A DNA stretch of 64,000 bases from a virus: positions 1 through 64,000 of IMG/VR virus record IMGVR_UViG_3300007345_000035, one strand, 5' to 3'. Shown here in pieces: positions 1 through 64,000 of this stretch. Positions within the stretch are counted from its first letter, which is position 1; each line of letters starts with the position of its first letter. A program made the translations under genes and the position numbers. The notes beneath the pieces were generated by a model. The model was not told where the DNA came from and searched no databases. It was given only the letters and a program-made list of their open reading frames with translations.

Positions 1-37
1 CACCCACCCTGAGTGATTCCGGCTACTTGGCCGAAAA

Positions 38-95
38 ATGTCTGCACTTATGTCCGCACTTCTGCCGCACTACCGTCCGCACTACCGTCCGCACT
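38..95. repeat. Degenerate 12-bp tandem repeat ahead of the endolysin gene
   Basis: Five tandem units of about 12 bp end in CCGCACT or a close variant. The last two (72-83 and 84-95) are identical, ACCGTCCGCACT. The array lies in the 126 bases upstream of the chosen endolysin start. An open frame runs through it from an ATG at 13, but its translation is low-complexity and unlike the conserved amidase domain. Confidence 0.55.
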
Positions 96-126
96 GTCGG
101 CGGTCCCTGACCCCTTGGAGATCCCC

Positions 127-984
127 ATGAACAAGCAGCTGATCGAAGCCCTCAAGGCACTGGCCGCGGAGCTCGGCGTCGCGTTCCACGACGTGCGGGG
201 CCACCTGCCGGTCCACGCGACCCGCAAGTACGGCCAACGCCGCAACAAGCCCCGCGGGGCCTGCTACCACCACCAGGCCGCGACCCCGACGCGCACGTCT
301 GTCCAAACAGGCCGCGACCATGAGCATGAGCGGAACGAGTGGTGGCAGGCCGTGCAGCGCATCGCGCGCTACCACTGCGGCCCGGACAGTCACCTGAAGG
401 ACGGCGGGGCCCCGGGCATCGCCTACTGGCTGGTCGTGGACCCGGAAGGCGGCATCTGGTTGTGCTGGGACTGGGACGTGCGGACGTGGTCGCAGGGCGA
501 CCGGTACACGCGCGGCGACGAGAACAGCGACTACCTGGGCGTGCTCTTCATGGGCAACTTCGCCAGCGAACACAACCCCGAGGGGGTCGAGCCGACGGTG
601 TCGCAGCTCGAGGTCGCCATCGGGCTCTGGGTGCGGGCCATCGAGCCGGTGCTGGCGGCTGCCCAGGACCGCGCGCCGCGCCTGGCCGCGCACCACCACT
701 TCGGCAAGCCGGCCTGCCCGGGGGGGACGCTGTCCGCCATCGTGCGCGCGCTCAACGCGCACACCCAGCTCGGCATCGCCAAGGCCGTGATCAGCTTGGA
801 AACCTGGCGGCAGCGCCAGATCGGCCTGAACTCCCTGGGCTACGAGCTCACGGTCGATGGCACGTTCGGGCCCAAGACCAGGGCCGCGCTGGTGAACTTC
901 CAGCGCAAGCAGGGCCTGGCCGCCGACGGCCGCTGGGGTGCCAACACGCGGGAGGCCATGCTGCGGGCCCTGGGGGAGGCGTGA
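127..984 (+). CDS. Endolysin: N-acetylmuramoyl-L-alanine amidase with C-terminal peptidoglycan-binding domain
   Basis: A 285-residue lysis enzyme predicted to cut the bond between N-acetylmuramic acid and the peptide stem at the end of infection. The N-terminal two thirds has amidase_2/PGRP-like features: HH near residue 47, the strand GIAYWLVVDPEGG near 96, LGVLFMGNF, and a late HHHFGKPACPGG motif that supplies metal and catalytic ligands in this family. Residues of about 225-282 form a PG_binding_1 repeat (LNSLGY, DGTFGPKTRAAL, FQRKQGL). The ATG at 127 is preceded by GGAG at 117-120; an in-frame ATG at 13 would add a repeat-derived low-complexity leader. No holin is recognisable nearby and no signal peptide is seen, so export would need a holin encoded elsewhere. 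Confidence 0.88.
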   Translation: MNKQLIEALKALAAELGVAFHDVRGHLPVHATRKYGQRRNKPRGACYHHQAATPTRTSVQTGRDHEHERNEWWQAVQRIARYHCGPDSHLKDGGAPGIAYWLVVDPEGGIWLCWDWDVRTWSQGDRYTRGDENSDYLGVLFMGNFASEHNPEGVEPTVSQLEVAIGLWVRAIEPVLAAAQDRAPRLAAHHHFGKPACPGGTLSAIVRALNAHTQLGIAKAVISLETWRQRQIGLNSLGYELTVDGTFGPKTRAALVNFQRKQGLAADGRWGANTREAMLRALGEA

Positions 985-1109
985 ACCCACGCATGTCCGC
1001 AGAGGCAAGCGAGCTCCGAGACCAGCAGGATGGCGGCGGCGGGGTTGGCTGACCTACCGTTTGCGTTTCTGGTGTCGTGCACAGCGTGGTCTATGACCGC
1101 GATCCCAAC

Positions 1110-1138
1110 TGGACTTGAGTACTGCGCCATCCTATAGA
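1110..1138 (+). promoter_or_regulatory. Candidate sigma70-like promoter for the nuclease gene
   Basis: TGGACT (1110-1115), a 17-bp spacer and TATAGA (1133-1138) lie in the lower-GC gap before the gene starting at 1170. Each hexamer matches consensus at four of six positions. A strong ribosome site (GAGGAG) follows at about 1159. Confidence 0.35.
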
Positions 1139-1169
1139 TGATGCGGTTAGTTCTAACGAGGAGCCACCA

Positions 1170-1718
1170 ATGGCGCGTCGCACTCGATGGACAGATGAAT
1201 TGGTTGAGGAGAGAGTGCGGCGGGTAGTCGCCTCTCTCGGGCTTCAGCGAATGCCCACTCGGAATGAGATTCTTCAATGCGGCGACGGCCCGTTAACCTC
1301 CAAGATTTCGCGAACCCTTGGTTTCGATGGGTGGGCTGACAAACTCGGCCTGGCTCGCGCGATGCACGACTCCCGTCGCGGGTGGGAGTGGGAGGTGTGG
1401 TTCGCCGAAATGGCTGAGTCGCGGGGGCATAATGTCATCCGTGCAGAGCGGCGTAACTCCCCGTGGGACCTGAGAATCAACGGCCGAACGGTCGACGTGA
1501 AGATGGCGACAGGCCGTGACTATGGTCACGGAATGCAGTGGACATGGCGTATCGCCACAAAGCACCGGTGTGAGGTGTACGTGTTCATCGCGATCGAGGC
1601 AGGAAAGCCGCCAAGGATCTACATCGCGCCGGATGCGCTCGTCCCAAAGACATGCGCCTCACTTTTGCGAGAGCGCCCAGGTTGGCGCAACGCTTGGCAC
1701 CATTTGGGGGAACCATGA
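1170..1718 (+). CDS. Putative free-standing homing endonuclease with PD-(D/E)XK-like core
   Basis: A 182-residue protein. Residues of about 1-65 look like a helical DNA-binding region built round RWTDELVEERVRRVV and PTRNEI. The rest carries a nuclease-like pattern: an acidic helix (WEWEVWFAEMAE) followed by SPWDLRINGRTVDVK, that is D then DxK, as in restriction-fold endonucleases. The gene has its own candidate promoter and a good GAGGAG ribosome site. Sampled lines give about 60% G+C, below the roughly 70% of surrounding genes, which suggests recent acquisition. Its stop codon is followed at once by a gene that looks frameshifted. Selfish homing activity is inferred from composition and placement; a host-derived or regulatory nuclease remains possible. 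Confidence 0.5.
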   Translation: MARRTRWTDELVEERVRRVVASLGLQRMPTRNEILQCGDGPLTSKISRTLGFDGWADKLGLARAMHDSRRGWEWEVWFAEMAESRGHNVIRAERRNSPWDLRINGRTVDVKMATGRDYGHGMQWTWRIATKHRCEVYVFIAIEAGKPPRIYIAPDALVPKTCASLLRERPGWRNAWHHLGEP

Positions 1719-1793
1719 CCAAGACTGATCGCCGTCTGGGGAGCGCTGCTCGATGGAGACCTTGAGGGCGACCTCCTCGCCCGGGTTGTTCTG

Positions 1794-2252
1794 ATGGGGT
1801 GGGTTCGGCTCCAGATCGCGCCTGGCATGAACATGGATGTACAGGTTCGCCTGCGCCCGCTGCTGGTTGAGCCCCTGGGGTCCGCCAAGCTGATCCGCGC
1901 GCGGGGCTGGGGCTGGGCGCGCGCCACGCGCTGGTGGCTCACGCGCTCGGTCCTCATGCTGTGGGCCCGCGTCGGCTGGCATCGCGAGAGCCCCTACGCC
2001 ATCGCGCACCGGGGCGCGCAGGCGGCCCTGGCGCGCTTCTGGGAGGGCGTGGGGGCCCTGCCGCCGGAGGGAGACACCTCAGACCAGACGGCCACCAACC
2101 TGCTGTTCTACGCCACTGCGGAGGGGCTGGTCGTCGTCGGCGAGTACCTGCGCATCAACTACCGCCCAGCGGAGCGGGTGAAGCATGCCCGCTTGGTCCT
2201 CCGTCACTTCACCAGCGAGCTCGAGGTCGGGCTCCAGGAGATTGCACCATGA
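1794..2252 (+). CDS. Hypothetical protein, probably N-terminally broken by a frameshift
   Basis: A 152-residue product of unknown function from the first in-frame ATG at 1794. That ATG has no good ribosome site. The same frame stays open and protein-like upstream (LIAVWGALLDGDLEGDLL) to about 1725 without a start codon. An ATG with a purine-rich leader (GGGGGAACC) lies at 1715 in a different frame, and that frame stops at 1765. Removing one base near 1724 would join them into a protein beginning MTKLIAVWGALL, of about 178 residues. The gene overlaps the next start by ATGA at 2249-2252. Whether this is a mutation, a sequencing error or programmed slippage cannot be told here. Confidence 0.5.
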   Translation: MGWVRLQIAPGMNMDVQVRLRPLLVEPLGSAKLIRARGWGWARATRWWLTRSVLMLWARVGWHRESPYAIAHRGAQAALARFWEGVGALPPEGDTSDQTATNLLFYATAEGLVVVGEYLRINYRPAERVKHARLVLRHFTSELEVGLQEIAP

Positions 2253-2479
2253 ACCAACCCACCGTAGACGCTGACGCGCCAGCGCCCTCCTACCCGCGGT
2301 GCGAGGGCACCCACCCAGTAGACGGCCGGCGCTGCTGGTTGAAGCCGGGACACAAGCGCCCGCACCTGGTGCAGGCCACCGCCGGTGACCCCGTGAGGTC
2401 GGCCCGGGGCATCCGCCGCGCGCGGCCCGACGTGCCCGCCATCGACATCGCCCGCGAGCTTCTGGAGCTGACGAAATGA
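2249..2479 (+). CDS. Small zinc-binding-like protein
   Basis: A 76-residue protein translationally coupled to the gene before it through ATGA. Residues of about 17-42 hold CEGTHP, then RCWLKPGHKRPH, a Cys/His arrangement typical of tiny zinc-knuckle proteins in tailed phages. The C-terminus (residues 55-76) is a basic then amphipathic segment. The role is unknown; nucleic-acid binding is a guess from the zinc motif. The start overlaps the preceding stop, so expression probably depends on that gene. Confidence 0.6.
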   Translation: MNQPTVDADAPAPSYPRCEGTHPVDGRRCWLKPGHKRPHLVQATAGDPVRSARGIRRARPDVPAIDIARELLELTK

Positions 2480-2509
2480 GCCGCAACCCCATCAAGAAGA
2501 GGAACGCCG

Positions 2510-3349
2510 ATGTCTGACCCTGACCACGCCCACAGAAGCATGAGCCGCCCCGTCGTCATCGGTGTTGACCCGTCCACCACCTGGGTGGGGTGGGCCCTGG
2601 CAGTCGAGCAGGTCCCCGTGGCGGCAGGGGCGGAGTTAAGGGACATGGACAAGCTGGTGGTGGCGATCCGCCAAGCCCTTGAAATTGAAGCGCTCGACAA
2701 GTCGCCGGATCTTGCAAACCCGGCGTTCGTGATCGCAATCGAGCAGCACACGTTCACCATGGCGCGCGGCAACGACGGGCTAATAGCCTGGCGGCTGGGC
2801 TGGTCCGCTGCTCAGGCGTCGCTGCGCATCGAGCTGATGCTGCGGGAGGTCTACGGCCCGGACGTGGTGGTCGCGGTCCGCAAGGCGGGCGTGTCCAGCT
2901 GGCGCAGCCGCTTCCTGCAGACCGCCAACGCCCACGGCCTGGACTACCGCAAGCCGACCAAGAAGGGGGCCATGCGGATGCTGATGCCGGGCCCCTTCGT
3001 GCCGGCCGACAAGGTCGAGGTAGACAGCCGCGCAGGACTGGCCGTCATCATCCGCTACGTGAAGTGCGGGCACACCTACAAGTGCCGTGACCTGGCCCAC
3101 TTGCGTCGCCGTCCCAACTGGTGCCCGACCTGTACGGGGAACTACAAGCCGCAGCACGCGGTCGGGATCGTGTGGAAGCGCATGGCCTACGACGGGTGCG
3201 AAGCGCTCTGGCCTGGTCTGCTGGTCCCCGTCCTCGAGCGCGCGCAAGGCCGGGCCCGGAAGGGCAAGCTGCACGCAGCGGAGTACAGTGGGGTCGCCGA
3301 CGCAGCCGAAGCCGTGTGGATTGCCCATTGGGGAGCGACGAGCCGATGA
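2510..3349 (+). CDS. RuvC-like Holliday junction resolvase with inserted zinc ribbon
   Basis: A 279-residue RNase H-fold nuclease. GVDPSTTWVGWA at residues 18-29 supplies the first catalytic Asp (D20), AIEQHTF near 75-82 the Glu, and VADAAEAVWIA near the C-terminus the closing Asp pair; together these are the RuvC/phage resolvase signature. Between them, at about 185-215, sits a four-cysteine insertion (C, C, then CPTC) likely to bind zinc, not present in bacterial RuvC. Such enzymes resolve branched DNA before packaging or act in recombination. The ribosome site AAGAGG precedes the ATG at 2510; an internal ATG at 2540 is the alternative start. Confidence 0.75.
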   Translation: MSDPDHAHRSMSRPVVIGVDPSTTWVGWALAVEQVPVAAGAELRDMDKLVVAIRQALEIEALDKSPDLANPAFVIAIEQHTFTMARGNDGLIAWRLGWSAAQASLRIELMLREVYGPDVVVAVRKAGVSSWRSRFLQTANAHGLDYRKPTKKGAMRMLMPGPFVPADKVEVDSRAGLAVIIRYVKCGHTYKCRDLAHLRRRPNWCPTCTGNYKPQHAVGIVWKRMAYDGCEALWPGLLVPVLERAQGRARKGKLHAAEYSGVADAAEAVWIAHWGATSR

Positions 3350-3377
3350 CGACCGACAAACAGAGGGGGCCAGCGTG

Positions 3378-3707
3378 ATGCTCCTACGCCTGACCCGGGA
3401 CAACGTCCGAGGCGCAGCCATGCCGCGGAACCGCGAGCTGATGCTGAGCGACCTGGTGCCCTGCCGCGAGCTTGTGACGGTCCCGACCGTGGTCGCGTTC
3501 ATGTCCGGGGGCCGCGGGCACCCCAGGCTGCTCAAGGGCACGCTCGAGGACATGCGCCTGGCTGAGACCGAGGTCTGGATCCGCAAGGTCCCTGGCAAGC
3601 GCGAATGGGAGATCAAGGCCGTGGGGCGCATCGACGAATCGGTGGCGTCCAGGCTGGTCATGCTGCAGGCGGCCGTCGATCGCGCGGTCGGGAAGGCGGG
3701 CTGGTGA
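3378..3707 (+). CDS. Hypothetical protein, last gene of the rightward group
   Basis: A 109-residue basic protein beginning MLLRLTRDNVRGAAMPRN, preceded by the ribosome site GAGGGGG at 3363-3369. Its middle (VVAFMSGGRGHPRLLKGTLEDMRL) and C-terminus (a predicted helix from ESVASRLVML on) show no family that I recognise. A GTG at 3375 is an in-frame alternative start. It follows the resolvase closely and probably shares its transcript. Leftward transcription ends just beyond it. Confidence 0.55.
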   Translation: MLLRLTRDNVRGAAMPRNRELMLSDLVPCRELVTVPTVVAFMSGGRGHPRLLKGTLEDMRLAETEVWIRKVPGKREWEIKAVGRIDESVASRLVMLQAAVDRAVGKAGW

Positions 3708-3720
3708 CGGCCATCGCCAC

Positions 3721-3758
3721 GTAGAAAAGCCGACGCCACCCGAATTGGCAGCGCCGGC
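3721..3758 (-). terminator. Rho-independent terminator of the leftward late region
   Basis: Read on the minus strand, the arms GCCGGCGCTGCC and GGTGGCGTCGGC (3758-3729) pair over 12 positions including G-U pairs, with a six-base loop, followed by TTTTCT. On the plus strand the G-U pairs become A-C mismatches and no T-run follows, so it should stop only leftward transcription, right after the lipoprotein gene. Confidence 0.8.
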
Positions 3759-3806
3759 CCTCTGGTTAGTCTCAACCGCTGGGATGCTACCGCAGCAGCG
3801 CCGGGC

Positions 3807-4241
3807 TCACAGCGCCGGATCCAGGAGCGGCCCGCACTGGATGCTGGGCAGGACCACGCCCACGCTGCCGTCGGCGTAGATGGGTTGTCCGCCCGTACAC
3901 CAGACGCCGGAACTGAACCCCGGCTCCGCGTGGTGGGCGAAGAGGACAACGCACTCGTTGGTGGCCACGGCCCACGGGGTCTGGCTGCCGTCGGCGGCGG
4001 GCCACCACTCGGTGCTGTCGAGCAGTAGCCGGGCCCGGGAGACCGGCCCAACGTGCGCGGCGCAGTCGCCGGTGTCCGTCGCGGCGTAGCCGGTGCGGTA
4101 GATGGCCCCCCAGCCGGTGCCGGTGGGCGTCTGCGGCATCTCCAGCGTGACGGTGAGGTCGTCGGCGTCCGGGACGCTGTAGGGCTCGCTGCAGGCCACC
4201 AGGGCGGAAGCGAGGGAGAGGGCGAGGGCAAGGTGTCGCAT
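3807..4241 (-). CDS. Predicted lipoprotein
   Basis: A 144-residue protein with a short basic start (MRH), a hydrophobic core and the lipobox LVAC ending at Cys17, which predicts lipid attachment by signal peptidase II and location in an envelope membrane. The mature part begins SEPYSVPDAD and has five further cysteines that could form disulfides. It matches no family I know. The start chosen (ATG 4239-4241, GGAG upstream) puts the signal peptide at residue 1; a longer start would add about 14 residues before it. It is the last gene of the late region, a common place for accessory genes. Superinfection exclusion or an outer-membrane lysis role are guesses. Confidence 0.7.
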   Translation of the reverse strand: MRHLALALSLASALVACSEPYSVPDADDLTVTLEMPQTPTGTGWGAIYRTGYAATDTGDCAAHVGPVSRARLLLDSTEWWPAADGSQTPWAVATNECVVLFAHHAEPGFSSGVWCTGGQPIYADGSVGVVLPSIQCGPLLDPAL

Positions 4242-4294
4242 GGTGTCTCCGTCGAGCTCGTTGTAGCAGCCGGTGCTGCCCATGGACAGTAGCC

Positions 4295-6274
4295 TCAGCT
4301 GTAGTTGTGGTCCAGGTCTGCCAGCACGGGCGCGGCCGTCTTCACGGCGCTCATGCGCGCAGCCGCCAGTGTGGTGGTGGTCCCGGCGTTGGTGTCGTCC
4401 CACGCGCTGTAGATGGTCACGGTGCCGTCCACGTTGAGCAGCACGACCGGTAGGGCCTCCATGCTGTTGCCGCCGCTGTCGATCTCCACCAGGTCCTCGG
4501 CCAGCCCGTAGTCCAGGCGGCCGACCAGTGACCCGTCGGTGTCGCGGGTCTCGGTGATGCTGACGTGGAACACGGTCAGCCAGCTGTCGTTGGACAGGGT
4601 CTCCTTTGCGCCTGCCACGATGGCCAGGTTGCCCTGCGCATCGCCGATGATGCTGGGGTCCAGGTGAACGTCGGTGGCGATGCCGAAATCGGCGTAGGAC
4701 AAGCCGCCCAGGATGGTCAGGCCGGTCGCGCTGCCCAGGGCGGTGATGCCGTCGGCGTCGCTGCCGAGTCCCCAGAAAATGCTCAGGCCGTTGAACGCGC
4801 CCTCGCAGACCAGGACCAGCAGGTTGCCGCCCGGAGCCACCCAAAGCGCGGGATCCACGTTGCCGTCGGTGGTGACCAGGGCGTATCCAGCGTCGCCGTT
4901 GACGACGAAGTTGTCGCCGTAGTCGTCGCTGTAGAAGCTCACGATGGTGTTGGTGCCGGCGCTGTTGTCGAAGTAGCTGCAGGCCACGACCAGCCGCCCG
5001 TTGGGCAGGAACACGGCGCAGGGGTCGTTGGCGGTGTCCAGCGCGTCCACGTTGGTGGGGTCGAACTTCTTGGCCCCCGCGCCCCAGGTCGCGCCGCTGT
5101 CGGTGCTGATCGACATCCAGATCGCGTTGGCGCTGACGTAGAACATCAGCATCTCGAGCTCTCCGCTGGTCGCGTCGCGTCGCGGAGACCTCACCACGCA
5201 CGGGGCCGTGCCCCCGCCGAAGCTGGCCGGCGCGGTGAGCTGGCCCCGGTTGCGGTTCACCTCCGCGCTGTAGATGGTGCCCCCGCGGTCCCACACCAGG
5301 GCGTGGGCCCCGTCCTGGTTCAAGGCCGCCGCGGACTGGCCCATGGTGCCAGCGCCGGTCGTGTAGAGCTCGTCGATGTCGGGCTGGATGGTCCAGCTGG
5401 CACCAGACGCCTTGGTCTGCAGGCGGAAGCGGTGCGCGAGCATGAGGCCCTGCTGGCCCTCCGACGGGACCATGGGCCGCCACACGTTCTGGAGACGGCG
5501 GTCGATGATCTGCACGTCGGCGCTGCTGCCGGTGTCATACATCACGTCCGCCAGGACCAGGTCACCGGCCGCGGGGGTCCGGGTCCGGGTGACCAGTTCG
5601 AACTCGACGACCGGGCGCAGGTGGATCTCGGCGGCGCTGGGGGTGGCGGCAAAGAAGCTGCCGATCACCTTGTAGGGCACGCCGGTCTCGGTGGTTCCCA
5701 GGGCGTTGCTGGTCATCGTGGCGTTGGTGTCGTCGGTGATGGTGTCCAGCTGGTAGTCGCCATCGTTGCCGTTGGCGCTGTCCGCGGCCTCGACCCGGAT
5801 CTTGGTGCCCAGCCCGCCGTTGTCCCCGCCGCTCGTCGCCCCGCTGTGTCGGGTCAGCCGGGTGTCTGTGCCGGCCAGGGCCGCGCTGCCGGTCGTGAAG
5901 TCGATGGTGCCGCGCGCGTACTCGGACAGCTTGATGCGGCAGACCAGCGTGTACCAGACCGCGTCGTCGGGCACCGCCGGCAGGTTGCTCTCAAACTCCG
6001 CGGGATCCCACACGGCCGCGCTGCCGTCTTCGTCCACCAGCATCTGGGGCACGGTCTCGCCCAGGAACGCCACGGTGCCGCTCCCGTCGTCCTCGAGCGC
6101 CCAGCGCCCACCCAGTCGGCCACCGGGTTCCACGTCGCACACCAGGCCCGTGGTGCGGCTACCAGCCAGCCGGGCGGCCTTGACCTCGTCGTCGTTGAAG
6201 GACTGCAGCCAGGCGAGCTCGTCGAAGCCGATGCGCAGCTCGTCGATGTACTTGAGGCCAGGGGAGTCGGACAT
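4295..6274 (-). CDS. BNR/sialidase-like repeat protein, probable tail-fibre or tail-tip component
   Basis: A 659-residue protein. The N-terminal part (LKYIDELRIGFDELAWLQSF) looks like a virion-attachment segment. A module near residues 130-190 resembles the C-terminal TGSSSVVGSDTRLT segment of the next gene. The C-terminal half is a probable beta-propeller: STDSGATWG near residue 390 is a clear BNR/Asp-box, SDDYGDNF is a second, and several DPALWVAPGG-type strands follow. BNR propellers occur in sialidases and other glycan-binding phage fibres. Catalytic sialidase residues were not established, so glycan binding is the safer inference. It lies downstream of baseplate genes with a good GAGAGGG ribosome site. 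Confidence 0.65.
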   Translation of the reverse strand: MSDSPGLKYIDELRIGFDELAWLQSFNDDEVKAARLAGSRTTGLVCDVEPGGRLGGRWALEDDGSGTVAFLGETVPQMLVDEDGSAAVWDPAEFESNLPAVPDDAVWYTLVCRIKLSEYARGTIDFTTGSAALAGTDTRLTRHSGATSGGDNGGLGTKIRVEAADSANGNDGDYQLDTITDDTNATMTSNALGTTETGVPYKVIGSFFAATPSAAEIHLRPVVEFELVTRTRTPAAGDLVLADVMYDTGSSADVQIIDRRLQNVWRPMVPSEGQQGLMLAHRFRLQTKASGASWTIQPDIDELYTTGAGTMGQSAAALNQDGAHALVWDRGGTIYSAEVNRNRGQLTAPASFGGGTAPCVVRSPRRDATSGELEMLMFYVSANAIWMSISTDSGATWGAGAKKFDPTNVDALDTANDPCAVFLPNGRLVVACSYFDNSAGTNTIVSFYSDDYGDNFVVNGDAGYALVTTDGNVDPALWVAPGGNLLVLVCEGAFNGLSIFWGLGSDADGITALGSATGLTILGGLSYADFGIATDVHLDPSIIGDAQGNLAIVAGAKETLSNDSWLTVFHVSITETRDTDGSLVGRLDYGLAEDLVEIDSGGNSMEALPVVLLNVDGTVTIYSAWDDTNAGTTTTLAAARMSAVKTAAPVLADLDHNYS

Positions 6275-6343
6275 GGGGCCCTCTCAGGAAGTAGCGAGCG
6301 TCTTGCGTACCACGTCGCCAGACACCCAGGTTGCGACGGTCTG

Positions 6344-8296
6344 CTATACGTCGAGTTGGGTGCTGCTGACCACCTGGGTGACGGTGACGTTCTCGTAGGT
6401 GGTGTTCGCGGCGTTGCGCACGGTGACGCCGTCGCCGACTTCGAAGCCGGTGGTGTCCTTCACGGTCAGGCGCGTGTCGCTGCCGACGACGGAGCTGCTG
6501 CCCGTCATGTAGGAGACCAGGCCCACTTCGTACTGCAGCTCCAGCGTGGACAGGGGCACCAGGTGCATCGCGACCCAGTCGGCCAGCTGCTGGTAGGTGA
6601 AGCTCTCCAGGCCGGTGATCGGGAACTCGACGTAGATCCGCGCCAGGGAGCCCTGCACGTTCAGGAACACGGGCGTGACCGTGGGAAAGCTGACGTTCAG
6701 GAACCACCCCAGCTGGTCGGTCTCCTGGACCACGTCCACTTCGTCGTTCTCGCAGGCCATGCGCTTGAGCTCGGCCAGGATGCCGGCCTCGGTGCCGCGC
6801 AGGCCCATGACGCCCGCCCGGTTGTTCTGCACCAGCTCCATCTCGTCGGAGCGCTCACAGCCCCCACTGGGCACGTTGTGCTGCCCCAGCCAGCGCAGCA
6901 GCAGCGTGCGGGTGGCCAGGTCCGCGCGCCACGTCTCGATCTTGATGTCGCGCAGCTCGACCAGCCCGTTGGCGACCGTTGCCGGCGTCTGGATGCGGAT
7001 CCGGGTCGTAGAGCTCGACTTGCTCAGCGCGGAGTAGGCCACGCGGTCCACGATGGCCCCGTCCACGATCAGCAGCAGGGTGTCGGGCCGCAGGCACACC
7101 AGGCTGACGCGGTGCTCGCTGAACGGGTTGACCGGCCAGGTCTCGCCCAGCGGGACCACGGGCACGGCCCCGGACGGGTCGATGCCGTCGTCGTCGATGA
7201 CCCACGCCCACTGATCGGTGCCCAGGCCGCCAGCCTCGTACAGGGTAGCGCCAGGGCGCTTGTCCTCGGTGTCCATGCGCACGATCAGCAACCGGCCCGC
7301 GTTGTCCGGGGTCGGGGAGGGCCGGCGCACGCGCACGGTGAAGCTGCAGGCCATCCCGCCCTGGTCGATGAAGTCCACGTCGGGCGTGGCCTCGATGCGG
7401 GCCGTGGTGCCGTCCAGGCGCACCCACTCGCGCACGATGGACACCGTGCCGCTCTCTGTGAAGCGGTCGTCCTCGTCGCTGGGCAGGACCTCGCCGTGGG
7501 CCTCGAGCGCGTCCTCCAGGGGCAGGCGCAGGGCGTTGCGCTGGTCCTGGTAGGAGGTCATGCCGTCCAGGCCGGCTTCGAACAGCCCCAGCATCGACCG
7601 GATGACGGCCCGGTGCCGGGCGTTCAGGCGCTGCTGGACCAGCGCGGGCAGGTTCAGGACCACGCGCTGATAGCGGAAGTCGTGCGGCAGCGTGGTGTTG
7701 ATGCTCAGCTCGAGGGCGTCCACGCGCGCCGCCGACGCGGTCGTGCAACCGAACCACCCAACGCCGGCCGTCGATGTGAGCGCCGTCGATGCCTCGCCCC
7801 GGGCATAGGCCAGCTGGGAGATCAGCTGTCCGTTGACCCACAGCTCAAACACGCTGCGCGCGCGCTTAAACAGGTAGATGACGGCGTCGGCCAGGTACGG
7901 CCAGGTCAGGCTGATGGTCTTGATGGTGGTGCCGGAGCTGTCCACCCACTCAAAGGCCCCGGTCTGCTTGTCCAGCCGCACGGCCGCGTAGCGCTCACGG
8001 TCGTCCATGTGGACCACCAGCCGCCCGCTGGCCTCGGTCAGGACCTGGACCTGGAACTGCAGATAGAAGCTGTCCCGGCCGCGCTTGACCCCGCTGGTGG
8101 CCTCGCTGGGCACCAGGGGCCGGCTGTAGTGCTGGTCTCCGCTGGCGCAGTTGAGCACCACGCCCTTGGCCAGGGTGTACGTCGGGGGCGCGCTGGCGGT
8201 GTCGGTCAGCGTCCAGGGGGCCTGCAGGCTGGCGTCGTCGGGCTCGACGCCCTCGTCCGAGTGCCAGTAGGCCAGGTTGAAGTCACGCGCCGTCAT
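6344..8296 (-). CDS. Large tail-tip/baseplate-distal structural protein
   Basis: A 650-residue protein directly downstream of baseplate J, the position of gpI-type tail proteins in Mu- and P2-like phages. Two regions (residues of about 30-190 and 285-450) read like concanavalin/LamG-type beta-sandwiches (FELWVNGQLISQLAY, LLLIVDGAIVDRVAY). The stretch near residues 200-260 (LPALVQQRLNARHRAVIRSMLGLFEAGLDGM) is helical. The C-terminus holds ESFTYQQLADWVAMHLVPL and a TGSSSVVGSDTRLTVKDTTG segment shared in style with the BNR protein downstream. Receptor binding or fibre attachment is inferred; the family is not firmly identified. Ribosome site GGAG, four bases before the ATG. Confidence 0.6.
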   Translation of the reverse strand: MTARDFNLAYWHSDEGVEPDDASLQAPWTLTDTASAPPTYTLAKGVVLNCASGDQHYSRPLVPSEATSGVKRGRDSFYLQFQVQVLTEASGRLVVHMDDRERYAAVRLDKQTGAFEWVDSSGTTIKTISLTWPYLADAVIYLFKRARSVFELWVNGQLISQLAYARGEASTALTSTAGVGWFGCTTASAARVDALELSINTTLPHDFRYQRVVLNLPALVQQRLNARHRAVIRSMLGLFEAGLDGMTSYQDQRNALRLPLEDALEAHGEVLPSDEDDRFTESGTVSIVREWVRLDGTTARIEATPDVDFIDQGGMACSFTVRVRRPSPTPDNAGRLLIVRMDTEDKRPGATLYEAGGLGTDQWAWVIDDDGIDPSGAVPVVPLGETWPVNPFSEHRVSLVCLRPDTLLLIVDGAIVDRVAYSALSKSSSTTRIRIQTPATVANGLVELRDIKIETWRADLATRTLLLRWLGQHNVPSGGCERSDEMELVQNNRAGVMGLRGTEAGILAELKRMACENDEVDVVQETDQLGWFLNVSFPTVTPVFLNVQGSLARIYVEFPITGLESFTYQQLADWVAMHLVPLSTLELQYEVGLVSYMTGSSSVVGSDTRLTVKDTTGFEVGDGVTVRNAANTTYENVTVTQVVSSTQLDV

Positions 8297-8311
8297 GGGG
8301 CTCCACGGTGC

Positions 8312-9712
8312 TCAGCTGGTGGCGAAGCTGGTGGTCAGGGTCGCGTTGATGACATCGCCGGTCGCGGTGTCGGTCAGGGACAGGCGGGCCAGCACGGGCA
8401 AGCTGTCGTCCGCCACGCCGACATCGGCCAACGGGGTGAAGGTCTCGGTGGTCAGGGACTGCACGCCGGTGGTCTGGCGGACCAGCACAATCAGGTCGGC
8501 CTCCTCCACGTCGTTGCCGAAGGTCCAGCGCCGCCAGTCCAGGTAGGTGGCCAGGCGCGAGGCCATCGAGCGGTAGACCTCCTGGAGGGTGAAGCCGGGG
8601 GCCAGGGTGATCTCGGCCTCGATCTCGACGCTGGTCAGCGAGACGTTGGACAGGCTGACCTCGAGGCCCGCCCGCGTGCGCGCTTCCAAGTACTCCTCGA
8701 TGGCGGTGAGCTCGGCCGCGGTGAACGATGACCCGTTGCGCTGTAGGACCTTGGCCTTCATGGTCCGCGCCACGCTGGTGTCGCTGTCGCGGATGGCACG
8801 CAGCACCCGCTCGTCGGCCGCGTTGGCGATGGCACCCAACCAGAGCTCGGTCTCCTGCGATGCGGCCGCGCCCCACTGGGCCGCCCGTCGCCGGCCCGCG
8901 TAGTCGGCCTCCACGTCCTCGCCGCCCGTCGCTGGTTCGGGGTTGTACACGGCAGCGATGCCGTCCACGCCGATGGCCAGGTCGGTGACGCTGTATGCCT
9001 GCACGTTGCCGCTGGAGCCAGCGGACACGGCCTCGCACCAAACGCGGTCCAGGAGGCCCACAGCGCTGCCCTCGCCGCTCAGGACCGGGTTGGCGGCCCC
9101 GGTGGTCACCGACTCGGTCAGGCCGAACTGCACGCCGTCCTCGGTGTTGACCAGCGTGTCCGCGGCCAGGGTGATGCGGGCCAGGACCTCGACGTTCTCC
9201 GACCCTGGGCTGTAGCTGTTGGTGAGGGTGGCCACCTCGAGTTCGTCGCCGCTGTTGGGGCCGGTGCCGCTGGTGATGGCGATGATGGCCCCGGTTGCCT
9301 CGCTGTCGGACCCGTCGGCGCTGCGGATCACCATGTCCATGCCCACGTCGAAGCCGCCGCTGTCCTCCACCTCGATCAGGTCGGTGGCTCCGGTGGTGAC
9401 CGCGGTCACGGTGGTGGTCTCGGGCTTCACCACCAGCAGCAGCTTGGCGTTGCTGGTCTTCAGCCGCTCGACGCCGTGCTCCTGCATCACCTGGCTCAGG
9501 AACTCGCCCTGAGCGCCCAGCAGGGTCGTGCGGCGCAGCAGAGCCACGTAGAGCTGTTGCCCGATCTCGGCCACGCCCGCGGCCGCGAACGCCAGCGCCC
9601 GGGTCAGGCTGTTGCGCCCATACCAGGTCAGCTGGTCGCAGTAGGCCATCGTGGTGCGGATGAAGCGCTGTGCGAGGGTGTCGCGGTCCTGAAGGACGGG
9701 GGGCACGGCCAT
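8312..9712 (-). CDS. Baseplate J-like protein (gp47/J family)
   Basis: A 466-residue baseplate wedge component of contractile tails. The order of features matches the family: N-terminal helical region (LTRALAFAAAGVAEIGQQLY), a repeated beta-domain stretch (residues of about 95-225), then TGGEDVEADYAGRRRAAQWG, the acidic-basic signature that precedes the conserved helices in baseplate J proteins, and a C-terminal domain with VSLTSVEIEAEITLAPGFTLQEV. Neighbours on both sides are baseplate genes. The ribosome site GAGGAG lies seven bases before the ATG. With the sheath gene it establishes the contractile-tail type. Confidence 0.85.
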   Translation of the reverse strand: MAVPPVLQDRDTLAQRFIRTTMAYCDQLTWYGRNSLTRALAFAAAGVAEIGQQLYVALLRRTTLLGAQGEFLSQVMQEHGVERLKTSNAKLLLVVKPETTTVTAVTTGATDLIEVEDSGGFDVGMDMVIRSADGSDSEATGAIIAITSGTGPNSGDELEVATLTNSYSPGSENVEVLARITLAADTLVNTEDGVQFGLTESVTTGAANPVLSGEGSAVGLLDRVWCEAVSAGSSGNVQAYSVTDLAIGVDGIAAVYNPEPATGGEDVEADYAGRRRAAQWGAAASQETELWLGAIANAADERVLRAIRDSDTSVARTMKAKVLQRNGSSFTAAELTAIEEYLEARTRAGLEVSLSNVSLTSVEIEAEITLAPGFTLQEVYRSMASRLATYLDWRRWTFGNDVEEADLIVLVRQTTGVQSLTTETFTPLADVGVADDSLPVLARLSLTDTATGDVINATLTTSFATS

Positions 9713-9769
9713 TGGTGAACTCCTCGCGTAGGATAAGGCGCACGAAGGTAGTGAACCACCGGACCTGGG

Positions 9770-11479
9770 TCAGGGGCCGCCCGTCCGCAGCGTGACGCCG
9801 TTGATGGCTCGCAGGGTCACAGACAGCCCCACGCCCCCACCGCCGTCCTCGAGCAGGTCGATCTGGGTGACGGCCTGGATGCGTGGGTCCGTGGTCAGCT
9901 CGGTGCTCACGCGGGCGCTCAGGAAGCGGGTGCGGATGAGGTCGCCGTAGCCCTGGGTCGTCCGCAGGAGCTCGGCCTCGATGTCAGCGATCAACAGGGC
10001 CGCGCCCTGCGTGAGCACGTCGTCCTCGCTGACGACGGCCAGGTCGCCCTGCTCGTCCACGTCGAAGTCTGTGCTGAGGTCGCGCCCCCACGCGGTCTTG
10101 CCGATGTGGCTGTCGAAGGTGGGCAGGCCGTCGATGGACTGGGGGCCGCTGGACCGGCGCACGGGGATGTCGATCGTGGTGCCAGGCCGCAGCAGCTCGT
10201 CCGGGGTCTTCTGGTTGGCCTCCACGATCCGCTCAAAGGGCACACCAAAGGCGCGCTGGAGCCCCGCCGGGGTGTCCGACAGCAGCACCACGTACTCGGA
10301 GCTGCCCGCGATCTCGGGTCGCCGGTGCCCCTTGGTGGAGCCCCCGCTCAGGTACTCGCTGAACTCGGCGTCGGACATGCCGAACAGCCGCCCCATGCTG
10401 TCCTGCTGGGCCATGGCGTCCCGCACGTCCAAGAACGCGCTGAGCTCGTCGAACGCGCGGAGCTCGGCGATGTCGTCCGTGCCGTCGGGCACCACGATGG
10501 CCCCGTCAGACCGCACGCGCGGGGTCGGGTCTGGCGGGGTTCCGGTGAAGTCGGCCGCAGAGACGCCCTGCCGGCGCAGGACACCGGCCACGTCCTCCAT
10601 GCCCTGGACCGCACGCTTGGCGTTGCCCAGCAGGTTGCTGATCCCCTCGTTGGCCGCCACGCTGGCGAAGCTGCCGCGGGTGTCCCCGCTGAACAGGCGG
10701 GTGGCGGCATCGACCTGGCCAGCCACAGCCTGAGACGTGTCCGCGAGCTCGCCGATGCCGACGCCCAGCGCGTTTGCGTGCGCGTTGAGCGTGTCCTCGA
10801 GGGTGGTCCCCTTGACCAGCTCGTTGGCGGTGTCCCACGCGACCAGGCCAGACATCAGCTTCGACAGCACGGCCTGGAACCCGCCCGCCTGCACCAGCGG
10901 CCCGGCCTCTTTCACCAGCAGGTTGTAGTCGCTGCGCCCGTCGGCGCTCTTGGCCGTGCGGATGAACTCAAAGCTCTGGATCTGGACCTCAAAGGCCAGC
11001 TGGTGCCACAGGTCGTAGAGGTTGATGGCGAAGAGGTCGGTGTCCTCGTTGTAGTCGGCCAGCAGGAAGCTGATCTGGGGGCTGCCGCTGAGCAGGTTGA
11101 TGGCCTCCTCGACCGCGTGCTTGGTCAGTGCATCGCTCAGGCGGACCACCTCGTTGTAGAAGCGCTGTCGGCGGATCTCGCCCGTCCCGATGTACGGACC
11201 CAGGCCAGCGGACGCCACGCCGAAGGAGCCAGCGAAGCGGCCCATGCGCAGGGCGCGACCGGCCTTGGTGTGGACGGTTCGGTCGCCACCGGTCTCCATG
11301 ACGGTGGACCTGGACGTGTCCGTCCAGCGCCAGTTGTTGGGGCTGATCACCAGGGGGTGGAGCGCGATGGTGTTGACCAGCGCGGTGGCCGCGCCTTGCG
11401 GGGTGAAGGTGCGGCGGACCCGGACCACTTCGAACAGCAGCAGGTTCAGTTGGCCGGTGTTGTTGACGGTCGCGGGCAT
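9770..11479 (-). CDS. Baseplate protein with LysM-like and gp25-like (W) domains fused
   Basis: A 569-residue protein. The N-terminal 200 residues (RVRRTFTPQGAATALVNTIALHP, SQISFLLADYNEDTD-like strands) look like a tail or baseplate structural domain. Residues of about 395-440 (LSDTPAGLQRAFGVPFERIV, then DELLRPGTTIDIPV) form a LysM-type module. Residues of about 455-565 (AWGRDLSTDFDVDEQGDLAVV, GDLIRTRFLSARV) resemble gp25/W-family baseplate wedge proteins, which are normally separate small genes. The start codon directly follows the preceding stop (TAGATG). The fusion is read from the sequence; the exact family of the N-terminus is uncertain. Confidence 0.65.
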   Translation of the reverse strand: MPATVNNTGQLNLLLFEVVRVRRTFTPQGAATALVNTIALHPLVISPNNWRWTDTSRSTVMETGGDRTVHTKAGRALRMGRFAGSFGVASAGLGPYIGTGEIRRQRFYNEVVRLSDALTKHAVEEAINLLSGSPQISFLLADYNEDTDLFAINLYDLWHQLAFEVQIQSFEFIRTAKSADGRSDYNLLVKEAGPLVQAGGFQAVLSKLMSGLVAWDTANELVKGTTLEDTLNAHANALGVGIGELADTSQAVAGQVDAATRLFSGDTRGSFASVAANEGISNLLGNAKRAVQGMEDVAGVLRRQGVSAADFTGTPPDPTPRVRSDGAIVVPDGTDDIAELRAFDELSAFLDVRDAMAQQDSMGRLFGMSDAEFSEYLSGGSTKGHRRPEIAGSSEYVVLLSDTPAGLQRAFGVPFERIVEANQKTPDELLRPGTTIDIPVRRSSGPQSIDGLPTFDSHIGKTAWGRDLSTDFDVDEQGDLAVVSEDDVLTQGAALLIADIEAELLRTTQGYGDLIRTRFLSARVSTELTTDPRIQAVTQIDLLEDGGGGVGLSVTLRAINGVTLRTGGP

Positions 11480-12400
11480 CTACGCTCCCAGGGCCTGGAT
11501 GTTTAGGTGGCACCCGTCGGCAGTGGTTCGGATTGTGCCCGCGCCAAGAGAGCGCACACCGCGCACGCGCAGCACGTCGTTCGCGGTCACGCTGATGATG
11601 CGGCCGGAGACCGCCGCGCTCGCCCCGTGGTCGGCCTGGCGGCAGTAGTAGCGACGGCGCGTCCCGGGCACCTCCACGCTGTTGATCTCGATGTACGACG
11701 CCACGTCTGAGCGGCCGACGCCGCTGCTGTTCTCGAAGGTCAGGTCCAGGTCCACGCGGATCCTGCCGGTGTTCAGGATGGTGATCAGCCCGGTGCCGCT
11801 GGCATAGGTGAAGTCGCTGGCGTCGATGATGTCGGCCGTGCCGTCCCAGAGTACGGTCTGAGCTGTGCCGGTGAACCCGGCCTGGACCGTGGTCCGCACG
11901 AGTTGGACCATGGGCAGATCGCCAGCGCTGACCCCGTCCGCCCCGTCCGCGCCAGCTGGCCCTGTGGGCCCTGTGGGCCCTGTGGCCCCTGTCGCGCCCG
12001 TAGCCCCCGGGTCGCCCTGGGGCCCAGTCGCTCCGGTCGGCCCTGGGTCGCCCTGCGGGCCCGGCGCACCAACCAGGTCCGCCAGCACCGGGTCGCCGTC
12101 GGCGTTGAAGCCAGCCAGCTTTGTCGCGGGCACAATGGCCTCGTCGCCTCGGTGCGCGCTGTCGCCCCACTCCAGGTTCGTCAGGCCGGCGTGGTCGCTG
12201 GTGCCACCGCCACCACCGAAGGCGTCCCACACCTTGGTGAGACCGGTGCCCCCGTCCAGGACCAGGTCCACGACCTTGGCCAGGGCCAGCAGCAGCCCGG
12301 TCTTGAACGCGGCGCGCGTGGGATCCGCGTAGTCCGACCCCACGGCATCAGCCATCTGGGCGTCCATCTCGTCTCGGACCTCGATGGGATCGACCGCCAT
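11480..12400 (-). CDS. Collagen-like fibre protein
   Basis: A 306-residue protein. Residues 111-155 are fifteen uninterrupted Gly-X-Y triplets rich in Pro, Thr and Asp, predicted to form a trimeric collagen-like stalk. Before it lies a 110-residue helical head with a GGGGG turn. After it lies a beta-rich C-terminal domain (FTGTAQTVLWDGTADIID, DLDLTFENSSG), resembling C1q/TNF-like or fibre-tip domains. Such proteins trimerise as fibres or whiskers. It lies between the hub/spike genes and the LysM/gp25 gene, with stop-start adjacency (TAGATG) on both sides, so it is likely a baseplate-attached fibre. Confidence 0.75.
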   Translation of the reverse strand: MAVDPIEVRDEMDAQMADAVGSDYADPTRAAFKTGLLLALAKVVDLVLDGGTGLTKVWDAFGGGGGTSDHAGLTNLEWGDSAHRGDEAIVPATKLAGFNADGDPVLADLVGAPGPQGDPGPTGATGPQGDPGATGATGATGPTGPTGPAGADGADGVSAGDLPMVQLVRTTVQAGFTGTAQTVLWDGTADIIDASDFTYASGTGLITILNTGRIRVDLDLTFENSSGVGRSDVASYIEINSVEVPGTRRRYYCRQADHGASAAVSGRIISVTANDVLRVRGVRSLGAGTIRTTADGCHLNIQALGA

Positions 12401-13144
12401 CTACTCGCTCTCCAGTTTCTGGGTCAGGTACGGGTTTGTCGCGTCCGGGAGCTGCGCCGCGGTGACGAACGTGGACAGGTTGGGCCCGGCCACGCCCATC
12501 GCGGACATGAACGCCAGGACCTCGGCCAGGCCCAGTGCCAGCGCGGTGAGGCCGGTCGAGGTCATCAGGCGGAACACGGGCCCACCGGCTGAGACCTTGG
12601 CGGTGCTGTCGCTCAGGTCCACCCGCAGAGCGGCGGCCAGCTGGTCCAGGTTGCTGGCCAGGAGCAGTCGCAGCTGATGGGTGGCGGCCACCTCGAGGAC
12701 ACCAGCGGTCGCGGGCTGGCCTGGGGTCTTGGTGGTGTGGCCCGCCGAGATCCGAACCTCGCCGCCCGCGGCGGGCTTGAGCTTGAGGAACAGGGCGTCG
12801 GCGTCGGCCACGTCGCTCAGGACCCGGCCGACCTGGTCGTCGGCGCTGCTGGTCTGTTGGACCGCGCCCATGACCACCACGCGCCCGTCCACCTTGTCGT
12901 AGACCAGCAGGTCGCCAGCGACCTTGACCTCGCCGGTGCGCGTGAACTGCCACGGTCGAGGGAGCTTGCTGACGCCCTCGGTGCCCCCGCCCCATGTGCC
13001 CACCATGAAGGAGACCTGGTCCAACGGGATCCGGTCGCCGTTCGTCCCACGCAGGAACACACGCCGGCCGCTGCCCTGCTCGAGGCGGCCCATGCGGGGA
13101 CCGCGGTAGCCCTTGGGCTTTTGCTTGGTGACGCCCTGGTCCAT
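12401..13144 (-). CDS. Putative baseplate spike or hub-associated protein
   Basis: A 247-residue protein immediately after the hub gene (TGATG overlap), the place of gpV/gp5-type spikes. A basic N-terminus (KQKPKGYRGPRMGR) is followed by strands such as WQFTRTGEVKVAGDLLVYD and GRVVVMGAV that suit an OB-fold or beta-barrel, then ADALFLKLKPAAGGEVRISAG, and a hydrophobic helical C-terminal part (TGLTALALGLAEVLAFMSAM). No VgrG or lysozyme motif is visible. Spike function rests on position alone. Confidence 0.45.
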   Translation of the reverse strand: MDQGVTKQKPKGYRGPRMGRLEQGSGRRVFLRGTNGDRIPLDQVSFMVGTWGGGTEGVSKLPRPWQFTRTGEVKVAGDLLVYDKVDGRVVVMGAVQQTSSADDQVGRVLSDVADADALFLKLKPAAGGEVRISAGHTTKTPGQPATAGVLEVAATHQLRLLLASNLDQLAAALRVDLSDSTAKVSAGGPVFRLMTSTGLTALALGLAEVLAFMSAMGVAGPNLSTFVTAAQLPDATNPYLTQKLESE

Positions 13145-14790
13145 CAGCTGTTCTCGCCGAACTTGCCCGGTCGGGTGATGTCTGCGGCCGTGGTTCGGAA
13201 CGTGATGTCACTGCCCAGCGCATCGGGGTTCGGCGGCGCACCGTCCAGGATGCTGATGTCCACGTAGGACCCGGGCACGTCGGGGACCGCGTCGTTGACC
13301 TCCTGCAGCCAGTCCTGGGTCATCTCCGCGTTGTGCCCGCGCGCCAGCGCCAGCGTGCAGAGGTAGGGGTTGCCGAAGGTCCACTGGTGCGTGACGCCCA
13401 GCGTGTAGTAGTCGAGGCCCCGGCTGTCCCCGCGGGGGGCGTCTGACCACGGCAGGCGGACCTTGTCGCCCACGCGGTAGTGGTCGCGCCCTCGCACCAC
13501 CACGTTGCCAGCCTCGAGCTCGCTGAGCGGGCCGTACCAGTTGAACAGGCGGTTGCGCGCGTCGGCCACCTCCTCGCCCAGGATGCGGTCGTACTCGCTG
13601 GGGCTCTCGCGCTGCAGCTCGGTGTTGCTGCCCACCAGGTTCAGGCTGGTGTTGTACGCCTGCAGGCCGAACTTCCGGGCCGCCCACAGGTCGAGCAGCG
13701 GGTAGCCCAGGCGGTTCTGGAACTCGGACGGGTTGCCGATCAGGGAGCGCCGCGATTGGGCGACGAACAGCGCGTAGCCCTCGTCGTCGGCCACGCCCAG
13801 GTTGGCCTGGATCACGTCGTTGAGCTCGATGGTGTGGAACGGCTCGCCCGTCACCAAACAGCGCATGTCCTCCCAGCTGTTCCCGGGGCTGGTGGTGACC
13901 GGGGCCCGCTTCATCAGCTCCTCGTCAAAGGGCTTGGGCCTCACGATGAGCACGGCGCGCGGGAGCTCACGGTCCTCCGATGGGATGTAGTCCACGCGGA
14001 TCTCGTAGAAGTCCCGGTCGAGGATCTGCGAGATCAGCCCCATGACAGAGCCGCTGGCGGACTGCATCCCCTCGTTGTAGACCCGGTCGTCGTGCCAGGT
14101 GGTGACGGTGTCCTCAGTCTCGATGTAGTCGGACAGTCGCCCGTCGCCGCCCAGGAGCTTGGACAGCAGAGGCACGCGCATGGTCGTGGCCTCCTCCAGG
14201 AGGTAGTCCACCACGTCCTGGACCCGGACGCCGACCCAGGACCTGGTGACGCCGCTTGTCGCGGTCTCGTCGGGCACCTCGGGGCCCATGAGCCGGAAGA
14301 TCATGGACTCCAGCGGGTGGCCCTCGCCGAAGGCCGCGCGCACGGCCGTGACCCACTTGTCGAAGCCGGGCCCGCCCAGGATGGGCAGCACGACGTGGTC
14401 GTTGACCAGGCCCTTGCCGATGCACTTGCCGGTGATGGTCAGCCCGTAGCCGGCTTGGGGCCCGCTCATGCGCACCTGCTTGTTCCGCTTGCCGACTAAA
14501 CCCGCCATGATGCCGCCGTGCTGCTCAAAGCCGATGGCGACCACCGTGTTGGCCCTGAGCCGCTTGTAGAGCTCGGCCGTGCGCCGGATGTCCGACGGGG
14601 TCTGATCCCCCACGCCCCCCTGCCGGGGCAGAAGGGTCAACGAGAAAGACGCCGTGGGCTGGCGGATGTCGCGCGCGACGGTGAACGAGACCACCTCGGC
14701 GCTCAGGTCGATCTTGTCGGCCCCGTCGTCGCCTACCCAGGCCACAACCTTGGCCTGACCGCGCTGGTGGCCCGGGTCACTCGCCATCAC
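13144..14790 (-). CDS. Baseplate hub protein (gpD/gp27-like late control protein)
   Basis: A 548-residue protein between the tape measure and the putative spike. Its layout is that of gpD/XkdQ/gp27 hubs: an N-terminal beta-domain (AKVVAWVGDDGADKIDLSAEVVSFTV), an insertion with WVGVRVQDVVDYLLEEATT, and a C-terminal region GNVVVRGRDHYRVGDKVRLPW ending in YTLGVTHQWTFGNPYLCTLAL, a phrase typical of hub proteins that set up a tail-tube-like ring. It should sit at the tail tip beneath the tube. The start is GTG (14788-14790), with an ATG one codon later, and it overlaps the end of the tape measure gene. Confidence 0.75.
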   Translation of the reverse strand: MMASDPGHQRGQAKVVAWVGDDGADKIDLSAEVVSFTVARDIRQPTASFSLTLLPRQGGVGDQTPSDIRRTAELYKRLRANTVVAIGFEQHGGIMAGLVGKRNKQVRMSGPQAGYGLTITGKCIGKGLVNDHVVLPILGGPGFDKWVTAVRAAFGEGHPLESMIFRLMGPEVPDETATSGVTRSWVGVRVQDVVDYLLEEATTMRVPLLSKLLGGDGRLSDYIETEDTVTTWHDDRVYNEGMQSASGSVMGLISQILDRDFYEIRVDYIPSEDRELPRAVLIVRPKPFDEELMKRAPVTTSPGNSWEDMRCLVTGEPFHTIELNDVIQANLGVADDEGYALFVAQSRRSLIGNPSEFQNRLGYPLLDLWAARKFGLQAYNTSLNLVGSNTELQRESPSEYDRILGEEVADARNRLFNWYGPLSELEAGNVVVRGRDHYRVGDKVRLPWSDAPRGDSRGLDYYTLGVTHQWTFGNPYLCTLALARGHNAEMTQDWLQEVNDAVPDVPGSYVDISILDGAPPNPDALGSDITFRTTAADITRPGKFGENS

Positions 14791-16594
14791 TGCCGCCCAC
14801 GTACTGCTCTTGGTAGCGCCCGGCCGTCGTGTCGCTGAACAGCCCGTCGAAGCCAGCCTGCTCGAGGGCCATCAGCAGGATCTTGCCCTGGGGGCTGACC
14901 TGGATGATCTGGGCAGCGCCAGCCATGGCCGGGCCGTAGCCCGTCTCACCGCGCATGGATGCGTCCCAGTTTCTCTTCGTGTCTGTTGCGATCTCGCCGT
15001 ACAGGCCACCGCCGTACTGATCGTTCAGGCTGCCCTTGTCGCCCCACTTGTTCAGCGCGCGTGAGAGCCGGTTGATGGCGCTGACCAGCTTGACCAGCAT
15101 GGTGCCCCAGTCCACGCCCGTCAGCTTCTGGAACGCCTGCAGGGTCTGATCCGCCGTGTCGGTCAGCTTCATCAGCGTCTCAGCCATGGCGGGCCCGTAG
15201 CGCATGGACAGGCCCTCCATCTGGACCTGTCGCCAGTCGCCGGCACCCGCTCGACCAGCCAGCCCGGCCATGCCGGCGAACCCGCTCTCGTCGAACGCGG
15301 CGCGCTCCTTCTGACTCAGTCCGCCGTAGAACGCGTCCAGGTCCTCGACCCCGGACAGCTTGTCCAGCATGGGCTGCATCTCGGGGTTGGTCAGGAACGC
15401 GGCGAGCTTGTCCAGCTCGTGCGCCCGCAACCCAGGCATGGTGGTCTCAAGCGCGCGGAACGCGTACTGTTTGTCCGCGCCGCGTGCAGAGAACTCCTGG
15501 TGCAGGTAGCCCAGGTTCTGGACGCCGGCCTCGCCGTAGAACCCGGCCTCGGACTGCATCCGCATACCGATGTAGCCAGGACCACCAGGCTGCCCGTAGC
15601 CCATGGCGCGCATCAGCAGGGTCTGCATGGCGGGGTTGTCCGCGCCCGCGTTCAGGCGGGCCATGAACTCCACGCCCATCTGGCCCCTGCCCCGTTCGTC
15701 GCCCGGCCCGAAGATCAGGCCAGGGATGGCCGTCGTGGCCAGCGCGCCGGTGACCGACGACTTGCCCGTGCGCCGAAACGTCTCCTCGCTGACCGACGCG
15801 ATGGTGCGGATGTGCTCGGCCAGGCGTCCGCCGTCCATGCCGGTGGTGACAGCTCGGCCGATGATCTGGGCCAAGCCGGTGCGGTCCACACCCAGCCCTG
15901 GGCTGCTGCCGTGGGTGTACTTCTCGATGGAGCTCAGGCCGCCGATGGCGTCGCCCCCCAACCCGTAGTTGCGTTGGATGCCCGCGAAGCTCTGGAACTG
16001 GGCCTTGGTCGGGTCGTTCACGTTGGAGCCCATCAGCTCCATCATCTGGGCGGTCTGCCCCACGGTGAACGCCATCGCGCTGCCCCACCCGTGGACCGCG
16101 CCCTCTCCCTCGCGGAAGCGCCGGTTGAGCTGCGCCATGACGCTGGACAGCTGCATGAAGTGGTTGGCGCGCGCGGTGAAGAAGCTGAGCAGGCCGCCAC
16201 CCAGCGCCAGGCCGGCACCGATGGCCGCGCCCTTCAAGCCCAGGGACATCGCGCCGCTGGCGATGCGTTGGCCCAGTCCGGGCTTGCTCCCACCGCCACC
16301 GCCAGGGGCAGGCGGGGGGACGGGCGGGGGCTTGCCGCCCTCGGGCCCCTGACCACCACCACCTGGTGCGGGCCCGACCGGAGGGGGGGAACCAGACCCG
16401 GCCCCGTCCCCAGGAGCACCGCCACCACCACCGCCACCACCGCCACCTGCCACGCCCTGGTAGCGCTCAGCGACACGGGTCAGCTGGTCGAGCTCGCCGC
16501 GGTACTCGCGCATCGCTGCCGTGTACTGGCGTAGCTGCCCGATCTCCGCGAGGGTGCGGAAGCGGATCGTCGAAGTCTTGTCCGGTCCAGCCAT
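14777..16594 (-). CDS. Tail tape measure protein
   Basis: A 605-residue protein placed exactly where tape measures lie, after the frameshifted chaperone genes and before the hub. It has an N-terminal helix (EIGQLRQYTAAMREYRGELDQL-like coiled coil), a Gly/Pro-rich linker at residues of about 47-105 with runs of Gly, a hydrophobic segment (AAIGAGLALGGGLLSFF) near residue 125, and a long mainly helical remainder. At about 1.5 angstroms per residue it implies a short tail near 90 nm. The ribosome site GAGG overlaps the stop of the upstream frameshift extension. No lysozyme or peptidase domain is visible. Confidence 0.8.
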   Translation of the reverse strand: MAGPDKTSTIRFRTLAEIGQLRQYTAAMREYRGELDQLTRVAERYQGVAGGGGGGGGGGAPGDGAGSGSPPPVGPAPGGGGQGPEGGKPPPVPPPAPGGGGGSKPGLGQRIASGAMSLGLKGAAIGAGLALGGGLLSFFTARANHFMQLSSVMAQLNRRFREGEGAVHGWGSAMAFTVGQTAQMMELMGSNVNDPTKAQFQSFAGIQRNYGLGGDAIGGLSSIEKYTHGSSPGLGVDRTGLAQIIGRAVTTGMDGGRLAEHIRTIASVSEETFRRTGKSSVTGALATTAIPGLIFGPGDERGRGQMGVEFMARLNAGADNPAMQTLLMRAMGYGQPGGPGYIGMRMQSEAGFYGEAGVQNLGYLHQEFSARGADKQYAFRALETTMPGLRAHELDKLAAFLTNPEMQPMLDKLSGVEDLDAFYGGLSQKERAAFDESGFAGMAGLAGRAGAGDWRQVQMEGLSMRYGPAMAETLMKLTDTADQTLQAFQKLTGVDWGTMLVKLVSAINRLSRALNKWGDKGSLNDQYGGGLYGEIATDTKRNWDASMRGETGYGPAMAGAAQIIQVSPQGKILLMALEQAGFDGLFSDTTAGRYQEQYVGGSDGE

Positions 16595-16602
16595 TGGGCC
16601 TC

Positions 16603-17010
16603 TTAGTCCATGGTCAGGGTAATCCGCTCGATGCGCGTGGCGGGCTTCTCTCGGCCCAGTACGGCCATCAACGCCTTCTGCGTGGTCTTGGCCTGCGTGA
16701 AGTCGTTGGAGCGGTCCACCATGTCAGCGATGCCCTTCATGTCCTTCTGCAGGTCCAGCACGGTCTGGCGGTCGGCCTCCATCTGCCGCTTCTCGTCGGT
16801 CGCGTGGATGGCGATCTGGAGCAGGTCCCACTGCAGCTCGTCGTCGGTCATCGACAGGAAGCGCGGGTCGTTGGGGGGCAGGTTGTAGTGCCGACGCCAG
16901 ATCGAGCGCATGGACCTGGCCTCCGCTCGCGCATGCTCCACCAAGGGTGGGTCCACCTTGCCGGGCCGTCCCTCGAGGTCGGCCATCAGCAGGGCGCGAG
17001 CGGCTACGCT
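16603..17010 (-). CDS. Tail assembly chaperone, -1 frameshift extension (GT-like part)
   Basis: This frame encodes about 135 residues (from SVAARALLMADLEGRPGK to ERITLTMD) expected to be made only as a fusion to the upstream 17004-17579 product after slippage at 17010-17016. The only ATG in a position to start it alone (16984-16986) has no ribosome site. The fusion would be 325 residues. In lambda and most long-tailed phages this extended chaperone coats the tape measure protein and recruits tube subunits. The segment is helical and charged (MTDDELQWDLLQIAIHATD). The tape measure start follows nine bases after its stop. Confidence 0.82.
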   Translation of the reverse strand, partial: SVAARALLMADLEGRPGKVDPPLVEHARAEARSMRSIWRRHYNLPPNDPRFLSMTDDELQWDLLQIAIHATDEKRQMEADRQTVLDLQKDMKGIADMVDRSNDFTQAKTTQKALMAVLGREKPATRIERITLTMD

Positions 17011-17579
17011 TTTCCCGGCGCGGCCCCAGCCTTTGCCAGCCCGTAGGCCATCAGGATGGACACGTAGAAGGGCTCGGCGTTGGGGTGGTTGGCCAGGTCC
17101 TCCCAGCCCTCCGGGTGCTGGTAGCCGCAGATCTTCCAGCGACCGAGGAACCAGAGGCGTTCGACCTGGTTCTGCAGCTGGACGGTCATCCGCTTGAGGG
17201 CGTGGTCCCACTGCTCCCAGGCGGCCTCGAGGAGCTTGGCCTGCTGCGCGAGCCCGTCGCGGTCCTCGGCGTCGAGCTCGGGCAGGCCCAGGTCGGCCTT
17301 GAGCTGGCGCACCGCGGCCTCACGGGTGCGGGAGCTGCCCACCTGGATGTCCAGGTACGCAGGCAGGCCACCCGCCAGTTCGTGGACTTCGAACTCCACG
17401 CGGGTGCTCTCACCGATGGTGGGGCGCTCGTAGATCCGAAACTCGACGGCTTGGGCCTCGTCGGTGGTGGGCTTGCAGTCCACGCCCAACCACTGGGGCT
17501 GGGCGTCGGCGGACTCGCCCAGGCGGACCTTGAACACGGTGAGGGGGCGACCCTTCGGGTCGGTCGGCTTGCTCGGCAT
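17004..17579 (-). CDS. Tail assembly chaperone (gpG-like)
   Basis: A 191-residue protein between the tail tube and tape measure genes. It ends GLAKAGAAPGKA at a TAG just after the slippery heptamer GGGAAAA. Most ribosomes should make this short form; a minority shift -1 and add the downstream frame. N-terminal strands (LTVFKVRLGE) precede a helical half (DRDGLAQQAKLLEAAWEQWD). The gene position, the slippery site and the overlapping second frame identify it more surely than its own sequence. Ribosome site GAGAG before the ATG. Confidence 0.82.
   Translation of the reverse strand: MPSKPTDPKGRPLTVFKVRLGESADAQPQWLGVDCKPTTDEAQAVEFRIYERPTIGESTRVEFEVHELAGGLPAYLDIQVGSSRTREAAVRQLKADLGLPELDAEDRDGLAQQAKLLEAAWEQWDHALKRMTVQLQNQVERLWFLGRWKICGYQHPEGWEDLANHPNAEPFYVSILMAYGLAKAGAAPGKA
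17010..17016 (-). promoter_or_regulatory. Programmed -1 ribosomal frameshift site, GGGAAAA
   Basis: On the minus strand the zero-frame codons read CCG GGA AAA GCG TAG, so G GGA AAA is a canonical X XXY YYZ heptamer. After slippage both tRNAs re-pair on GGG AAA and reading continues AGC GTA GCC into the 16603 frame. A possible small hairpin (GGCCG and CGGCC arms) lies about 25 bases downstream. Confidence 0.85.
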
Positions 17580-17609
17580 GGTGGCTCTCGCTGTAGTGCA
17601 GGGACGCTA

Positions 17610-18092
17610 TCAGAGCGTGCCGGTGCGGGCTGCCCACTCGGCCCCGGTCCAGCGCTTCTTGTAGCTGAAGCCCACGTCCTGGGTCATGTTCCCGCGCGCG
17701 CCCTGCGAGCCGCCCACGCGGCTGATGGCCACCTTGGTGAAGGCGTTGAGCACCGTGCCGGCCTGCGGGTAGTTGGGGCCCACGCGCTGGACGATCACGT
17801 ACCGCTTGCCGATGAACTCCGAGGGGCTGGGCAGCCCGTCGTTGTACTGGGGGCTCCAGAATGCGTTGATGCTGCCGGAGCCGCTGTGCCGCCCGTCGGT
17901 GTGCTCGGTGACCAGCTCGTTGCCGGCCTCCTCCACCGGGGGCTTTTCGTAGTCGTCGCTGTAGCTCAGGCCAGACGCCGCCCCGATGATGGGGGACGTG
18001 AGGTCTGCCTCGTCGAACAGCAGGATCTCGACCGAAGCGCCCGCCCGCTTGGACGGGTAGACCTCGCTGCCCTGGAAGTCGGTGTAGCCCAT
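17610..18092 (-). CDS. Tail tube protein (putative)
   Basis: A 160-residue protein directly downstream of the sheath gene, the standard place of the tube subunit in contractile-tailed phages. It is beta-rich (ASVEILLFDEADL, KRYVIVQRVG, TVLNAFTKVAISRVGGSQGARG) and lacks motifs beyond that. Size and position fit P2 FII-like or XkdM-like tubes. The ribosome site GAGGG is spaced well from the ATG. The identity is inferred mainly from gene order. Confidence 0.65.
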   Translation of the reverse strand: MGYTDFQGSEVYPSKRAGASVEILLFDEADLTSPIIGAASGLSYSDDYEKPPVEEAGNELVTEHTDGRHSGSGSINAFWSPQYNDGLPSPSEFIGKRYVIVQRVGPNYPQAGTVLNAFTKVAISRVGGSQGARGNMTQDVGFSYKKRWTGAEWAARTGTL

Positions 18093-18102
18093 GGTGTATC
18101 CC

Positions 18103-19860
18103 TCAACCGATGACGATCTGAGCGGTCAGACCGATGAAGTCGTTGGTCAGCGGCAGCTTCACGCTGTAGCTGGCGTTGATGCCGTTGCCTGACGCATCCA
18201 GGCCGTTGGCGGTGACAGCGAAGCTGCCAGGCTGAACCCAACCGATGAACTCCATGTGGTCCCCGCGGGTGGAAAGCTCTGCGCCCACGGTCAGGGTGCT
18301 GACCTCGTCGGCCCCGATGGCGGACACCTCGAGGCCCGTCCGCATGTAGGCGTCCACGGCGTCGGCGATGTCGCGCTGCATGGTCAGCGGGGTGGTCTTG
18401 GTGTCGGCGTTCCAGCTCTTGCTGTTCTGCTGCAGGGTGCTCAGGCCCTGCGACACACCCCAGAACACGTCGTTGCTGATGACGGCCTTGTAGGTCACGC
18501 AGCCGGCGCGCAGCAGCGCGGTGAGCTCTCCGCTGTTGCGCTCGTCCCACTTGACCTCGGGCTCGCCCTCGAGGCGGAACGGGTCGTTGGTGAGGTTGTG
18601 GACCACGCCACCAGCGACGCGCATGGCCCACACCGCGGTCGCGGTGCTCTTGTAGGCCCCTACGCGGTTCCAGCCGCCCACGACCAGCGCGAAGTCCTGG
18701 CTGTCCAGGTTGCCCGTTCGGAACTTGGGATCGGTGTCGTCGCCAGCGTCCAGGACCACGTCGCCCCAGGCCGCGCCGGCAACCACGTAGATGGGGTAGC
18801 CCTCGGTGCGCTTGCTGATGGCCCAGTCGCGCCAGCTGCTGTGGATGCTGCTGCTGGAGCTCACGACGTGGAACGCCCGCGGGACCTGCTCCTGGTCCAT
18901 GACGAAGTCGTCCCACACGGACGCGTCCAGGTCGCCGATGAAGTCGTCGTGCTCGGTGACCGTACCGGCGGGGCTGGTGCCCCCCACTGGGGTGAGGGCC
19001 GACAGGTCCTTCAGGGCCGCCCCGACGATGGGATCCCAAAGCACGTCGCTGAAGGTGCCTTCCTTCGCCACGTCCAGGATCTGGCTGGTGTCGCGCAGCC
19101 AGTCCACCAGGTCCTGGCCGGTGCTGGCGGTCGGGCTGACCTCCTGGGCCGTGCTGTCGTAGGCCGCCAGCGCCGCGTACTGCGCGGTGGTCAGCGCGCC
19201 AGGCGCGGAGCTGAGCTCCACCCAGTAGGTTTCCTGGTTGTTGCTGTCGATCTCCGTGCCCCAGTCCACGATGGTGAGGGGCACGTTGGCGTTGGCGTTG
19301 TCGCCCACCTCGACGGCCAGGCCGACGCTGCACCAGCTGTTGTCCTTCACGGTGATCCGGGTGTCGGAGGCCCCGACGTTGGCCGTGATGTGGGTGAAGT
19401 GCTTGGTCGGCGTGATGGTGAGCACGTTGGTGGCCAAAGCGACCTTGTGCCAGCCGCCCTCGGTGCCGAAGCTGCGGGCGAAGACCTTGGCCTCCTGCAC
19501 CGCGCCGGTGCCGCTCTCAGCGATCACGCTGGCGCGTGTCAGCGCGTTGATGACCACGACGTAGGTGGTGGGCAGGCCGTGCCGCTTGGCCACGCGCATC
19601 GCCTCGTAGAGCTCGCTGTCGTAGCCGTACAGGTCGCCCACGCGGCTGGACGTGTTGGCCAGCTGCAGGGGCAGCCGGTTGGGTTCGTGGTTCTCCTTCA
19701 GGTCGTTGAAGTTGTACGGGATGCCGCGCTCGGCATCGCCCACAAGCACGGGGACGTGAAAGGCGGGGACCGCGCCGGGCAGCAGGTCGATGACTTCGAA
19801 GGTGCTGTAGACGCGGGGGACGTACTTGGTGGTCCCATCAGGGGCGGTGAACGCAGGCAT
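18103..19860 (-). CDS. Tail sheath protein
   Basis: A 585-residue sheath subunit of the contractile tail. The N-terminus (FEVIDLLPGAVPAFHVPVLVG) and the C-terminal region (TMQRDIADAVDAYMRTGLEV then VSTLTVGAELSTRGD and a final beta-strand) match the family layout, in which the C-terminal domain packs on the tube and the middle is an exposed insertion. Here the insertion spans roughly residues 150-400. VVAGAAWGDVVL and ALVVGGWNRVG are strands of the conserved core. It overlaps the preceding small gene by TGATG and is followed by the tube gene. Confidence 0.82.
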   Translation of the reverse strand: MPAFTAPDGTTKYVPRVYSTFEVIDLLPGAVPAFHVPVLVGDAERGIPYNFNDLKENHEPNRLPLQLANTSSRVGDLYGYDSELYEAMRVAKRHGLPTTYVVVINALTRASVIAESGTGAVQEAKVFARSFGTEGGWHKVALATNVLTITPTKHFTHITANVGASDTRITVKDNSWCSVGLAVEVGDNANANVPLTIVDWGTEIDSNNQETYWVELSSAPGALTTAQYAALAAYDSTAQEVSPTASTGQDLVDWLRDTSQILDVAKEGTFSDVLWDPIVGAALKDLSALTPVGGTSPAGTVTEHDDFIGDLDASVWDDFVMDQEQVPRAFHVVSSSSSIHSSWRDWAISKRTEGYPIYVVAGAAWGDVVLDAGDDTDPKFRTGNLDSQDFALVVGGWNRVGAYKSTATAVWAMRVAGGVVHNLTNDPFRLEGEPEVKWDERNSGELTALLRAGCVTYKAVISNDVFWGVSQGLSTLQQNSKSWNADTKTTPLTMQRDIADAVDAYMRTGLEVSAIGADEVSTLTVGAELSTRGDHMEFIGWVQPGSFAVTANGLDASGNGINASYSVKLPLTNDFIGLTAQIVIG

Positions 19861-20114
19861 CAGGACTCCGGCTCAGGCGGCGGGACGAGGGGGAGGAGGT
19901 AGTCGAACCCCTTGCGCTTGAGCGCGGCCCAGTCCGACTCGTTGAACCCGGCCAGGCGGTCGAGCAGCGCGGGCCACTCAGCCTTGCGCAGGTCGAGGCG
20001 CTTGCTGTGGATGGCCTCGACGGCCTGCACAGACCGCACGGCAGAGCGGCGGGTGCGCTCGGCACGCTTGCCCTTGGGGGCAGGCAGGCGGCTGAAGTAG
20101 GTGGACGCGTGCAT
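19860..20114 (-). CDS. Small basic protein before the sheath gene
   Basis: An 84-residue protein (MHASTYFSRLPAPKGKRAER) that is strongly basic in its first half and ends in a Pro/Glu-rich tail. It overlaps the sheath start by TGATG and has a GAGGT ribosome site. It matches no family I know. Small tail-completion or neck proteins often lie here, but nothing in the sequence proves that role. Confidence 0.55.
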   Translation of the reverse strand: MHASTYFSRLPAPKGKRAERTRRSAVRSVQAVEAIHSKRLDLRKAEWPALLDRLAGFNESDWAALKRKGFDYLLPLVPPPEPES

Positions 20115-20172
20115 GGGGGGACCTCGTTGGGTTCGCGGGCCGACGCCCCGTGCATTGGGTGAGCATAGCCCG

Positions 20173-20919
20173 TCAGTTGGAGAACGACCCCGCACCCACC
20201 GTGATCGCGTAGGGGACTCGCTGCCGGCGTGTCTGCTTGAACTGCCAGCGGATCCGACACTGCACCGTGGGCACCCACATCGTGCGGGGGTGCATCCGGG
20301 TGTCTGGCTCAAAGCCCGACTCGCTCAGGGCGATGTCGTAGACGCCAGCGTCCGCGAGCTGGCCCTGGACGCGAAAGACCAGGTGGCGCACCACCGACGC
20401 CAGCAGCTCAGCCTCTTCGCCGCTGGTGGCCCAGCAGCCCACCGACACGGTCGTATTCCACTCCGTGCCCTCGATGCGGTGCCGGATCAGCCGACGGGCC
20501 ACCTGGCCACCCGTCTCGATGTACTCCTCGGACGTGGGCAGCGGGCCGATGGCCTCGAGCTTCTGATCCAGCAGCTGGCCAGCGACGGCCCCACCAGGGT
20601 CCTCGCCACCACGCTCGGGCATGACCGAGATCCAGGGCAGCCTGGCGTCGGCCTGCGGGTGGGACAGGCGCACGGGCACGTCGCCGGCCTGGACCAGGAT
20701 CTTCAGGTGGGTCTTGAGCTCGTCCACGTAGCTCACGCGGTGGGACTTCGGCCGGGCGTCCTGGCTCCCCTGCAGCAGGTTGTCGCTGCGCGCGAACAGC
20801 TCATCGAGCCTGGGTTCGTCGCCGGCAAGCACCAGCAGCTCCTCCATGAGCCGCTGACGCAGCAGAAAGACGGGGCTGAGGTTGTGTCCAGCCCCGATGG
20901 GGCCTGTGGGCGTGCTCAT
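20173..20919 (-). CDS. Tail terminator/neck-type protein (putative)
   Basis: A 248-residue protein between the tail-completion gene and the sheath. It opens with a helix (LSPVFLLRQRLMEELLVLAG) and continues with mixed alpha/beta sequence including RLIRHRIEGTEWNTTVSVGC and VPTVQCRIRWQFKQ, which suits the tail-terminator fold that caps the tube and joins it to the head. No catalytic motif is seen. The start overlaps the upstream stop and has GAGGT before it. The role is inferred from order. Confidence 0.5.
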   Translation of the reverse strand: MSTPTGPIGAGHNLSPVFLLRQRLMEELLVLAGDEPRLDELFARSDNLLQGSQDARPKSHRVSYVDELKTHLKILVQAGDVPVRLSHPQADARLPWISVMPERGGEDPGGAVAGQLLDQKLEAIGPLPTSEEYIETGGQVARRLIRHRIEGTEWNTTVSVGCWATSGEEAELLASVVRHLVFRVQGQLADAGVYDIALSESGFEPDTRMHPRTMWVPTVQCRIRWQFKQTRRQRVPYAITVGAGSFSN

Positions 20920-21878
20920 TCGGGGACCTCGCCGGTGAGGGATTCCATGATGCCCGCGAGCACCACCTCTTCGAAGTAGTGCATCTGACGCTGGATCCGC
21001 TCGACCGTCTTCTGGGCCAGGAAGCGTCCCTGCTGGGCGGGGATATTCCAGCCCTCGCTGTCGGGCGTGATGGTGCGGATGGTCATGTACGATTCATGCC
21101 CCTTGGGGCCGGTCTTGAACATGCCGTCGTACTTGGACGTGGTCCAACCAGGCTGCTCTTTCGGCGGGTTGGACAGGCTGCTCCGGGGGCCGGAGTGCTC
21201 GCCCTGGACCCAGCGCCGCGGGTCAGACCGGTCCAGGCGCAAGGGGCTGCTGCCCTGCCAGCTGTACTTGTCCACGGCCCGCAGCCGCTTCCGGCCGCGG
21301 TAGCGGCCTTTCTTCACGGGCTTGCCGTGCCACTGGTGGCCCGCGTTCTGGCGGATCCGCAAGGCCAGGCGCTTGGCCTCTTTGTGGATGTGGATCGGCA
21401 TCATCTGGCGCTTGGCCGTGTTGGTGGACCCCGCGCCGGCCTGGGCGGGCGTGTAGTGCCGGAACGGGATGTTGATGTAGGGGCGGCCGTCCTCGGTGAA
21501 CTTGACCTTGGGGGTCGCGCCCCACTGGATCCGGTCGGGCAGGTGAAAGCCCCCGTGGCCGTACTCCACGATGGCCGCGTGCGGAGCGTCACAGCTGATG
21601 TCGAACACCAGCTCGTAGCGGTCGTTGCCGTCCTCGCCGCCCTGAAAGCCCGACTGGCGCACGCGCCGGATGGCCCCCTCCGCGCGCAGGTGGCGCAGGT
21701 ACTCGCCCGTGTCGGTGACGCCGTCGGCCTGGGTCAGGGCGATCCACACGCTCTGGATGTACTGGGCCCCGTAGAACGCACCGGTCTCCAGCGCGGCTTC
21801 GAAGCCGTCCATGCTCTCGGCTTCGCCTGGCACGCCGTCGATGTCCATGCGGATCTGGATCAGCGCGGGCAGCAGCAT
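20916..21878 (-). CDS. Tail-completion/head-closure-like protein
   Basis: A 320-residue protein. The segment HAAIVEYGHGGFHLPDRIQWG recalls the VEYG-type motif of HK97 gp10-like tail-completion proteins. The C-terminal half is basic (KKGRYRGRKRLR) and ends in a helix (RIQRQMHYFEEVVLAGIMESL). The ATG at 21876-21878 has GGAGGT four bases before it. The frame stays open upstream through an 11-bp repeat array, but that part has no start with a ribosome site and is repeat-derived. It overlaps the next gene by ATGA. Confidence 0.5.
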   Translation of the reverse strand: MLLPALIQIRMDIDGVPGEAESMDGFEAALETGAFYGAQYIQSVWIALTQADGVTDTGEYLRHLRAEGAIRRVRQSGFQGGEDGNDRYELVFDISCDAPHAAIVEYGHGGFHLPDRIQWGATPKVKFTEDGRPYINIPFRHYTPAQAGAGSTNTAKRQMMPIHIHKEAKRLALRIRQNAGHQWHGKPVKKGRYRGRKRLRAVDKYSWQGSSPLRLDRSDPRRWVQGEHSGPRSSLSNPPKEQPGWTTSKYDGMFKTGPKGHESYMTIRTITPDSEGWNIPAQQGRFLAQKTVERIQRQMHYFEEVVLAGIMESLTGEVPE

Positions 21879-21889
21879 CAGACCTCCAC

Positions 21890-22053
21890 TGGCGGCGGAC
21901 TGGCGGCGGCCTGGCGGTCCCCTGTCGGTCCCCTGGCGGTCCCCTGTCGGTCCCGTGGCGTATGGCGTTGAAATCGCGGTGGACCCACTGGCGTCTCCTG
22001 GCGGTGGGCTGGCGGTGAGCTGGCGGTCCCCTGGCGGTGAGCTGGCGGTTTCA
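21890..22053. repeat. Array of 11-bp tandem repeats in an intergenic leader
   Basis: Plus-strand units of TGGCGGTNNNC (variant TGTCGGTCCCC) run in 11-bp register: seven units at 21890-21966, two degenerate units at 21967-21988, one 10-bp unit, then five units to 22053. The array fills almost the whole gap between two genes in an otherwise tightly packed region; its last unit contains the stop codon of the upstream gene. Confidence 0.85.
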
Positions 22054-22839
22054 CGTCCGGTTGTCGAGCAGGTCCACGCTGCTCCAGCGGTCCAGGCGCA
22101 TCCCTTGGCACCGGTACGGCAGGAAGCCATCCACGCCAGCGCGGGCGACCGGTTCGCCGGGGTTGAGCATGTACGCCGCGGGCGCGGTGTAGCGAACGCT
22201 GTAGGCGTCTCCCGGCTGCAGCCCGGCCAGGTCGGTCCACTCCAGACAGCCGTCCACCAGACGCCAGTGGACACCGTCCCTGCCCAACACCAGACGGCCG
22301 CCGTCGATGAACGCGACGTAGTCGATGCTGAGCGGGTTGCTGTAGAGCAGGCGGTCGCCGGGCACGTCGGGCTTGGGCAGTAGCTCCTGGGGGACGGCGC
22401 GCGCGCGCTCCTGCTGGCGTAGGGCGGCCAGGCGGTGCTGGTTCTCCTTGTGGATCAGCGTCTGCGTGACGACGTGCCGCTCTCTCTGGGGCAGCACCAG
22501 GTCGCCCGCGCCCGGGATGTACTCGCGGGTGAAGGTGCAGGTGACCGTCCCGGTCACGATCTCGCCGGGGGCCTGCAGGACCCGCTTGGGGCTGCGGTTG
22601 AGCACCAGGGCCACCAGCTCGAGCTCGAGTTCGCGCGGGTACGTCCAGCGCAGGCCGTTGCAGTGGGGGCACCGCACGCGGCTGCGCAGGGTCTCGATGC
22701 GGACGCAGGGGCAGGGGACGGCCCGGCGCACGGTGACCTCGATCCCCTCGGTCTCGATCAGCTCGTCGTAGAGCTCAGGATCCAGCGGGAGCCGCGCGAA
22801 GTTGCCCAGCGAGATCTCGATGCTCAGGTTCTTGGCCAT
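22051..22839 (-). CDS. Structural protein with zinc-ribbon-like motif
   Basis: A 262-residue protein. CPCVRIETLRSRVRCPHC at residues of about 41-58 is a four-cysteine ribbon. The middle (IVTGTVTCTFTREYIPGAGDLVL) and the end (AYSVRYTAPAAYML, DGFLPYRCQGM) are beta-rich. Proteins of this layout occur among connector and neck genes of myoviruses, but the family is not certain. Ribosome site GAGG, six bases before the ATG. The gene ends inside the 11-bp repeat array. Confidence 0.5.
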   Translation of the reverse strand: MAKNLSIEISLGNFARLPLDPELYDELIETEGIEVTVRRAVPCPCVRIETLRSRVRCPHCNGLRWTYPRELELELVALVLNRSPKRVLQAPGEIVTGTVTCTFTREYIPGAGDLVLPQRERHVVTQTLIHKENQHRLAALRQQERARAVPQELLPKPDVPGDRLLYSNPLSIDYVAFIDGGRLVLGRDGVHWRLVDGCLEWTDLAGLQPGDAYSVRYTAPAAYMLNPGEPVARAGVDGFLPYRCQGMRLDRWSSVDLLDNRT

Positions 22840-22847
22840 GCTGTGCC

Positions 22848-23768
22848 TCAGTGCCCGTAGGGCTTGACCCGGATGCCGCGCTTCCAGGCCCGCATCTGCT
22901 TCCAGTTGATGGACTTGTTGCTGTCCTCGAGCGCCTTCTCCAGGGCGCTGTTGAGCCCATAGATGGCGGACGCCTGCAGGGACAGCGACCGGCTGACGCC
23001 GTCCAGACTGATGGACGTGCTGGTGAGCCCTTGGGACTGCGCCAGGCCGCTCATGCTCAGCAGGGTCTTGCCGGCGCGGGCGTAGCACCAGGCCACCAGG
23101 ACGGCCTCGAGCTTGCCGGCCTCGCCCCCATGGCGGGACACCGGGCCGCGCGTGAAGTCCACGGCCCACGCATCGGGCAGCGGCGTCCGGTGGTAGTTGA
23201 TGGTGTGCCAGACGTTGGAGTAGAAGGCCCCGCCCTGGGTCACGATCCAGTGCTGGAAGCTCAGCGGCAGGATGTGGGCGATCCCCTGCCGGCCCCACTC
23301 CAGCTTGACCTGGTCGATGTTGTTCTGGGCCTCGCTCAGCTCCCAGGCCAGCGCGCCGTAGAAGTAGAAGCGCACGCGCTCGATGCTGATCACGCCCGGG
23401 GGAAGGTCGATGCGAAACCAGTTCTGGGGTTGGTCGCGGGTGAAGGGCATCCGAGGCATGACCCGGTCGTAGGTCACGCCCTTGACTTCGCCCGTGTCGA
23501 TCTCCGGCATCAGGACGCGCTCGCACGCCAGGGGCAGCCCCAGCTTGCCCTCGAGCTCGCTCAGCGCCGCGCGCAGGTGCCAGCCGATGACCTTGTCGGG
23601 CAGGGAGCCAGACAGCACCTTGAGCTTCTTGCGGCAGGGGTCGCTGGGGTCGTGCGGGTCCTTGCCGACAGGGAGCCCCCAGGCGTAGCGCTCGCGCCAC
23701 AGCTTCGGATCCACGGCCTCGGTGACGGGGACGCTGAGCCCGAGGTCGCGGTAGGTCGTTCCAGGCAT
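22848..23768 (-). CDS. Virion structural protein of the head-tail connector region
   Basis: A 306-residue protein with no motif that I recognise. It is mixed alpha/beta, with aromatic-rich stretches (GVISIERVRFYFYGALAWEL, SFQHWIVTQGGAFYSNVWHT) and a basic C-terminus (KQMRAWKRGIRVKPYGH). Position between the capsid genes and the sheath suggests an adaptor or neck component. Start ATG with GGAG upstream; a strong hairpin lies about 18 bases before the start. Confidence 0.45.
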   Translation of the reverse strand: MPGTTYRDLGLSVPVTEAVDPKLWRERYAWGLPVGKDPHDPSDPCRKKLKVLSGSLPDKVIGWHLRAALSELEGKLGLPLACERVLMPEIDTGEVKGVTYDRVMPRMPFTRDQPQNWFRIDLPPGVISIERVRFYFYGALAWELSEAQNNIDQVKLEWGRQGIAHILPLSFQHWIVTQGGAFYSNVWHTINYHRTPLPDAWAVDFTRGPVSRHGGEAGKLEAVLVAWCYARAGKTLLSMSGLAQSQGLTSTSISLDGVSRSLSLQASAIYGLNSALEKALEDSNKSINWKQMRAWKRGIRVKPYGH

Positions 23769-23785
23769 CGGCTCTCCATACAGCA

Positions 23786-23815
23786 GGAGCGCCCGAGGTT
23801 GCCCCCGGACGCTCC
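23786..23815 (-). other. Strong hairpin before the connector gene
   Basis: On the minus strand GGAGCGTCCGGG, loop GGCAAC, CTCGGGCGCTCC pair over 12 bp with two G-U pairs. No T-run follows, so it is not a classical terminator. It may be a processing or stability element, as it lies between two late genes in a 71-base gap. Confidence 0.5.
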
Positions 23816-23839
23816 CAGCCTAACGGTTGGTGGTCCCGC

Positions 23840-24349
23840 TCAGCGGCGCTGCACGTACAGGTGGGCCTGGGCCCCCTCGACGGTGCCACCCGTCGCCACG
23901 CACTTGATGTAGATGTCGGAGTCGTACTCCACGTCCTCGCTGCCGTCCTCGGGAGCCACGCGCGCGGCCTCGCCGGCTGCGGTGTGAACGTCCTCCGCGG
24001 CGTCCAGGATGCTGGCGTCGGTCGTGCCGTCGTCGGTGTAGAGGTCCACGGTGGCCGCGGAGCCGCCCGAGGACTCGCAGCCCAGATCGGCAGCCCACAC
24101 CTTGAGAGGCCAGGGAGCCTTCTGCCGGCAGCTGTCCGCAGTGGTCGAGGCCACCGGCGCGGAAATGTAGATGTCGATCTGGTAGAAGGACGCCGGGTAG
24201 ACGTGCATCCGGTCATGGCCCACGGCGGGACCGACCTTGTCGTAGCGGGACAGCTTGCTGGCGCGGCCCTCGTCGCCGTTGTCGAGGTCGTCGTAGCCGG
24301 GGAGGACGAGGAAGTTGCCGATGGCAGCGGAGTTGTTCAGTTCGGCCAT
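23840..24349 (-). CDS. Small virion protein, possible capsid decoration
   Basis: A 169-residue acidic, beta-rich protein (SFYQIDIYISAPVASTTADS, SDIYIKCVATGGTVEGAQAH) two genes downstream of the major capsid protein. Size, composition and location suit a decoration or head-fibre protein, but a stopper or other connector piece is equally possible. It has three cysteines and no enzymatic motif. GGAGG lies upstream of the ATG. Confidence 0.45.
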   Translation of the reverse strand: MAELNNSAAIGNFLVLPGYDDLDNGDEGRASKLSRYDKVGPAVGHDRMHVYPASFYQIDIYISAPVASTTADSCRQKAPWPLKVWAADLGCESSGGSAATVDLYTDDGTTDASILDAAEDVHTAAGEAARVAPEDGSEDVEYDSDIYIKCVATGGTVEGAQAHLYVQRR

Positions 24350-24374
24350 GAGTCAGGGCCTCCAGTGGGTGGGG

Positions 24375-25343
24375 TCAGGGAACGGGGAGAGAGGCCACGT
24401 AGGCGACCAGCGCCGGGAATGTGGCCTTGCGGGCGCGCGGCAGGTCGGACTTCGGCAGCCAGTAGTTGAGCTTCGACATCGACGGCGGATCCCCGCCCTC
24501 GGTGCGGTGGGCGTTGAACACTTCGACCACGCCGTCCAGGTCGTCGCCCCAGTGCTCGACCAGCAGCGCGGTGTCCACGCCGCCCGGGTCGTCCAGGCCG
24601 CCCGATGCGTTCGGGTCGTCGGGGTCGAGCTCCGTGATGGTGCCCGCGGCCTTGGGGGCGTCGATCGTTCCCGGTTCGGGCGGGGTCGGGTCGGGGTCGA
24701 GCTTCGTGTCGTCGTCGTCGGGCTGCGCCTTGGGCGGGACCATGGGGGTCTTCCAGGCCGCACCGACGCCAGGGCGCTTCCAGTCGGAGTCGTCCCAGGG
24801 GTAGCTGTGCGCGGCGTTCTCAGCCCACAGCTCGGGGGGCTGGGTCATGGCCATCTCTGCCAGGAGAAGGCCGGTGCGCTCGCCGCGGGTGTTGAGCAGC
24901 ATCTGGGACTCGTCGGAGTAGCCAGCGGCGGTGAACTCGGCGTTGAACTCGGCGGTGCTGGTCGGCCAGCTGGCCAGGTCCTCGGCGGTCCAGCCCTGCA
25001 TCACGGCCTGGCGGCGCAGCATGTCGATCGCCCCTTCGTCGGCGGTGGCGGCTGGGGGCATGTTGTCGGCCCGGGGGCCAGCGGGGGGGTTGGCGACGAA
25101 GAGAGGCGGCTCCTCGGTCAGCCCAGAGGCCGCCCACTCCTCGTCGGAGTACACCGTGAGGTAGTCCATCTTCTCGGCCTGATACCGAACGCGCTTCGCC
25201 TTGTCCTCGGGCTCGTCGGGGACGTGGGCCACCAGGGTCCGCTCTCCGTTGGCCAGCAGGGTGCTGGTGAACAGGACGCTGACGCCCAGCATGATGCTGG
25301 TGGCGCTCGCGCGTCCGCGGGGGTTGGGTCGAGTGATGATCAC
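24375..25343 (-). CDS. Hypothetical head or connector protein
   Basis: A 322-residue protein. A short basic start is followed by SIMLGVSVLFTSTLL, too close to ordinary beta-sheet to call a membrane segment. The middle has YLTVYSDEEWAASGL and a proline/aspartate-rich linker (residues of about 205-260, DDDDTKLDPDPTPPEPG). The C-terminal part (VEVFNAHRTEGGDPPSMSKL, ATFPALVAYVASL) reads like a small helical Rho-N/HeH-type domain. The start is GTG with GGAG seven bases upstream. It follows the capsid gene and its terminator-like hairpin. Confidence 0.5.
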   Translation of the reverse strand: MIITRPNPRGRASATSIMLGVSVLFTSTLLANGERTLVAHVPDEPEDKAKRVRYQAEKMDYLTVYSDEEWAASGLTEEPPLFVANPPAGPRADNMPPAATADEGAIDMLRRQAVMQGWTAEDLASWPTSTAEFNAEFTAAGYSDESQMLLNTRGERTGLLLAEMAMTQPPELWAENAAHSYPWDDSDWKRPGVGAAWKTPMVPPKAQPDDDDTKLDPDPTPPEPGTIDAPKAAGTITELDPDDPNASGGLDDPGGVDTALLVEHWGDDLDGVVEVFNAHRTEGGDPPSMSKLNYWLPKSDLPRARKATFPALVAYVASLPVP

Positions 25344-25375
25344 GGCGGTGCTCCGGCTGCAGGTCTGACGGGGGG

Positions 25376-25413
25376 GAAAGGGTAGCCCCAGGACAAGTGC
25401 CCCGGTGCTACCC
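25376..25413 (-). terminator. Terminator-like hairpin after the major capsid gene
   Basis: On the minus strand GGGTAGC pairs with GCTACCC and the stem continues inward after one A-G mismatch (about 15 bp in all, loop ACTT), followed by TTTCCCC. It starts about 12 bases after the capsid stop codon. The short T-run suggests partial termination, which would let capsid mRNA exceed that of downstream tail genes. Confidence 0.55.
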
Positions 25414-25424
25414 CTCCCGTCCTA

Positions 25425-26966
25425 TCAGTCCGCGCGACCCACGTTGGTGAAGCAGAAGTTCTGCCAGGGGTTGCGGATCTGGGGGCAGTGAGCGCTGTAG
25501 ACCAGCGGGCGGCGCACCTCGGCCAGCACAGAGGCCAGCTCCATGATGCCCATGCTCGGACCGAGTTCGGCCACGGCCACGGTGTTGCCCTTCTTCTCAC
25601 CGGCGCGCAGGAAGCTGGCGCTCTTGTCCTTCGCGGCCCAGTAGGCGTTGACCTGGCCGTTCTGCAGCGAGCGCTGGCTGGCGCTCAAGACCCGCAGGCC
25701 GAAGGCCCAGGTGGTGTTGGGGATCCACTTGTTCCAGTCGTAGCTGGTGACCGTGGAGCCTCCGCCGTCGTTGGCCACCTCGTAGATGAACCAGGCGTCT
25801 TCGTCCGAGGCGTCGGAGTCGGTGCCGCGGTACACCCGGAAGCTGTCCACCGTGGGGTCGCCGGGGGTGATGTCGAGCTGGACCTCCTGGCCGCTCGCCA
25901 CCGTCAGGTAGGTCGAGGCCGTCGCCGGCGCGCGCTGGCCCTTGCTCTCCAGGTCGTCCTTCACCTCGGTGACCTGGTAGTACACGTCACCCGCGTAGGA
26001 GCTGTTCCAGAGGCTGGTGTTGCCGCTGGTGCCACCGGCCACCGCGCTCGCGGCGACCGTGGGCCGGGTGGAGGGGCCACCGGACTCGCGCTCGTCCTGG
26101 TACTGCGGGCGGCTGTAGATGCCGCTCAGGGTGTTGTCGGACTCAAAGTAGACCGTTCCGCCGTTGGTCTGGATGCCGCCGATGTTCTGGCCGAGCATGT
26201 ACGGGCGGGCCTGGATGGCCAGGGGCAGGCGCTGGGCGCTGTCCATGGAGCCTTCGAAGTCGGCGCGCACCAGCGGGTCCATGAACAGGCAGTTGATCTG
26301 CCCGAACAGGATGGCGCTCTCAGCCATGCGCTCGCGGACGGTGTCCACGGTCAGGGGCTCGCCCCGCATGTCGATGATGTGGCTGCCGAAGGGAGAGCCC
26401 TTGCCGCCGACGCCGGAGAAACCGGAGGCGGTGGAGTCGGTGCCCTCCTCGATCAGCTGGTACAGGCCCTTGTACCGGAGCTCGCTGTTCGTGTCGCGGG
26501 TGTCGCTCATGTAGAGCGCGCGGTTCTTCTGCCACAGCACGGCGCGCTGCAGACCGACGGCCTCGATGTTGGCCGCGCCCGTGGTCCCAAGGGCCCGCTG
26601 GGTCTTCTCCAAGGCGGCCAGCAGGAACGTCGGGCCGATCTCGCCCATCAGGCGGATGACGTTGACGACGCGCTGGCTCTTGAAGTTGCTCTCGGGCGGG
26701 AGGCTCTTCTCGCCGAAGAACCCGTAGCTGCGGCGCTTGTGGCCACGACCGAAGCCGGTGATCCGGGTGTACTCGTGGTTCACCTGCGTGGCGTTGACGC
26801 TGGGCAGGTACTTGAGCAGGGTGAGCTCGCCGGGCTCGGACTCGTTCCACAGGGTGTTGTGGGCCTCGATCTCCAGGTCCTCGGGGACGATGGCGGTGAT
26901 CGTGTCGGTGGCGACGGCCTTCTCCAGCAGGTCGAGCTGCTCGAGGTAGTTGATGTGCGCGGTCAT
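25425..26966 (-). CDS. Major capsid protein with Ig/FN3-like insertion
   Basis: A 513-residue protein directly downstream of the scaffold, in the invariant place of the major capsid protein. Residues 1-300 and 412-513 read as the HK97-type shell protein (EVQ-like N-arm, FGQINCLFMDPLVRADFE, AVAELGPSMGIMELASV, RPLVYSAHCPQIRNPW). Between them, residues of about 300-412 form a Ser/Thr-rich beta domain with AGDVYYQVTEVKDD and DSFRVYRGTDSD, typical of FN3/Ig-like domains that project from capsids. HK97 fold is inferred from position and size. Ribosome site GGGAGA before the ATG. Confidence 0.78.
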   Translation of the reverse strand: MTAHINYLEQLDLLEKAVATDTITAIVPEDLEIEAHNTLWNESEPGELTLLKYLPSVNATQVNHEYTRITGFGRGHKRRSYGFFGEKSLPPESNFKSQRVVNVIRLMGEIGPTFLLAALEKTQRALGTTGAANIEAVGLQRAVLWQKNRALYMSDTRDTNSELRYKGLYQLIEEGTDSTASGFSGVGGKGSPFGSHIIDMRGEPLTVDTVRERMAESAILFGQINCLFMDPLVRADFEGSMDSAQRLPLAIQARPYMLGQNIGGIQTNGGTVYFESDNTLSGIYSRPQYQDERESGGPSTRPTVAASAVAGGTSGNTSLWNSSYAGDVYYQVTEVKDDLESKGQRAPATASTYLTVASGQEVQLDITPGDPTVDSFRVYRGTDSDASDEDAWFIYEVANDGGGSTVTSYDWNKWIPNTTWAFGLRVLSASQRSLQNGQVNAYWAAKDKSASFLRAGEKKGNTVAVAELGPSMGIMELASVLAEVRRPLVYSAHCPQIRNPWQNFCFTNVGRAD

Positions 26967-27035
26967 GGGGGGTCTCCCAGGAAGTCAGTGAAGGGGGTGG
27001 CCGTCGCCGCGTGCGCTGGTGTAGGGAGGGGCCGA

Positions 27036-27051
27036 AGCCCCCGTGGGGGCT
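27036..27051 (-). other. Short GC-rich hairpin at the scaffold stop codon
   Basis: On the minus strand AGCCCC, loop CACG, GGGGCT begins at the scaffold stop codon. It has no T-run. It may affect relative output of scaffold and capsid protein; evidence is structural only. Confidence 0.3.
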
Positions 27052-27854
27052 CAGTCGTCGAAGTTGATGGCGCTGACGGTCTTGACCAGGTCGGCGTTGC
27101 GAACGCTGTCCTCGTTGTCGAAGGCACCGGTCTTGCGGTAGCTCCGCAGCTCAGAGGCGCTGATCAGCTCGGCCGACCGGGCCTTGGCCAGCTGCTGGAC
27201 GTTGCAGTCGTGCAACTCGGTGGCGCGGGGCTTGCCCTGCTGGTTCTCGTCGGCGTGGCGCAGCTGCGCGGTGCGGACCTGGTGAGCGCCGGGGCGCTGG
27301 CGACCGGTCGGGATGGCCTCGATGCCCATGCCGGAGGTGACGACCGCCTTGGTCAACATCTCGGTCGCGTCCATGTCGGCCGCGATGTACTTGCCGACCA
27401 GCTGGCGCAGCTCGGCGTTGTCCTTCTCGGCCTTTGCCAGGCGCGCGTCCATCTCGTCCAGCATGTCCAGCTTGGACAGCTTCTCGTCCAGGCCCAGGAC
27501 GAACTCGGTGACATCGAACTCCAGGGAGCCCTTCTCCATGTCGTCGAAGCCAGGCGAGCCGTCGGTGTCGTCGTCCTCGTCGTCCTCGTCGCCCTCCATG
27601 CCCTTGGCCTTCTTGTTGGCCTTCTTGTCGGCGTCGCCGTCACCACCGTCGCCGGCCATCTGGTTCACGTCGGACATGTCGTCCGTGTCCATCTCCTCCT
27701 CGTCGCCCTTGAGCAGGTCGCGGAGGTCGGAGAAACCGGTCTGGACGCCCTTGGCCAGGTTGAGCAGGATGTCGTCTTCGCGGCGTCCCGCGGCCTCCAT
27801 CTCAGTGATGAGCGAGTCAAGGCGCGGGGTCTGAGTCTGATCTTCGGTGGGCAT
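27051..27854 (-). CDS. Capsid scaffolding protein
   Basis: A 267-residue protein immediately before the capsid gene. It is highly acidic in the middle (residues of about 50-105: DEEEMDTDDMSD, GDEDDEDDDTDG) and strongly helical after that, with a coiled coil (LDEKLSKLDMLDEMDARLAKAE). Acidic, coiled-coil proteins in this position act as internal scaffolds that are removed, usually by proteolysis, before DNA packaging. The putative protease is encoded just upstream. GGAGG lies about 12 bases before the ATG, a long spacing. Confidence 0.75.
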   Translation of the reverse strand: MPTEDQTQTPRLDSLITEMEAAGRREDDILLNLAKGVQTGFSDLRDLLKGDEEEMDTDDMSDVNQMAGDGGDGDADKKANKKAKGMEGDEDDEDDDTDGSPGFDDMEKGSLEFDVTEFVLGLDEKLSKLDMLDEMDARLAKAEKDNAELRQLVGKYIAADMDATEMLTKAVVTSGMGIEAIPTGRQRPGAHQVRTAQLRHADENQQGKPRATELHDCNVQQLAKARSAELISASELRSYRKTGAFDNEDSVRNADLVKTVSAINFDD

Positions 27855-27860
27855 GCGGCT

Positions 27861-28766
27861 CTAAGCCTCCATGTTGGCGGGTCGGTTCTTGCGGAGCCAG
27901 GCGTTCAGCGCGCGCTGCGCCTGAGCCTTGGAGAGGTTGTAGCGGTCCATCAGGCGCTGCAGGATGCGCTGCACGGCTTCCTGCTCGCTGCTGGAACGAT
28001 CCGGGGTCGCCTCCAGGTCCTCGGGGACGATGGCGCGTCCCAGCGGGTTGTCAGCGGTGACGGCCTTGGCCAGGTCGGAGATCGGCCCGGCCGCGCACGC
28101 CTTGCTGAGCAGCTGCACCGTGGCGTCGGGGTTCTTCGGAAGCTGGGCGATGGCGCACTGCGAAATCTTCGCGTAGGCGATGCTGCACCCGTCCTGACCC
28201 AGGGCCATCTTGCCGTGGGCGCTGAACCCCAGCTCGCGGGGGGTGCCGTCCAACAGCTGGGCCAGCTCCCAGTATTCGTCGGACTTGGCGAGCTCGTGGG
28301 GGCGTGGCGTGCGTCCCAGGCCCTCCCAGCTGCGGGGGTCGGCGCGGTCGAACAGGTGCCCGGTGGTGAAAAACCCGACCTTGCGGTGGGCCTGACCCAG
28401 GCTGGTGTGCTCGTCCGCGAACTCCAGGGTGTCCGCGATGCCCACGATGGTCTCGGGCTTGTGGATCAGCCCGTCGAAGTGCCGGTCATTCCACAGGCCC
28501 TTCTCGAGGTAGGCCGACCAGTCCACAAGGCCCAGCTGGCGCGCGGCCGCGAAGACGTGCCCGTCGCGGTCCACGGTGGGCACGATGCCGCCGTTGGGTC
28601 CGATCTTCCCGAACGTGGCCAGCCAGCCACCCAGCCGTCGGCGGGGGCGGTAGCCCGTGACCACGGCCTTCTCCAGCAGCGGGGAGACAGAGCCGTAGAG
28701 GCGGAAGTCGCGGGCCTCGGCGGCCAGGGCCTCACTCACGGCTGCATCCAGCAGGTCTTCTTGCAC
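27861..28766 (-). CDS. Putative prohead maturation protease
   Basis: A 301-residue protein upstream of scaffold and capsid genes, the usual place of the prohead protease. The core (GGWLATFGKIGPNGGIVPTVD, NDRHFDGL, VGIADTLEFADEHTSLGQAH, GFSAHGKM) has the His and Ser placement and strand pattern expected of phage serine proteases of the herpes-assemblin/gp21 type, but I cannot fix the catalytic residues. The C-terminus (RILQRLMDRYNLSKAQAQ) is helical. The GTG at 28764-28766 has a strong GAGGA ribosome site; a TTG at 28811 lacks one. If it is active, the tags described in the giant proteins upstream are candidate substrates. Confidence 0.55.
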   Translation of the reverse strand: MQEDLLDAAVSEALAAEARDFRLYGSVSPLLEKAVVTGYRPRRRLGGWLATFGKIGPNGGIVPTVDRDGHVFAAARQLGLVDWSAYLEKGLWNDRHFDGLIHKPETIVGIADTLEFADEHTSLGQAHRKVGFFTTGHLFDRADPRSWEGLGRTPRPHELAKSDEYWELAQLLDGTPRELGFSAHGKMALGQDGCSIAYAKISQCAIAQLPKNPDATVQLLSKACAAGPISDLAKAVTADNPLGRAIVPEDLEATPDRSSSEQEAVQRILQRLMDRYNLSKAQAQRALNAWLRKNRPANMEA

Positions 28767-28812
28767 GCGGGTCCTCGTGGTTGACTGGGCCGCGCGTGCC
28801 GCTGTTGGCAAG

Positions 28813-29067
28813 CTATGAGCCCGGGTTCCGGCCTGTCAACCCGCTGCGGACCACAAACCGGCGGGCAGGCGGGGTGTCCTGGACCTGCAGGAAGGGCACA
28901 ACGGCCTCGCCGCGACACTTCCCTTTGGGGCACTTGGCCACCACGTCGCCAGCCCGCAGCACCAGCACGCGCGCCCTGATGGTGGTCTCGCCCTCGCTGT
29001 CGCGGAACAGGTCAGCGCCACAGGTTGGGCAAGTGACCGGGTGGGTCGCGGGTCGCGGCTGGCTCAT
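28813..29067 (-). CDS. Small zinc-ribbon protein (Com-like)
   Basis: An 84-residue protein with CPTCGAD at residues 13-19 and CPKGKC near 46-51, a four-cysteine ribbon resembling the Com translational activators of Mu-like phages and other tiny zinc proteins. It overlaps the upstream gene by ATGA. Com activates translation of mom in phage Mu. A Mom-like domain is encoded in this same block, which makes the likeness worth noting, but homology is not shown. Confidence 0.55.
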   Translation of the reverse strand: MSQPRPATHPVTCPTCGADLFRDSEGETTIRARVLVLRAGDVVAKCPKGKCRGEAVVPFLQVQDTPPARRFVVRSGLTGRNPGS

Positions 29068-29321
29068 TCGCCCTTGGCGGGGCTGGGGTATTCGGCCACG
29101 ACGGCGCGCAGGCGGTCCCGTTCGTTGGAGCGCGTGCGGACGTAGCGGTGGTGCAGGACGCCACCCTTGCCCTTGTCCAGGGCCTTCGCTCCAGCTTCGA
29201 TGGGGCCGTGGACCGTGTCGAGCTGTGCGCGAGCTCGCGCGACCAGGTCCTGGCGGGCCTTCTGCAGGGCCTTGCGGTTGGCCCCGATGTCGGCGGCGGC
29301 GGCGTGCAGCTTCTTCTTCAT
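29064..29321 (-). CDS. Small basic helical protein
   Basis: An 85-residue, mainly helical and basic protein (MKKKLHAAAADIGANRKALQ). It is coupled at both ends by ATGA overlaps to the helicase gene upstream and the zinc-ribbon gene downstream. The composition suits binding to DNA or to a larger partner. It matches no family that I recognise. Confidence 0.55.
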   Translation of the reverse strand: MKKKLHAAAADIGANRKALQKARQDLVARARAQLDTVHGPIEAGAKALDKGKGGVLHHRYVRTRSNERDRLRAVVAEYPSPAKGE

Positions 29322-32300
29322 CAGGCGGCCAGGTGGGTGAGGTCGGTGGACTCGTGCTTCTCAGCGAGCTCCGCAGCGTAGCGGGCGGCAAAGCCCTGCT
29401 CGTCGGCGCTGCCGATCGGCTGCTCGAAAATGTCGGCCAGGCTGCTCTTGCGCTGCAGGCGGGCGCGGGCGTTGCGGTCGAACTCGGTGGCCGTCCACCA
29501 GTCGTGCGCGTCCACGTCGCCGCGGGCCTTCTGCCGGTAGGCGCGGCCCTCGCGCTGGGTGTGGCTCTTCGCCGTCATGGGGATGCCGTAGTGGTGGGTG
29601 GCTCGACCCTCTGCGATGTTGATCCCGGCCTCGCCAGCGGGGGACACGATCAGCGTGGGGATCTGGCCGCTCTTGAACGCCTGCAGGCTCTTGTCGTTGG
29701 CGTCGGCGTTGCTGCGCCCGCTCAAGTAGGCGGACTCGATGCCCCGGGCCTTGAGCTCTTCGGTGATCAGGTCCGCGTCGGCGTGACGGTCCACGAAAAT
29801 GATCGACGGCTTGCCCGTCTTCATCTCGCCGGTCGGCTTGCCCTTCTTGTCATGCAGCTCCCACTTGCCGTTGTTCACGTCGTGCTCGATCACGTCGGCC
29901 ATGGACCGCAGGATGGTGTTGTGCTCCCGTGGTGCGCTGTAGATCGCCTTGCGCATCGCGTTCTCCTTCGCGGTGCCCAGGGCGCGCAGGGCGCGCTCGC
30001 CTCCGAAGCGCTCGAGGGCCGCCCGCTCCTCGGCGCTGTTGGGCTCGCGGTCCTCCTTCACCACGCTGCTGAGCATCTTGAAGTCGGCCTTGACCTGGTC
30101 CACCAGCTTGCGGTGCTCCGGCTGGAGCTCGACCCCCTGGGGGTGGCCGGCGACCTTCCGGCCGTCCTGGATCATGGGGTTCTCAAAGCGCTGACGCTCG
30201 ACGCCGGCTGGGTTGATCTTCACGCTGTGGACGCGGTCGCTCAGCTCGCGGCGGATGCCCTCGTAGCCATGGGCCAGGTCGTGACCGTAGGTCCGCATGA
30301 ACTCGTTGCGGCTGCTGTACTTGTCCGGGTCTACGAGCTGCGCGGTGCTCCAGACCTCGGCCTCTTCGTTCTTGATGGGCGTGGCGCTCAACCCGGCCCA
30401 GTGGGTGGTGTTCAGCGGGTGGCTGATCATCTGGTGGATGGCCGCGATCCCGCTGGGCTCGCCGCGGTCGGTGATGCCGTGGAACTCGTCCACCGCGGTG
30501 AAGAACTTGGGGACTCCCAGCTCCTCGCGGAGATCGGCCCACCACTTCGCGGTCGTCTGCAGGTCGGTGTTGATCAGGTCGCGCTTCATCCGGGCGATGT
30601 CGCCGTCCGCGTACTTGTCCGCCATGGCCTTCAGGACCGTGTCGCGGGTGGCCTGGTGGGTCATGATCGTGAGGTCGTTGGGGTTGGTGAGCAGGGCCAG
30701 GCGCTCTTCGTGGCTCTTGCCCTCGCTGGTCACGACGCTGAACTTGCCGGGCTCGAGGAAAGACAGGGCCTCGCCTCGGAACTGCCGGGCCATCTTGCCG
30801 CCCGCGCTGGGCACGCTGAACAGGCCGTGCTTCGTGTCGCCGCGCGCGTGGGCCTCGGTGAAGGCCCCCAGGGAGCCGGGTGTCTTGCCGGAGCCGGTGC
30901 CCCAGGCCAGCACCATGCGCTTGCTCTCCATCAGCGCCTTGATGCCGCGCTGCTGCGCGATGCGGTCGCCGTCCATGTTGGCGGGGAACACTTCGAAGTT
31001 GTCGCGGGCCTCGACGCCGGAGCCCACGGTCTGGATCACGCTGGCCAGCTGCGCCTCTGCTCGAGCGCCGATGCTCCAGCGCTCCCCGTGCCCCAGCTTG
31101 ATGTCCTTCGGCTTGCTCTCGGGCTTGGGCGGGGCCATGCCGAAGAGACCGGCCTGCGCGGCGCTGTAGGTCTCCTGGGCCTCCAGGTGGCGCTGGTACT
31201 TCGCGCTGACCGCGCCCTCGCCCTCGGCCGCGAACTTGCCCGCGGTGCGCCCGCGCAGCTGCGCCTGCGTCCGCTGCAGGCTGGACAGCATGTCCGCCCG
31301 CTCTTCGGGGCTGGCCATGAACTTGGCGTGTGCCTGGTCGCCGGTCAGCTTGGCGGTGCCGCGGATCAGGCCCTGCTCGCCGACGGTGCTCTGGTTCGAG
31401 ACGTAGGTCTCGACGAACTCGCCACGCATCGCGTCCTGAATGCTGGCGATGGCGTTGGGCAGCGAGCCGTGCGCCTGGACGTAGCGGGCCCAAGCCGTGG
31501 GGGCCTCGCGGGCGGCCTTGAGCAGGTCGGCCTTCTGCTCGTCGGTGGTGGCGCGCTTCATGGCGTCGGCCAGCCCCGCGCGCGGGTAGCGCTTGACCAG
31601 CTGGTCCACCTGGCGCTGGTAGTCCTGCCACTCGGCGGATGGCCCGCCCCCTCCGAAGAGGGACTGGGTGCCACCCGTCTTCGATGGCTCCGGGCCCAGG
31701 GCCTCGAGCTCAGCCTTGAACTTGCCCTCGTCCACGCGCACCTTCGGGTCGATCCCGGCCATGTCGTAGAACTTCGACCGGATCACGCGCCGCTCGTCGC
31801 CGGTCAGGTCGCTGATGCCCTTGAACGCGGCCACGGCCTCGGGGTGCTTGCTCAACGTGCGGAACACGGCTTCACGGGTCTGGGGCCGGTCCACGCCGAT
31901 GTCCTGGCTGTGGTAGCCCTCGCCCTCGCGCCCCTGGCCCTTGAGGTAGGCGCTGGCGTAGCCCTCGGCCAGAGGTCCCAGCTCGGACAAGGGGCGCGGC
32001 TTGCCCTCGTCGTCGTACAGGGGCAGCAGGTCCCGGACCTTGTCCAGGTGTCCGTCGCGGTCGCTCACCTGCTTGAGGACATCGGCGCTGATGAGGTCGC
32101 GGGCGATGCTGTCCAGGCCCTCGCCGCTGGCGACACGGGCCCCGATGTGGTCCTCGAGGCTGTCCACGCCACCCACGGGCTCCCAGAAGCGCGGGGCCTC
32201 CTTCGCCGGCATGTTGAAGCTGGTGGGGGTCCGCTTGGCGAAGCCCTGGGGCATCCAGCCGTCCTCGTCCTCCTTCCCGGCTTTGATGGCGTTGACGGTG

Positions 32301-34966
32301 CGGCGGCGGTCCACGGCCTCCTGGTCCACGGGCGTCAGGAGCTTGTCCCAGTGCTCCTTCGCCACGGTGATCTTGCGGACGCCGTCCTCTTCGCTGACCT
32401 GGTATTCGCCCGGCCGCAGGCCCACAGCGTGCATCCAGCTGATCCCGGTCTCGATGCTCTCGTTCTCCGGGATGGACACGTCCAGACTGTCGGGCATCCG
32501 GCTGGAGCGGAACGCCTGGCCCAGCGCTGCGGTGGCCTCCAGGCTGCCCAGGGTGGCCCCGACCGCGCGCTCAGCTTCCACCAGCTGGCGCTCATGCGCA
32601 TCCACCAGCTGCAGAGCCTTCTCGATGCTGCCCACGTCGGTGACCGTCTCAGACAGCCCAGGGACGTACTCGTTGGCCGCCCTGATGGCCTCCTGCGCCT
32701 TGGACATCACGCGCTCGACGTGGGTGTCCTCCAGGGCCCTGAGCACCTTGCGCCGGTCGTGGCCGCCCTTCTCCAGGGCGTAGCGGGTGAGCAGGGCGCT
32801 GTTGCGCAGGCCAACGGCATCGACCACGTCGCGGGACAGGTGCCGGTGCCCGTCCGCGCCCAGCTGGATGTCGGCCAGGCCATCGAACGCACCGTTGGCG
32901 TGGCTCTGCAGGAAGCTGTTGTCGCCGCGAGCGGCCAGCCCCAGCAGGTTCTCGGTCGTGCGCCGGATCAGCTCTTCCTGGTAGGTCCGGGCGGCGTCCC
33001 CGCCGACGGCCTTGACCTCCATGTCCCACGCCTTGCGGGTGTCCCGATACTGGCCCTTCTCGGCCTCCTTCACGGTGCCGGCCAGCGCCTGCTTCTCGCG
33101 TCGCAGGGACTTCTCCGACCGCATGACCTCGACCAGTTCGGCGAGCTCGTAGCGGCGGATTGGCACCTTCTCCAGGTCGTTGAGCCCGGTGGCGGCCACC
33201 TCGTCCTTCATGGCCTTCGCCATGCGCTGCATGGTGTCGCGGTGAGCCTTGATCTGCTCGGCCTTCTCCACCTCGCCAGCGCCCTCGAGCGCTTCGAATC
33301 GGCTGGATTGCGCCATGCTGGTGAGCGCCCTGTCGGTCGCGGCCACGGCGGCCGCGCGCAGGTTGTCCTGGACCTCGTCGTCGTCCAGGTCGTCCAGGCT
33401 GTAGACGCCAGCGTCCTTCATGGCCTCGCGCACACCGTCGTCGGTGATGTCGGCCTCGCCGGTCGCGATCTGTTGCAGTAGGCGGGCCTGCTCGATGTGC
33501 GCCCTGGCCTCCTGCTTGGTGGCCACGCTGGGCAGCTCGGTGACGGTCTCGGACTCCTCGGGCACTTCGCCGAGTTCGCCCTCCAAGCTCTCCAGGTTGT
33601 CCAGGGCGTCCTCGGCGGCCTCGACCAGGGCACTGACGCCAGGGTTGAGCTTGCGCCGCGTGGTGCTGGCGCGGTTGGCCTCCCTCGCGGCCTTCTCGAC
33701 CGCGACCGCGTCCATGACCTCCTGGGCCATCTCCTGGGCCTCTGCCAGGACCTCGGGGCGTTCGTCCAGGGCGCTGCGGATGGCCTCGGCCATCTCGGGC
33801 GAGCGGATCCCCTCTTCGACCAGCTGGTCGCTGACCTCGCGCACGCGCTTCTGAGCCTGCCGCAGGCGCTTGCGGTGGTGGCTGCGCTCCTTCTTGTGAC
33901 GCACGCTGGGGCTCAGCTTGTCCAGCTCCTCCTCCGGGAGTTCGTCGTCGACGCCGCCCATGCGGTTCTGCACGTCGTCGATGAACTTGCGCTCAGCCGC
34001 GGTGACGGCCTGCTTCCGGGCGGTCTTCTCGGCCCTCTCGGCCTTGCGCTCGTCAGGGGTCATCGCAGCCCGACGCTCTTTCTCGGCGGCCTTCTTGGCC
34101 TCACGCTTGGCCTTGGCCTTGGCCTTGTACTCGGACTCGGACTTCACGCCGGTCAGGATCAGGTGGTTCAGCTTGCCGCCAGCCCCACCGACCACGCGGA
34201 AGGACCCATCGGGCTCAGGGTCCAGCAGGATCGGGACACCCTTCTCGTCGCTGCCGTTGGGGTGGACGGTGATCCAGCGCTGGCCAGGCTTGAGCGCCGG
34301 GTACTTGCCGCCCTTGCCCTTGCTGACCTCGCGGGACTTGTCCGGGGCGGCCTTCTTGGCCCCAGGGATGCCCTCCGCGCCGCCTCCCTTGGCTTTGGCG
34401 GCGTCCTGCCGGGCAGCGGCCCCGCGCACCCGGTCGATGAGCTTGGAGGGCTTCTGTGCGCCTTTCTTGGAGTCCTGGAAGCGCTCGGCCGTGGGTGGGT
34501 CTTCGCCCTTGACCAGGAGGATCAGCTCGCCCCATGCGGCCTTGAGCAGGTCCGTGCCGGTCGGTGCCGCCTTGTCCTGCTTCGTGCTGGTCGGTGCCGC
34601 CTTGTCCTGCTTCGTGCCGGTCGGTGCCGCCTTGTCCTGCTTCGTGCCGGTCGCCGCCTTGGGGTCCTGGGGCTTCGCTCCGGCGCTGTGGGTATAGCGC
34701 CCGTGCTTGAGGCGGTGGACCTTGCCGTCGTGGCTGAGCACGGTGATGCCCTCGTCGCCGCTGCTGACGTGCAGGCCGCTGTACTCCCGCCCCTCATGGC
34801 GGTAGCGCACGCGGGACTTCTCGCCTCGAGGCCAGCCCGCGGAGTCGTGCCGGCGCGACCAGGGCACGCGCACGCGCACCTCGTCGCCCTGCTTGTCGCA
34901 GTTGAGGGTCCAGATCGCGTTGCCGCTGGTCTTGCACTGCCGCCAGTGCGGCTTCCAGTCGCTCAT
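29321..34966 (-). CDS. Giant polyvalent protein with C-terminal SF2/SNF2-like helicase (DarB-like)
   Basis: An 1,881-residue protein. Residues 1-100 include a small beta domain (DEVRVRVPWSRRHDSAG, YSGLHVSSGDEGITVLSHDG). A 10-residue tandem repeat (KQDKAAPTGT) follows, then a basic linker, then about 900 residues of helices. The C-terminal 550 residues are a helicase: WGTGSGKT (Walker A, residue near 1354), AVDEFHG (Walker B, near 1492), LSATP (near 1527), IIFVDRHADADLI, and QREGRAYRQK (motif VI, near 1802). Giant phage proteins ending in such helicases include P1 DarB, a virion protein that protects injected DNA from restriction. Here the methyltransferase is a separate adjacent gene. The N-terminal tag found in the next six genes is absent. 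GGAGA precedes the ATG. Confidence 0.8.
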   Translation of the reverse strand: MSDWKPHWRQCKTSGNAIWTLNCDKQGDEVRVRVPWSRRHDSAGWPRGEKSRVRYRHEGREYSGLHVSSGDEGITVLSHDGKVHRLKHGRYTHSAGAKPQDPKAATGTKQDKAAPTGTKQDKAAPTSTKQDKAAPTGTDLLKAAWGELILLVKGEDPPTAERFQDSKKGAQKPSKLIDRVRGAAARQDAAKAKGGGAEGIPGAKKAAPDKSREVSKGKGGKYPALKPGQRWITVHPNGSDEKGVPILLDPEPDGSFRVVGGAGGKLNHLILTGVKSESEYKAKAKAKREAKKAAEKERRAAMTPDERKAERAEKTARKQAVTAAERKFIDDVQNRMGGVDDELPEEELDKLSPSVRHKKERSHHRKRLRQAQKRVREVSDQLVEEGIRSPEMAEAIRSALDERPEVLAEAQEMAQEVMDAVAVEKAAREANRASTTRRKLNPGVSALVEAAEDALDNLESLEGELGEVPEESETVTELPSVATKQEARAHIEQARLLQQIATGEADITDDGVREAMKDAGVYSLDDLDDDEVQDNLRAAAVAATDRALTSMAQSSRFEALEGAGEVEKAEQIKAHRDTMQRMAKAMKDEVAATGLNDLEKVPIRRYELAELVEVMRSEKSLRREKQALAGTVKEAEKGQYRDTRKAWDMEVKAVGGDAARTYQEELIRRTTENLLGLAARGDNSFLQSHANGAFDGLADIQLGADGHRHLSRDVVDAVGLRNSALLTRYALEKGGHDRRKVLRALEDTHVERVMSKAQEAIRAANEYVPGLSETVTDVGSIEKALQLVDAHERQLVEAERAVGATLGSLEATAALGQAFRSSRMPDSLDVSIPENESIETGISWMHAVGLRPGEYQVSEEDGVRKITVAKEHWDKLLTPVDQEAVDRRRTVNAIKAGKEDEDGWMPQGFAKRTPTSFNMPAKEAPRFWEPVGGVDSLEDHIGARVASGEGLDSIARDLISADVLKQVSDRDGHLDKVRDLLPLYDDEGKPRPLSELGPLAEGYASAYLKGQGREGEGYHSQDIGVDRPQTREAVFRTLSKHPEAVAAFKGISDLTGDERRVIRSKFYDMAGIDPKVRVDEGKFKAELEALGPEPSKTGGTQSLFGGGGPSAEWQDYQRQVDQLVKRYPRAGLADAMKRATTDEQKADLLKAAREAPTAWARYVQAHGSLPNAIASIQDAMRGEFVETYVSNQSTVGEQGLIRGTAKLTGDQAHAKFMASPEERADMLSSLQRTQAQLRGRTAGKFAAEGEGAVSAKYQRHLEAQETYSAAQAGLFGMAPPKPESKPKDIKLGHGERWSIGARAEAQLASVIQTVGSGVEARDNFEVFPANMDGDRIAQQRGIKALMESKRMVLAWGTGSGKTPGSLGAFTEAHARGDTKHGLFSVPSAGGKMARQFRGEALSFLEPGKFSVVTSEGKSHEERLALLTNPNDLTIMTHQATRDTVLKAMADKYADGDIARMKRDLINTDLQTTAKWWADLREELGVPKFFTAVDEFHGITDRGEPSGIAAIHQMISHPLNTTHWAGLSATPIKNEEAEVWSTAQLVDPDKYSSRNEFMRTYGHDLAHGYEGIRRELSDRVHSVKINPAGVERQRFENPMIQDGRKVAGHPQGVELQPEHRKLVDQVKADFKMLSSVVKEDREPNSAEERAALERFGGERALRALGTAKENAMRKAIYSAPREHNTILRSMADVIEHDVNNGKWELHDKKGKPTGEMKTGKPSIIFVDRHADADLITEELKARGIESAYLSGRSNADANDKSLQAFKSGQIPTLIVSPAGEAGINIAEGRATHHYGIPMTAKSHTQREGRAYRQKARGDVDAHDWWTATEFDRNARARLQRKSSLADIFEQPIGSADEQGFAARYAAELAEKHESTDLTHLAA
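34561..34650 (-). repeat. 30-bp tandem repeat within the helicase gene
   Basis: Three head-to-tail 30-bp units, one differing by a single base, encode the decapeptide repeat KQDKAAPTGT in a basic linker of the 1,881-residue protein. The unit is a whole number of codons, so copy number can change without breaking the frame. Confidence 0.9.
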
Positions 34967-36699
34967 CAGATCTCCAGGTCCACCAGCTCGGGGGCGATGG
35001 GCAGCCCCAGCATGATGCCAGCGCCCATACCGGGGGCCACAGCGTTGCCGATCTGGCGGCCCCGGGCGTTCAGGCCCCCGCTGACCTTGTAGTTCGGCGG
35101 GAAGTCCTGCACGGCCGCCATCATCGACGTGGGCATCCGCTTCACGTCCTGGGCGTAGGGGTAGACGTGCCGGCGGGCGAATCGCTGCTCGCCAGCGCCT
35201 GGCGAAGACAACCACACGGCGTCGCCGTCCACGCGGGTGATGGTGCCGTCGATGACGCCGCGGCCCCATGTGTCGCCGTGCCGGGCCATGACCTTGTCCA
35301 GGAGCGCGGAGACCGCGGCCGCGCCTCCCTGCTGGTCCACCAGCGCCGCGGCTTCGAAGTAGGTGATCTCCGGCTGGTCCAGCTGCGCCTCGAGCTCGCG
35401 GGCGAGGGCCTGCTCCATGCCGCTCTCACCCCGGTCGTCTACCAGGACGGGACCACCCACCTTGTAGGCCGGGACTCGGACCAGGTTGACCGACCCAGCC
35501 CCGTGCCGGGCCACCATGGTGAAGGCGGTGGTCTTCGCCGCGGGGTCGCTGGGTGGGTGCTTCTTGAGCCACTTGTCGGTCAGGGCGCTGGGGACCGGGG
35601 CCCGCATCTCCTCGGCGCGCATCTCGCCCCACTCGTCGATGACATCGGCCAGGTCTGGGGCGTCCCACTCCGTGGTGTGGACGGGTTCGCGGTAGGGGGC
35701 GCTGCCCTTGCGCCACGCGAGCAGGAACACGCGCTCGCGGTCCTGGGCCACCCCGAAGTCGGGCCCCGACGCGCGCACCCACTTGCTCGCGTAGTGCCGG
35801 TAGGCCAGCTCCTGCTGGATCAGGTCGCGGTAGCCCTGGAACTTCGTGTCCATCAGCCCGCGGACGTTCTCGGCCACGACGTAGCCAGGCTGGACCTGCT
35901 CCACGACGCGCAGCAGGTGGGGCCACCCGTCGCGCTTGTCGAACTGGCCAGCCGCATCGCCGCCCCGGCTGAACGGCTGGCACGGGGGCCCCCCGGTGAC
36001 CACGTCCACCTTCCCGCGCAGGTGCGCGAACGGCGGGGGCTTGGACAGGTCCACGTCGTAGATGCGCCCCTCGAGCAGGTCGTCCTGCTTGTTGAGCTCC
36101 AGGGTCTTGAGCGCGTGCGGGTCGCGCTCGGCCATGCCCACGACGCGGAAGCCCGCGCGCTTCGCCCCATGGGCCAGCCCGCCCATACCAGCGTAGAGCT
36201 CGAGGACAGTGGGGCGGCCATCGGACAGCAGCAGGCTCTCGACCAGGCCCTGGATGCGCCCCTCCCAGCTGCCTGGGTCGCTCAGGTCGAGCTGCGCCGT
36301 CCCCACCTGCTTGTCGATCCGGTAGGCCGGGCCACCGTCGGCCTGCGGATCCCAGCCGCTGACGCGCCGCGCGCGGACCAGGCCGCTGTCCTCGAGCTTG
36401 AGCACCAGGTCGTGGCCGCCATCGTGCTTGGCCGCATCGGGGCCGCTGGTGCCGAACGCCGCGTAGAAGTTGAGGTAGGCCCCGACCTGGCCCCAGGGGA
36501 CGCCGTAGACCTGCTCGATGGCCTTGCCGGCGCGCTTCATGGCCTGGTGGACGGTCGTGGGCGGCTTGCGCCCCTTGGTCTGGCGCTGGTGCTGCTGGAC
36601 GGGCACGACGCCCTTGGTGGTCTTGCGGACGTGGGCCTTGACCTCGGCCTTGCGCGGGCCGAAGAGGCCCAGCTGGCTCTTGAGCAGGAAGCGGATCAT
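34966..36699 (-). CDS. C5-cytosine DNA methyltransferase with N-terminal tag
   Basis: A 577-residue protein. Residues 8-39 are one copy of the shared tag (SQLGLFG, VKAHVRKTTKG, VQQHQR). A 100-residue linker domain follows. The methyltransferase has motif I VLELYAGMGGLAHGA (near 164), motif IV GGPPCQPFS with the catalytic Cys (near 238), motif VI ENVRG, motif VIII QDRERVF and motif X RQIGNAVAP. The target-recognition region lies at about residues 350-480. It would methylate cytosine at C5 in phage or host DNA. It is translationally coupled to the helicase gene, which suggests a joint anti-restriction role. The target sequence cannot be told. Confidence 0.9.
   Translation of the reverse strand: MIRFLLKSQLGLFGPRKAEVKAHVRKTTKGVVPVQQHQRQTKGRKPPTTVHQAMKRAGKAIEQVYGVPWGQVGAYLNFYAAFGTSGPDAAKHDGGHDLVLKLEDSGLVRARRVSGWDPQADGGPAYRIDKQVGTAQLDLSDPGSWEGRIQGLVESLLLSDGRPTVLELYAGMGGLAHGAKRAGFRVVGMAERDPHALKTLELNKQDDLLEGRIYDVDLSKPPPFAHLRGKVDVVTGGPPCQPFSRGGDAAGQFDKRDGWPHLLRVVEQVQPGYVVAENVRGLMDTKFQGYRDLIQQELAYRHYASKWVRASGPDFGVAQDRERVFLLAWRKGSAPYREPVHTTEWDAPDLADVIDEWGEMRAEEMRAPVPSALTDKWLKKHPPSDPAAKTTAFTMVARHGAGSVNLVRVPAYKVGGPVLVDDRGESGMEQALARELEAQLDQPEITYFEAAALVDQQGGAAAVSALLDKVMARHGDTWGRGVIDGTITRVDGDAVWLSSPGAGEQRFARRHVYPYAQDVKRMPTSMMAAVQDFPPNYKVSGGLNARGRQIGNAVAPGMGAGIMLGLPIAPELVDLEI
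36583..36675 (-). repeat. Tag copy at the N-terminus of the methyltransferase
   Basis: Residues 9-39: LGLFG box, VKAHVRKTTKG, then VQQHQR. N-terminal position. Confidence 0.85.
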
Positions 36700-38201
36700 G
36701 ACGCCCCCTTCATGTGGTGAGCGAGGATTGCCGCTGCCGCCGCGGCTGCCGTCATCTTCTTGTGGACGCCCCGCCCCGACGCTGCTGCCAGCGTGTTCGC
36801 CGCCAACCCGCCCAGGACATCCTGGACGGCGTTGTTGACGTTGTCAGTGGCGAACCCCTTGCGCTTGTTGATCTTCCACACATCGCGGGTGTTGGTTCGG
36901 AGGCTTCGAAGCCAGTCCCGCCCGTAGCCGTCCGTCTCCTCAATGGCTCGGTCAAGGGCCCACAGAACCCGCCCAAGTTCGTGGACGGCACCCGGTTCGG
37001 GGTCCACGCCGGCCATCAGCCGGCGCTGGCGGTCGTCCTCGTCCAGGGCTTCCTGCTGCGGGGTCAGCTGGGCCTCTGGGGGCTCCAGCGGCCAGGGCGC
37101 ATCCCAGTGCAGGGCCACGGGCTTCTGGGGCTCCGGGCGGTGGACCTTGGTGCCGCAGAGTTCGCACGCCTCGACGGCCGGGCCCTTCGCGCCGCAGTAG
37201 TGGCGTTTGCCGCAGTGGTCGAACCGCCAGTTGGCTACGCTGTTCCAGGCGGGCCCTTTGGGCTCGATGCCTTCGGGGACCAGGGCGAAGTAGAGCGGGA
37301 CCTGGGTAGCGCTGTGCGCGAGCACGCGGGCCTCGACCAGCCCCCATAGGGCCTGGGTCGCCTCGGTCATGTGGACCATGTCGGCGGTGTAGTTGCCACC
37401 GGTCATGGCCAGCACGATGGCGTTGAACGTCAGCCCCGGCGCGTCGGCCTCATGTAGGACCTTGAGGATCCTGGCTTTCCAGCCCTCCTTCGTGTCCTTT
37501 AACGCCGCGCGCCAGTCCACTGCGCTGGTGGAGCTCGCGGCCTGCCGCTCCTTCCGGCTGATGCGGGCCGGGTCGTCGGGACCCCGCACCAGGTGCAGGA
37601 AGCCCTTCTCCGGTGACGGTGTGCCCGTGGTCTCCCAGTAGGCACCCGTCACCCAGCCCGGGTGTGTGGGCTCGCCGTCGGGCAGCCAGTGCGCGGCCCT
37701 CCACTCCTCGTTGGTCGGGGCCTCGCGCCGCTTGGCGGCCTCCATGCGGTCGCGGGCGGCCTCGAGCTCGCGGCGTGGCTTCGCCTTGAGGTCGGTGCGC
37801 TCCAGGCGCTCCAGGATGTCGTCGAGCGCAGCCTGGGGGTCGGTGGGCGAGATCCGGCATGTCGGGCAGTGCGTCCGCTCGGACAGGCCCAGGTAGGTGA
37901 CGCTCTCGTGGCCAGGGCTGGGGCGCTGGGCTCCGGGCGTGTCGCTGATGCCGCACCAGCTGCACTGCTTGACGGTCTTGTCGTCGGGCCCGTTGGCTCC
38001 CCAGAGCGTGGGCCGGTCCTTCCGCTTCGGTGGGTAGTAGGACTGGGCGAACGTGCGTGGCTTCGACGGCTTGCGCTTGCGCGTGTGCTGCTTGACCGGC
38101 GTCGCCTTCTTCGGCGTGCGGCGGACGTGGGCCTTCACGGTGGTCTTGCCGCCGAACAGGTTGAGCTGGTCGGCCTTGACCAGGAAGCGGGGGCCACTCA
38201 T
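36696..38201 (-). CDS. Tagged protein of unknown function with zinc-ribbon motifs
   Basis: A 501-residue protein. Residues 12-44 are a tag copy (LNLFGG, VKAHVRRTPKK, VKQHTRK). CSWCG and HCPTCR near residues 80 and 112 form one probable zinc site; HCGKRHYCGAK and CELCG near 330-350 form another. The middle includes HWLPDGEPTHPGWVTGAYWE and a helical stretch resembling a small winged helix (GLTFNAIVLAMTGGNYTADM). The C-terminus is Ala-rich and helical. It has no enzyme motif that I recognise. It overlaps both neighbours by ATGA-type junctions, so the block is translated as a chain. Confidence 0.65.
   Translation of the reverse strand: MSGPRFLVKADQLNLFGGKTTVKAHVRRTPKKATPVKQHTRKRKPSKPRTFAQSYYPPKRKDRPTLWGANGPDDKTVKQCSWCGISDTPGAQRPSPGHESVTYLGLSERTHCPTCRISPTDPQAALDDILERLERTDLKAKPRRELEAARDRMEAAKRREAPTNEEWRAAHWLPDGEPTHPGWVTGAYWETTGTPSPEKGFLHLVRGPDDPARISRKERQAASSTSAVDWRAALKDTKEGWKARILKVLHEADAPGLTFNAIVLAMTGGNYTADMVHMTEATQALWGLVEARVLAHSATQVPLYFALVPEGIEPKGPAWNSVANWRFDHCGKRHYCGAKGPAVEACELCGTKVHRPEPQKPVALHWDAPWPLEPPEAQLTPQQEALDEDDRQRRLMAGVDPEPGAVHELGRVLWALDRAIEETDGYGRDWLRSLRTNTRDVWKINKRKGFATDNVNNAVQDVLGGLAANTLAAASGRGVHKKMTAAAAAAAILAHHMKGAS
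38070..38168 (-). repeat. Tag copy at the N-terminus of the 501-residue protein
   Basis: Residues 12-44: LNLFGG box, VKAHVRRTPKK, then VKQHTRKRK. N-terminal position. Confidence 0.85.
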
Positions 38202-41200
38202 GGGGCACGCTGCGTGCGCACCAGCTCGTCCGCGACGGCCTGCACGATGCCGCGCGTGAACTTCGCCTGTTCGGCCGTCAGCTCCCCAGCCTTCACCAGG
38301 TCCACGGCCTTGCCGACCAGCTCCAGGCCCGCCTTGCCCAGGTACACCTTCGTCAGGTGGCTGGAGACCGCTTCCACCACCGTGTGGGTCAGCAGCTTCT
38401 GGCCCAGCTTGGCGATGGCGGGGGCCGCGCCCTTTGAAACCAGCGCCAGCGCTACATGGCCAAGCGTGATCCCAACGCTCAGCACCTTCATCTTGTCCTC
38501 GCGTGACAACGTCTCACCACCCGCGAGCCGCGTCAGGGCCTTGGCCGCCGCGGGGAACTCCGCGAACGTGTGTTTGGCCGAGTGCTCCAGCCGGTCCCAG
38601 CCGGCGCGTAGCAGCTCGCCAAGGTCGTTGGCCAGGCGCACCGCGTGCTCCCGCACGTTCTGCGGCTTCTTGTCCAGCTGCGGATACCAGTAGTCGAAGC
38701 CTTTGCCCTTGGGCTTCCGCCAGCCACGCCGCGCGGTGCGGGGGATGGGCTCCCACCCGGTGCCGGGCGGGCGAAGCCCACGGCGGGCCTCGTAGTTCCT
38801 GTTGCGAACCACGGCCTTCGCCAGATCCAGGAGGAACGTGAAGCGCACGCCCTTCTTGAGGACGTGGAAGAACCGGTACGTGTCGCGGCCCTTCTTTCCG
38901 CGCTGGCTGATGCGCCCCCACTGCTTCTGGACGCGACCCAGGGCGTCGGCGTAGCTCTTCTCCATGTCGTTGGGCGGGGGCTTGGAGTCCACCCAGGCCA
39001 ACTCGATGGCCCCGCGGTCGCCCTCGAGCCGGGTGCGGTCCTCAACGCTCTCGGCCTTGACCCCGAAGTCGCCCAGCATCTTGATGAACTGCTTGTCTTT
39101 CGCGTCGGCCCCGAAGGTCTGGCCGATGGCCTCGCGCAGGGGGCTGCGCTCCACGTCCACTTTCATGGTGAGGCTGGCGCGGTCGAAGCTGAACTTGGCG
39201 TCACGACCGGCCAGGCGCGAGGCCAGGAACTTCGGGGTGCGCTTGGAGATCTCGCCCGCGGCCTGCCTGAGCGCGGACTTCTGGGGCTCGCCGATGTCGG
39301 TACGGCGCTCAATGTGCGCGACCAGCTGGGCCTTGAGCCCGTCGATGGCCACGCCCTCCTTCTTGGCGATGGCGATCTTGGCCATGAGCTCAGCGGCCTG
39401 GGGCTGGTTGTACAGCACCTCTGGCATCTTGTCCGCGAACAGGTGCGTGTTGTCGGCCAGGCGGATGGCCGTGCCGACGCCGTCGCGCTCCCAGTCGATG
39501 TGCGAGCTGGAGTGCGACACAATCCAGCCCGCGGCCTTGTTGGTGAGGGTGGACCCCAGGACGCGCTGCAGGGCGTGGCTCTCGCCCACCTCCGTCCGCC
39601 AGAGCTCCATGCTGGCGTTGGGGTGGTAGTTGTCCTTCACATCGAACCCGCCGCGGGCGATGGCGGGGATCGTGTAGCCCATGTCGTGGGTGATCATGGC
39701 CAGGACGGCAGCGGCCCGCTCGGCAGGCTCCGCGGCCAGCCCGCCCTCGTCGAGGGCGTCGAGGATGGAGTCCATCTGCATGATGTTGCGCCCGATGTGG
39801 CGCAGGCCGTGGTCGCCCAGGGTGCGGCGGACGCTCTCGTGCTCCTGGTGAATGAGCTTCTGCGCAGCCATGCTCATCAGCTCGGTGGTGTCCTCTGGAG
39901 AGGCCCCCGCGGCCTCCAGCTGCCGGCCCAGGGACTCAAAGCAGACCGTGCCCCACTCGACGTTGTGCGGGCTGATCCAGCCGTCCTTCGCCATCTTCTC
40001 CAGGTAGGCCGTGCCGTCCGCGGCGCTGCCGATGGTCGGGCGCTCGTAGCGGGCGTCCATCTCCTTCTGGACCTGGCCCCAGTCGCTGGTGAGCTTCGCG
40101 CGCTCGCGCTTGCTCATGTCGTTGAAGCCCTCGGGTAGCTTCGGCATGGGCTCGTCGTGGACCTTGCCCGTTGCGGATGCGCCAGCGTGGGCCTGGGGCT
40201 TCGCCGCTGGCTGCTCCTGCCGCGTTCGGCGAGCGGCCCTTGCGTCGGGACGTGCAGCTCGGCGGCGCTGCTGAGAGGGCGCAGGGCCCCCCTGGCGCTG
40301 CCAGCGCTTGATCTGCGGGTTGGACTTCGACGGCACCAGGACCAACCCAGGGCGTCCTTTGTTCAGCGGCACCCAGCCCGTCGCCCCGCTTCGCTGTTGC
40401 TCACGCTGAGCGGACTGCACTGCGATGGCGTCCAGGGCCTTCCGCAGCGCGGAGGTCTCGGCCAGGGCGTCGCAGAACGCGCGCATTGCCTTGTTGATGC
40501 GGGCCCGCTCCGCGCCTTGCGGGTACGGCTCGAGGGGCGTCTTGATGTTCGCGCGCTGCACGCTGTACTGCTTCTGAGTGCCCGTCACCAGGTAGGTGTT
40601 CTCGCGCCCAGCGTTGGCGAGCTCGTCCTCCACGAACGACTCAAAGGCCCTGGCGAACATCTCGTGGGGGCGGCCCCAGTAGTCGCCCAGGGCTTCCGCG
40701 TGGCGCGTGTAATCGGACTTGCCGGCCCGCTTGCCTGACAGGTCCTTCTGCCGGCGCTTCAGCTCGTCCCGGGCCCGCACGATGGCCTTGCGATCCGCCG
40801 CGAACTTGTCCCGCTCCGCAGGGGTCTTGGGTCGGGGTGCGACGTTGAACTTGCTGACCCGCGCGCCCCACTCGTCCCAGTCGGCCTTGAGCGCGGCCTC
40901 TTCGGTGGCGATGTCCACCATCTTCGGGTCGCCGTGCTTGATCGAGGCCATGACGTTGCGCACGGCCTCGGCCACCTTGGGCGGCACGGCCGGGTGCCCC
41001 TCGTAGTGGGACAGGAAGTGAACCCGCAGCCGGTTGCCGTCCTGCTTGAGCTCCACGTCGCCCACGCCGCGGACGGTGCCGGTCAGGACGTGGTCCATGA
41101 AGTGCCCCCACTCATGGGCCAGGGAGCCCCCGCCCTTGGTCTTGGTGAGGTTGATGGCGAGCTGAGACCCCTCGTAGTGCGCCGACGCGTTGCCGCTGCC

Positions 41201-42532
41201 ACGGGCCCCAAAGGCCAGGCCCAGTCGGTTGCCGTGAGCGATGGCCTGCGTGGGGATGCCGATGATCTCGGCCAGGTCGGTCAGGGCCGCGTGGCAGTTC
41301 TTGAGGTTGGCGCGTGCGTCCTCGTCGTTCACCCAGTTGCCGAACTGCACCGCGCGCAGGTGGAAGTCGCCCAGCATGCGGGCCTCGTCCACCTTGCCGG
41401 TGATCTCCGGCCCCCTGCGCTTGACCTCCTTTCCGACGTGGCGCTTCCAGCGCGTGCTCTTGCCCTTGCCCGTCGATGCCTTCTTGTCGGCCCAGCTCCA
41501 GTCGTCCGCGCGCTCGATGGTGCCGGCCTTGGGCAGGACCTTGCCGTGGAACGCGGGAACGCTCTTGCTGCGCGTCAGCCGCACGACGCCCTTGGTGAAC
41601 CGCGCCCCCATCGCGTCGGCATAGCCGCGGTAGGTGGCGCGCATGGCGTCGTCCTTCTTGACCAGCCGGTACTGGGTGGGCTCGCCGTCGCCGCTGTAGA
41701 GCCGGCGGATCTCCGAGTACCCAGCGCGACGCAGGGCGTCGTAGGTGATTTTCGCCTTCTTGGGGCGGATGTTGGTGTGGGCCTCGCGCAGGGTCTTGCC
41801 CTGGTAGACCCACGCCTTGACGTGCTCCTCCTCGGTCTCGCCGCTGGGGTGATCGACGTAGATCCCGCCGCTGTAGCTGTAGGCGTCGGGGTCGATGTCC
41901 TCGTCGGACAGGCCCAGCTCTGCGACCAGGTCCGTGGAGCTCATGGGCTTGCCGGTGACCTTGCCCTGGGCCATCAGCTTCCAGTCCTCCACCCACTCCT
42001 TCAGCTCGCTCACGGTGTGGATGCCGTCGAGCTGGTGCGCGAGCCAGTCCAGGCCCTCGACGTAGGCCAGGCGGTCGCCGACGCTGTTGGACGGCTTGGC
42101 GTCGATCATCTTGAGCAGCTGCTGCTTGGCGAACGCTGCGCCGGCCGTGTCTCCCAGGGACCGCTGCTTGACGTGGTCGAACGGACCTATGACCTTGGCC
42201 TTGGTGACCGTGCGGTGCGCCTTGACCTGGCCCAGCCCCTCGAGCTCTTCCAGGTTGTCCCGGTGGACGCGGTCGAAGGTGTGCTTGCGGGCCCCCTCGA
42301 TCTTCTCGCCGGCATCGTGAAAGCGCTTGCGCCCGCTGCGGTCGTCGGACTCCGGGCGGGCCACGGGCTCCGGCTTGGGCTTCGCCGGCCGCTTCTTGCG
42401 CTGGTGCTCGACCACCTGGGTCGCCTTGCCGGTCTTCTTCGACACGCGCTGGTGCTGCTTGACGCGGCCCTTGGTGGCCGAGCTGAACAGGCCCAGCTGG
42501 GCCTGGGCTTTGAGCAGGATGTACAAGCGCAT
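38198..42532 (-). CDS. Polyvalent protein: zincin metallopeptidase-like domain and HD-domain
   Basis: A 1,444-residue protein. A divergent tag lies at residues of about 9-48 (LGLFSS, RVKQHQRVSKKTGKATQVV). Near residue 440-480 the sequence ASAHYEGSQLAINLTKTKGG is followed by SLAHEWGHFMDHVL, a zincin HExxH-type site (HEWGH, near 469) of the kind found in large polyvalent phage proteins (LPD1-like), with RPHEMFARAFESF as the likely third-ligand helix. A second module near residues 900-1010 has HGLRHIGRNI, then MITHDMGYTIP (near 946) and NYHPNAS, an HD phosphohydrolase pattern. The last 300 residues are basic then helical. Role in host takeover or capsid maturation is inferred. Confidence 0.75.
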   Translation of the reverse strand: MRLYILLKAQAQLGLFSSATKGRVKQHQRVSKKTGKATQVVEHQRKKRPAKPKPEPVARPESDDRSGRKRFHDAGEKIEGARKHTFDRVHRDNLEELEGLGQVKAHRTVTKAKVIGPFDHVKQRSLGDTAGAAFAKQQLLKMIDAKPSNSVGDRLAYVEGLDWLAHQLDGIHTVSELKEWVEDWKLMAQGKVTGKPMSSTDLVAELGLSDEDIDPDAYSYSGGIYVDHPSGETEEEHVKAWVYQGKTLREAHTNIRPKKAKITYDALRRAGYSEIRRLYSGDGEPTQYRLVKKDDAMRATYRGYADAMGARFTKGVVRLTRSKSVPAFHGKVLPKAGTIERADDWSWADKKASTGKGKSTRWKRHVGKEVKRRGPEITGKVDEARMLGDFHLRAVQFGNWVNDEDARANLKNCHAALTDLAEIIGIPTQAIAHGNRLGLAFGARGSGNASAHYEGSQLAINLTKTKGGGSLAHEWGHFMDHVLTGTVRGVGDVELKQDGNRLRVHFLSHYEGHPAVPPKVAEAVRNVMASIKHGDPKMVDIATEEAALKADWDEWGARVSKFNVAPRPKTPAERDKFAADRKAIVRARDELKRRQKDLSGKRAGKSDYTRHAEALGDYWGRPHEMFARAFESFVEDELANAGRENTYLVTGTQKQYSVQRANIKTPLEPYPQGAERARINKAMRAFCDALAETSALRKALDAIAVQSAQREQQRSGATGWVPLNKGRPGLVLVPSKSNPQIKRWQRQGGPAPSQQRRRAARPDARAARRTRQEQPAAKPQAHAGASATGKVHDEPMPKLPEGFNDMSKRERAKLTSDWGQVQKEMDARYERPTIGSAADGTAYLEKMAKDGWISPHNVEWGTVCFESLGRQLEAAGASPEDTTELMSMAAQKLIHQEHESVRRTLGDHGLRHIGRNIMQMDSILDALDEGGLAAEPAERAAAVLAMITHDMGYTIPAIARGGFDVKDNYHPNASMELWRTEVGESHALQRVLGSTLTNKAAGWIVSHSSSHIDWERDGVGTAIRLADNTHLFADKMPEVLYNQPQAAELMAKIAIAKKEGVAIDGLKAQLVAHIERRTDIGEPQKSALRQAAGEISKRTPKFLASRLAGRDAKFSFDRASLTMKVDVERSPLREAIGQTFGADAKDKQFIKMLGDFGVKAESVEDRTRLEGDRGAIELAWVDSKPPPNDMEKSYADALGRVQKQWGRISQRGKKGRDTYRFFHVLKKGVRFTFLLDLAKAVVRNRNYEARRGLRPPGTGWEPIPRTARRGWRKPKGKGFDYWYPQLDKKPQNVREHAVRLANDLGELLRAGWDRLEHSAKHTFAEFPAAAKALTRLAGGETLSREDKMKVLSVGITLGHVALALVSKGAAPAIAKLGQKLLTHTVVEAVSSHLTKVYLGKAGLELVGKAVDLVKAGELTAEQAKFTRGIVQAVADELVRTQRAP
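42389..42508 (-). repeat. Divergent tag copy at the N-terminus of the zincin/HD protein
   Basis: Residues of about 9-48: LGLFSS box, VKQHQRVSKK, then TQVVEHQRKK. The HQR element is doubled and the VKAH element is altered. Confidence 0.7.
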
Positions 42533-42540
42533 GGGGTTCC

Positions 42541-45500
42541 CTACGTTGGGCCGGGTGTGTGTTTGAAGGCCCCAGCGGGCAGGACCCAGTTGGCAGGATC
42601 TACCAGTGGGGCCTGCACGTCTCGAGCCTGGACCAGGGTCCGGTACTGCCGCAAGGCCGCCACGTCGATGCTCGCGGTGCCAGCATCAGCCCGTTCAGTG
42701 ACAGTCCGCCCCGCTCGGTCGATAGTGCCAATGAGCTCTTGCTCACGGGCTTCGATGCGGGCGAACTGCGCGGGCAGCAACTCCCGAAGGATGGCCCACT
42801 CGCGGTCGCCGGAGAAAATGCAGCCCGCGCAGCTGACGCGACCGTAGCCAGCCTGGTAGGCCGGGTGCGGCACGATGCCGCGCTCAGCCATCTTGAGCCA
42901 GACCGCGGCCTCGGTCCATCGCAGGACGGGTCTCCAGTGGTCCACGCGCCGACTGTTCGACGCCGTCCGGTGCTTCTCGAGGTCGGCGTACTTGTCACGG
43001 CCTGGACTCTCCTCGCCGCGCTCGCCGGTGATCACCAGGACCTTGCCGCCCTTCTTGAAGCGCGGGTCGTTGCGTAGGGCCAGGGCGAAGACATCGATCT
43101 TCAGGACGGCCGAGCACCAGCGGGTCTGCAGGTTGGCGGACTGCTGGGGGAAGCGCCCACGGCTGGCCACCTTGCCACCACCACCTGCCTCCAGGACGCC
43201 GTCGGGGGTGTCGAACGACACGCCGTGGGTCCGACGGTCCTGTTTGGTGAGCTCACCCTCAAACCCCCCTTTGCGAGCCTGGAACCTAATGGGCAGGCCC
43301 AGCGCCTCTGCAAAGGCGCGGCAGTAGTCCTCAGTGACGGGCCAGTCCATGAACGGCTTGTCGGGCGGGTCGATGCTCTGGTGCCAGAGCTCCACCTTGT
43401 CGTGGGGCACACCCTGGCGGTCCAACTCCTCGAGTGTGGCGAAGGTGGCCGCGATGGAGTCCTTCCCGCCGCTGAACGAGATCAGAATGCTCTCGTACTC
43501 GCCCAGGGGCAGCAGCTCGGTGTCCGTGGATCTCGCGGTCGTTGGTTTCGCTCGCCGCTGGGGCATCTCCCGCAGGTGCTCGCGGACCAGTCGCCCCTTG
43601 CGGACGTAGGTCTTGACCTGGCGCTTCGCCTTTCCGCGGAGGGCTTGCGGGTCGAAGAGTGCGAGCTGGTCAGCCTTGTGCAGTGCGGCCTCGGTGCTGA
43701 ACGTCCCACCATGAAGCACCAGGTGAGGCAGGGCCTCGGGGGTGAGCAGTCGCTCCACGGCGTGGCGGGCCAACACAGTAGCCGGTCGCCAGCCGCCCCC
43801 AGGCTCCCAAACCTGGCCGCTGACGATGTCGCTGTCGCTGGCACCGATGGCAACCGGATCCAGGACCTCGACGAACACACCCGCGGCTTGCGGTTGAGCC
43901 TCGGTGCGCACAACGAACCGGGTTCGCTCAGCCTTTGTGAGCGGGGTGTCGGTGTTGGCGCTGAGGTCGATCTCCGCGGGCCGCGCGTAGTCCTTCCGCA
44001 TGACGGCCGCGATGGTCGCCTCCGGGTTCTTCGCCCGCCACTGCTCGACGGCCTCCGTGATGGGGACCCCGGCGTTGTACATGATCAGCATCGCCTTGGG
44101 GTTCCGCGGGTGCGCCTGCATGGCGTTCTGCTCGTACTCGACGACGCGCTGGAACGCCTTGGGGTGCTTCTCGCGGAGCACCCAGTACCAACCGATCGGC
44201 TGGAACTTGCACATGAAACAGCCGCTCTTGCGCACGTCGCCGAAGCCGTGGCGCTCCAGGATGGCCTGCTCGTCGAACTTGGACACGTTGGACTCGACCA
44301 GGGGGTAGGTCGCCCGCTCGTACTTGGGGCGGCCCATGTCGATCGCCCGGGTGGCCTCGTCGGCCGCGATGCCGATCAGGATGCGGTGCCGACCCAGCTG
44401 GCCCTTCTTGACGCCTGCAGACCAGCCCCGGTTGCCGACACCGAAGCGCTCCTGGGCCAGGTCGTTCAGCAGGTGGCGCGCTGCCGCCAGCTTGTGGTTG
44501 GCCGTGCAGCTGCCTTTGTCGCAGATTCGGACGATCATGCCCTTCTCAGCGTAGTCCTCCATGATGCCGACGCGGTTGTGGTAGTAGCCGCTGGCCGCCT
44601 TGCCCTCGATGCTCTCCGGTGGGTCCTTCCGCCATGGGTGCCCGGTCTGGATGTCCCTGTTGAGCGCGGCCACCTCGGCCTTCAGGCGCTCGTAGGTGAA
44701 GGGGTCGGTGTCCTGCACCTCCTTCATGCGGGCCATGGCGGCCTTCTTGCGCGTCCGCAGGCCGATCAGGCGCTCGCTGTGGGCTTCAGCCTGGGCGGTC
44801 GGCGGCTTGTGGGCCACCAGGAAGCGGATCCCCATCTCCTCGCACAGGGCCCGCACCTTGGGGACCTGGTCCCAGGTGTGCTTCCACTCCGCGCCGGTGT
44901 CGATGAACGTGACGGCGTCGATGTCCTCGGGCTTGAGGATCCGGCCCTCGCTCTTGAGCTTGCCCTCTTTGACCAGCAGCAGCTCGGTGATGGAGTCCCG
45001 GCCCATGCCCATCATCAGGATGGTCAGGTGTGGCCGGTCCAGGTCCCAGCTGTGCTCTGGCCCGAACTCGATCCCGGGCACGGCGTGCCCCTTGGGGGTG
45101 CCGGGATCCGTCTTCCGCTGGTGCTGCTTCACCTGGGTGATGCCGGTCTTGGTCTTCCGCAGGTGGGCCTTGACCTGCGCGAAGAGGCCCTGCTGGCTGG
45201 CCTTGGCCAAGCTCTCCAGGTGGGCCTCGAGCCCAGCGATCAGCCCGCCCTTGCCCTGGAAATGGTCGTGCGACCGGGCGCGCTCCATCAGTTCCAGGGC
45301 GTCCTCGGCGCTCGCGCCTGGGCGGATCTCGAAGTGCCCGCGGGTGGGCATGTGGATGGTGCGCTTGGCCAGGTCGCTGTCGCTCAGCTCCTTCCCCATG
45401 GCGGCGTAGGGCCCGGCCTCCCAGCGGACCTTGAGCCTGGCCGCGCCAGATTCCGCTCGCTGGTAGGCGGCGATCGCCGTCTCGCGTAGGCCGGTCAGCT

Positions 45501-47595
45501 GCTTGAGCCGGGCCTCAAGGGCTATTAGAGCCTTGTCGGCCTGATGGGCGGTTCGCACCCGCTCTGCTCGCTCACTCCCGGCTGCGGTGGTCTCGAATCG
45601 GACCTTGCCGCGGGTGGCACTCCCAGGCTCCGCGCCCGCGCCCACGGTCATGTTGGCGCGGATCTCAGCGGTCACCTTCGCGATCTCATCGCCCAGCTTG
45701 CCGGCGCGCTCGCGCCACTCCGCTGCCGACGTTCCGCGGGCCGACCCCTCGGCCTGGGTCTTGCCGCGGCGGATCTCGGTCGGACGCAGCCCCAGCTGGC
45801 GCAGGGCCTTGTAGGTCGCTCCGGCCTCGTCCAGGAAGCTGTAGGTGACGAACAGCTTGCGGCCGCTGGTGGGCAGCAGCTTGATCAGGCGTGCCGTGAG
45901 CTGGCTGGCGGCGTTGCGGGTGGTGCCGTCGCTGGCCACGCGGGTGAGCTCCAGGACCTCCTCGGGCTTCACGTCGCCTCGGTCCCAGCGCCCGGTCGGC
46001 GTCCCGGCCGTCGCCACGGCTACCAGCCGGTCGCCCCGCATCAGGCCCAGGGCGTACATGATGCCGCGCTCGTTGAGCTTGGGCAGCTTGCTGTGGTGGC
46101 GCTCGACGAAGGCCGCGGCCACCTCGCGCGAGACGTTGACCAGGCGGCCCCGGGTCTTCCCGGTCAGCTCGTCCTGGACGATCGCGCGCATCAGCCACTT
46201 CGGCATGGCCAGCGGGTGCCGGTCGTCGGTGCCGGGGTCGTCGGCTCCGGTGACCCGGATCTTGTCGTAGCCCGGTGGGTTGAAGTCGCCGCTGGCGCGC
46301 TCGGGGTCTGTCTCCATGACCAGCTTGGCGATGTCCAGGGCCAGCTGGATCCGGTCCTCCGGGTGCAGGGGCTCGCCGTCGGGGCCGCGCCGGGGGACGC
46401 TCAGCAGGTCCGGGATGTCTGCGCGGGTCCACAGCTCGTCGGCGTCGGCAGGTGTCTGCATCGCCTGAGCGAACTCAGGGTCATAGACGAAGCGCAGGGC
46501 GCTGTCGGTGACGGTGTCGGCCACCTCGTCGAGCTCGCGGTCGTCCCATGCCCCCTCGATGACCGGGCGCGGACGGTGGCCCTTCTCCCCAGGCTTGGGT
46601 GCGCCCTCGTCCTCGCGCCAGTGGGTGCCCTGCCGGCGCTTGGTGAGGCCGGTGCGCTGGCGGATGATGGCGGCGGCGGTCGCCTGGCCGTCGTTCTCGA
46701 TGGCGCGCAGGTGCTCGCGCAGGGCGCGCTTGGCCCCCTCGGTCTTGCCCTCCTGGTAGGCGTGGACCGCCAGCGCATCCAGGGCCAGCCCCATGCCGTC
46801 GTAGCCGCGGAGCTCGGCATCGGACGCGCCGGCCTTCCGGGCCACGTCCTTCACGCTGGGGATGGCCTCCTCGAGGAGCGCGCGGCGCAGCTTGGCCAGG
46901 GCGCGCAGGGACGGGCTGGCGCGCTTCACGGTGCGCTGGTGGGCCTCGACCTGGGTGATGCCCTTGCGGGTCTTGCGCGCGTGCGCCTTGACCCGGGCGC
47001 GCTTGAACAGCTCCAGCTGGTCGGCCTTGGTGAGGTTGCGCACGGTGCGGGCCACGCGCAGGCGTGCCTCGAGCTGCTTGTAGTCCTCGGGCACCTCGGC
47101 CATGGACAGCGCCAGCCCGCGGCCCTGGACGTGGTCCAGGCGGGCCCGTGGCTCCTGGATGGCCTCGGCCCAGTCGGCCCAGTGCCAGACGGTCAGGCCC
47201 AGGTTCTTCGGGCGCTTGCTGTCGTAGGCCAGCCGGTAGGTCGCCAGGGCGGTGACGGCGTCGGTGAAGCCCACCATGCACTTCGGCTCGTCGTCGTGCG
47301 GGCCGTGCTTCTGGCTCTGGTGGATGACGTAGACCATGGGCGCGGCCTCGGGCCCGTGGGGGCCCAGGAACACGTCCACGGGGTCGCCGTCGATGGCCAC
47401 GGTGTCGGGCACCTCGCCGTAGTGCGCAGGCATCTCGGTAGCCCACTCACGCCCGTCAGGGCTGGTGCCCCGGCGCAGGGAGCCCTTCACGTTCTCGATG
47501 AGCACGCGGACGGTCCCCCACTGGGCCTGGGCCTGGTAGGGGTGTTCGGCCCGGTTGGGCCTCGGCGGACCCATGACGCGGTAGCCAGTCGGCAC
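42541..47595 (-). CDS. Polyvalent protein: pyrophosphatase-like, Mom-like GNAT and two PP-loop (PAPS-reductase-like) domains
   Basis: A 1,684-residue protein with three internal tags. Residues 25-135 hold DGDPVDVFLGPHGPEAAP and MVYVIHQS, the inorganic-pyrophosphatase-like domain seen in phage polyvalent proteins. Tag 1 is near 189-224. Residues of about 440-600 (AAFVERHHSK, RLVAVATAGTP, LELTRVASDGTTRNAASQL, VTYSFLDEAGATYKALRQLG) resemble the GNAT fold of Mom, the phage Mu adenine-modifying enzyme. Tag 2 is near 799-828. A PP-loop domain follows with MGMGRDS (near 862) and GCFMCKFQP. Tag 3 is near 1306-1347. A second PP-loop domain has SFSGGKDS (near 1373) and CAGCIFSG. PP-loop enzymes activate substrates by adenylation, as in PAPS reductase and DndC. 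The start is GTG with GGAG. Confidence 0.78.
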   Translation of the reverse strand: MPTGYRVMGPPRPNRAEHPYQAQAQWGTVRVLIENVKGSLRRGTSPDGREWATEMPAHYGEVPDTVAIDGDPVDVFLGPHGPEAAPMVYVIHQSQKHGPHDDEPKCMVGFTDAVTALATYRLAYDSKRPKNLGLTVWHWADWAEAIQEPRARLDHVQGRGLALSMAEVPEDYKQLEARLRVARTVRNLTKADQLELFKRARVKAHARKTRKGITQVEAHQRTVKRASPSLRALAKLRRALLEEAIPSVKDVARKAGASDAELRGYDGMGLALDALAVHAYQEGKTEGAKRALREHLRAIENDGQATAAAIIRQRTGLTKRRQGTHWREDEGAPKPGEKGHRPRPVIEGAWDDRELDEVADTVTDSALRFVYDPEFAQAMQTPADADELWTRADIPDLLSVPRRGPDGEPLHPEDRIQLALDIAKLVMETDPERASGDFNPPGYDKIRVTGADDPGTDDRHPLAMPKWLMRAIVQDELTGKTRGRLVNVSREVAAAFVERHHSKLPKLNERGIMYALGLMRGDRLVAVATAGTPTGRWDRGDVKPEEVLELTRVASDGTTRNAASQLTARLIKLLPTSGRKLFVTYSFLDEAGATYKALRQLGLRPTEIRRGKTQAEGSARGTSAAEWRERAGKLGDEIAKVTAEIRANMTVGAGAEPGSATRGKVRFETTAAGSERAERVRTAHQADKALIALEARLKQLTGLRETAIAAYQRAESGAARLKVRWEAGPYAAMGKELSDSDLAKRTIHMPTRGHFEIRPGASAEDALELMERARSHDHFQGKGGLIAGLEAHLESLAKASQQGLFAQVKAHLRKTKTGITQVKQHQRKTDPGTPKGHAVPGIEFGPEHSWDLDRPHLTILMMGMGRDSITELLLVKEGKLKSEGRILKPEDIDAVTFIDTGAEWKHTWDQVPKVRALCEEMGIRFLVAHKPPTAQAEAHSERLIGLRTRKKAAMARMKEVQDTDPFTYERLKAEVAALNRDIQTGHPWRKDPPESIEGKAASGYYHNRVGIMEDYAEKGMIVRICDKGSCTANHKLAAARHLLNDLAQERFGVGNRGWSAGVKKGQLGRHRILIGIAADEATRAIDMGRPKYERATYPLVESNVSKFDEQAILERHGFGDVRKSGCFMCKFQPIGWYWVLREKHPKAFQRVVEYEQNAMQAHPRNPKAMLIMYNAGVPITEAVEQWRAKNPEATIAAVMRKDYARPAEIDLSANTDTPLTKAERTRFVVRTEAQPQAAGVFVEVLDPVAIGASDSDIVSGQVWEPGGGWRPATVLARHAVERLLTPEALPHLVLHGGTFSTEAALHKADQLALFDPQALRGKAKRQVKTYVRKGRLVREHLREMPQRRAKPTTARSTDTELLPLGEYESILISFSGGKDSIAATFATLEELDRQGVPHDKVELWHQSIDPPDKPFMDWPVTEDYCRAFAEALGLPIRFQARKGGFEGELTKQDRRTHGVSFDTPDGVLEAGGGGKVASRGRFPQQSANLQTRWCSAVLKIDVFALALRNDPRFKKGGKVLVITGERGEESPGRDKYADLEKHRTASNSRRVDHWRPVLRWTEAAVWLKMAERGIVPHPAYQAGYGRVSCAGCIFSGDREWAILRELLPAQFARIEAREQELIGTIDRAGRTVTERADAGTASIDVAALRQYRTLVQARDVQAPLVDPANWVLPAGAFKHTPGPT
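43551..43678 (-). repeat. Internal tag 3 (divergent) of the 1,684-residue protein
   Basis: KADQLALFDPQ box, then VKTYVRKGRLV and REHLREM. Clearly related in layout but decayed; it lies directly before the second PP-loop domain. Confidence 0.65.
45112..45200 (-). repeat. Internal tag 2 of the 1,684-residue protein
   Basis: GLFAQ box, VKAHLRKTKTG, then ITQVKQHQRK, directly before the first PP-loop domain. Confidence 0.88.
46924..47030 (-). repeat. Internal tag 1 of the 1,684-residue protein
   Basis: LELFKR box, VKAHARKTRKG, then ITQVEAHQR, between the pyrophosphatase-like and GNAT-like parts. Confidence 0.85.
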
Positions 47596-47597
47596 GG

Positions 47598-49685
47598 CTA
47601 CTCCCAGCTGGTTTCGAGCTCGCTCTCTGGCAGCTTGCCCTCAGCGCGGAACATGCCACGCTCCCAGGGGCGGCCGGCTCGCAGCGCTTTGATGATGTCG
47701 GGGGCGATGGCCTGGGCCTTGCGCAGGCTGCCGACCAGGACGTGGTAGGGCAGGGGGGTGAGGGCGTCCACGGTCACCCACGGGATCTGGCCGGGCTTCG
47801 ACCTGAACCGGACGGACACGCCGTCCACAGGGAACGTGGTGTCGAAGTCGGTGCTGGACATCGCCAGCGCCATGCTGGCTCGCGTGCTGCCCTTGGCCAG
47901 GTCCAAGGTCGGGTTGACCACCGGGAAGCACTCGGGGTTGACAGTGAAGCGCAGGCTGCTGCCCTTCTTGAGTCCGGACATCAGGTGCTTCACGGTCTCC
48001 GGGTCGCCGCCCATGTCCTGGTAGGTCTTGATGGCGGCGCGTGCGGTGCCCTTGTCGGTGCGGCCTCGCCTGAAGTCGCCCACCATGCGGTTGGCGAAGC
48101 CTTCGGCCTCCATCCGCTGGCGGTCGCCGGCCGTGCGGACCACGTCGCCGTCGTCCACGCGGGTGCCGGTGGGGGTCTCGCGCAGCCCGTCGGTGCGGCG
48201 TGAGTCTGCGCCAGCCAGGCTGTAGCGCAGGGTGCGCCCCTGCTTGTTGGCCTGCAGGAAGCCCCGATCGGTGAGGCGCTTGAGTGCGGCCCGTTGGATG
48301 GCGCTGCTCTTGCCGAACCCGGTGACCATGTCGGACACGCTGACGGCTCCATGCTCCTGCAGGTGAGCGTCGAGCTGGTCCCAGGTGTAGCCGGCTTTGT
48401 CCATGGCCTCGTTGTCGAGGGCGTCGGCCAGGTTCCCTTTGCGCTTCGGGCCCCTGGATGCCTTCGCCTTCGGCTTCTGCCCACCGGGCAGGGAGTAGCG
48501 CAGGACGCCCTCATGCTTGCCGTGGGCCTCGAGCTGCCCATCGTCCAACATCCGGTGGAGCACGCGAGTGTGCTCATGGGGCTGGCCCCCGAATGCGAAC
48601 CGCAACTCGCGCGCGGTGACGCTGCCGTGCTCCTGCAGGTGCTTGGTGAGCTGCGAGGGTGTCCAGCCCAGCTTCCCGGGTCCGCCCCAGTCCATCAGGG
48701 CGCTGGCGACGCCCCCCTCGGTCAGGCTCTCCTTCGTGGCGCTGGGCAGGTCGAGATCCCAGCGCCCGTTGTCCTCCCGGTAGGACGCGACGGCCTTGGC
48801 CTTGCCCTTGGTCCAGACCCACTGGCGCTGGCCGGTGTGCTCCAGCTCCACGCCGTTCAGTCCGAGGTCGCGGGTCGCGTGGTCGAGGTTGCTGATGGCC
48901 TCAGACCGGGCGTTGCCCTTGGCCACGATGGACGCCCGGAACCTCTTGGCCAAGCCGGGGTGGGTCAGGTAGTCGCCCTGCGTCTTCTCCGTCTTCAGGA
49001 AGGTGTGCCAGCCCTTGGGGTTGCCCAAACTGATCGCTGTCTCGATCTCGGTCAGCCGGTTGTCCAGCTTGCGGTTGAGGCTGTTGGCTGAGACGAGGCG
49101 GCCCGCCGACCCGGATGCGTAGTAGTCCACGGCTCGGATGGCGGCCGACAGGGCCTGGAGCGTGCTCCGCGTGGTGTCGCGCGCGCGCCCAAGGTGCAGG
49201 GGGTCGAAGTCTTTGGCCAGGAGCTCCTTCGCCTCGGTCTCGCGCTTGGCCAGCAGGGCCATGTCCTGCGCTCCGCGCTCCTTCTTCTGCTCGTAGGCGA
49301 ACTCGCCCGCCTTGATGGTGGTCTTCCGGCGGCCGAACTTCGCGTCGAAGTATCGCTTTCCCGTCTGTTGCGTGATGGTGCCAGCGCCGAACTGTGGATC
49401 CCACACGGGGGTTCCCGGAGCCAGCGTGATGCCACGCTGGGTAGCGAGGTTGGGCGGGTAGTCGAAGCCCTTGGGCATCTTCGGCTTCGCCTTGCCGGCC
49501 TTGCGCTTGCGGTCGTGCTGCTTCACCTGGGTGAAGCCGGCCTTGGTCTTGCGGGCGTGGGCCTTCACCTGGCTGGGGCCACCGAACAGGCCCAGCTGCT
49601 CAGTCTTGGCCAGGTCGATGATGATGGAGCCGTAGCCGTCGTGACGGGCGGCGCGCGGATCAAAGGACATCAGGAAGCGTGGCAT
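47598..49685 (-). CDS. Tagged protein with two winged-helix repeats
   Basis: A 695-residue protein. Residues of about 28-62 are a tag copy (LGLFGG, VKAHARKTKAG, VKQHDRKRK). Residues of about 90-120 (WDPQFGAGTITQQTGKRYF) look like a small beta domain. Two similar winged-helix units follow: WTPSQLTKHLQEHGSVTARE near 343 and YTWDQLDAHLQEHGAVSVSD near 432, each ending in LRYSL. The C-terminal 150 residues (FTVNPECFPVVNP, VSVRFRSKPGQIPW) are of unknown type. DNA binding is inferred from the winged helices. It is followed after two bases by the GTG of the 1,684-residue gene. Confidence 0.7.
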   Translation of the reverse strand: MPRFLMSFDPRAARHDGYGSIIIDLAKTEQLGLFGGPSQVKAHARKTKAGFTQVKQHDRKRKAGKAKPKMPKGFDYPPNLATQRGITLAPGTPVWDPQFGAGTITQQTGKRYFDAKFGRRKTTIKAGEFAYEQKKERGAQDMALLAKRETEAKELLAKDFDPLHLGRARDTTRSTLQALSAAIRAVDYYASGSAGRLVSANSLNRKLDNRLTEIETAISLGNPKGWHTFLKTEKTQGDYLTHPGLAKRFRASIVAKGNARSEAISNLDHATRDLGLNGVELEHTGQRQWVWTKGKAKAVASYREDNGRWDLDLPSATKESLTEGGVASALMDWGGPGKLGWTPSQLTKHLQEHGSVTARELRFAFGGQPHEHTRVLHRMLDDGQLEAHGKHEGVLRYSLPGGQKPKAKASRGPKRKGNLADALDNEAMDKAGYTWDQLDAHLQEHGAVSVSDMVTGFGKSSAIQRAALKRLTDRGFLQANKQGRTLRYSLAGADSRRTDGLRETPTGTRVDDGDVVRTAGDRQRMEAEGFANRMVGDFRRGRTDKGTARAAIKTYQDMGGDPETVKHLMSGLKKGSSLRFTVNPECFPVVNPTLDLAKGSTRASMALAMSSTDFDTTFPVDGVSVRFRSKPGQIPWVTVDALTPLPYHVLVGSLRKAQAIAPDIIKALRAGRPWERGMFRAEGKLPESELETSWE
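49500..49611 (-). repeat. Tag copy near the N-terminus of the winged-helix protein
   Basis: LGLFGG box, VKAHARKTKAG, then FTQVKQHDRKRK, at residues of about 26-62. Confidence 0.85.
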
Positions 49686-49694
49686 GGCGTGATC

Positions 49695-52600
49695 CTATCC
49701 GTCGGTGTCGTCGGGCGTGCTCGCCTCGGCGTTGTAGTGCCCATGGTGGACCTTGACCACGGCCCCCGTCTCGTCGTCGATGACGGTGCAGCCCTTGGCC
49801 CCCACCTTGTAGACCTGGCCGCGGCGCGCGGTGCCCGTCTTCGGGCACTGGTAGGAGACGTACCGGCCTGGGCCGGCGGGATGGATCGGGTCCACCTTTG
49901 GACGCTGGGGGCCCTTCGGCCCCGGGGTCAGCTGGCGCTGGTCGCCTTTGTGGAGCCCGTGGAGCCCGGAGGAACCGTAGACGTGACCCAGGCTCCGGTC
50001 GAGCTCCGCGCCGCCGGCCGGGTCGGGGTTGGGGGCCGGCTCATGCCAGGACGCGGCCTGCTCGTAGTAGTCGTCCTCGGCCGCCCGGTCGGCGTCCTGC
50101 TTGGCCTGCACCGCGGCCCACAACGCCTCTGCATCGGCGGTCGCGGGCTTGTCCTGGTCGTGCGACGACGGGATCGGCGACATGCCGGTACGGTCCACCA
50201 CCGACTCCAGGAGCGCGGACGCGACCCCGATCCGGCGATGGTCCACGTCCACTTCGATGTCGAAGGCGATCTTGCCGTTCTTGCCGTCGTTGGCGTTCAG
50301 CCAACCCACGGCCTTGTCGCCGTCGAAGGCGTAGAACGTGCCGTGATCGGAGGCGAACGGGTTGGAACGGTCGGGCGGGTAGTGCTTCACGACCACCTCA
50401 CCCCCCTTGATCGCATACCGGCTAGACCAAGCGGCCGGGCCCAGGGGCCGTCGCTGGATCCGCGTGTTGATGCGGCCAGGCGTGTTGTGGTCGATCCGCC
50501 TTCGCTGCTCTTCAGCCTTGGCCTGGTCTGGGTTGGGGGCCGGCTCGTGCCGGGGCTCGTCGGTGGCCTCGAGGTCGTCGAGGTTGTGGAACTGCTCGTA
50601 GCTGCCTTCGCCGTCGTCCGATGGGAAGTAGACCAGGGCGCGGGGCTCGTAGGTGTTGCTGGCGTAGGTCAGGTGGGAGATCCGCCCGGTCTTGGCCCAG
50701 CGGGTGCCCCCGCGCGCCTCGACCCAGTCACCACGCTTCAGGCTGACATCAGGCAGCTCGCCGTAGAAACGGGCACTCTTCCGCTGGTGCTGCTTCACCT
50801 GGGTGATGCCCTTGGGCGTCTTGCGGGCGTGAGCCTTCACGGTGCCGAAGAGGGACATCTGGTCGCCTTTGTGGAGGCTGTGCTCGAGGTGACCGTGCTT
50901 GTAGATGCGGCCAGCGAAGTGCCAGATTCCATCGACGTTGATCTCTGCCCCTGTGCCCTGCTCGGCCATGCGTAGGCCGCGGATCACGCCGCTGGTGTGG
51001 CGGTCTCGGCTCAGCCAAACATCGACGCGCTCGCCACGCTGGAAGGTCTCGTGCTGGACATTCTCGCCCCTGATGCGGGGGAGGGTGACGTGGTCTTTGC
51101 CCCTCGGTGCCAGGCTCATCTGACCGGGCACCCGGCGCTGCTTGCCGGAAGCGGTGTGCCCGTGCGCGGTCTTCGGGAACAGGTAGTCGTTGAGGCTCCA
51201 ACGGGTGGCGGGTGGGAGCCGCTGCTTCGGGTGTTCGCCAGACCAGGCCAGGACCAGGTGGTCGTCGCCGTTGGCTTCGGCCTCGGCAATGCCCTCAGAC
51301 AGTAGCCAGCTGTCCATCCGCTTGAGCGCGTTCATCCACTGGCGGTTGCTGGAGCCAGACGACGACTTCGGCACCGGCCGAGTGACGCGCCCGGTTCGGG
51401 TGAGCACCCGCTCGCCGGCCTTGAGCTTGTCGCCCTGGTACGCATGGCGGGGGGCCCTGACGTGCATCTTGACCTGGGTGAGCCCCTGGCGGGTCTTCCT
51501 GGGGTGGGCCTTCACGGTGGTCTGGCCACCGAAGAAACCAAGCTGCTCGGCCTTCAGCAGCTCGGCCAGTAGGCCCTTCTCCATGTAGGGCAGATCCACG
51601 TCCAGCAGCATCGCGGTGGCCGCGATGGCGTTGTCGGTGAGCTTGCGCTGCCAGACTCCGATCGACGGTGCCCAACGGAAGCCCCGCCCCTTGAGCGCGC
51701 GGCGCATCTCCTCGGGGGGCTTGTCGTCGAAGTGCAGACGGATCCGGTCGGCGTCCACGGCGTACTCGATGCGCCCGCCCTTGAACGTGTGCTCTTGGTG
51801 CGCGGTGGACTCCTTCGCCTCGAGCGTGCGGATGCGCGCCTCCATCCGCTTCATGCCAGCGCGATGGTTCGTCAGCGCGTAGCTGGGGAAGCCGTACCGG
51901 CCAGCGAAGTCTGGTTTGAGCAGTGACGCAGCGGTGTCCGCGTCGATGCCGAGCTCAACGAGCGCTGCCAGCTTCTTTTCCGCGGTCGGGTTCTTCTTCG
52001 ACCGAACGACCCGGTTGGCGGCCTTCATGGTCGCAAGCTGGCGGGTCGCGGCCTCGAGCTTCAGGCGCTCGGCGGCTGCGGGCCCACCCGCGTCTGATAC
52101 GCGCTGGGCTTCGATGGCCTGCACCAGGGTGCGCCGCCCCTTCTTGGCGTACTCCAGCAGGTCGCGGACCTTGTTGTCCGCGGCGTTGCTGCGCTTGCGC
52201 ATCCGGGCCACGGGGAAGTTCGCGGGCCCCGCCACCATGCTGCTGACCATGCCGGCGCGCGAGGTCAGCCACGCGCGTGTGCGGCTGGCGTAGCCGGCCC
52301 TGTACGTGGCGAACGCCTCTTCGAAGGCCGCCCGCTCCGCGTCGGTCTGCGCCATCGCGCCGATGTGCTCCTCGACGCCCTGCAGGTGCTCGACGTACTC
52401 GCGGATCACCTGCCTGCCCCGGGTCTCGGGGACGTGGGACGTGCCGTTGTGGGCGGTCGTTGCCAGGTCGAGGCCGATGTCCTTTGCGTACTCGTGCCCC
52501 AGGAGCGCGGCGTCCTCGGCGTCCTGCTTCTGCTTGCGCGCTGCGGCGGCCTTGGCCCTGCGTGCCTCACGCGCCGCGGCCTCGATCTTGGGCTTGGCGG

Positions 52601-54797
52601 CCTCGGATCCCTCGTCGATCGAACGCATCATCTTCGCGTGCAGGCGCTGGGACCGCTGGCCCCCGCCCACGGTGCCCTTGCGCTGGTGCTCCTTCACCTG
52701 GGTGATGCCCTTGGGCGTCTTGCGGGCGTGAGCCTTCACGGTGGACTGTCCGCCGAAGAGGCTGAGCTGGGCGGCCTTTGTCAGGCGAAAAATGAAGCGC
52801 ACGGCCTTCTCCATGGGGGTGCTCTCGTCGGCCAGGTGGCGGGCAACAAGGGTGCCGGCCGTCTCGAGCCAGGCCCTGCGGTTGGCTGGCGTCAGGTAGG
52901 GGGCGACCATGCTCCACTCGCCGGTGCTGGCCAGCAGCTGGGCCACGATCTCGGAGGGGTTGACCCCTTGGTCGCGTAGTTCGCGCGCCAGGGCGGCGCT
53001 CTTGGTGTCGTTGAGCTCGCGGTAGAGCTGGTGTTTGTATGCCCGCACCTCGGCGGGGCTGTTGAAGTACAGTTCGCGGCTCTTGCGGTGGGCGGCCACG
53101 CGCTGGTCCTGTAGCTCCGGGCCAGCGGCCTTGGCGGCCTCCAGGACCTGGCGGGCTCCGTCGGCGTCTCCGGCGTCGAGCCGAGCGCGCACGTAGTGCC
53201 GGATGGTCGCGTCCTCGCCGAACAGCTGGTTGTTCACGGCGTTCATCTGGGCGTTCGTACTGACCCGTGGTGGGCGCTCCATCGCGTGGGTCAGTTCGTG
53301 GGCGATGGTGGACCGCAAGCTCTGGGCGACGGCCTCGGCCTTGTGGACACCGGGCGGGGTCTGAAGGATGAGGTCGTAGCCCCACACGTTCATGGTGCCG
53401 TCGTCGTTGGCCATGCCGTGGGTGCGCCAGATCGCACGGAAGCCGATGGGCCGCCCCGACTGCGTCTTCTTCCGTCGCGCAGTGGACAGGTAGAGGTTGA
53501 ACAGGCGGGGTTCGCCGTTGATGTTGGCGACGGTGTGCTCGCCCAGGTCCACGCTGGCGTAGTGGGGCAGCTTCACGGTGCCGTTGAGGCGGTGCTCGAT
53601 GCGGTCCCACGCCAGCGCCTTGTCCACAAGCTCGCGCACGACCGCTTCGCTGACGCCCATGGTGCGCTGACCGACGTGGGCGTTGTGGCTTCGGCTCACC
53701 TGGCGCTCATGCTGCTTGACCTGGGCCAGCCCCTTCGCTGTCCGCCGCGCGTGGGCGCGGACGCGACTGAAGTCCAGGGCGAGCTGGGCCCCCTTGGTCA
53801 GGCGGAACACGAGCCGGGCCCCCTTGGACAGGGCGCGGGTCAGTGCGGTCTGCATCATCTTCCTGTTGGCCGTCGCCTGTTTGGGGTCTTCGGGGGCCAG
53901 GTCGGCCGTCAGCCACGTCGCGGCGTCGGCCATCTGCGTGCCAAGCCGGGGGCCACCACCAGGTCCGTTCGTGCGGCCCAGCTTGGCCTGCAGGAAGTTG
54001 CTGTCCAGGCTGATCTGCGTGTCCGGGCTGATCGCTGGGATCGCCTCGAGGAGAGCGCGCCCGGCCTTGGTGCGGGTCTTCGGACCCAGGCCCAGCAGGT
54101 GGACCCGTGGGGGCTGGTGCTCCTGGATGAACGCCTGGACCTGACGGGGCGGGGCGGCCTTCTTGTTGGAGGGGATGGCGGGCACCAGGTCCTCGTCGGA
54201 CAGGCCCAGGGCCGCTTGGCACTCGACCCAGAAGCGGCCCAGGTCGAGCTCACCGGCTTGCAGGGGGACCAGGACCTCGACGCCCTTGTCGGCCAGCGCC
54301 TGGACGCGTGGGGCGTACTCGCGCATCCGCGCCAGCGTCAGCTCTTGGTTGCCGACGGCGTCAGGGGCCACCAGCGCCGTCGGGGCCTCACGCTCTGCCA
54401 GGCGGTCGTAGACCGATAGGACCCGCTCCCACGTCGCATCAGACATCGGGGTGAACGCGCCGGTCGTCCGGTCGAGCTCGCTGAACGCGCCGGAGTCAAC
54501 GAATAGCGGAACCACGGGCAGCTTCACGAGCAGGTCGATGGCGCGCGGGCCGAGCTCCAACGCGCTGACGCCCATGGGCTGGCCGGCGTACCAGTAGCCC
54601 ATGATCTCGCCGGGGTGGTTGGCCCCGGATGCGTAGTAGAGCCTCCCGCCCTCGTCCAGGCGGTAGCTGATGCGGCTGTGGCCGCGCACCATGGTGACGC
54701 CCTTCGCCGTCCGACGCGTGTGCGGCTTGACGAAGAGTCGGACCTGGTCGGCCTTGGCCAGCCCCCCGTGGGGCGAGCCCTGGGGAGCTTGGGCCAT
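49695..54797 (-). CDS. Polyvalent protein: TGT/DpdA-like transglycosylase, zincin and GNAT modules separated by five tags
   Basis: A 1,700-residue protein. Tag 1 is at residues 17-44. Module 1 (45-330) is TGT/DpdA-like: FVDSGAFS (D101), LVAPDAVGN (142-150), LVPLQAG (176-182), LLGLGPK (234-240) and SLDSNF (D265). DpdA enzymes insert 7-deazaguanines into DNA. Tag 2 is near 332-365. Module 2 has AHELTHAME (near 500) and YFNSPAEVRAY, a zincin. Tag 3 is near 671-706. Module 3 is helical, with MVAGPANFPVARMRKR, and ends FRWAPSIGVWQRKLT, seen in other large mobile-element proteins. Tag 4 is near 1079-1113, before an unknown module. Tag 5 is near 1309-1341, before a GNAT domain with VDHRRIGVASALLE (near 1519). 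A truncated tag box (HKGDQRQL) lies near 1620. Confidence 0.78.
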   Translation of the reverse strand: MAQAPQGSPHGGLAKADQVRLFVKPHTRRTAKGVTMVRGHSRISYRLDEGGRLYYASGANHPGEIMGYWYAGQPMGVSALELGPRAIDLLVKLPVVPLFVDSGAFSELDRTTGAFTPMSDATWERVLSVYDRLAEREAPTALVAPDAVGNQELTLARMREYAPRVQALADKGVEVLVPLQAGELDLGRFWVECQAALGLSDEDLVPAIPSNKKAAPPRQVQAFIQEHQPPRVHLLGLGPKTRTKAGRALLEAIPAISPDTQISLDSNFLQAKLGRTNGPGGGPRLGTQMADAATWLTADLAPEDPKQATANRKMMQTALTRALSKGARLVFRLTKGAQLALDFSRVRAHARRTAKGLAQVKQHERQVSRSHNAHVGQRTMGVSEAVVRELVDKALAWDRIEHRLNGTVKLPHYASVDLGEHTVANINGEPRLFNLYLSTARRKKTQSGRPIGFRAIWRTHGMANDDGTMNVWGYDLILQTPPGVHKAEAVAQSLRSTIAHELTHAMERPPRVSTNAQMNAVNNQLFGEDATIRHYVRARLDAGDADGARQVLEAAKAAGPELQDQRVAAHRKSRELYFNSPAEVRAYKHQLYRELNDTKSAALARELRDQGVNPSEIVAQLLASTGEWSMVAPYLTPANRRAWLETAGTLVARHLADESTPMEKAVRFIFRLTKAAQLSLFGGQSTVKAHARKTPKGITQVKEHQRKGTVGGGQRSQRLHAKMMRSIDEGSEAAKPKIEAAAREARRAKAAAARKQKQDAEDAALLGHEYAKDIGLDLATTAHNGTSHVPETRGRQVIREYVEHLQGVEEHIGAMAQTDAERAAFEEAFATYRAGYASRTRAWLTSRAGMVSSMVAGPANFPVARMRKRSNAADNKVRDLLEYAKKGRRTLVQAIEAQRVSDAGGPAAAERLKLEAATRQLATMKAANRVVRSKKNPTAEKKLAALVELGIDADTAASLLKPDFAGRYGFPSYALTNHRAGMKRMEARIRTLEAKESTAHQEHTFKGGRIEYAVDADRIRLHFDDKPPEEMRRALKGRGFRWAPSIGVWQRKLTDNAIAATAMLLDVDLPYMEKGLLAELLKAEQLGFFGGQTTVKAHPRKTRQGLTQVKMHVRAPRHAYQGDKLKAGERVLTRTGRVTRPVPKSSSGSSNRQWMNALKRMDSWLLSEGIAEAEANGDDHLVLAWSGEHPKQRLPPATRWSLNDYLFPKTAHGHTASGKQRRVPGQMSLAPRGKDHVTLPRIRGENVQHETFQRGERVDVWLSRDRHTSGVIRGLRMAEQGTGAEINVDGIWHFAGRIYKHGHLEHSLHKGDQMSLFGTVKAHARKTPKGITQVKQHQRKSARFYGELPDVSLKRGDWVEARGGTRWAKTGRISHLTYASNTYEPRALVYFPSDDGEGSYEQFHNLDDLEATDEPRHEPAPNPDQAKAEEQRRRIDHNTPGRINTRIQRRPLGPAAWSSRYAIKGGEVVVKHYPPDRSNPFASDHGTFYAFDGDKAVGWLNANDGKNGKIAFDIEVDVDHRRIGVASALLESVVDRTGMSPIPSSHDQDKPATADAEALWAAVQAKQDADRAAEDDYYEQAASWHEPAPNPDPAGGAELDRSLGHVYGSSGLHGLHKGDQRQLTPGPKGPQRPKVDPIHPAGPGRYVSYQCPKTGTARRGQVYKVGAKGCTVIDDETGAVVKVHHGHYNAEASTPDDTDG
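50777..50873 (-). repeat. Tag 5 of the 1,700-residue protein
   Basis: MSLFG box, VKAHARKTPKG, then ITQVKQHQRK, before the GNAT module. It shares a 52-base identical stretch with tag 3. Confidence 0.9.
51457..51563 (-). repeat. Tag 4 of the 1,700-residue protein
   Basis: LGFFGG box, VKAHPRKTRQG, then LTQVKMHVR, before an unknown module. Confidence 0.85.
52678..52785 (-). repeat. Tag 3 of the 1,700-residue protein
   Basis: LSLFGG box, VKAHARKTPKG, then ITQVKEHQRK. Bases 52692-52743 are identical to 50793-50844 in tag 5 (52 of 52). Confidence 0.9.
53701..53800 (-). repeat. Tag 2 of the 1,700-residue protein
   Basis: LALDF box, VRAHARRTAKG, then LAQVKQHERQ, directly before the zincin module. 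Confidence 0.82.
54666..54749 (-). repeat. Tag 1 of the 1,700-residue protein
   Basis: VRLFVK box, PHTRRTAKG, then VTMVRGHSR, at residues 17-44 before the TGT/DpdA-like module. Confidence 0.8.
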
Positions 54798-54809
54798 GCT
54801 GAACCTCGA

Positions 54810-55373
54810 TCAGACGGTGGTGAGACCGACTCCGTCGTTGGCGAGCACCTGCCAGACCAGCGCGCCCCCGACCTTGACGGCCACCAGTTCGATGTACTCG
54901 GACACGGCACCGAACGTCAGCGTGTTGTTGTTGGCCACGTTGACAGGGGCGGCCACGGTGACCACCCGGTCGCCCACGGCGTAGGTGTCAACGTACAAGC
55001 GCAGGCGCTGACCGATGAAGGTCGGGATGGCCAGGGTGTTTGTCTCCGCGGCTGCGGTGACAAAGCCGATGGTCGCCGAGCGCGTGACCGGGATGGCGAC
55101 ACCGTCGCCCGGGTCAGCCAGTTCGATGGGGACGTACTTGGCGAGCTCGGCCAGGGCGTCCTCGACGTTGGCAGCCGCCAGGAGGCTCGCGGCGTCCTCG
55201 ACGCCAATGAGGGACGCGCCCTCACCGGTCGTGATGTTGGCCAGCTTGGCCAGCTCGTTGAGGCGGTCGCCCAGCTGGATATCGGGGGCGATGCCAGCCA
55301 TAGGGGATGGCTTGCCCCCCGCACCGTTGAGGATGTTCTTGAGCTTGTCGCTGAGTGCAGCAGTGAGAGGCAT
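54810..55373 (-). CDS. Virion structural protein, possible head-fibre or decoration protein
   Basis: A 187-residue protein. A helical N-terminal third (LSDKLKNILNG, IQLGDRLNELAKLANIT) is followed by a beta-rich C-terminal domain (IGQRLRLYVDTYAVGDRVVTV, YIELVAVKVGGALVWQVLAND). That C-terminal pattern recurs in capsid decoration and fibre-base proteins of many phages. It lies between the MuF-side structural genes and the giant block. Ribosome site GGAG; no enzymatic motif. Confidence 0.55.
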   Translation of the reverse strand: MPLTAALSDKLKNILNGAGGKPSPMAGIAPDIQLGDRLNELAKLANITTGEGASLIGVEDAASLLAAANVEDALAELAKYVPIELADPGDGVAIPVTRSATIGFVTAAAETNTLAIPTFIGQRLRLYVDTYAVGDRVVTVAAPVNVANNNTLTFGAVSEYIELVAVKVGGALVWQVLANDGVGLTTV

Positions 55374-55408
55374 GGGGTTCTCCAGGGTGTGTGCGGGCCT
55401 ATTCTGCC

Positions 55409-56659
55409 TCAGACCTCTTCGCCTATCGTAAGGCCGGCGAGGACATTGATGGCCGCGCTATTGTCGCGCTGAACGGTGACGACGAACGTGTCGCCCGTGG
55501 ATGGGTCGCCCTCGACCAGGACCGCACCGGGAGCGGGGCCGAACTCCAGGCCGAGCTGCTTGAGGCTGAACTCCGCGCTCTCGTTGGACACGGCTTGCTT
55601 CACCGCGATGAGCTCACCACCAGTGATGGAGGTCGCGGTCGTATTCACCCGGACGCCAGACTTGCCGGCCTCGGTGTCCCAGGGGGCCCAGCTGCCACCC
55701 ACTACAGTGGGGTTCCTCCAGACCTTCACGACCGCGCGCTGATCACCACCACCGAACGCCGCAAGGGCAAGGCAGTCCCGGGTGTTGTGCCGCCCACCGA
55801 GGAACGGGGCGATCTGGAACGCGACGATGGGGATGTTGGTGCCGTTGATTGCGCGTGACTCGTCCAGGCCGGTGGCCCGCGGGGTGTACTTCCGCTCGTT
55901 CCCACCCTCGGAGGAGACATCCACACACCCGAACTTCATGGTGAGCGAGGAGCCCGCCCCGGTGTTCTCGACCTGGAACGCAGCAGGGACACCGGGGTTG
56001 GTGAGGCTCAGCGTGTTTTCGATCTGCAACCGACTGATCCGGTGCAGGACACGCTGATTGACCATGAACTCAAAGTCCCCAGCTCCGCGCCATTGGAAGC
56101 GGAGGTCCCAGAGCGTGTTGACCGTGATGTCCACGTCCGGTGGAATCACCACCTCAGCGCGGTGAATCTCGGTCAGGGTGCCGCCCCCGTCGCTGTGGTC
56201 CTCCGGGTCTGGTGCGATGACACCCCTGGTGGTCTTGAGCACGGCGTACAGCTTGTTGTCGTCTCCATTCCACTCGAAAAAGACCTGTTCGTCGTCGGTG
56301 AAAAGCCCCCAGCGAAAGACCACGCCCGCGCCCGTGTCCAGGTTCTGGCTCGCCGTCGAGAACAGGTGGCCGCGGTTCGACTGATAGCGGGAATGGGTGC
56401 GTGAGAGCAGATTCGACGGAGAGCCGCCGTCAGTCGCCGTCCCGGAGTCGAGCACCAGCTGGCCATCGTTCGCGTAGATGCTGCTGTTCGTGCCGGCGCT
56501 ATACCGCCACTCCTCACCTGGGATCCCGTAGGTGAACAACGAGCGGAACAGCGAAAACGACTTGGTGGTCTTCGCGACACCCCACACGTCCGATGACAGA
56601 TCATTGTCATCTCGGCCCAGTTCTACGCGCCGGTTGCGTCGGACGGAGTCGTAGGCCAT
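55409..56659 (-). CDS. Virion structural protein with lectin-like beta-sandwich
   Basis: A 416-residue protein. After a basic start (VRRNRRVELGRDDNDL), residues of about 60-240 have the strand pattern of a concanavalin/LamG-like sandwich (EQVFFEWNGDDNKLYAVLKT, DLRFQWRGAGDFEFMVNQR). The C-terminal third (PIVAFQIAPFLGG, TFVVTVQRDNSAAINVLAG) is also beta-rich. Similar sandwiches occur in the tail-distal protein at 6344-8296. Carbohydrate binding is inferred only. It overlaps the start of the next gene's reading frame end by TGATG coupling at 56659. Confidence 0.55.
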   Translation of the reverse strand: MAYDSVRRNRRVELGRDDNDLSSDVWGVAKTTKSFSLFRSLFTYGIPGEEWRYSAGTNSSIYANDGQLVLDSGTATDGGSPSNLLSRTHSRYQSNRGHLFSTASQNLDTGAGVVFRWGLFTDDEQVFFEWNGDDNKLYAVLKTTRGVIAPDPEDHSDGGGTLTEIHRAEVVIPPDVDITVNTLWDLRFQWRGAGDFEFMVNQRVLHRISRLQIENTLSLTNPGVPAAFQVENTGAGSSLTMKFGCVDVSSEGGNERKYTPRATGLDESRAINGTNIPIVAFQIAPFLGGRHNTRDCLALAAFGGGDQRAVVKVWRNPTVVGGSWAPWDTEAGKSGVRVNTTATSITGGELIAVKQAVSNESAEFSLKQLGLEFGPAPGAVLVEGDPSTGDTFVVTVQRDNSAAINVLAGLTIGEEV

Positions 56660-57048
56660 CAGGGCTTCTCGATGGTCCAGACCTCGACGAGGGCTGTGTT
56701 TGTGGTGTTTCCGGTGAGCAGGACGCTGGTCTGGTGGACGCCTTCGTCAGTGTCGTAGGCCCACAACGTGAAAAACCGCAGGTTCTCCAGCAGGGTCTCG
56801 CCCGCGGCCATGCGCAGGTCGAAGTCGTAGTCCTTCGTCACCAGGATCAGCGCGATGGCGTCAGTGAACGTGACGGCCTCGTCGATAGCCGCGGGAGCCA
56901 GCGACACCACCTGGCGACGGGTGACCGTGTACCCGGACAGGGTGAAGCACTCGTCCAGGGTCTGGCTGGCCTGTGAACCCTCGTCATTCATCAGCTCGAG
57001 GACGATGCGCAGGGCGGCGTTCTGGGTCTTTCCGATACCGGAGCTCAT
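56659..57048 (-). CDS. Hypothetical small structural protein
   Basis: A 129-residue protein (MSSGIGKTQNAALRIVLELM). A helical start is followed by beta-strands (TFTDAIALILVTKDYDFDLRM, QTSVLLTGNTTNTALVEVWTI). No family is recognised. It lies downstream of the MuF-like gene and is coupled to the lectin-like gene, so a head-surface role is plausible. GGAG precedes the ATG. Confidence 0.5.
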   Translation of the reverse strand: MSSGIGKTQNAALRIVLELMNDEGSQASQTLDECFTLSGYTVTRRQVVSLAPAAIDEAVTFTDAIALILVTKDYDFDLRMAAGETLLENLRFFTLWAYDTDEGVHQTSVLLTGNTTNTALVEVWTIEKP

Positions 57049-57082
57049 GGGGGTCTCCCTGGGGGACGTGGGGGGAGTCTAA

Positions 57083-58189
57083 CTACCCTGCTTCGAAAGC
57101 CTCTGGAACCGTCGCCATCAGGGCGCGGAAGATCACAGGGTGGAACAGCTGCAGGGGGCCTTCCGTACAATTGGGATGTATTGGCCCGGAGACGGCCACC
57201 CACGCCTTGCGAGGCCGCCCGAAGTTGCCGCCCGCCGCGTCGTTGGCCCGCACCTCGCTCATGCGGTACTTCCGCGGCTTGGCTCCGACACCCCAGATCC
57301 GCTTGCAGTCGTCGCAGGCGTCGCCGCGCACGAGCTTCCAGACCAGGGGGTCTTTGATGCCGACGCTCTTGGCTTTGGCCTGCAGCGCGACCGCGGCCCC
57401 GTCGTTGTGCGCGAACGCCATTTCGGTGCGCTGGACCCGGTCCAGCTCGTTGGTCAGGGACGGGTGCCCCACGAGCTCGCGGCGAATGGCGTCCTTCCTG
57501 GCCTGACGCGGCAGGCGCTTGAGCACGCCCTCGCTGATCGCGCGCTGCATGGCCTGAAGCTCTGGCTGCATCAGCCCTCGGTGGGCGGCCTGCTGCTGCA
57601 GCATCAGGGGGCGGCGCATGTAGATGCCGGCGCGGGTCTTGGCGTAGGCCAGGGCCTGCTTCTCAGGCTCGGAGAGCCGGAGCTCCATGGCCTGCGTGAC
57701 AAGGTCGGCAAATGTGCCGGCTCGAGGGGCCGGCTTCGGGGCGTTGGCCGGGCCTACCCATGGCTGCCACGCGCGCCCCAGCCGCCACGCCACTTCGATG
57801 TAGCTGGCGTTGAGCGACGTGCCCCAGCGGCCAGCCAGCGGCACCTTGGGGACAAGGTCCGCGTTGCCGCTCCAGCGCACCAGGATGCGCACCTTGTGCT
57901 GGCGAAAGACCTCAGCCAGGCGCTCAGCCGCGAGCGGGTCGTCCAAGGCCCAGCCGTTGCCGGCGGTCGCAGCCACCTCGTCGATGAGCTGCTGGCCCCA
58001 GCGCGTCCAGTCGGCCTCGGCCAGGCGCAGCAGCGTGGTCAGCTCCGGGTGCGCGGGATCCATGGGCCTGACCTTCCACCTGCTCGCCTTCTCCAGGTCG
58101 GGCAGCACGTCGAGCTGGTAGGCCAGCTGCGCCAGGACGTGGGCAGCCTGGGGGCCGCTCAGGTCGTCGAGGTTGGTGGTGACCCTCAC
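57083..58189 (-). CDS. MuF-like minor head (head morphogenesis) protein
   Basis: A 368-residue protein. The helical middle (RAISEGVLKRLPRQARKDAI, ELDRVQRTEMAFAHNDGAAV) leads into VWKLVRGDACDDCKRIWG and, further on, PIHPNCTEGP: the RTE helix followed by paired cysteines and HPNC is the signature of the MuF/SPP1 gp7 family, which binds portal and capsid and is ejected with DNA in some phages. The start is GTG overlapping the sulfatase stop (GTGA); an ATG at 58061-58063 would lose a conserved-looking N-terminus. No toxin domain is fused at the C-terminus, unlike many MuF polyvalent proteins. Confidence 0.78.
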   Translation of the reverse strand: MRVTTNLDDLSGPQAAHVLAQLAYQLDVLPDLEKASRWKVRPMDPAHPELTTLLRLAEADWTRWGQQLIDEVAATAGNGWALDDPLAAERLAEVFRQHKVRILVRWSGNADLVPKVPLAGRWGTSLNASYIEVAWRLGRAWQPWVGPANAPKPAPRAGTFADLVTQAMELRLSEPEKQALAYAKTRAGIYMRRPLMLQQQAAHRGLMQPELQAMQRAISEGVLKRLPRQARKDAIRRELVGHPSLTNELDRVQRTEMAFAHNDGAAVALQAKAKSVGIKDPLVWKLVRGDACDDCKRIWGVGAKPRKYRMSEVRANDAAGGNFGRPRKAWVAVSGPIHPNCTEGPLQLFHPVIFRALMATVPEAFEAG

Positions 58190-59772
58190 GGGGGCGTCGT
58201 GTCGTAGAGCGGCGTGCGCAGGTAGGCGCTGTGATCCGCGATGGCGGCGCTCAGCTCTGCCACCTTGGCCGTGTACCCGGCGGTCCCGTTCAGGTTGGTC
58301 AGCTCGTCCGGGTCCATCTCCAGGTCGTACAGCTCCCAGCGGGCCTGGCCTTGGTGCGACGTGTCCCAGTTGACCAGCGTGGTGTTGGCGTACTCGGTGA
58401 GCTTGAAGCGTCCGTCGGTGGCCATGAACGCGCTGGGCTCGATGGCCGCGGTCACGTAGCTGTAGGCCACCAGGTGGTCGCGGGGGCACGCTTCGGAGCG
58501 GATCAGGCTGTCGCTCCAGTCGCTCCCGCTTGCGGCTCGCACGTCACCCAGGGCGTTGTCGGACTCAGGGATCCCCACCAGGCCCGCGGCCGTGAGCAGC
58601 AGGTCGGCCCCGCTGAACAGGCTGAGGTTGTCGTGCGCCCGCAGCACGCCGGGCATCTTGAACAGGCAGACCGTCCGGGCAGACTGCTCGTAGAAGTTGC
58701 TCTTCAGCCACAGCTGCCGGTGGCCGCCCATCTCGCCGTGGTCGCTCACCAGGACCACCAGGGTCTCGTCGGTGAGGCCCAGGGCCTCGAGCTTCGCCAG
58801 CAGCTGGCCGATGTAGTCGTCCACCTGGGTGATGGCGGACCAGTAGCGCGCGGTCATGCGCCGCTGATCTGCGTCGGTGGCCCCGGTCCCACCCCAGGCC
58901 GACGCGGCCTTGTCCCAGTTGTTCTCGGTGGGCGATGGGTCGATGTAGTAGTCGTCGGGCACGTCGTCGGGCCCGTAGCCGAAGTAGAAGTCCTCGCCCG
59001 CGCCGTCGTTGAAGGTGGCGGTGCAGTCCCACGGGTAGTGGGGGAACCGGAACCCGATGTGCAGGAAGAACTGGCCCGCGGTGCCGTTGGCGTCCAGCCA
59101 GTCCAGGCCGTACTCGAGGAGCACCCGGTCGGCGCACTTGAACGGGTTGAAGCGCTGGGTGGCGAACATCGTCTTGCTGGTCAGCGCAGCGATCCGGTCC
59201 TTCGCGGCCTCGTCGTCGGCGTCCCAGCTCGGCACGGGCGGGCTGGGGTTGTGCAGGGCGTCGTATGCCTGTTTCTTGGTGGTCTGGTAGGTCGGCAGCT
59301 CGGTGACGTTCTTCTCTGTGATGGCCTGGTCGTAGCCAAGCAAGGCCGCTGCAGCGTCCTCGGTACTCGTCGATGTGTGGAGCTTGCCGTAGTTCTGGGT
59401 GGTGAACCCAGCGGCGCTGAACACGTCCACCAGGTTGGGGTGTGCGTCGTTCCAGACGCGGCCGTTGGTGTTCATGCCCGTCTCAGGGGCCCACAAGCCG
59501 GTGACCCAGCTGTGACGCGCTGGGGCACACAGAGGGTGCGTGGCGTAGGACCGCAGCATCCGCACGCTGTCGGCCGCGAGTTGGTCGATGTTGGGGGTGC
59601 GCACGACCGGGTGGCCCATCCAACCCATCGCGTCGAACGCCAGCTCGTCCACGCTGATCATCAGGACGTTCCATGCCGTGCCGTCGCGGGTGGCCAGTCG
59701 TGCCGCCAGGTCGGCCGCGTCGTCGTCGGGGGCGGGGAGACCTCGGCCCCCTCGAGCGTTGCGGTAGGCCAT
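58186..59772 (-). CDS. Sulfatase (arylsulfatase family) in the head-gene module
   Basis: A 528-residue enzyme with the complete sulfatase layout. VLMISVDELAFDAMG near residue 36 supplies metal-binding Asp42; LCAPARHSWVTG places CxPxR at Cys82, the residue converted to formylglycine by a host maturase; LVSDHGEMGGHRQLW supplies later metal ligands; WELYDLEMDPDELTNL is the usual C-terminal motif. Family members remove sulfate from polysaccharides, glycolipids or small aryl sulfates. No signal peptide is present, so it would reach the surface only as a virion part or after lysis. It is coupled at both ends (TGATG, GTGA) to structural genes. GGAG precedes the ATG. Confidence 0.88.
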   Translation of the reverse strand: MAYRNARGGRGLPAPDDDAADLAARLATRDGTAWNVLMISVDELAFDAMGWMGHPVVRTPNIDQLAADSVRMLRSYATHPLCAPARHSWVTGLWAPETGMNTNGRVWNDAHPNLVDVFSAAGFTTQNYGKLHTSTSTEDAAAALLGYDQAITEKNVTELPTYQTTKKQAYDALHNPSPPVPSWDADDEAAKDRIAALTSKTMFATQRFNPFKCADRVLLEYGLDWLDANGTAGQFFLHIGFRFPHYPWDCTATFNDGAGEDFYFGYGPDDVPDDYYIDPSPTENNWDKAASAWGGTGATDADQRRMTARYWSAITQVDDYIGQLLAKLEALGLTDETLVVLVSDHGEMGGHRQLWLKSNFYEQSARTVCLFKMPGVLRAHDNLSLFSGADLLLTAAGLVGIPESDNALGDVRAASGSDWSDSLIRSEACPRDHLVAYSYVTAAIEPSAFMATDGRFKLTEYANTTLVNWDTSHQGQARWELYDLEMDPDELTNLNGTAGYTAKVAELSAAIADHSAYLRTPLYDTTPP

Positions 59773-60539
59773 CAGGACTCCGTGGGCAGGAAGCCCCCAG
59801 TGGGGTTCGGCATGATGCTGCTCCAGGGGCGGAAGCGAACGGTGATCGCGTTGGTGTTGGCGGCGTCGCTGCGCCCCACCACCAGGAAGCCGTGCAGGCC
59901 GTCGCCAGCTTGGGCACCGGCGGATCCACCGCGCTTGACGGCCAGCTGGTCGTTGCCGCCGTCGTCGTCCAGGCTCACGCAGGCCACGCCCTCGGTGTTG
60001 CCCGCGCCACGCTGGACGCTGCAGTGAAACCGGGTGTTGGTCGCCGCCCATGTGCCTGGACCGCCCCCGATGGACGCGGTGGAAGCGGTGAACCGGATGC
60101 CCTGCACCTCGATGGTTGCCCCGGACGCATGGACCACGATGCCCCAGCCTTGCGCGCTGCCGCTGCGCAGGTCCGAGGCGTTGCAGACGCCCAGGATGGC
60201 GTAGGTGTCGTCGGCCACGTCGGGCAGGATGCTGAAGGCCAGCTGGACCATGGCCTGCCAGGCGTCGTCCGCGAAGTCGTCGAACTCTCGGCCCAGGATG
60301 TCCGTCAGCTTCCAGGTCCACCAAGCCCCGTTGAGGGGGTCCGCGGTGTAGCTGTCCACGCTGCCGGCGAGCTCGACCGTCAGGCCGTTGTCGTCGTCGG
60401 TGACGGCGCTGAGCACGCTGAGCGAGTCGTCGCTGTCCACGGCGTCCGCCAGGCGCAGGCGCGTGTAGTCCACCTCCACTTCGTCGAGCAGGACTCGATT
60501 CAGCTGGCCGCGGTGCATCTGGGACTGACGGTAGGCCAC
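59772..60539 (-). CDS. Beta-rich structural protein beside the sulfatase
   Basis: A 255-residue acidic, beta-rich protein (GLTVELAGSVDSYTADPL, GWGIVVHASGATIEVQGIRF, DGLHGFLVVGRSDAANT) with no catalytic motif. The pattern suits a LamG/jelly-roll sandwich. It starts with GTG and overlaps the sulfatase start. Position beside the portal and sulfatase suggests that it may carry the sulfatase on the virion, but no direct evidence supports this. Confidence 0.5.
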   Translation of the reverse strand: MAYRQSQMHRGQLNRVLLDEVEVDYTRLRLADAVDSDDSLSVLSAVTDDDNGLTVELAGSVDSYTADPLNGAWWTWKLTDILGREFDDFADDAWQAMVQLAFSILPDVADDTYAILGVCNASDLRSGSAQGWGIVVHASGATIEVQGIRFTASTASIGGGPGTWAATNTRFHCSVQRGAGNTEGVACVSLDDDGGNDQLAVKRGGSAGAQAGDGLHGFLVVGRSDAANTNAITVRFRPWSSIMPNPTGGFLPTES

Positions 60540-60540
60540 C

Positions 60541-60975
60541 TCACACCTGCTTGTTCATGCCGCGCCACAGGACGTGCATGTGCTCGCTGCCAGACGGAGT
60601 CCCGGCGATCCCGGTGATCATGCAGGAGACGAATCCGCCACCGTACTGATCGAAGAGTAGGTCATCGGTCTGTCCCGTGAGCTCCTGGACCAGGACCCAG
60701 CGCCCCGTGATGGCGGCCTCCGGGCTCTCCACGTACTCGTAGAACACCACGTCGTAGCTGGTCACCCAGCTGGGCTTGAGCACGGCCCAACGGAGCTCGC
60801 TCCAACGCTTGCCGGCGGGCACGCCGTACCGGTCCCGGTCGCCGTCGCCGACAATGGTGCTCTGCGCGGCTTGGATGTTCTTGTGCAGGCGATTCCAGTC
60901 GCCCTTGAAGCCGCCGAAGCGGCCGGTGCGCGGCCCGCTGTTCTCTTGGGCGTTCGCGTTGCGTGGGCTCGACAT
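60541..60975 (-). CDS. Hypothetical protein between portal and sulfatase genes
   Basis: A 144-residue protein with a polar, Asn/Gly-rich N-terminus and a beta-rich remainder (SYDVVFYEYVESPEAAITGR, GGFVSCMITGIAGTPSGSEH). The C-terminal part resembles fibronectin-like strands. No family is recognised. GGAG lies before the ATG. Confidence 0.5.
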   Translation of the reverse strand: MSSPRNANAQENSGPRTGRFGGFKGDWNRLHKNIQAAQSTIVGDGDRDRYGVPAGKRWSELRWAVLKPSWVTSYDVVFYEYVESPEAAITGRWVLVQELTGQTDDLLFDQYGGGFVSCMITGIAGTPSGSEHMHVLWRGMNKQV

Positions 60976-60996
60976 AGAGGTCTCCTCGGCGGCAGT

Positions 60997-62859
60997 CTAC
61001 TGCTCGACGGTGATGGTCAGGGGCCGGCGACGGCGTCGGTGTGCGACCACGTCGCGGATTGTGAGTGCTGACGCCTTCTGCATCGGCTGCTGCGGTCCTG
61101 GGGGCCCAGGTGGGCCCTGGGGGGGCTCCTGGTCGTCCTCGCCGGCCTCTGGGCCGCCGAAGAGTCCAGGGGGCGGCTGGCCGAAGGGAGAGCCCCCGCC
61201 CGGCCCACCCTGCGGATCGCCGAAGCCGTCAGCGTCGCTGCCTCCCTGGTCCATCATGTCGCGCATCTTGGCCTGTTGGATGGCTTGGGCGAACTGGGGG
61301 TTGCCCAGCAGGTTCCAGGGGTTCTCGTCGTGCTTGAGCTGGTCCTCGTCGCTGGCCTTGTCGTAGGCGTCGGGCTCCAGGTAGAAGCCGCGCGACTTCT
61401 CGCCGCGTGCCAGGCGGACCTCGTTGAAGGTCATGTCGGTGCGGGTGCGGACCTCGTAGATCCGGGCCTCGCGCTCCTCGTCCACGTCGCCGGTGCGCCA
61501 GCGGACACGCAGGTCGGGGTGGCAGCGCTCCGCGAGCTCGTCCAGGATGTTGGTGCCGATCCACTGCAGGTCGCTGTGCAGGCCCTCTTCCTGGGCGAGG
61601 CTGATCTCCTTCTCCCGGTTGGGCGCGGACAAGCTGGCCCCGCCCCCACCGTCCCAGGGCTTCGCGTTCAGGCTGTTGGTGTCCATCCGGTAGATGGCCG
61701 TGCCCAGGCTGATCAGCAGGGACAGGAACACTTCGAACATCATGTCTTTGTTGCTCGGCTTGATGTCGATCTTCTGCAGCACGCCGTCGATGGGCATGGG
61801 CAGGATGGGCGGCTGCCAGGCGCGACGCACGCCCTGGCTCGCTTCCCGGAGCTGGTCCACAAACGCGTCGATGTCGTCGTCGTGGATGTCGCCGCTGATG
61901 CCCAGGACGAACTCGGACAGCATCCCCTTGGTGAAGTAGGTGCCGTTGTAGTTGAAAGCGTTGAGGAAAGTGAGCCCGATCTCCAGGCTCTGTTCCACGT
62001 TGGACGGGTAGTAGCCAAGCAGGTTGACGCTGGTCCGGTTGGGGATGGGAGCCACGATCAGGTCACCAGGCCGGTAGATGGCCTCCACCATGCCGTCCCG
62101 GACCAGGCAGTAGTCGGCTCCGGTGAAATCCCAGTCCAGGGTCATGGACAGCAGCTCCAGCCGGTCCTCGAGGGTGATGGTGCTGGGGTCCAGGTTGGAG
62201 CTCCCCCAGGCGACCGGGTTCTCGGCGTACCAATGCTCAGCGAACGCCAGCGTGTTCCAGATCAAGGCCCCGTCGATGGGCCGCCAGCCGACCACGCGCT
62301 CCGGGTCCAGGCCGCTGCGTAGGACCTCGACCGCGGGCCGGTTGATGGTGAGGAGGTCTTCCTCGAGCGCAGTCATGGCCGCGGCCAGGGTCTTGAAGCC
62401 GTAGCGCTTGCTGGGCGTGTGCAGCACCTCCGCGAAGCGGTAGCGCCACTTGTCGAAGCCCTCGGGCTCGACGAACCCGGGCCGGTTCGCGTGGCGGTGG
62501 ACGATCTCCACGCCGATGTCGGTGGGCCTGCCGCTCCACTCCACGGCCATGCGCCGTACCTGGTGGTGCCGGGCGCTATGGATGGCCTGGAACATGGGGC
62601 TCTTCTCGCGCACCGTGCGCAGAGTCGTGAAGCTCAGGATGCTGCCGAGGTTCTGGCCCTTCCTGACGGCCATACCCCCGCCCTCGCGGGCGAAGTAGCG
62701 GGGCGTGGAGGGGAAGCTCGACATCGTCACGCGGGCGAGCTGGTCACGTCGGACGCGGGCCACCGCGTCCTTCGGCAGCTTCCAGTCGCCGTTCTCGTCC
62801 GACTTGATCCCGTAGCGACCAAGCAGGTCCAGGGCGCTGGCGGTTGAAGTCTTGCCCAT
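60997..62859 (-). CDS. Portal protein
   Basis: A 620-residue protein. The core (SPMFQAIHSARHHQVRRMAV, VGWRPIDGALIWNTL, LIVAPIPNRTSVNLLGYYPS, VEQSLEIGLTFLNAFNYN, NDWE-like FVDQLREASQGVRRAW) and the region KEISLAQEEGLHSDLQWIGT followed by EVRTRTDMTFNEVRLARGE fit phage portals, in which the last phrase belongs to the clip and stem. The C-terminal 110 residues are a Pro/Gly/Gln-rich tail ending in RRRRRP, likely inside the head. It should form the dodecameric DNA gate. The order portal, MuF, protease, scaffold, capsid supports the call. Confidence 0.82.
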   Translation of the reverse strand: MGKTSTASALDLLGRYGIKSDENGDWKLPKDAVARVRRDQLARVTMSSFPSTPRYFAREGGGMAVRKGQNLGSILSFTTLRTVREKSPMFQAIHSARHHQVRRMAVEWSGRPTDIGVEIVHRHANRPGFVEPEGFDKWRYRFAEVLHTPSKRYGFKTLAAAMTALEEDLLTINRPAVEVLRSGLDPERVVGWRPIDGALIWNTLAFAEHWYAENPVAWGSSNLDPSTITLEDRLELLSMTLDWDFTGADYCLVRDGMVEAIYRPGDLIVAPIPNRTSVNLLGYYPSNVEQSLEIGLTFLNAFNYNGTYFTKGMLSEFVLGISGDIHDDDIDAFVDQLREASQGVRRAWQPPILPMPIDGVLQKIDIKPSNKDMMFEVFLSLLISLGTAIYRMDTNSLNAKPWDGGGGASLSAPNREKEISLAQEEGLHSDLQWIGTNILDELAERCHPDLRVRWRTGDVDEEREARIYEVRTRTDMTFNEVRLARGEKSRGFYLEPDAYDKASDEDQLKHDENPWNLLGNPQFAQAIQQAKMRDMMDQGGSDADGFGDPQGGPGGGSPFGQPPPGLFGGPEAGEDDQEPPQGPPGPPGPQQPMQKASALTIRDVVAHRRRRRPLTITVEQ

Positions 62860-63251
62860 CAGCGACCTTCCTTAGCGAACGTGGAAAAGACCTCGTACTC
62901 GGTGCCGCACCCAGCGCAAACCTGGCGGTGAGGGAACCGGAGCGTGCCCAGCTTGGCATCGAGTTGCATGGTCATATCGAAGCAGCACCTCCGGCCATTG
63001 AACAAGAGGTGGCCGCTCTCCCGGTCGTATCCCAGCTTGTCGGTTCGGCGCGTCCGCAACCGGCGATTCACCTTCGCGTCGTTGGGGTCGTCGCTGTTGT
63101 CGAAGAGCTTGGCGACGATCTCGTCCACCTGGTCCAGGGGGTCCGAGACCTTGCGGATGCGGAGCTTGCCGCGCACCACACGGGTGGCGTACTCGGGGGT
63201 CTCGATGCCCGCGAAGCTCTGCAGCAGGGCCATTGATCCGTCAGTCAGCAT
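62859..63251 (-). CDS. Small zinc-binding protein upstream of portal
   Basis: A 130-residue protein. RRCCFDM and VCAGCGTEYEV place two cysteine pairs for one zinc site in the C-terminal half; the N-terminal half is helical (QSFAGIETPEY, LDQVDEIVAKLFD). It overlaps the portal start by TGATG and has GGAG before its ATG. Function is unknown; small zinc proteins beside portal and terminase genes are common in myoviruses. Confidence 0.55.
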   Translation of the reverse strand: MLTDGSMALLQSFAGIETPEYATRVVRGKLRIRKVSDPLDQVDEIVAKLFDNSDDPNDAKVNRRLRTRRTDKLGYDRESGHLLFNGRRCCFDMTMQLDAKLGTLRFPHRQVCAGCGTEYEVFSTFAKEGR

Positions 63252-63754
63252 GCGGGCTCCATCGTAGCGGGGTCAGGCCACCAGCGCCTTCGGTTGACTA
63301 TGTGGGCGATGTTGGTCGGGTCCACGCCAAAAGCCCTGGCCAGCTCGGCCTTGGTCTCCGCGGGGAAGCGCGAACGGATGGCCCGAACGTCGGACCAGGT
63401 GAGTTTCGCGTTGCCAGCGAGCTCGCCACGCGGGCGCGGCATGGTCCCGTGGTCGTGCTTGCGGGCGTTGTTGGCGGACGCGGTCTCCCAGGCCAAGTTG
63501 GCCAGCCTGTTGTCGCAGCGGTCGCCGTTGAGGTGCGAGCTCTCGTGCCCGTCCGGGCAGCGCCCAACGTGAGCCAGCAGGACCAGCCGGTGGACGAGGA
63601 ACCCGCGCCGCTTGCCACGCTTCGAGAGCACCAGGTGGGCGTATCCGCCGACCCGGCCCGGCCTGAGAGTCCGTGTTCTTGAGCGCACGCGGCCCTGGTC
63701 GCTGACCTCGTACAGGCCCTCGTAGTCGGGGATGGGCTTCCAGATCTCGTCCAT
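63245..63754 (-). CDS. HNH homing endonuclease with NUMOD4 domain
   Basis: A 169-residue protein. Residues 5-25 (WKPIPDYEGLYEVSDQGRV) are a NUMOD4 DNA-binding module. HRLVLLAHVG then SSHLNGDRCDNRLANLAW (near 92-110) is an HNH nuclease core. The C-terminal LTWSDVRAIRSRF and KAELARAFGVDPTNIAHIV form a helix-turn-helix. This is the usual free-standing phage homing enzyme, which nicks or cuts intronless or uninvaded relatives. It overlaps the next gene by seven bases and has GGAG before its ATG. Unlike the nuclease at 1170 it is GC-rich like its neighbours, so it is probably an older resident. Confidence 0.85.
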   Translation of the reverse strand: MDEIWKPIPDYEGLYEVSDQGRVRSRTRTLRPGRVGGYAHLVLSKRGKRRGFLVHRLVLLAHVGRCPDGHESSHLNGDRCDNRLANLAWETASANNARKHDHGTMPRPRGELAGNAKLTWSDVRAIRSRFPAETKAELARAFGVDPTNIAHIVNRRRWWPDPATMEPAC

Positions 63755-63756
63755 GG

Positions 63757-64000
63757 TTAGCTCCTGCGCGCCTTGGCAAGCCGAGAGAGGGCCACGTCCG
63801 CGTAGAGGTTGGCGTGGCCGAAGTGAGGGTCGAGGCCGATGTGCTCGACGACCCACTTCTGCTTGCCGATGAGCACCTTGTCCGGGTTGTCCGAGTAGGT
63901 GTTCCGCCAGCGGAAGCGGGTGAGGTGGTCGATGTACGCCTCGCGGGCGATGCGGACGGGCTGCCAGCGGCCCTGGCGCAGGTTCGACGTGAAGACGACC
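63757..64000 (-). CDS. C-terminal end of an unidentified gene, cut by the window edge
   Basis: The last 80 codons of a leftward gene ending in TAA at 63757-63759. The visible protein (LRQGRWQPVRIAREAYIDHL, NTYSDNPDKVLIGKQKWVVE, HANLYADVALSRLAKARRS) is basic and mixed alpha/beta. In this gene order the large terminase would be expected nearby, but nothing visible proves that identity. A homing nuclease directly after it would fit a conserved packaging gene. Confidence 0.6.
   Translation of the reverse strand, partial: VVFTSNLRQGRWQPVRIAREAYIDHLTRFRWRNTYSDNPDKVLIGKQKWVVEHIGLDPHFGHANLYADVALSRLAKARRS

Follow-up and report, generated by a model that had tools for sequence, protein, structure and literature searches.

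We found that a 64-kb phage fragment encodes, between its portal and major head protein genes, giant polyvalent proteins in which modules from several DNA-modification families are strung together, and that a tag of about 35 residues carrying a peptide of the clamp-binding type precedes nearly every module. The explanation we favor, to which we give slightly less than an even chance, is that these modules make up a tagged, exchangeable modification toolkit, perhaps docked on the β sliding clamp, that lays several marks on phage DNA. The window, by which we mean the whole stretch of 64,000 nucleotides analyzed, comes from a record of 64,146 bases with 69% GC, and the probable genes of the region all lie on the minus strand, to which all window coordinates below refer. 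The genes of the portal protein (60997-62859; PHROG_11117, PHROG_12) and of the major head protein (25425-26966; PHROG_752, 2e-26) enclose seven large or tagged ORFs. Translation, Pfam and PHROGs place a DpdA-like, a zincin-like, a primase-like, an unassigned and a GNAT segment, each behind a tag, in a protein of 1700 residues (49695-54797), and an InPase module followed by tagged Mom-like, PP-loop 1 and PP-loop 2 modules in a protein of 1684 residues (42541-47595). Each polypeptide thus carries several catalytic domains with disparate activities, and domains of the polyvalent type are present (InPase, PF18823, 98 bits; LPD1, PF18796, 79 bits in Pfam), both of which belong to the polyvalent proteins described by Iyer et al. 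2017 (PMC5512222). Judged from these sequence features and from the portal and major head protein genes that flank the block, the giants of the window are polyvalent proteins. Their gene context, along with the precedent of polyvalent proteins (PMC5512222), makes packaging in the virion or linkage to it plausible. The genomes compared are fragments throughout, and the start codons of the giant ORFs are uncertain. Near the portal gene lie also a sulfatase ORF of 712 residues (58186-60324; PF00884, 2e-39), which is unusual among phage head genes, and, at the window end, an HNH endonuclease with a NUMOD4 motif (63245-63856), likely a homing endonuclease.

The first module of the 1700-residue protein (53793-54680) had been read in a first-pass annotation as a DpdA-type transglycosylase from the strings FVDSGAFS, VPLQAG and SLDSNF, all of which are in frame in this ORF. 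None of the profile libraries names this segment in the window protein (DUF6610 scored below its cut-off), and tblastn with a family member against 50,697 phage records gave no match, so relatives were taken from IMG/VR. An alignment of three divergent copies led to a family on 72 IMG/VR loci, and comparison of 48 representatives revealed that D62-S63-G64-A65-F66, P106-D107, Q141, P170, H194 and L196-G197 are invariant and D226 nearly so; 8 of the 48 match PHROG_887. AlphaFold2 supplied with the family alignment returned a TIM barrel of the TGT, queuine-type transglycosylase kind (pLDDT 86, pTM 0.81), whose best match in the Foldseek viral structure library (BFVD) was a polyvalent phage protein (TM 0.71, 31% identity), with further matches to a 464-residue protein of Vibrio phage nt-1 and to several phage queuine tRNA-ribosyltransferases. 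The same model retrieved generic TIM barrels only from the PDB, with no TGT among the 50 matches listed, and PDB sequence searches yielded nothing useful for the DpdA, Mom or either PP-loop module. By hhalign the family matched the DpdA of Escherichia phage CAjan (P = 5e-6, probability 86%), while the match to MED16 DpdA alone was weak. A joint alignment with both keeps D62, D107, H194 and D226, to which we assign the TGT active-site roles, as well as G64-A65-F66. Together, the family alignment, the AlphaFold2 model and the CAjan comparisons indicate that membership of the DpdA/TGT superfamily is well supported, in line with the earlier reading; action on DNA is putative. In phage CAjan, deletion of dpdA removes dPreQ0, and DpdA2 was first defined in phage nt-1, a statement about the phage and not about the 464-residue protein matched here (PMC6884629). 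The window record and its near relatives yielded neither QueC nor QueD, in agreement with the earlier remark that the window holds no complete preQ0 pathway, and a 7-deazaguanine product would therefore depend on preQ0 from the host. Mycobacterium phage Orion carries dpdA only, in a host that lacks the pathway, and its DNA contained no base of this kind (PMC6884629). The DpdA-like module also lies inside ORFs of 4,600-5,900 codons in other phages (L087, L099, L103, L078, L080 and others).

The Mom-like GNAT module (45805-46146) lies in the 1684-residue ORF, where the strings LELTRVASD, NAASQL and DEAGATYKAL, from which a resemblance to Mom had been proposed, are all in frame. The resemblance is borne out by the Pfam Mom profile (PF25680; 27.8 bits vs a cut-off of 27.1, residues 487-591) and by PHROG_1384, "Mom-like" (4e-14); NF045478 XF1762_fam reached 48.6 bits, below its cut-off of 50. 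Since the direct hhalign match to Mu Mom was weak (P 0.016), with the conserved blocks in matching order by eye, assignment to the Mom family is by profile only. Relatives of the module are found on 17 IMG/VR loci; a Mom query and a PP-loop query with approximate boundaries returned distant matches only.

The two PP-loop domains claimed for the same ORF are likewise there, with MGMGRDS and SFSGGKDS both in frame, each in a PAPS-reductase-like domain with Cys pairs visible in the sequence. PP-loop module 1 (43984-45036; MGMGRDS ... GCFMC), which has relatives in L013, L060 and L122, matched SspD at 8e-17 in the full protein and at 1.5e-10 alone. PP-loop module 2 (42616-43605; SFSGGKDS ... CAGC) is of the PAPS-reductase/BrxP type, matching PAPS_reduct (PF01507, 4e-9), PHROG_424 (2e-42), BrxP (3e-18) and, weakly, DndC. 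Both BrxP and SspD belong to the PAPS-reductase-like enzymes found in phosphorothioation systems (PMC12839542). A PADLOC scan of three window proteins detected none of the partners SspB/SspC, DndD/E or the BREX core; the record is a fragment. We also considered PP-loop 1 as a QueC supplying preQ0 and dropped this candidate in view of the SspD match and of the lack of a QueC profile match in the window. A stand-alone PP-loop 2 enzyme occurs elsewhere (L093, 3188 onwards, plus strand), with QRDLF about 40 residues before its SGGKDS loop, and adjoins an ORF that combines DpdA and InPase.

The last of the modification enzymes is a tagged C5 cytosine DNA methyltransferase (34966-36699; PF00145, 1e-41). 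It had been described as adjacent to the other modules; the enzyme itself is confirmed, but it lies outside 42541-54797, two ORFs or 6 kb away, and the word is thus a loose one. Around these enzymes are modules that the first-pass annotation had left unmentioned, namely InPase, two zincin-like segments (one with LPD1), HD-like, GNAT and winged-helix segments, as well as the tag itself in its 12 copies. The inorganic pyrophosphatase module (47194-47532; PF18823, 5e-28) is of the polyvalent-protein type. In the 1700-residue protein, a zincin-like segment (52788-53642) carries a HELTH motif (STIAHELTHAME), read by eye and without a Pfam match, a second segment (51609-52307) matches PHROG_19458, annotated as primase (6e-36), and a second GNAT-like segment (50193-50354) scored 20.1 bits with PF00583, just below the cut-off of 20.7. 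Winged-helix segments are found in a tagged protein of 695 residues (47598-49685; PF07848 PaaX, 4.5e-6; PHROG_630, 3e-10). A tagged polyvalent protein of 1444 residues (38198-42532) combines a zincin-like segment, LPD1 (PF18796, 2.5e-22) and an HD-like segment, the last assigned by eye, with a match to NF041907 CLCA_X below its cut-off; the zincin-like and HD-like assignments as a whole partly follow motifs read by eye. A tagged protein of 501 residues (36696-38201) has no function assigned and carries the tag at or near its N-terminus. Finally, a large ORF (29321-35269), the true start of which is probably downstream of the listed one, ends in an SNF2-type helicase (PF00271, PF00176) with QAGLF 29 residues before it.

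Exploring the relatives, we observed fusions of the same modules, with differing orders, in no fewer than nine additional phage lineages, indicating that the grouping of these modules is real. The orders include Mom-DpdA-PP1 (L060), DUF6884-Mom-DpdA (L055), Mom-DpdA (L067), C5MT-DpdA-Mom (L071), InPase-PP2-DpdA-Mom (L054), PP1-Mom-PP2 (L122) and InPase-PP2-Mom (L120), so that single ORFs of five separate lineages (L054, L055, L060, L067, L071) hold both a Mom-like and a DpdA-like module. A bacterial MAG contig (L031) carries InPase-C5MT-DpdA, then Mom, then DUF6884, with the DUF6884, InPase and methylase assignments confirmed by Pfam. The DpdA list shares seven contigs with the 17 of the Mom scan, although either scan reached only a very small part of 2.9 million contigs; because both scans were seeded from the same few phages, this overlap is not an unbiased rate. 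DUF6884 itself (L031, 3-2684, minus strand; PF21818, 4e-27), which directly follows a tag in the MAG contig and is fused to Mom and DpdA in L055, is a candidate for a further DNA-modification enzyme with its chemistry unassigned. Two more modules were read by eye in a further ORF (L013, 5591-11095, plus strand): QLALF is followed by a RadC/JAB-like segment (FTHNHPGGFP), and close to the C-terminus lies a segment resembling N6-methylases (NPPF). The N-terminus of this ORF gave a weak ART-PolyVal match.

The modules had originally been taken together as one hypermodification set, in which the enzymes would act in sequence to build a single complex modification on virion DNA. The families and their recurrent association stand, and co-occurrence of modules within the same ORFs is what a joint pathway would lead one to expect. 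The one joint set is not supported: the targets differ, from guanine base exchange and acyl-type modification of adenine to a phosphorothioate-type PP-loop chemistry and cytosine-5 methylation, and the relatives carry the modules singly and in subsets as well as together. Given four chemistries and a window record in which neither QueC nor QueD was found, the modules probably do not form one hypermodification pathway, and we consider such a pathway highly improbable. Several of these enzyme families are known to protect DNA.

The feature that the modules share is the tag. The window has twelve copies, which stand ahead of almost all modules and also open separate proteins, with the layout (L)xKAxQLxLF, a short gap, and a VKAHxRKTxKGxTQVKxHxR hairpin. 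All 12 hairpins are preceded by a Q-motif, and Q, V, R, V, H and R are invariant. In gene order the copies read QVRLF (54672-54746), QLALDF, a hexapeptide form (53703-53786), QLSLF (52680-52769), QLGFF (51456-51545), QMSLF (50781-50861), QLGLF (49510-49598), QLELF (46934-47019), QQGLF (45115-45195), QLALF (43570-43668, with a degenerate hairpin), QLGLF (42399-42499), QLNLF (38080-38168) and QLGLF (36584-36675). The tags thus contain a clamp-type peptide, QLxLF or QLxLxF, which is a short motif. QLALDF, found in the window and in L057, and QLGLDF in L106 match what we take to be the known six-residue variant of the clamp peptide. QLxLF itself is the consensus of bacterial peptides that bind the β sliding clamp (PMC4549789). 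At the DNA level, copies within the window are 70-85% identical over 66-110 bp, and a combined tag DNA pattern occurred six times in the window and never in dinucleotide-preserving shuffles of it. Such identity, along with the variable order of modules among relatives, would also be expected if the tag were a recombination linker, i.e. a conserved DNA block for module exchange without a role in the protein. However, divergent lineages have kept the motif at the protein level, Q-motifs that stand alone, with no hairpin, are enriched too, and isolated N-terminal copies of the tag exist; we regard a mere linker as improbable.

Analysis of the tag outside the window revealed the same arrangement, with these tags in front of these modules, in a divergent phage (L009/L012/L013) and in the MAG contig L031. 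A shorter tag, KxQLxLFDTPVxVxxHVRxDGxxVxPH, stands at the N-terminus of ORFs of 1500-2160 residues in other phages, among them a cultured one, Bordetella phage vB_BbrM_PHB04 (L138; MF663786.1, 26262-32555), in which the tag KAQLALFDTPVHVGAHVRKDGTVVKPHIR and QGSLF open a protein of about 2097 residues annotated as N-6 DNA methylase. Searched as an alignment, the tag retrieved a near-identical contig only, and the window tag as a query gave no match in the L031 genome although L031 carries tags of its own; searched as a DNA pattern it retrieved relatives, with most genome matches due to chance. In 36 polyvalent ORFs taken from beyond the window clade, the motif Q[LM]x[LM]F was present 11 times as compared with 1.4 in shuffles (0 of 200 shuffles reached 11), an 8-fold enrichment, and twice in the same ORFs reversed. 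In 649 ordinary ORFs it was present once vs 2.0 expected, that is, without enrichment. Within the window clade the motif lay no more than 110 residues upstream of 13 of 25 module starts, compared with 3.7 by random placement, and 3 of about 23 hairpins lacked a Q-motif; outside the clade it lay at 6 of 103 module starts vs 3.4 expected, a placement that is not significant. Among six more phage loci that encode polyvalent-type proteins, one (PHB04) showed the tag and another a lone QLxLxF; several proteins of this type (L139-L142) had none.

The position of these genes between portal and major head protein would also suit a tag that targets its protein to the head, serves as the cut signal of a maturation protease in the procapsid, or both, with QLxLF only resembling a clamp peptide. 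The capsid targeting sequences of phage T4 are a precedent for a head-targeting tag. Separate proteins, too, carry the tag at their N-terminus or close to it (36696-38201, 34966-36699, the PHB04 methylase, L148 and L153), and its repetition before each module would make sense if the chains are cut. Against this, Q, L/M and F are kept in the fashion of clamp peptides, the QLxLxF form recurs in the window, L057 and L106, QLxLF without the hairpin is found inside long proteins as well, and neither a cut site nor a protease partner was identified. A head-targeting or processing signal is in our judgment somewhat unlikely. The reading of the tag as a general docking device, in which every module would use its own QLxLF-hairpin as an anchor to the host β clamp and a set of unrelated marks would be laid in step with replication, is tentative, possible though clearly short of an even chance; the repeated tag could also serve another partner. 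In 14 records no phage β clamp gene scored above the cut-off, with one sub-threshold match in another phage, and the clamp used would therefore be that of the host. We found no publication in the open-access literature that links polyvalent proteins to clamp peptides.

In the toolkit that we propose, each polyvalent protein would be a chain of interchangeable enzyme modules that enters the virion along with the DNA and is then injected. The DpdA/TGT-type base exchanger, the Mom-type GNAT, the two phosphorothioation-type PP-loop enzymes and the C5 methyltransferase would do the modifying, with pyrophosphatase, metallopeptidase-like and helicase modules as helpers. The chains may be cut by the metallopeptidase-like modules or by a head protease, and each freed enzyme, retaining its own tag, would bind the host β clamp where phage DNA is being replicated, and there the basic HxR...HxR hairpin might, as a guess, add a contact with DNA. 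Unrelated marks would be placed on phage DNA during replication, and with several of them no single restriction system would be sufficient. As each enzyme would have its own anchor, it would still reach the DNA after a gain, loss or reordering of modules or after its release by proteolysis. An enzyme injected from the virion would act before replication starts, which clamp docking fits less well than action late in infection. In another reading, the modules would be injected effectors directed at host nucleic acids or defenses, which might mark host DNA or tRNA or confuse modification-dependent nucleases instead of protecting phage DNA. Many activities against the host are thought to reside in polyvalent proteins (PMC5512222), tRNA is a substrate of TGT relatives, and the HD-like, GNAT and pyrophosphatase modules would fit host takeover. 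However, the mix is dominated by families whose characterized members modify DNA, and the DpdA-like module keeps H194, aligned with the CAjan DpdA histidine, a conserved His196 being reported for DpdA and lacking in DpdA2 (PMC6884629). We hold host-directed effectors to be unlikely. Should the tagged toolkit prove true, the scope of polyvalent proteins would extend from host takeover to DNA protection by multiple chemistries, the DpdA family would gain a large unnamed branch, and docking on the clamp would explain in physical terms how phage DNA is located by such a number of modification enzymes. A simple prediction would follow, one that can be checked with peptides and one cultured phage, vB_BbrM_PHB04, and further anti-restriction modules could be sought in metagenomes by a short sequence signature.

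Compared with known systems, the DpdA-like module resembles the phage DpdA singleton group (Hutinet et al. 2019, PMC6884629) in the order of its motifs and in the invariant D, D, H and D that it shares with CAjan and MED16, and in that the window record, too, is without QueC or QueD. It differs in having only ~15% identity to CAjan DpdA and in being, for many phages, not a stand-alone gene but a module in polyproteins of 1,000-6,000 residues. The Mom-like module shares the Pfam and PHROG profiles and, by eye, the block order of Mom from phage Mu and its relatives, whereas it is distant from Mu Mom and fused inside a polyvalent protein. The PP-loop modules are akin to SspD (module 1) and to BrxP and, weakly, DndC (module 2), but module 1 has GMGRDS in place of SGGxDS and no phosphorothioation partner was recognized among the three proteins scanned. 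With the clamp-binding peptides of polymerases, repair proteins and transposases, the tag shares an identical QLxLF consensus and presumably the six-residue variant, while here the peptide, a candidate for such binding, comes in many copies per protein, with a basic hairpin attached, and in phage modification enzymes. Like the polyvalent proteins of Iyer et al. 2017, those of the window are giant, multi-domain and encoded near portal and head genes, with InPase, LPD1, zincin-like, GNAT, helicase and methylase domains. Whereas the text of that survey (PMC5512222) is without Mom, DpdA, TGT, PAPS, PP-loop, clamp or linker, modules of the Mom, DpdA and PP-loop types dominate the window proteins, and each of them is tagged.
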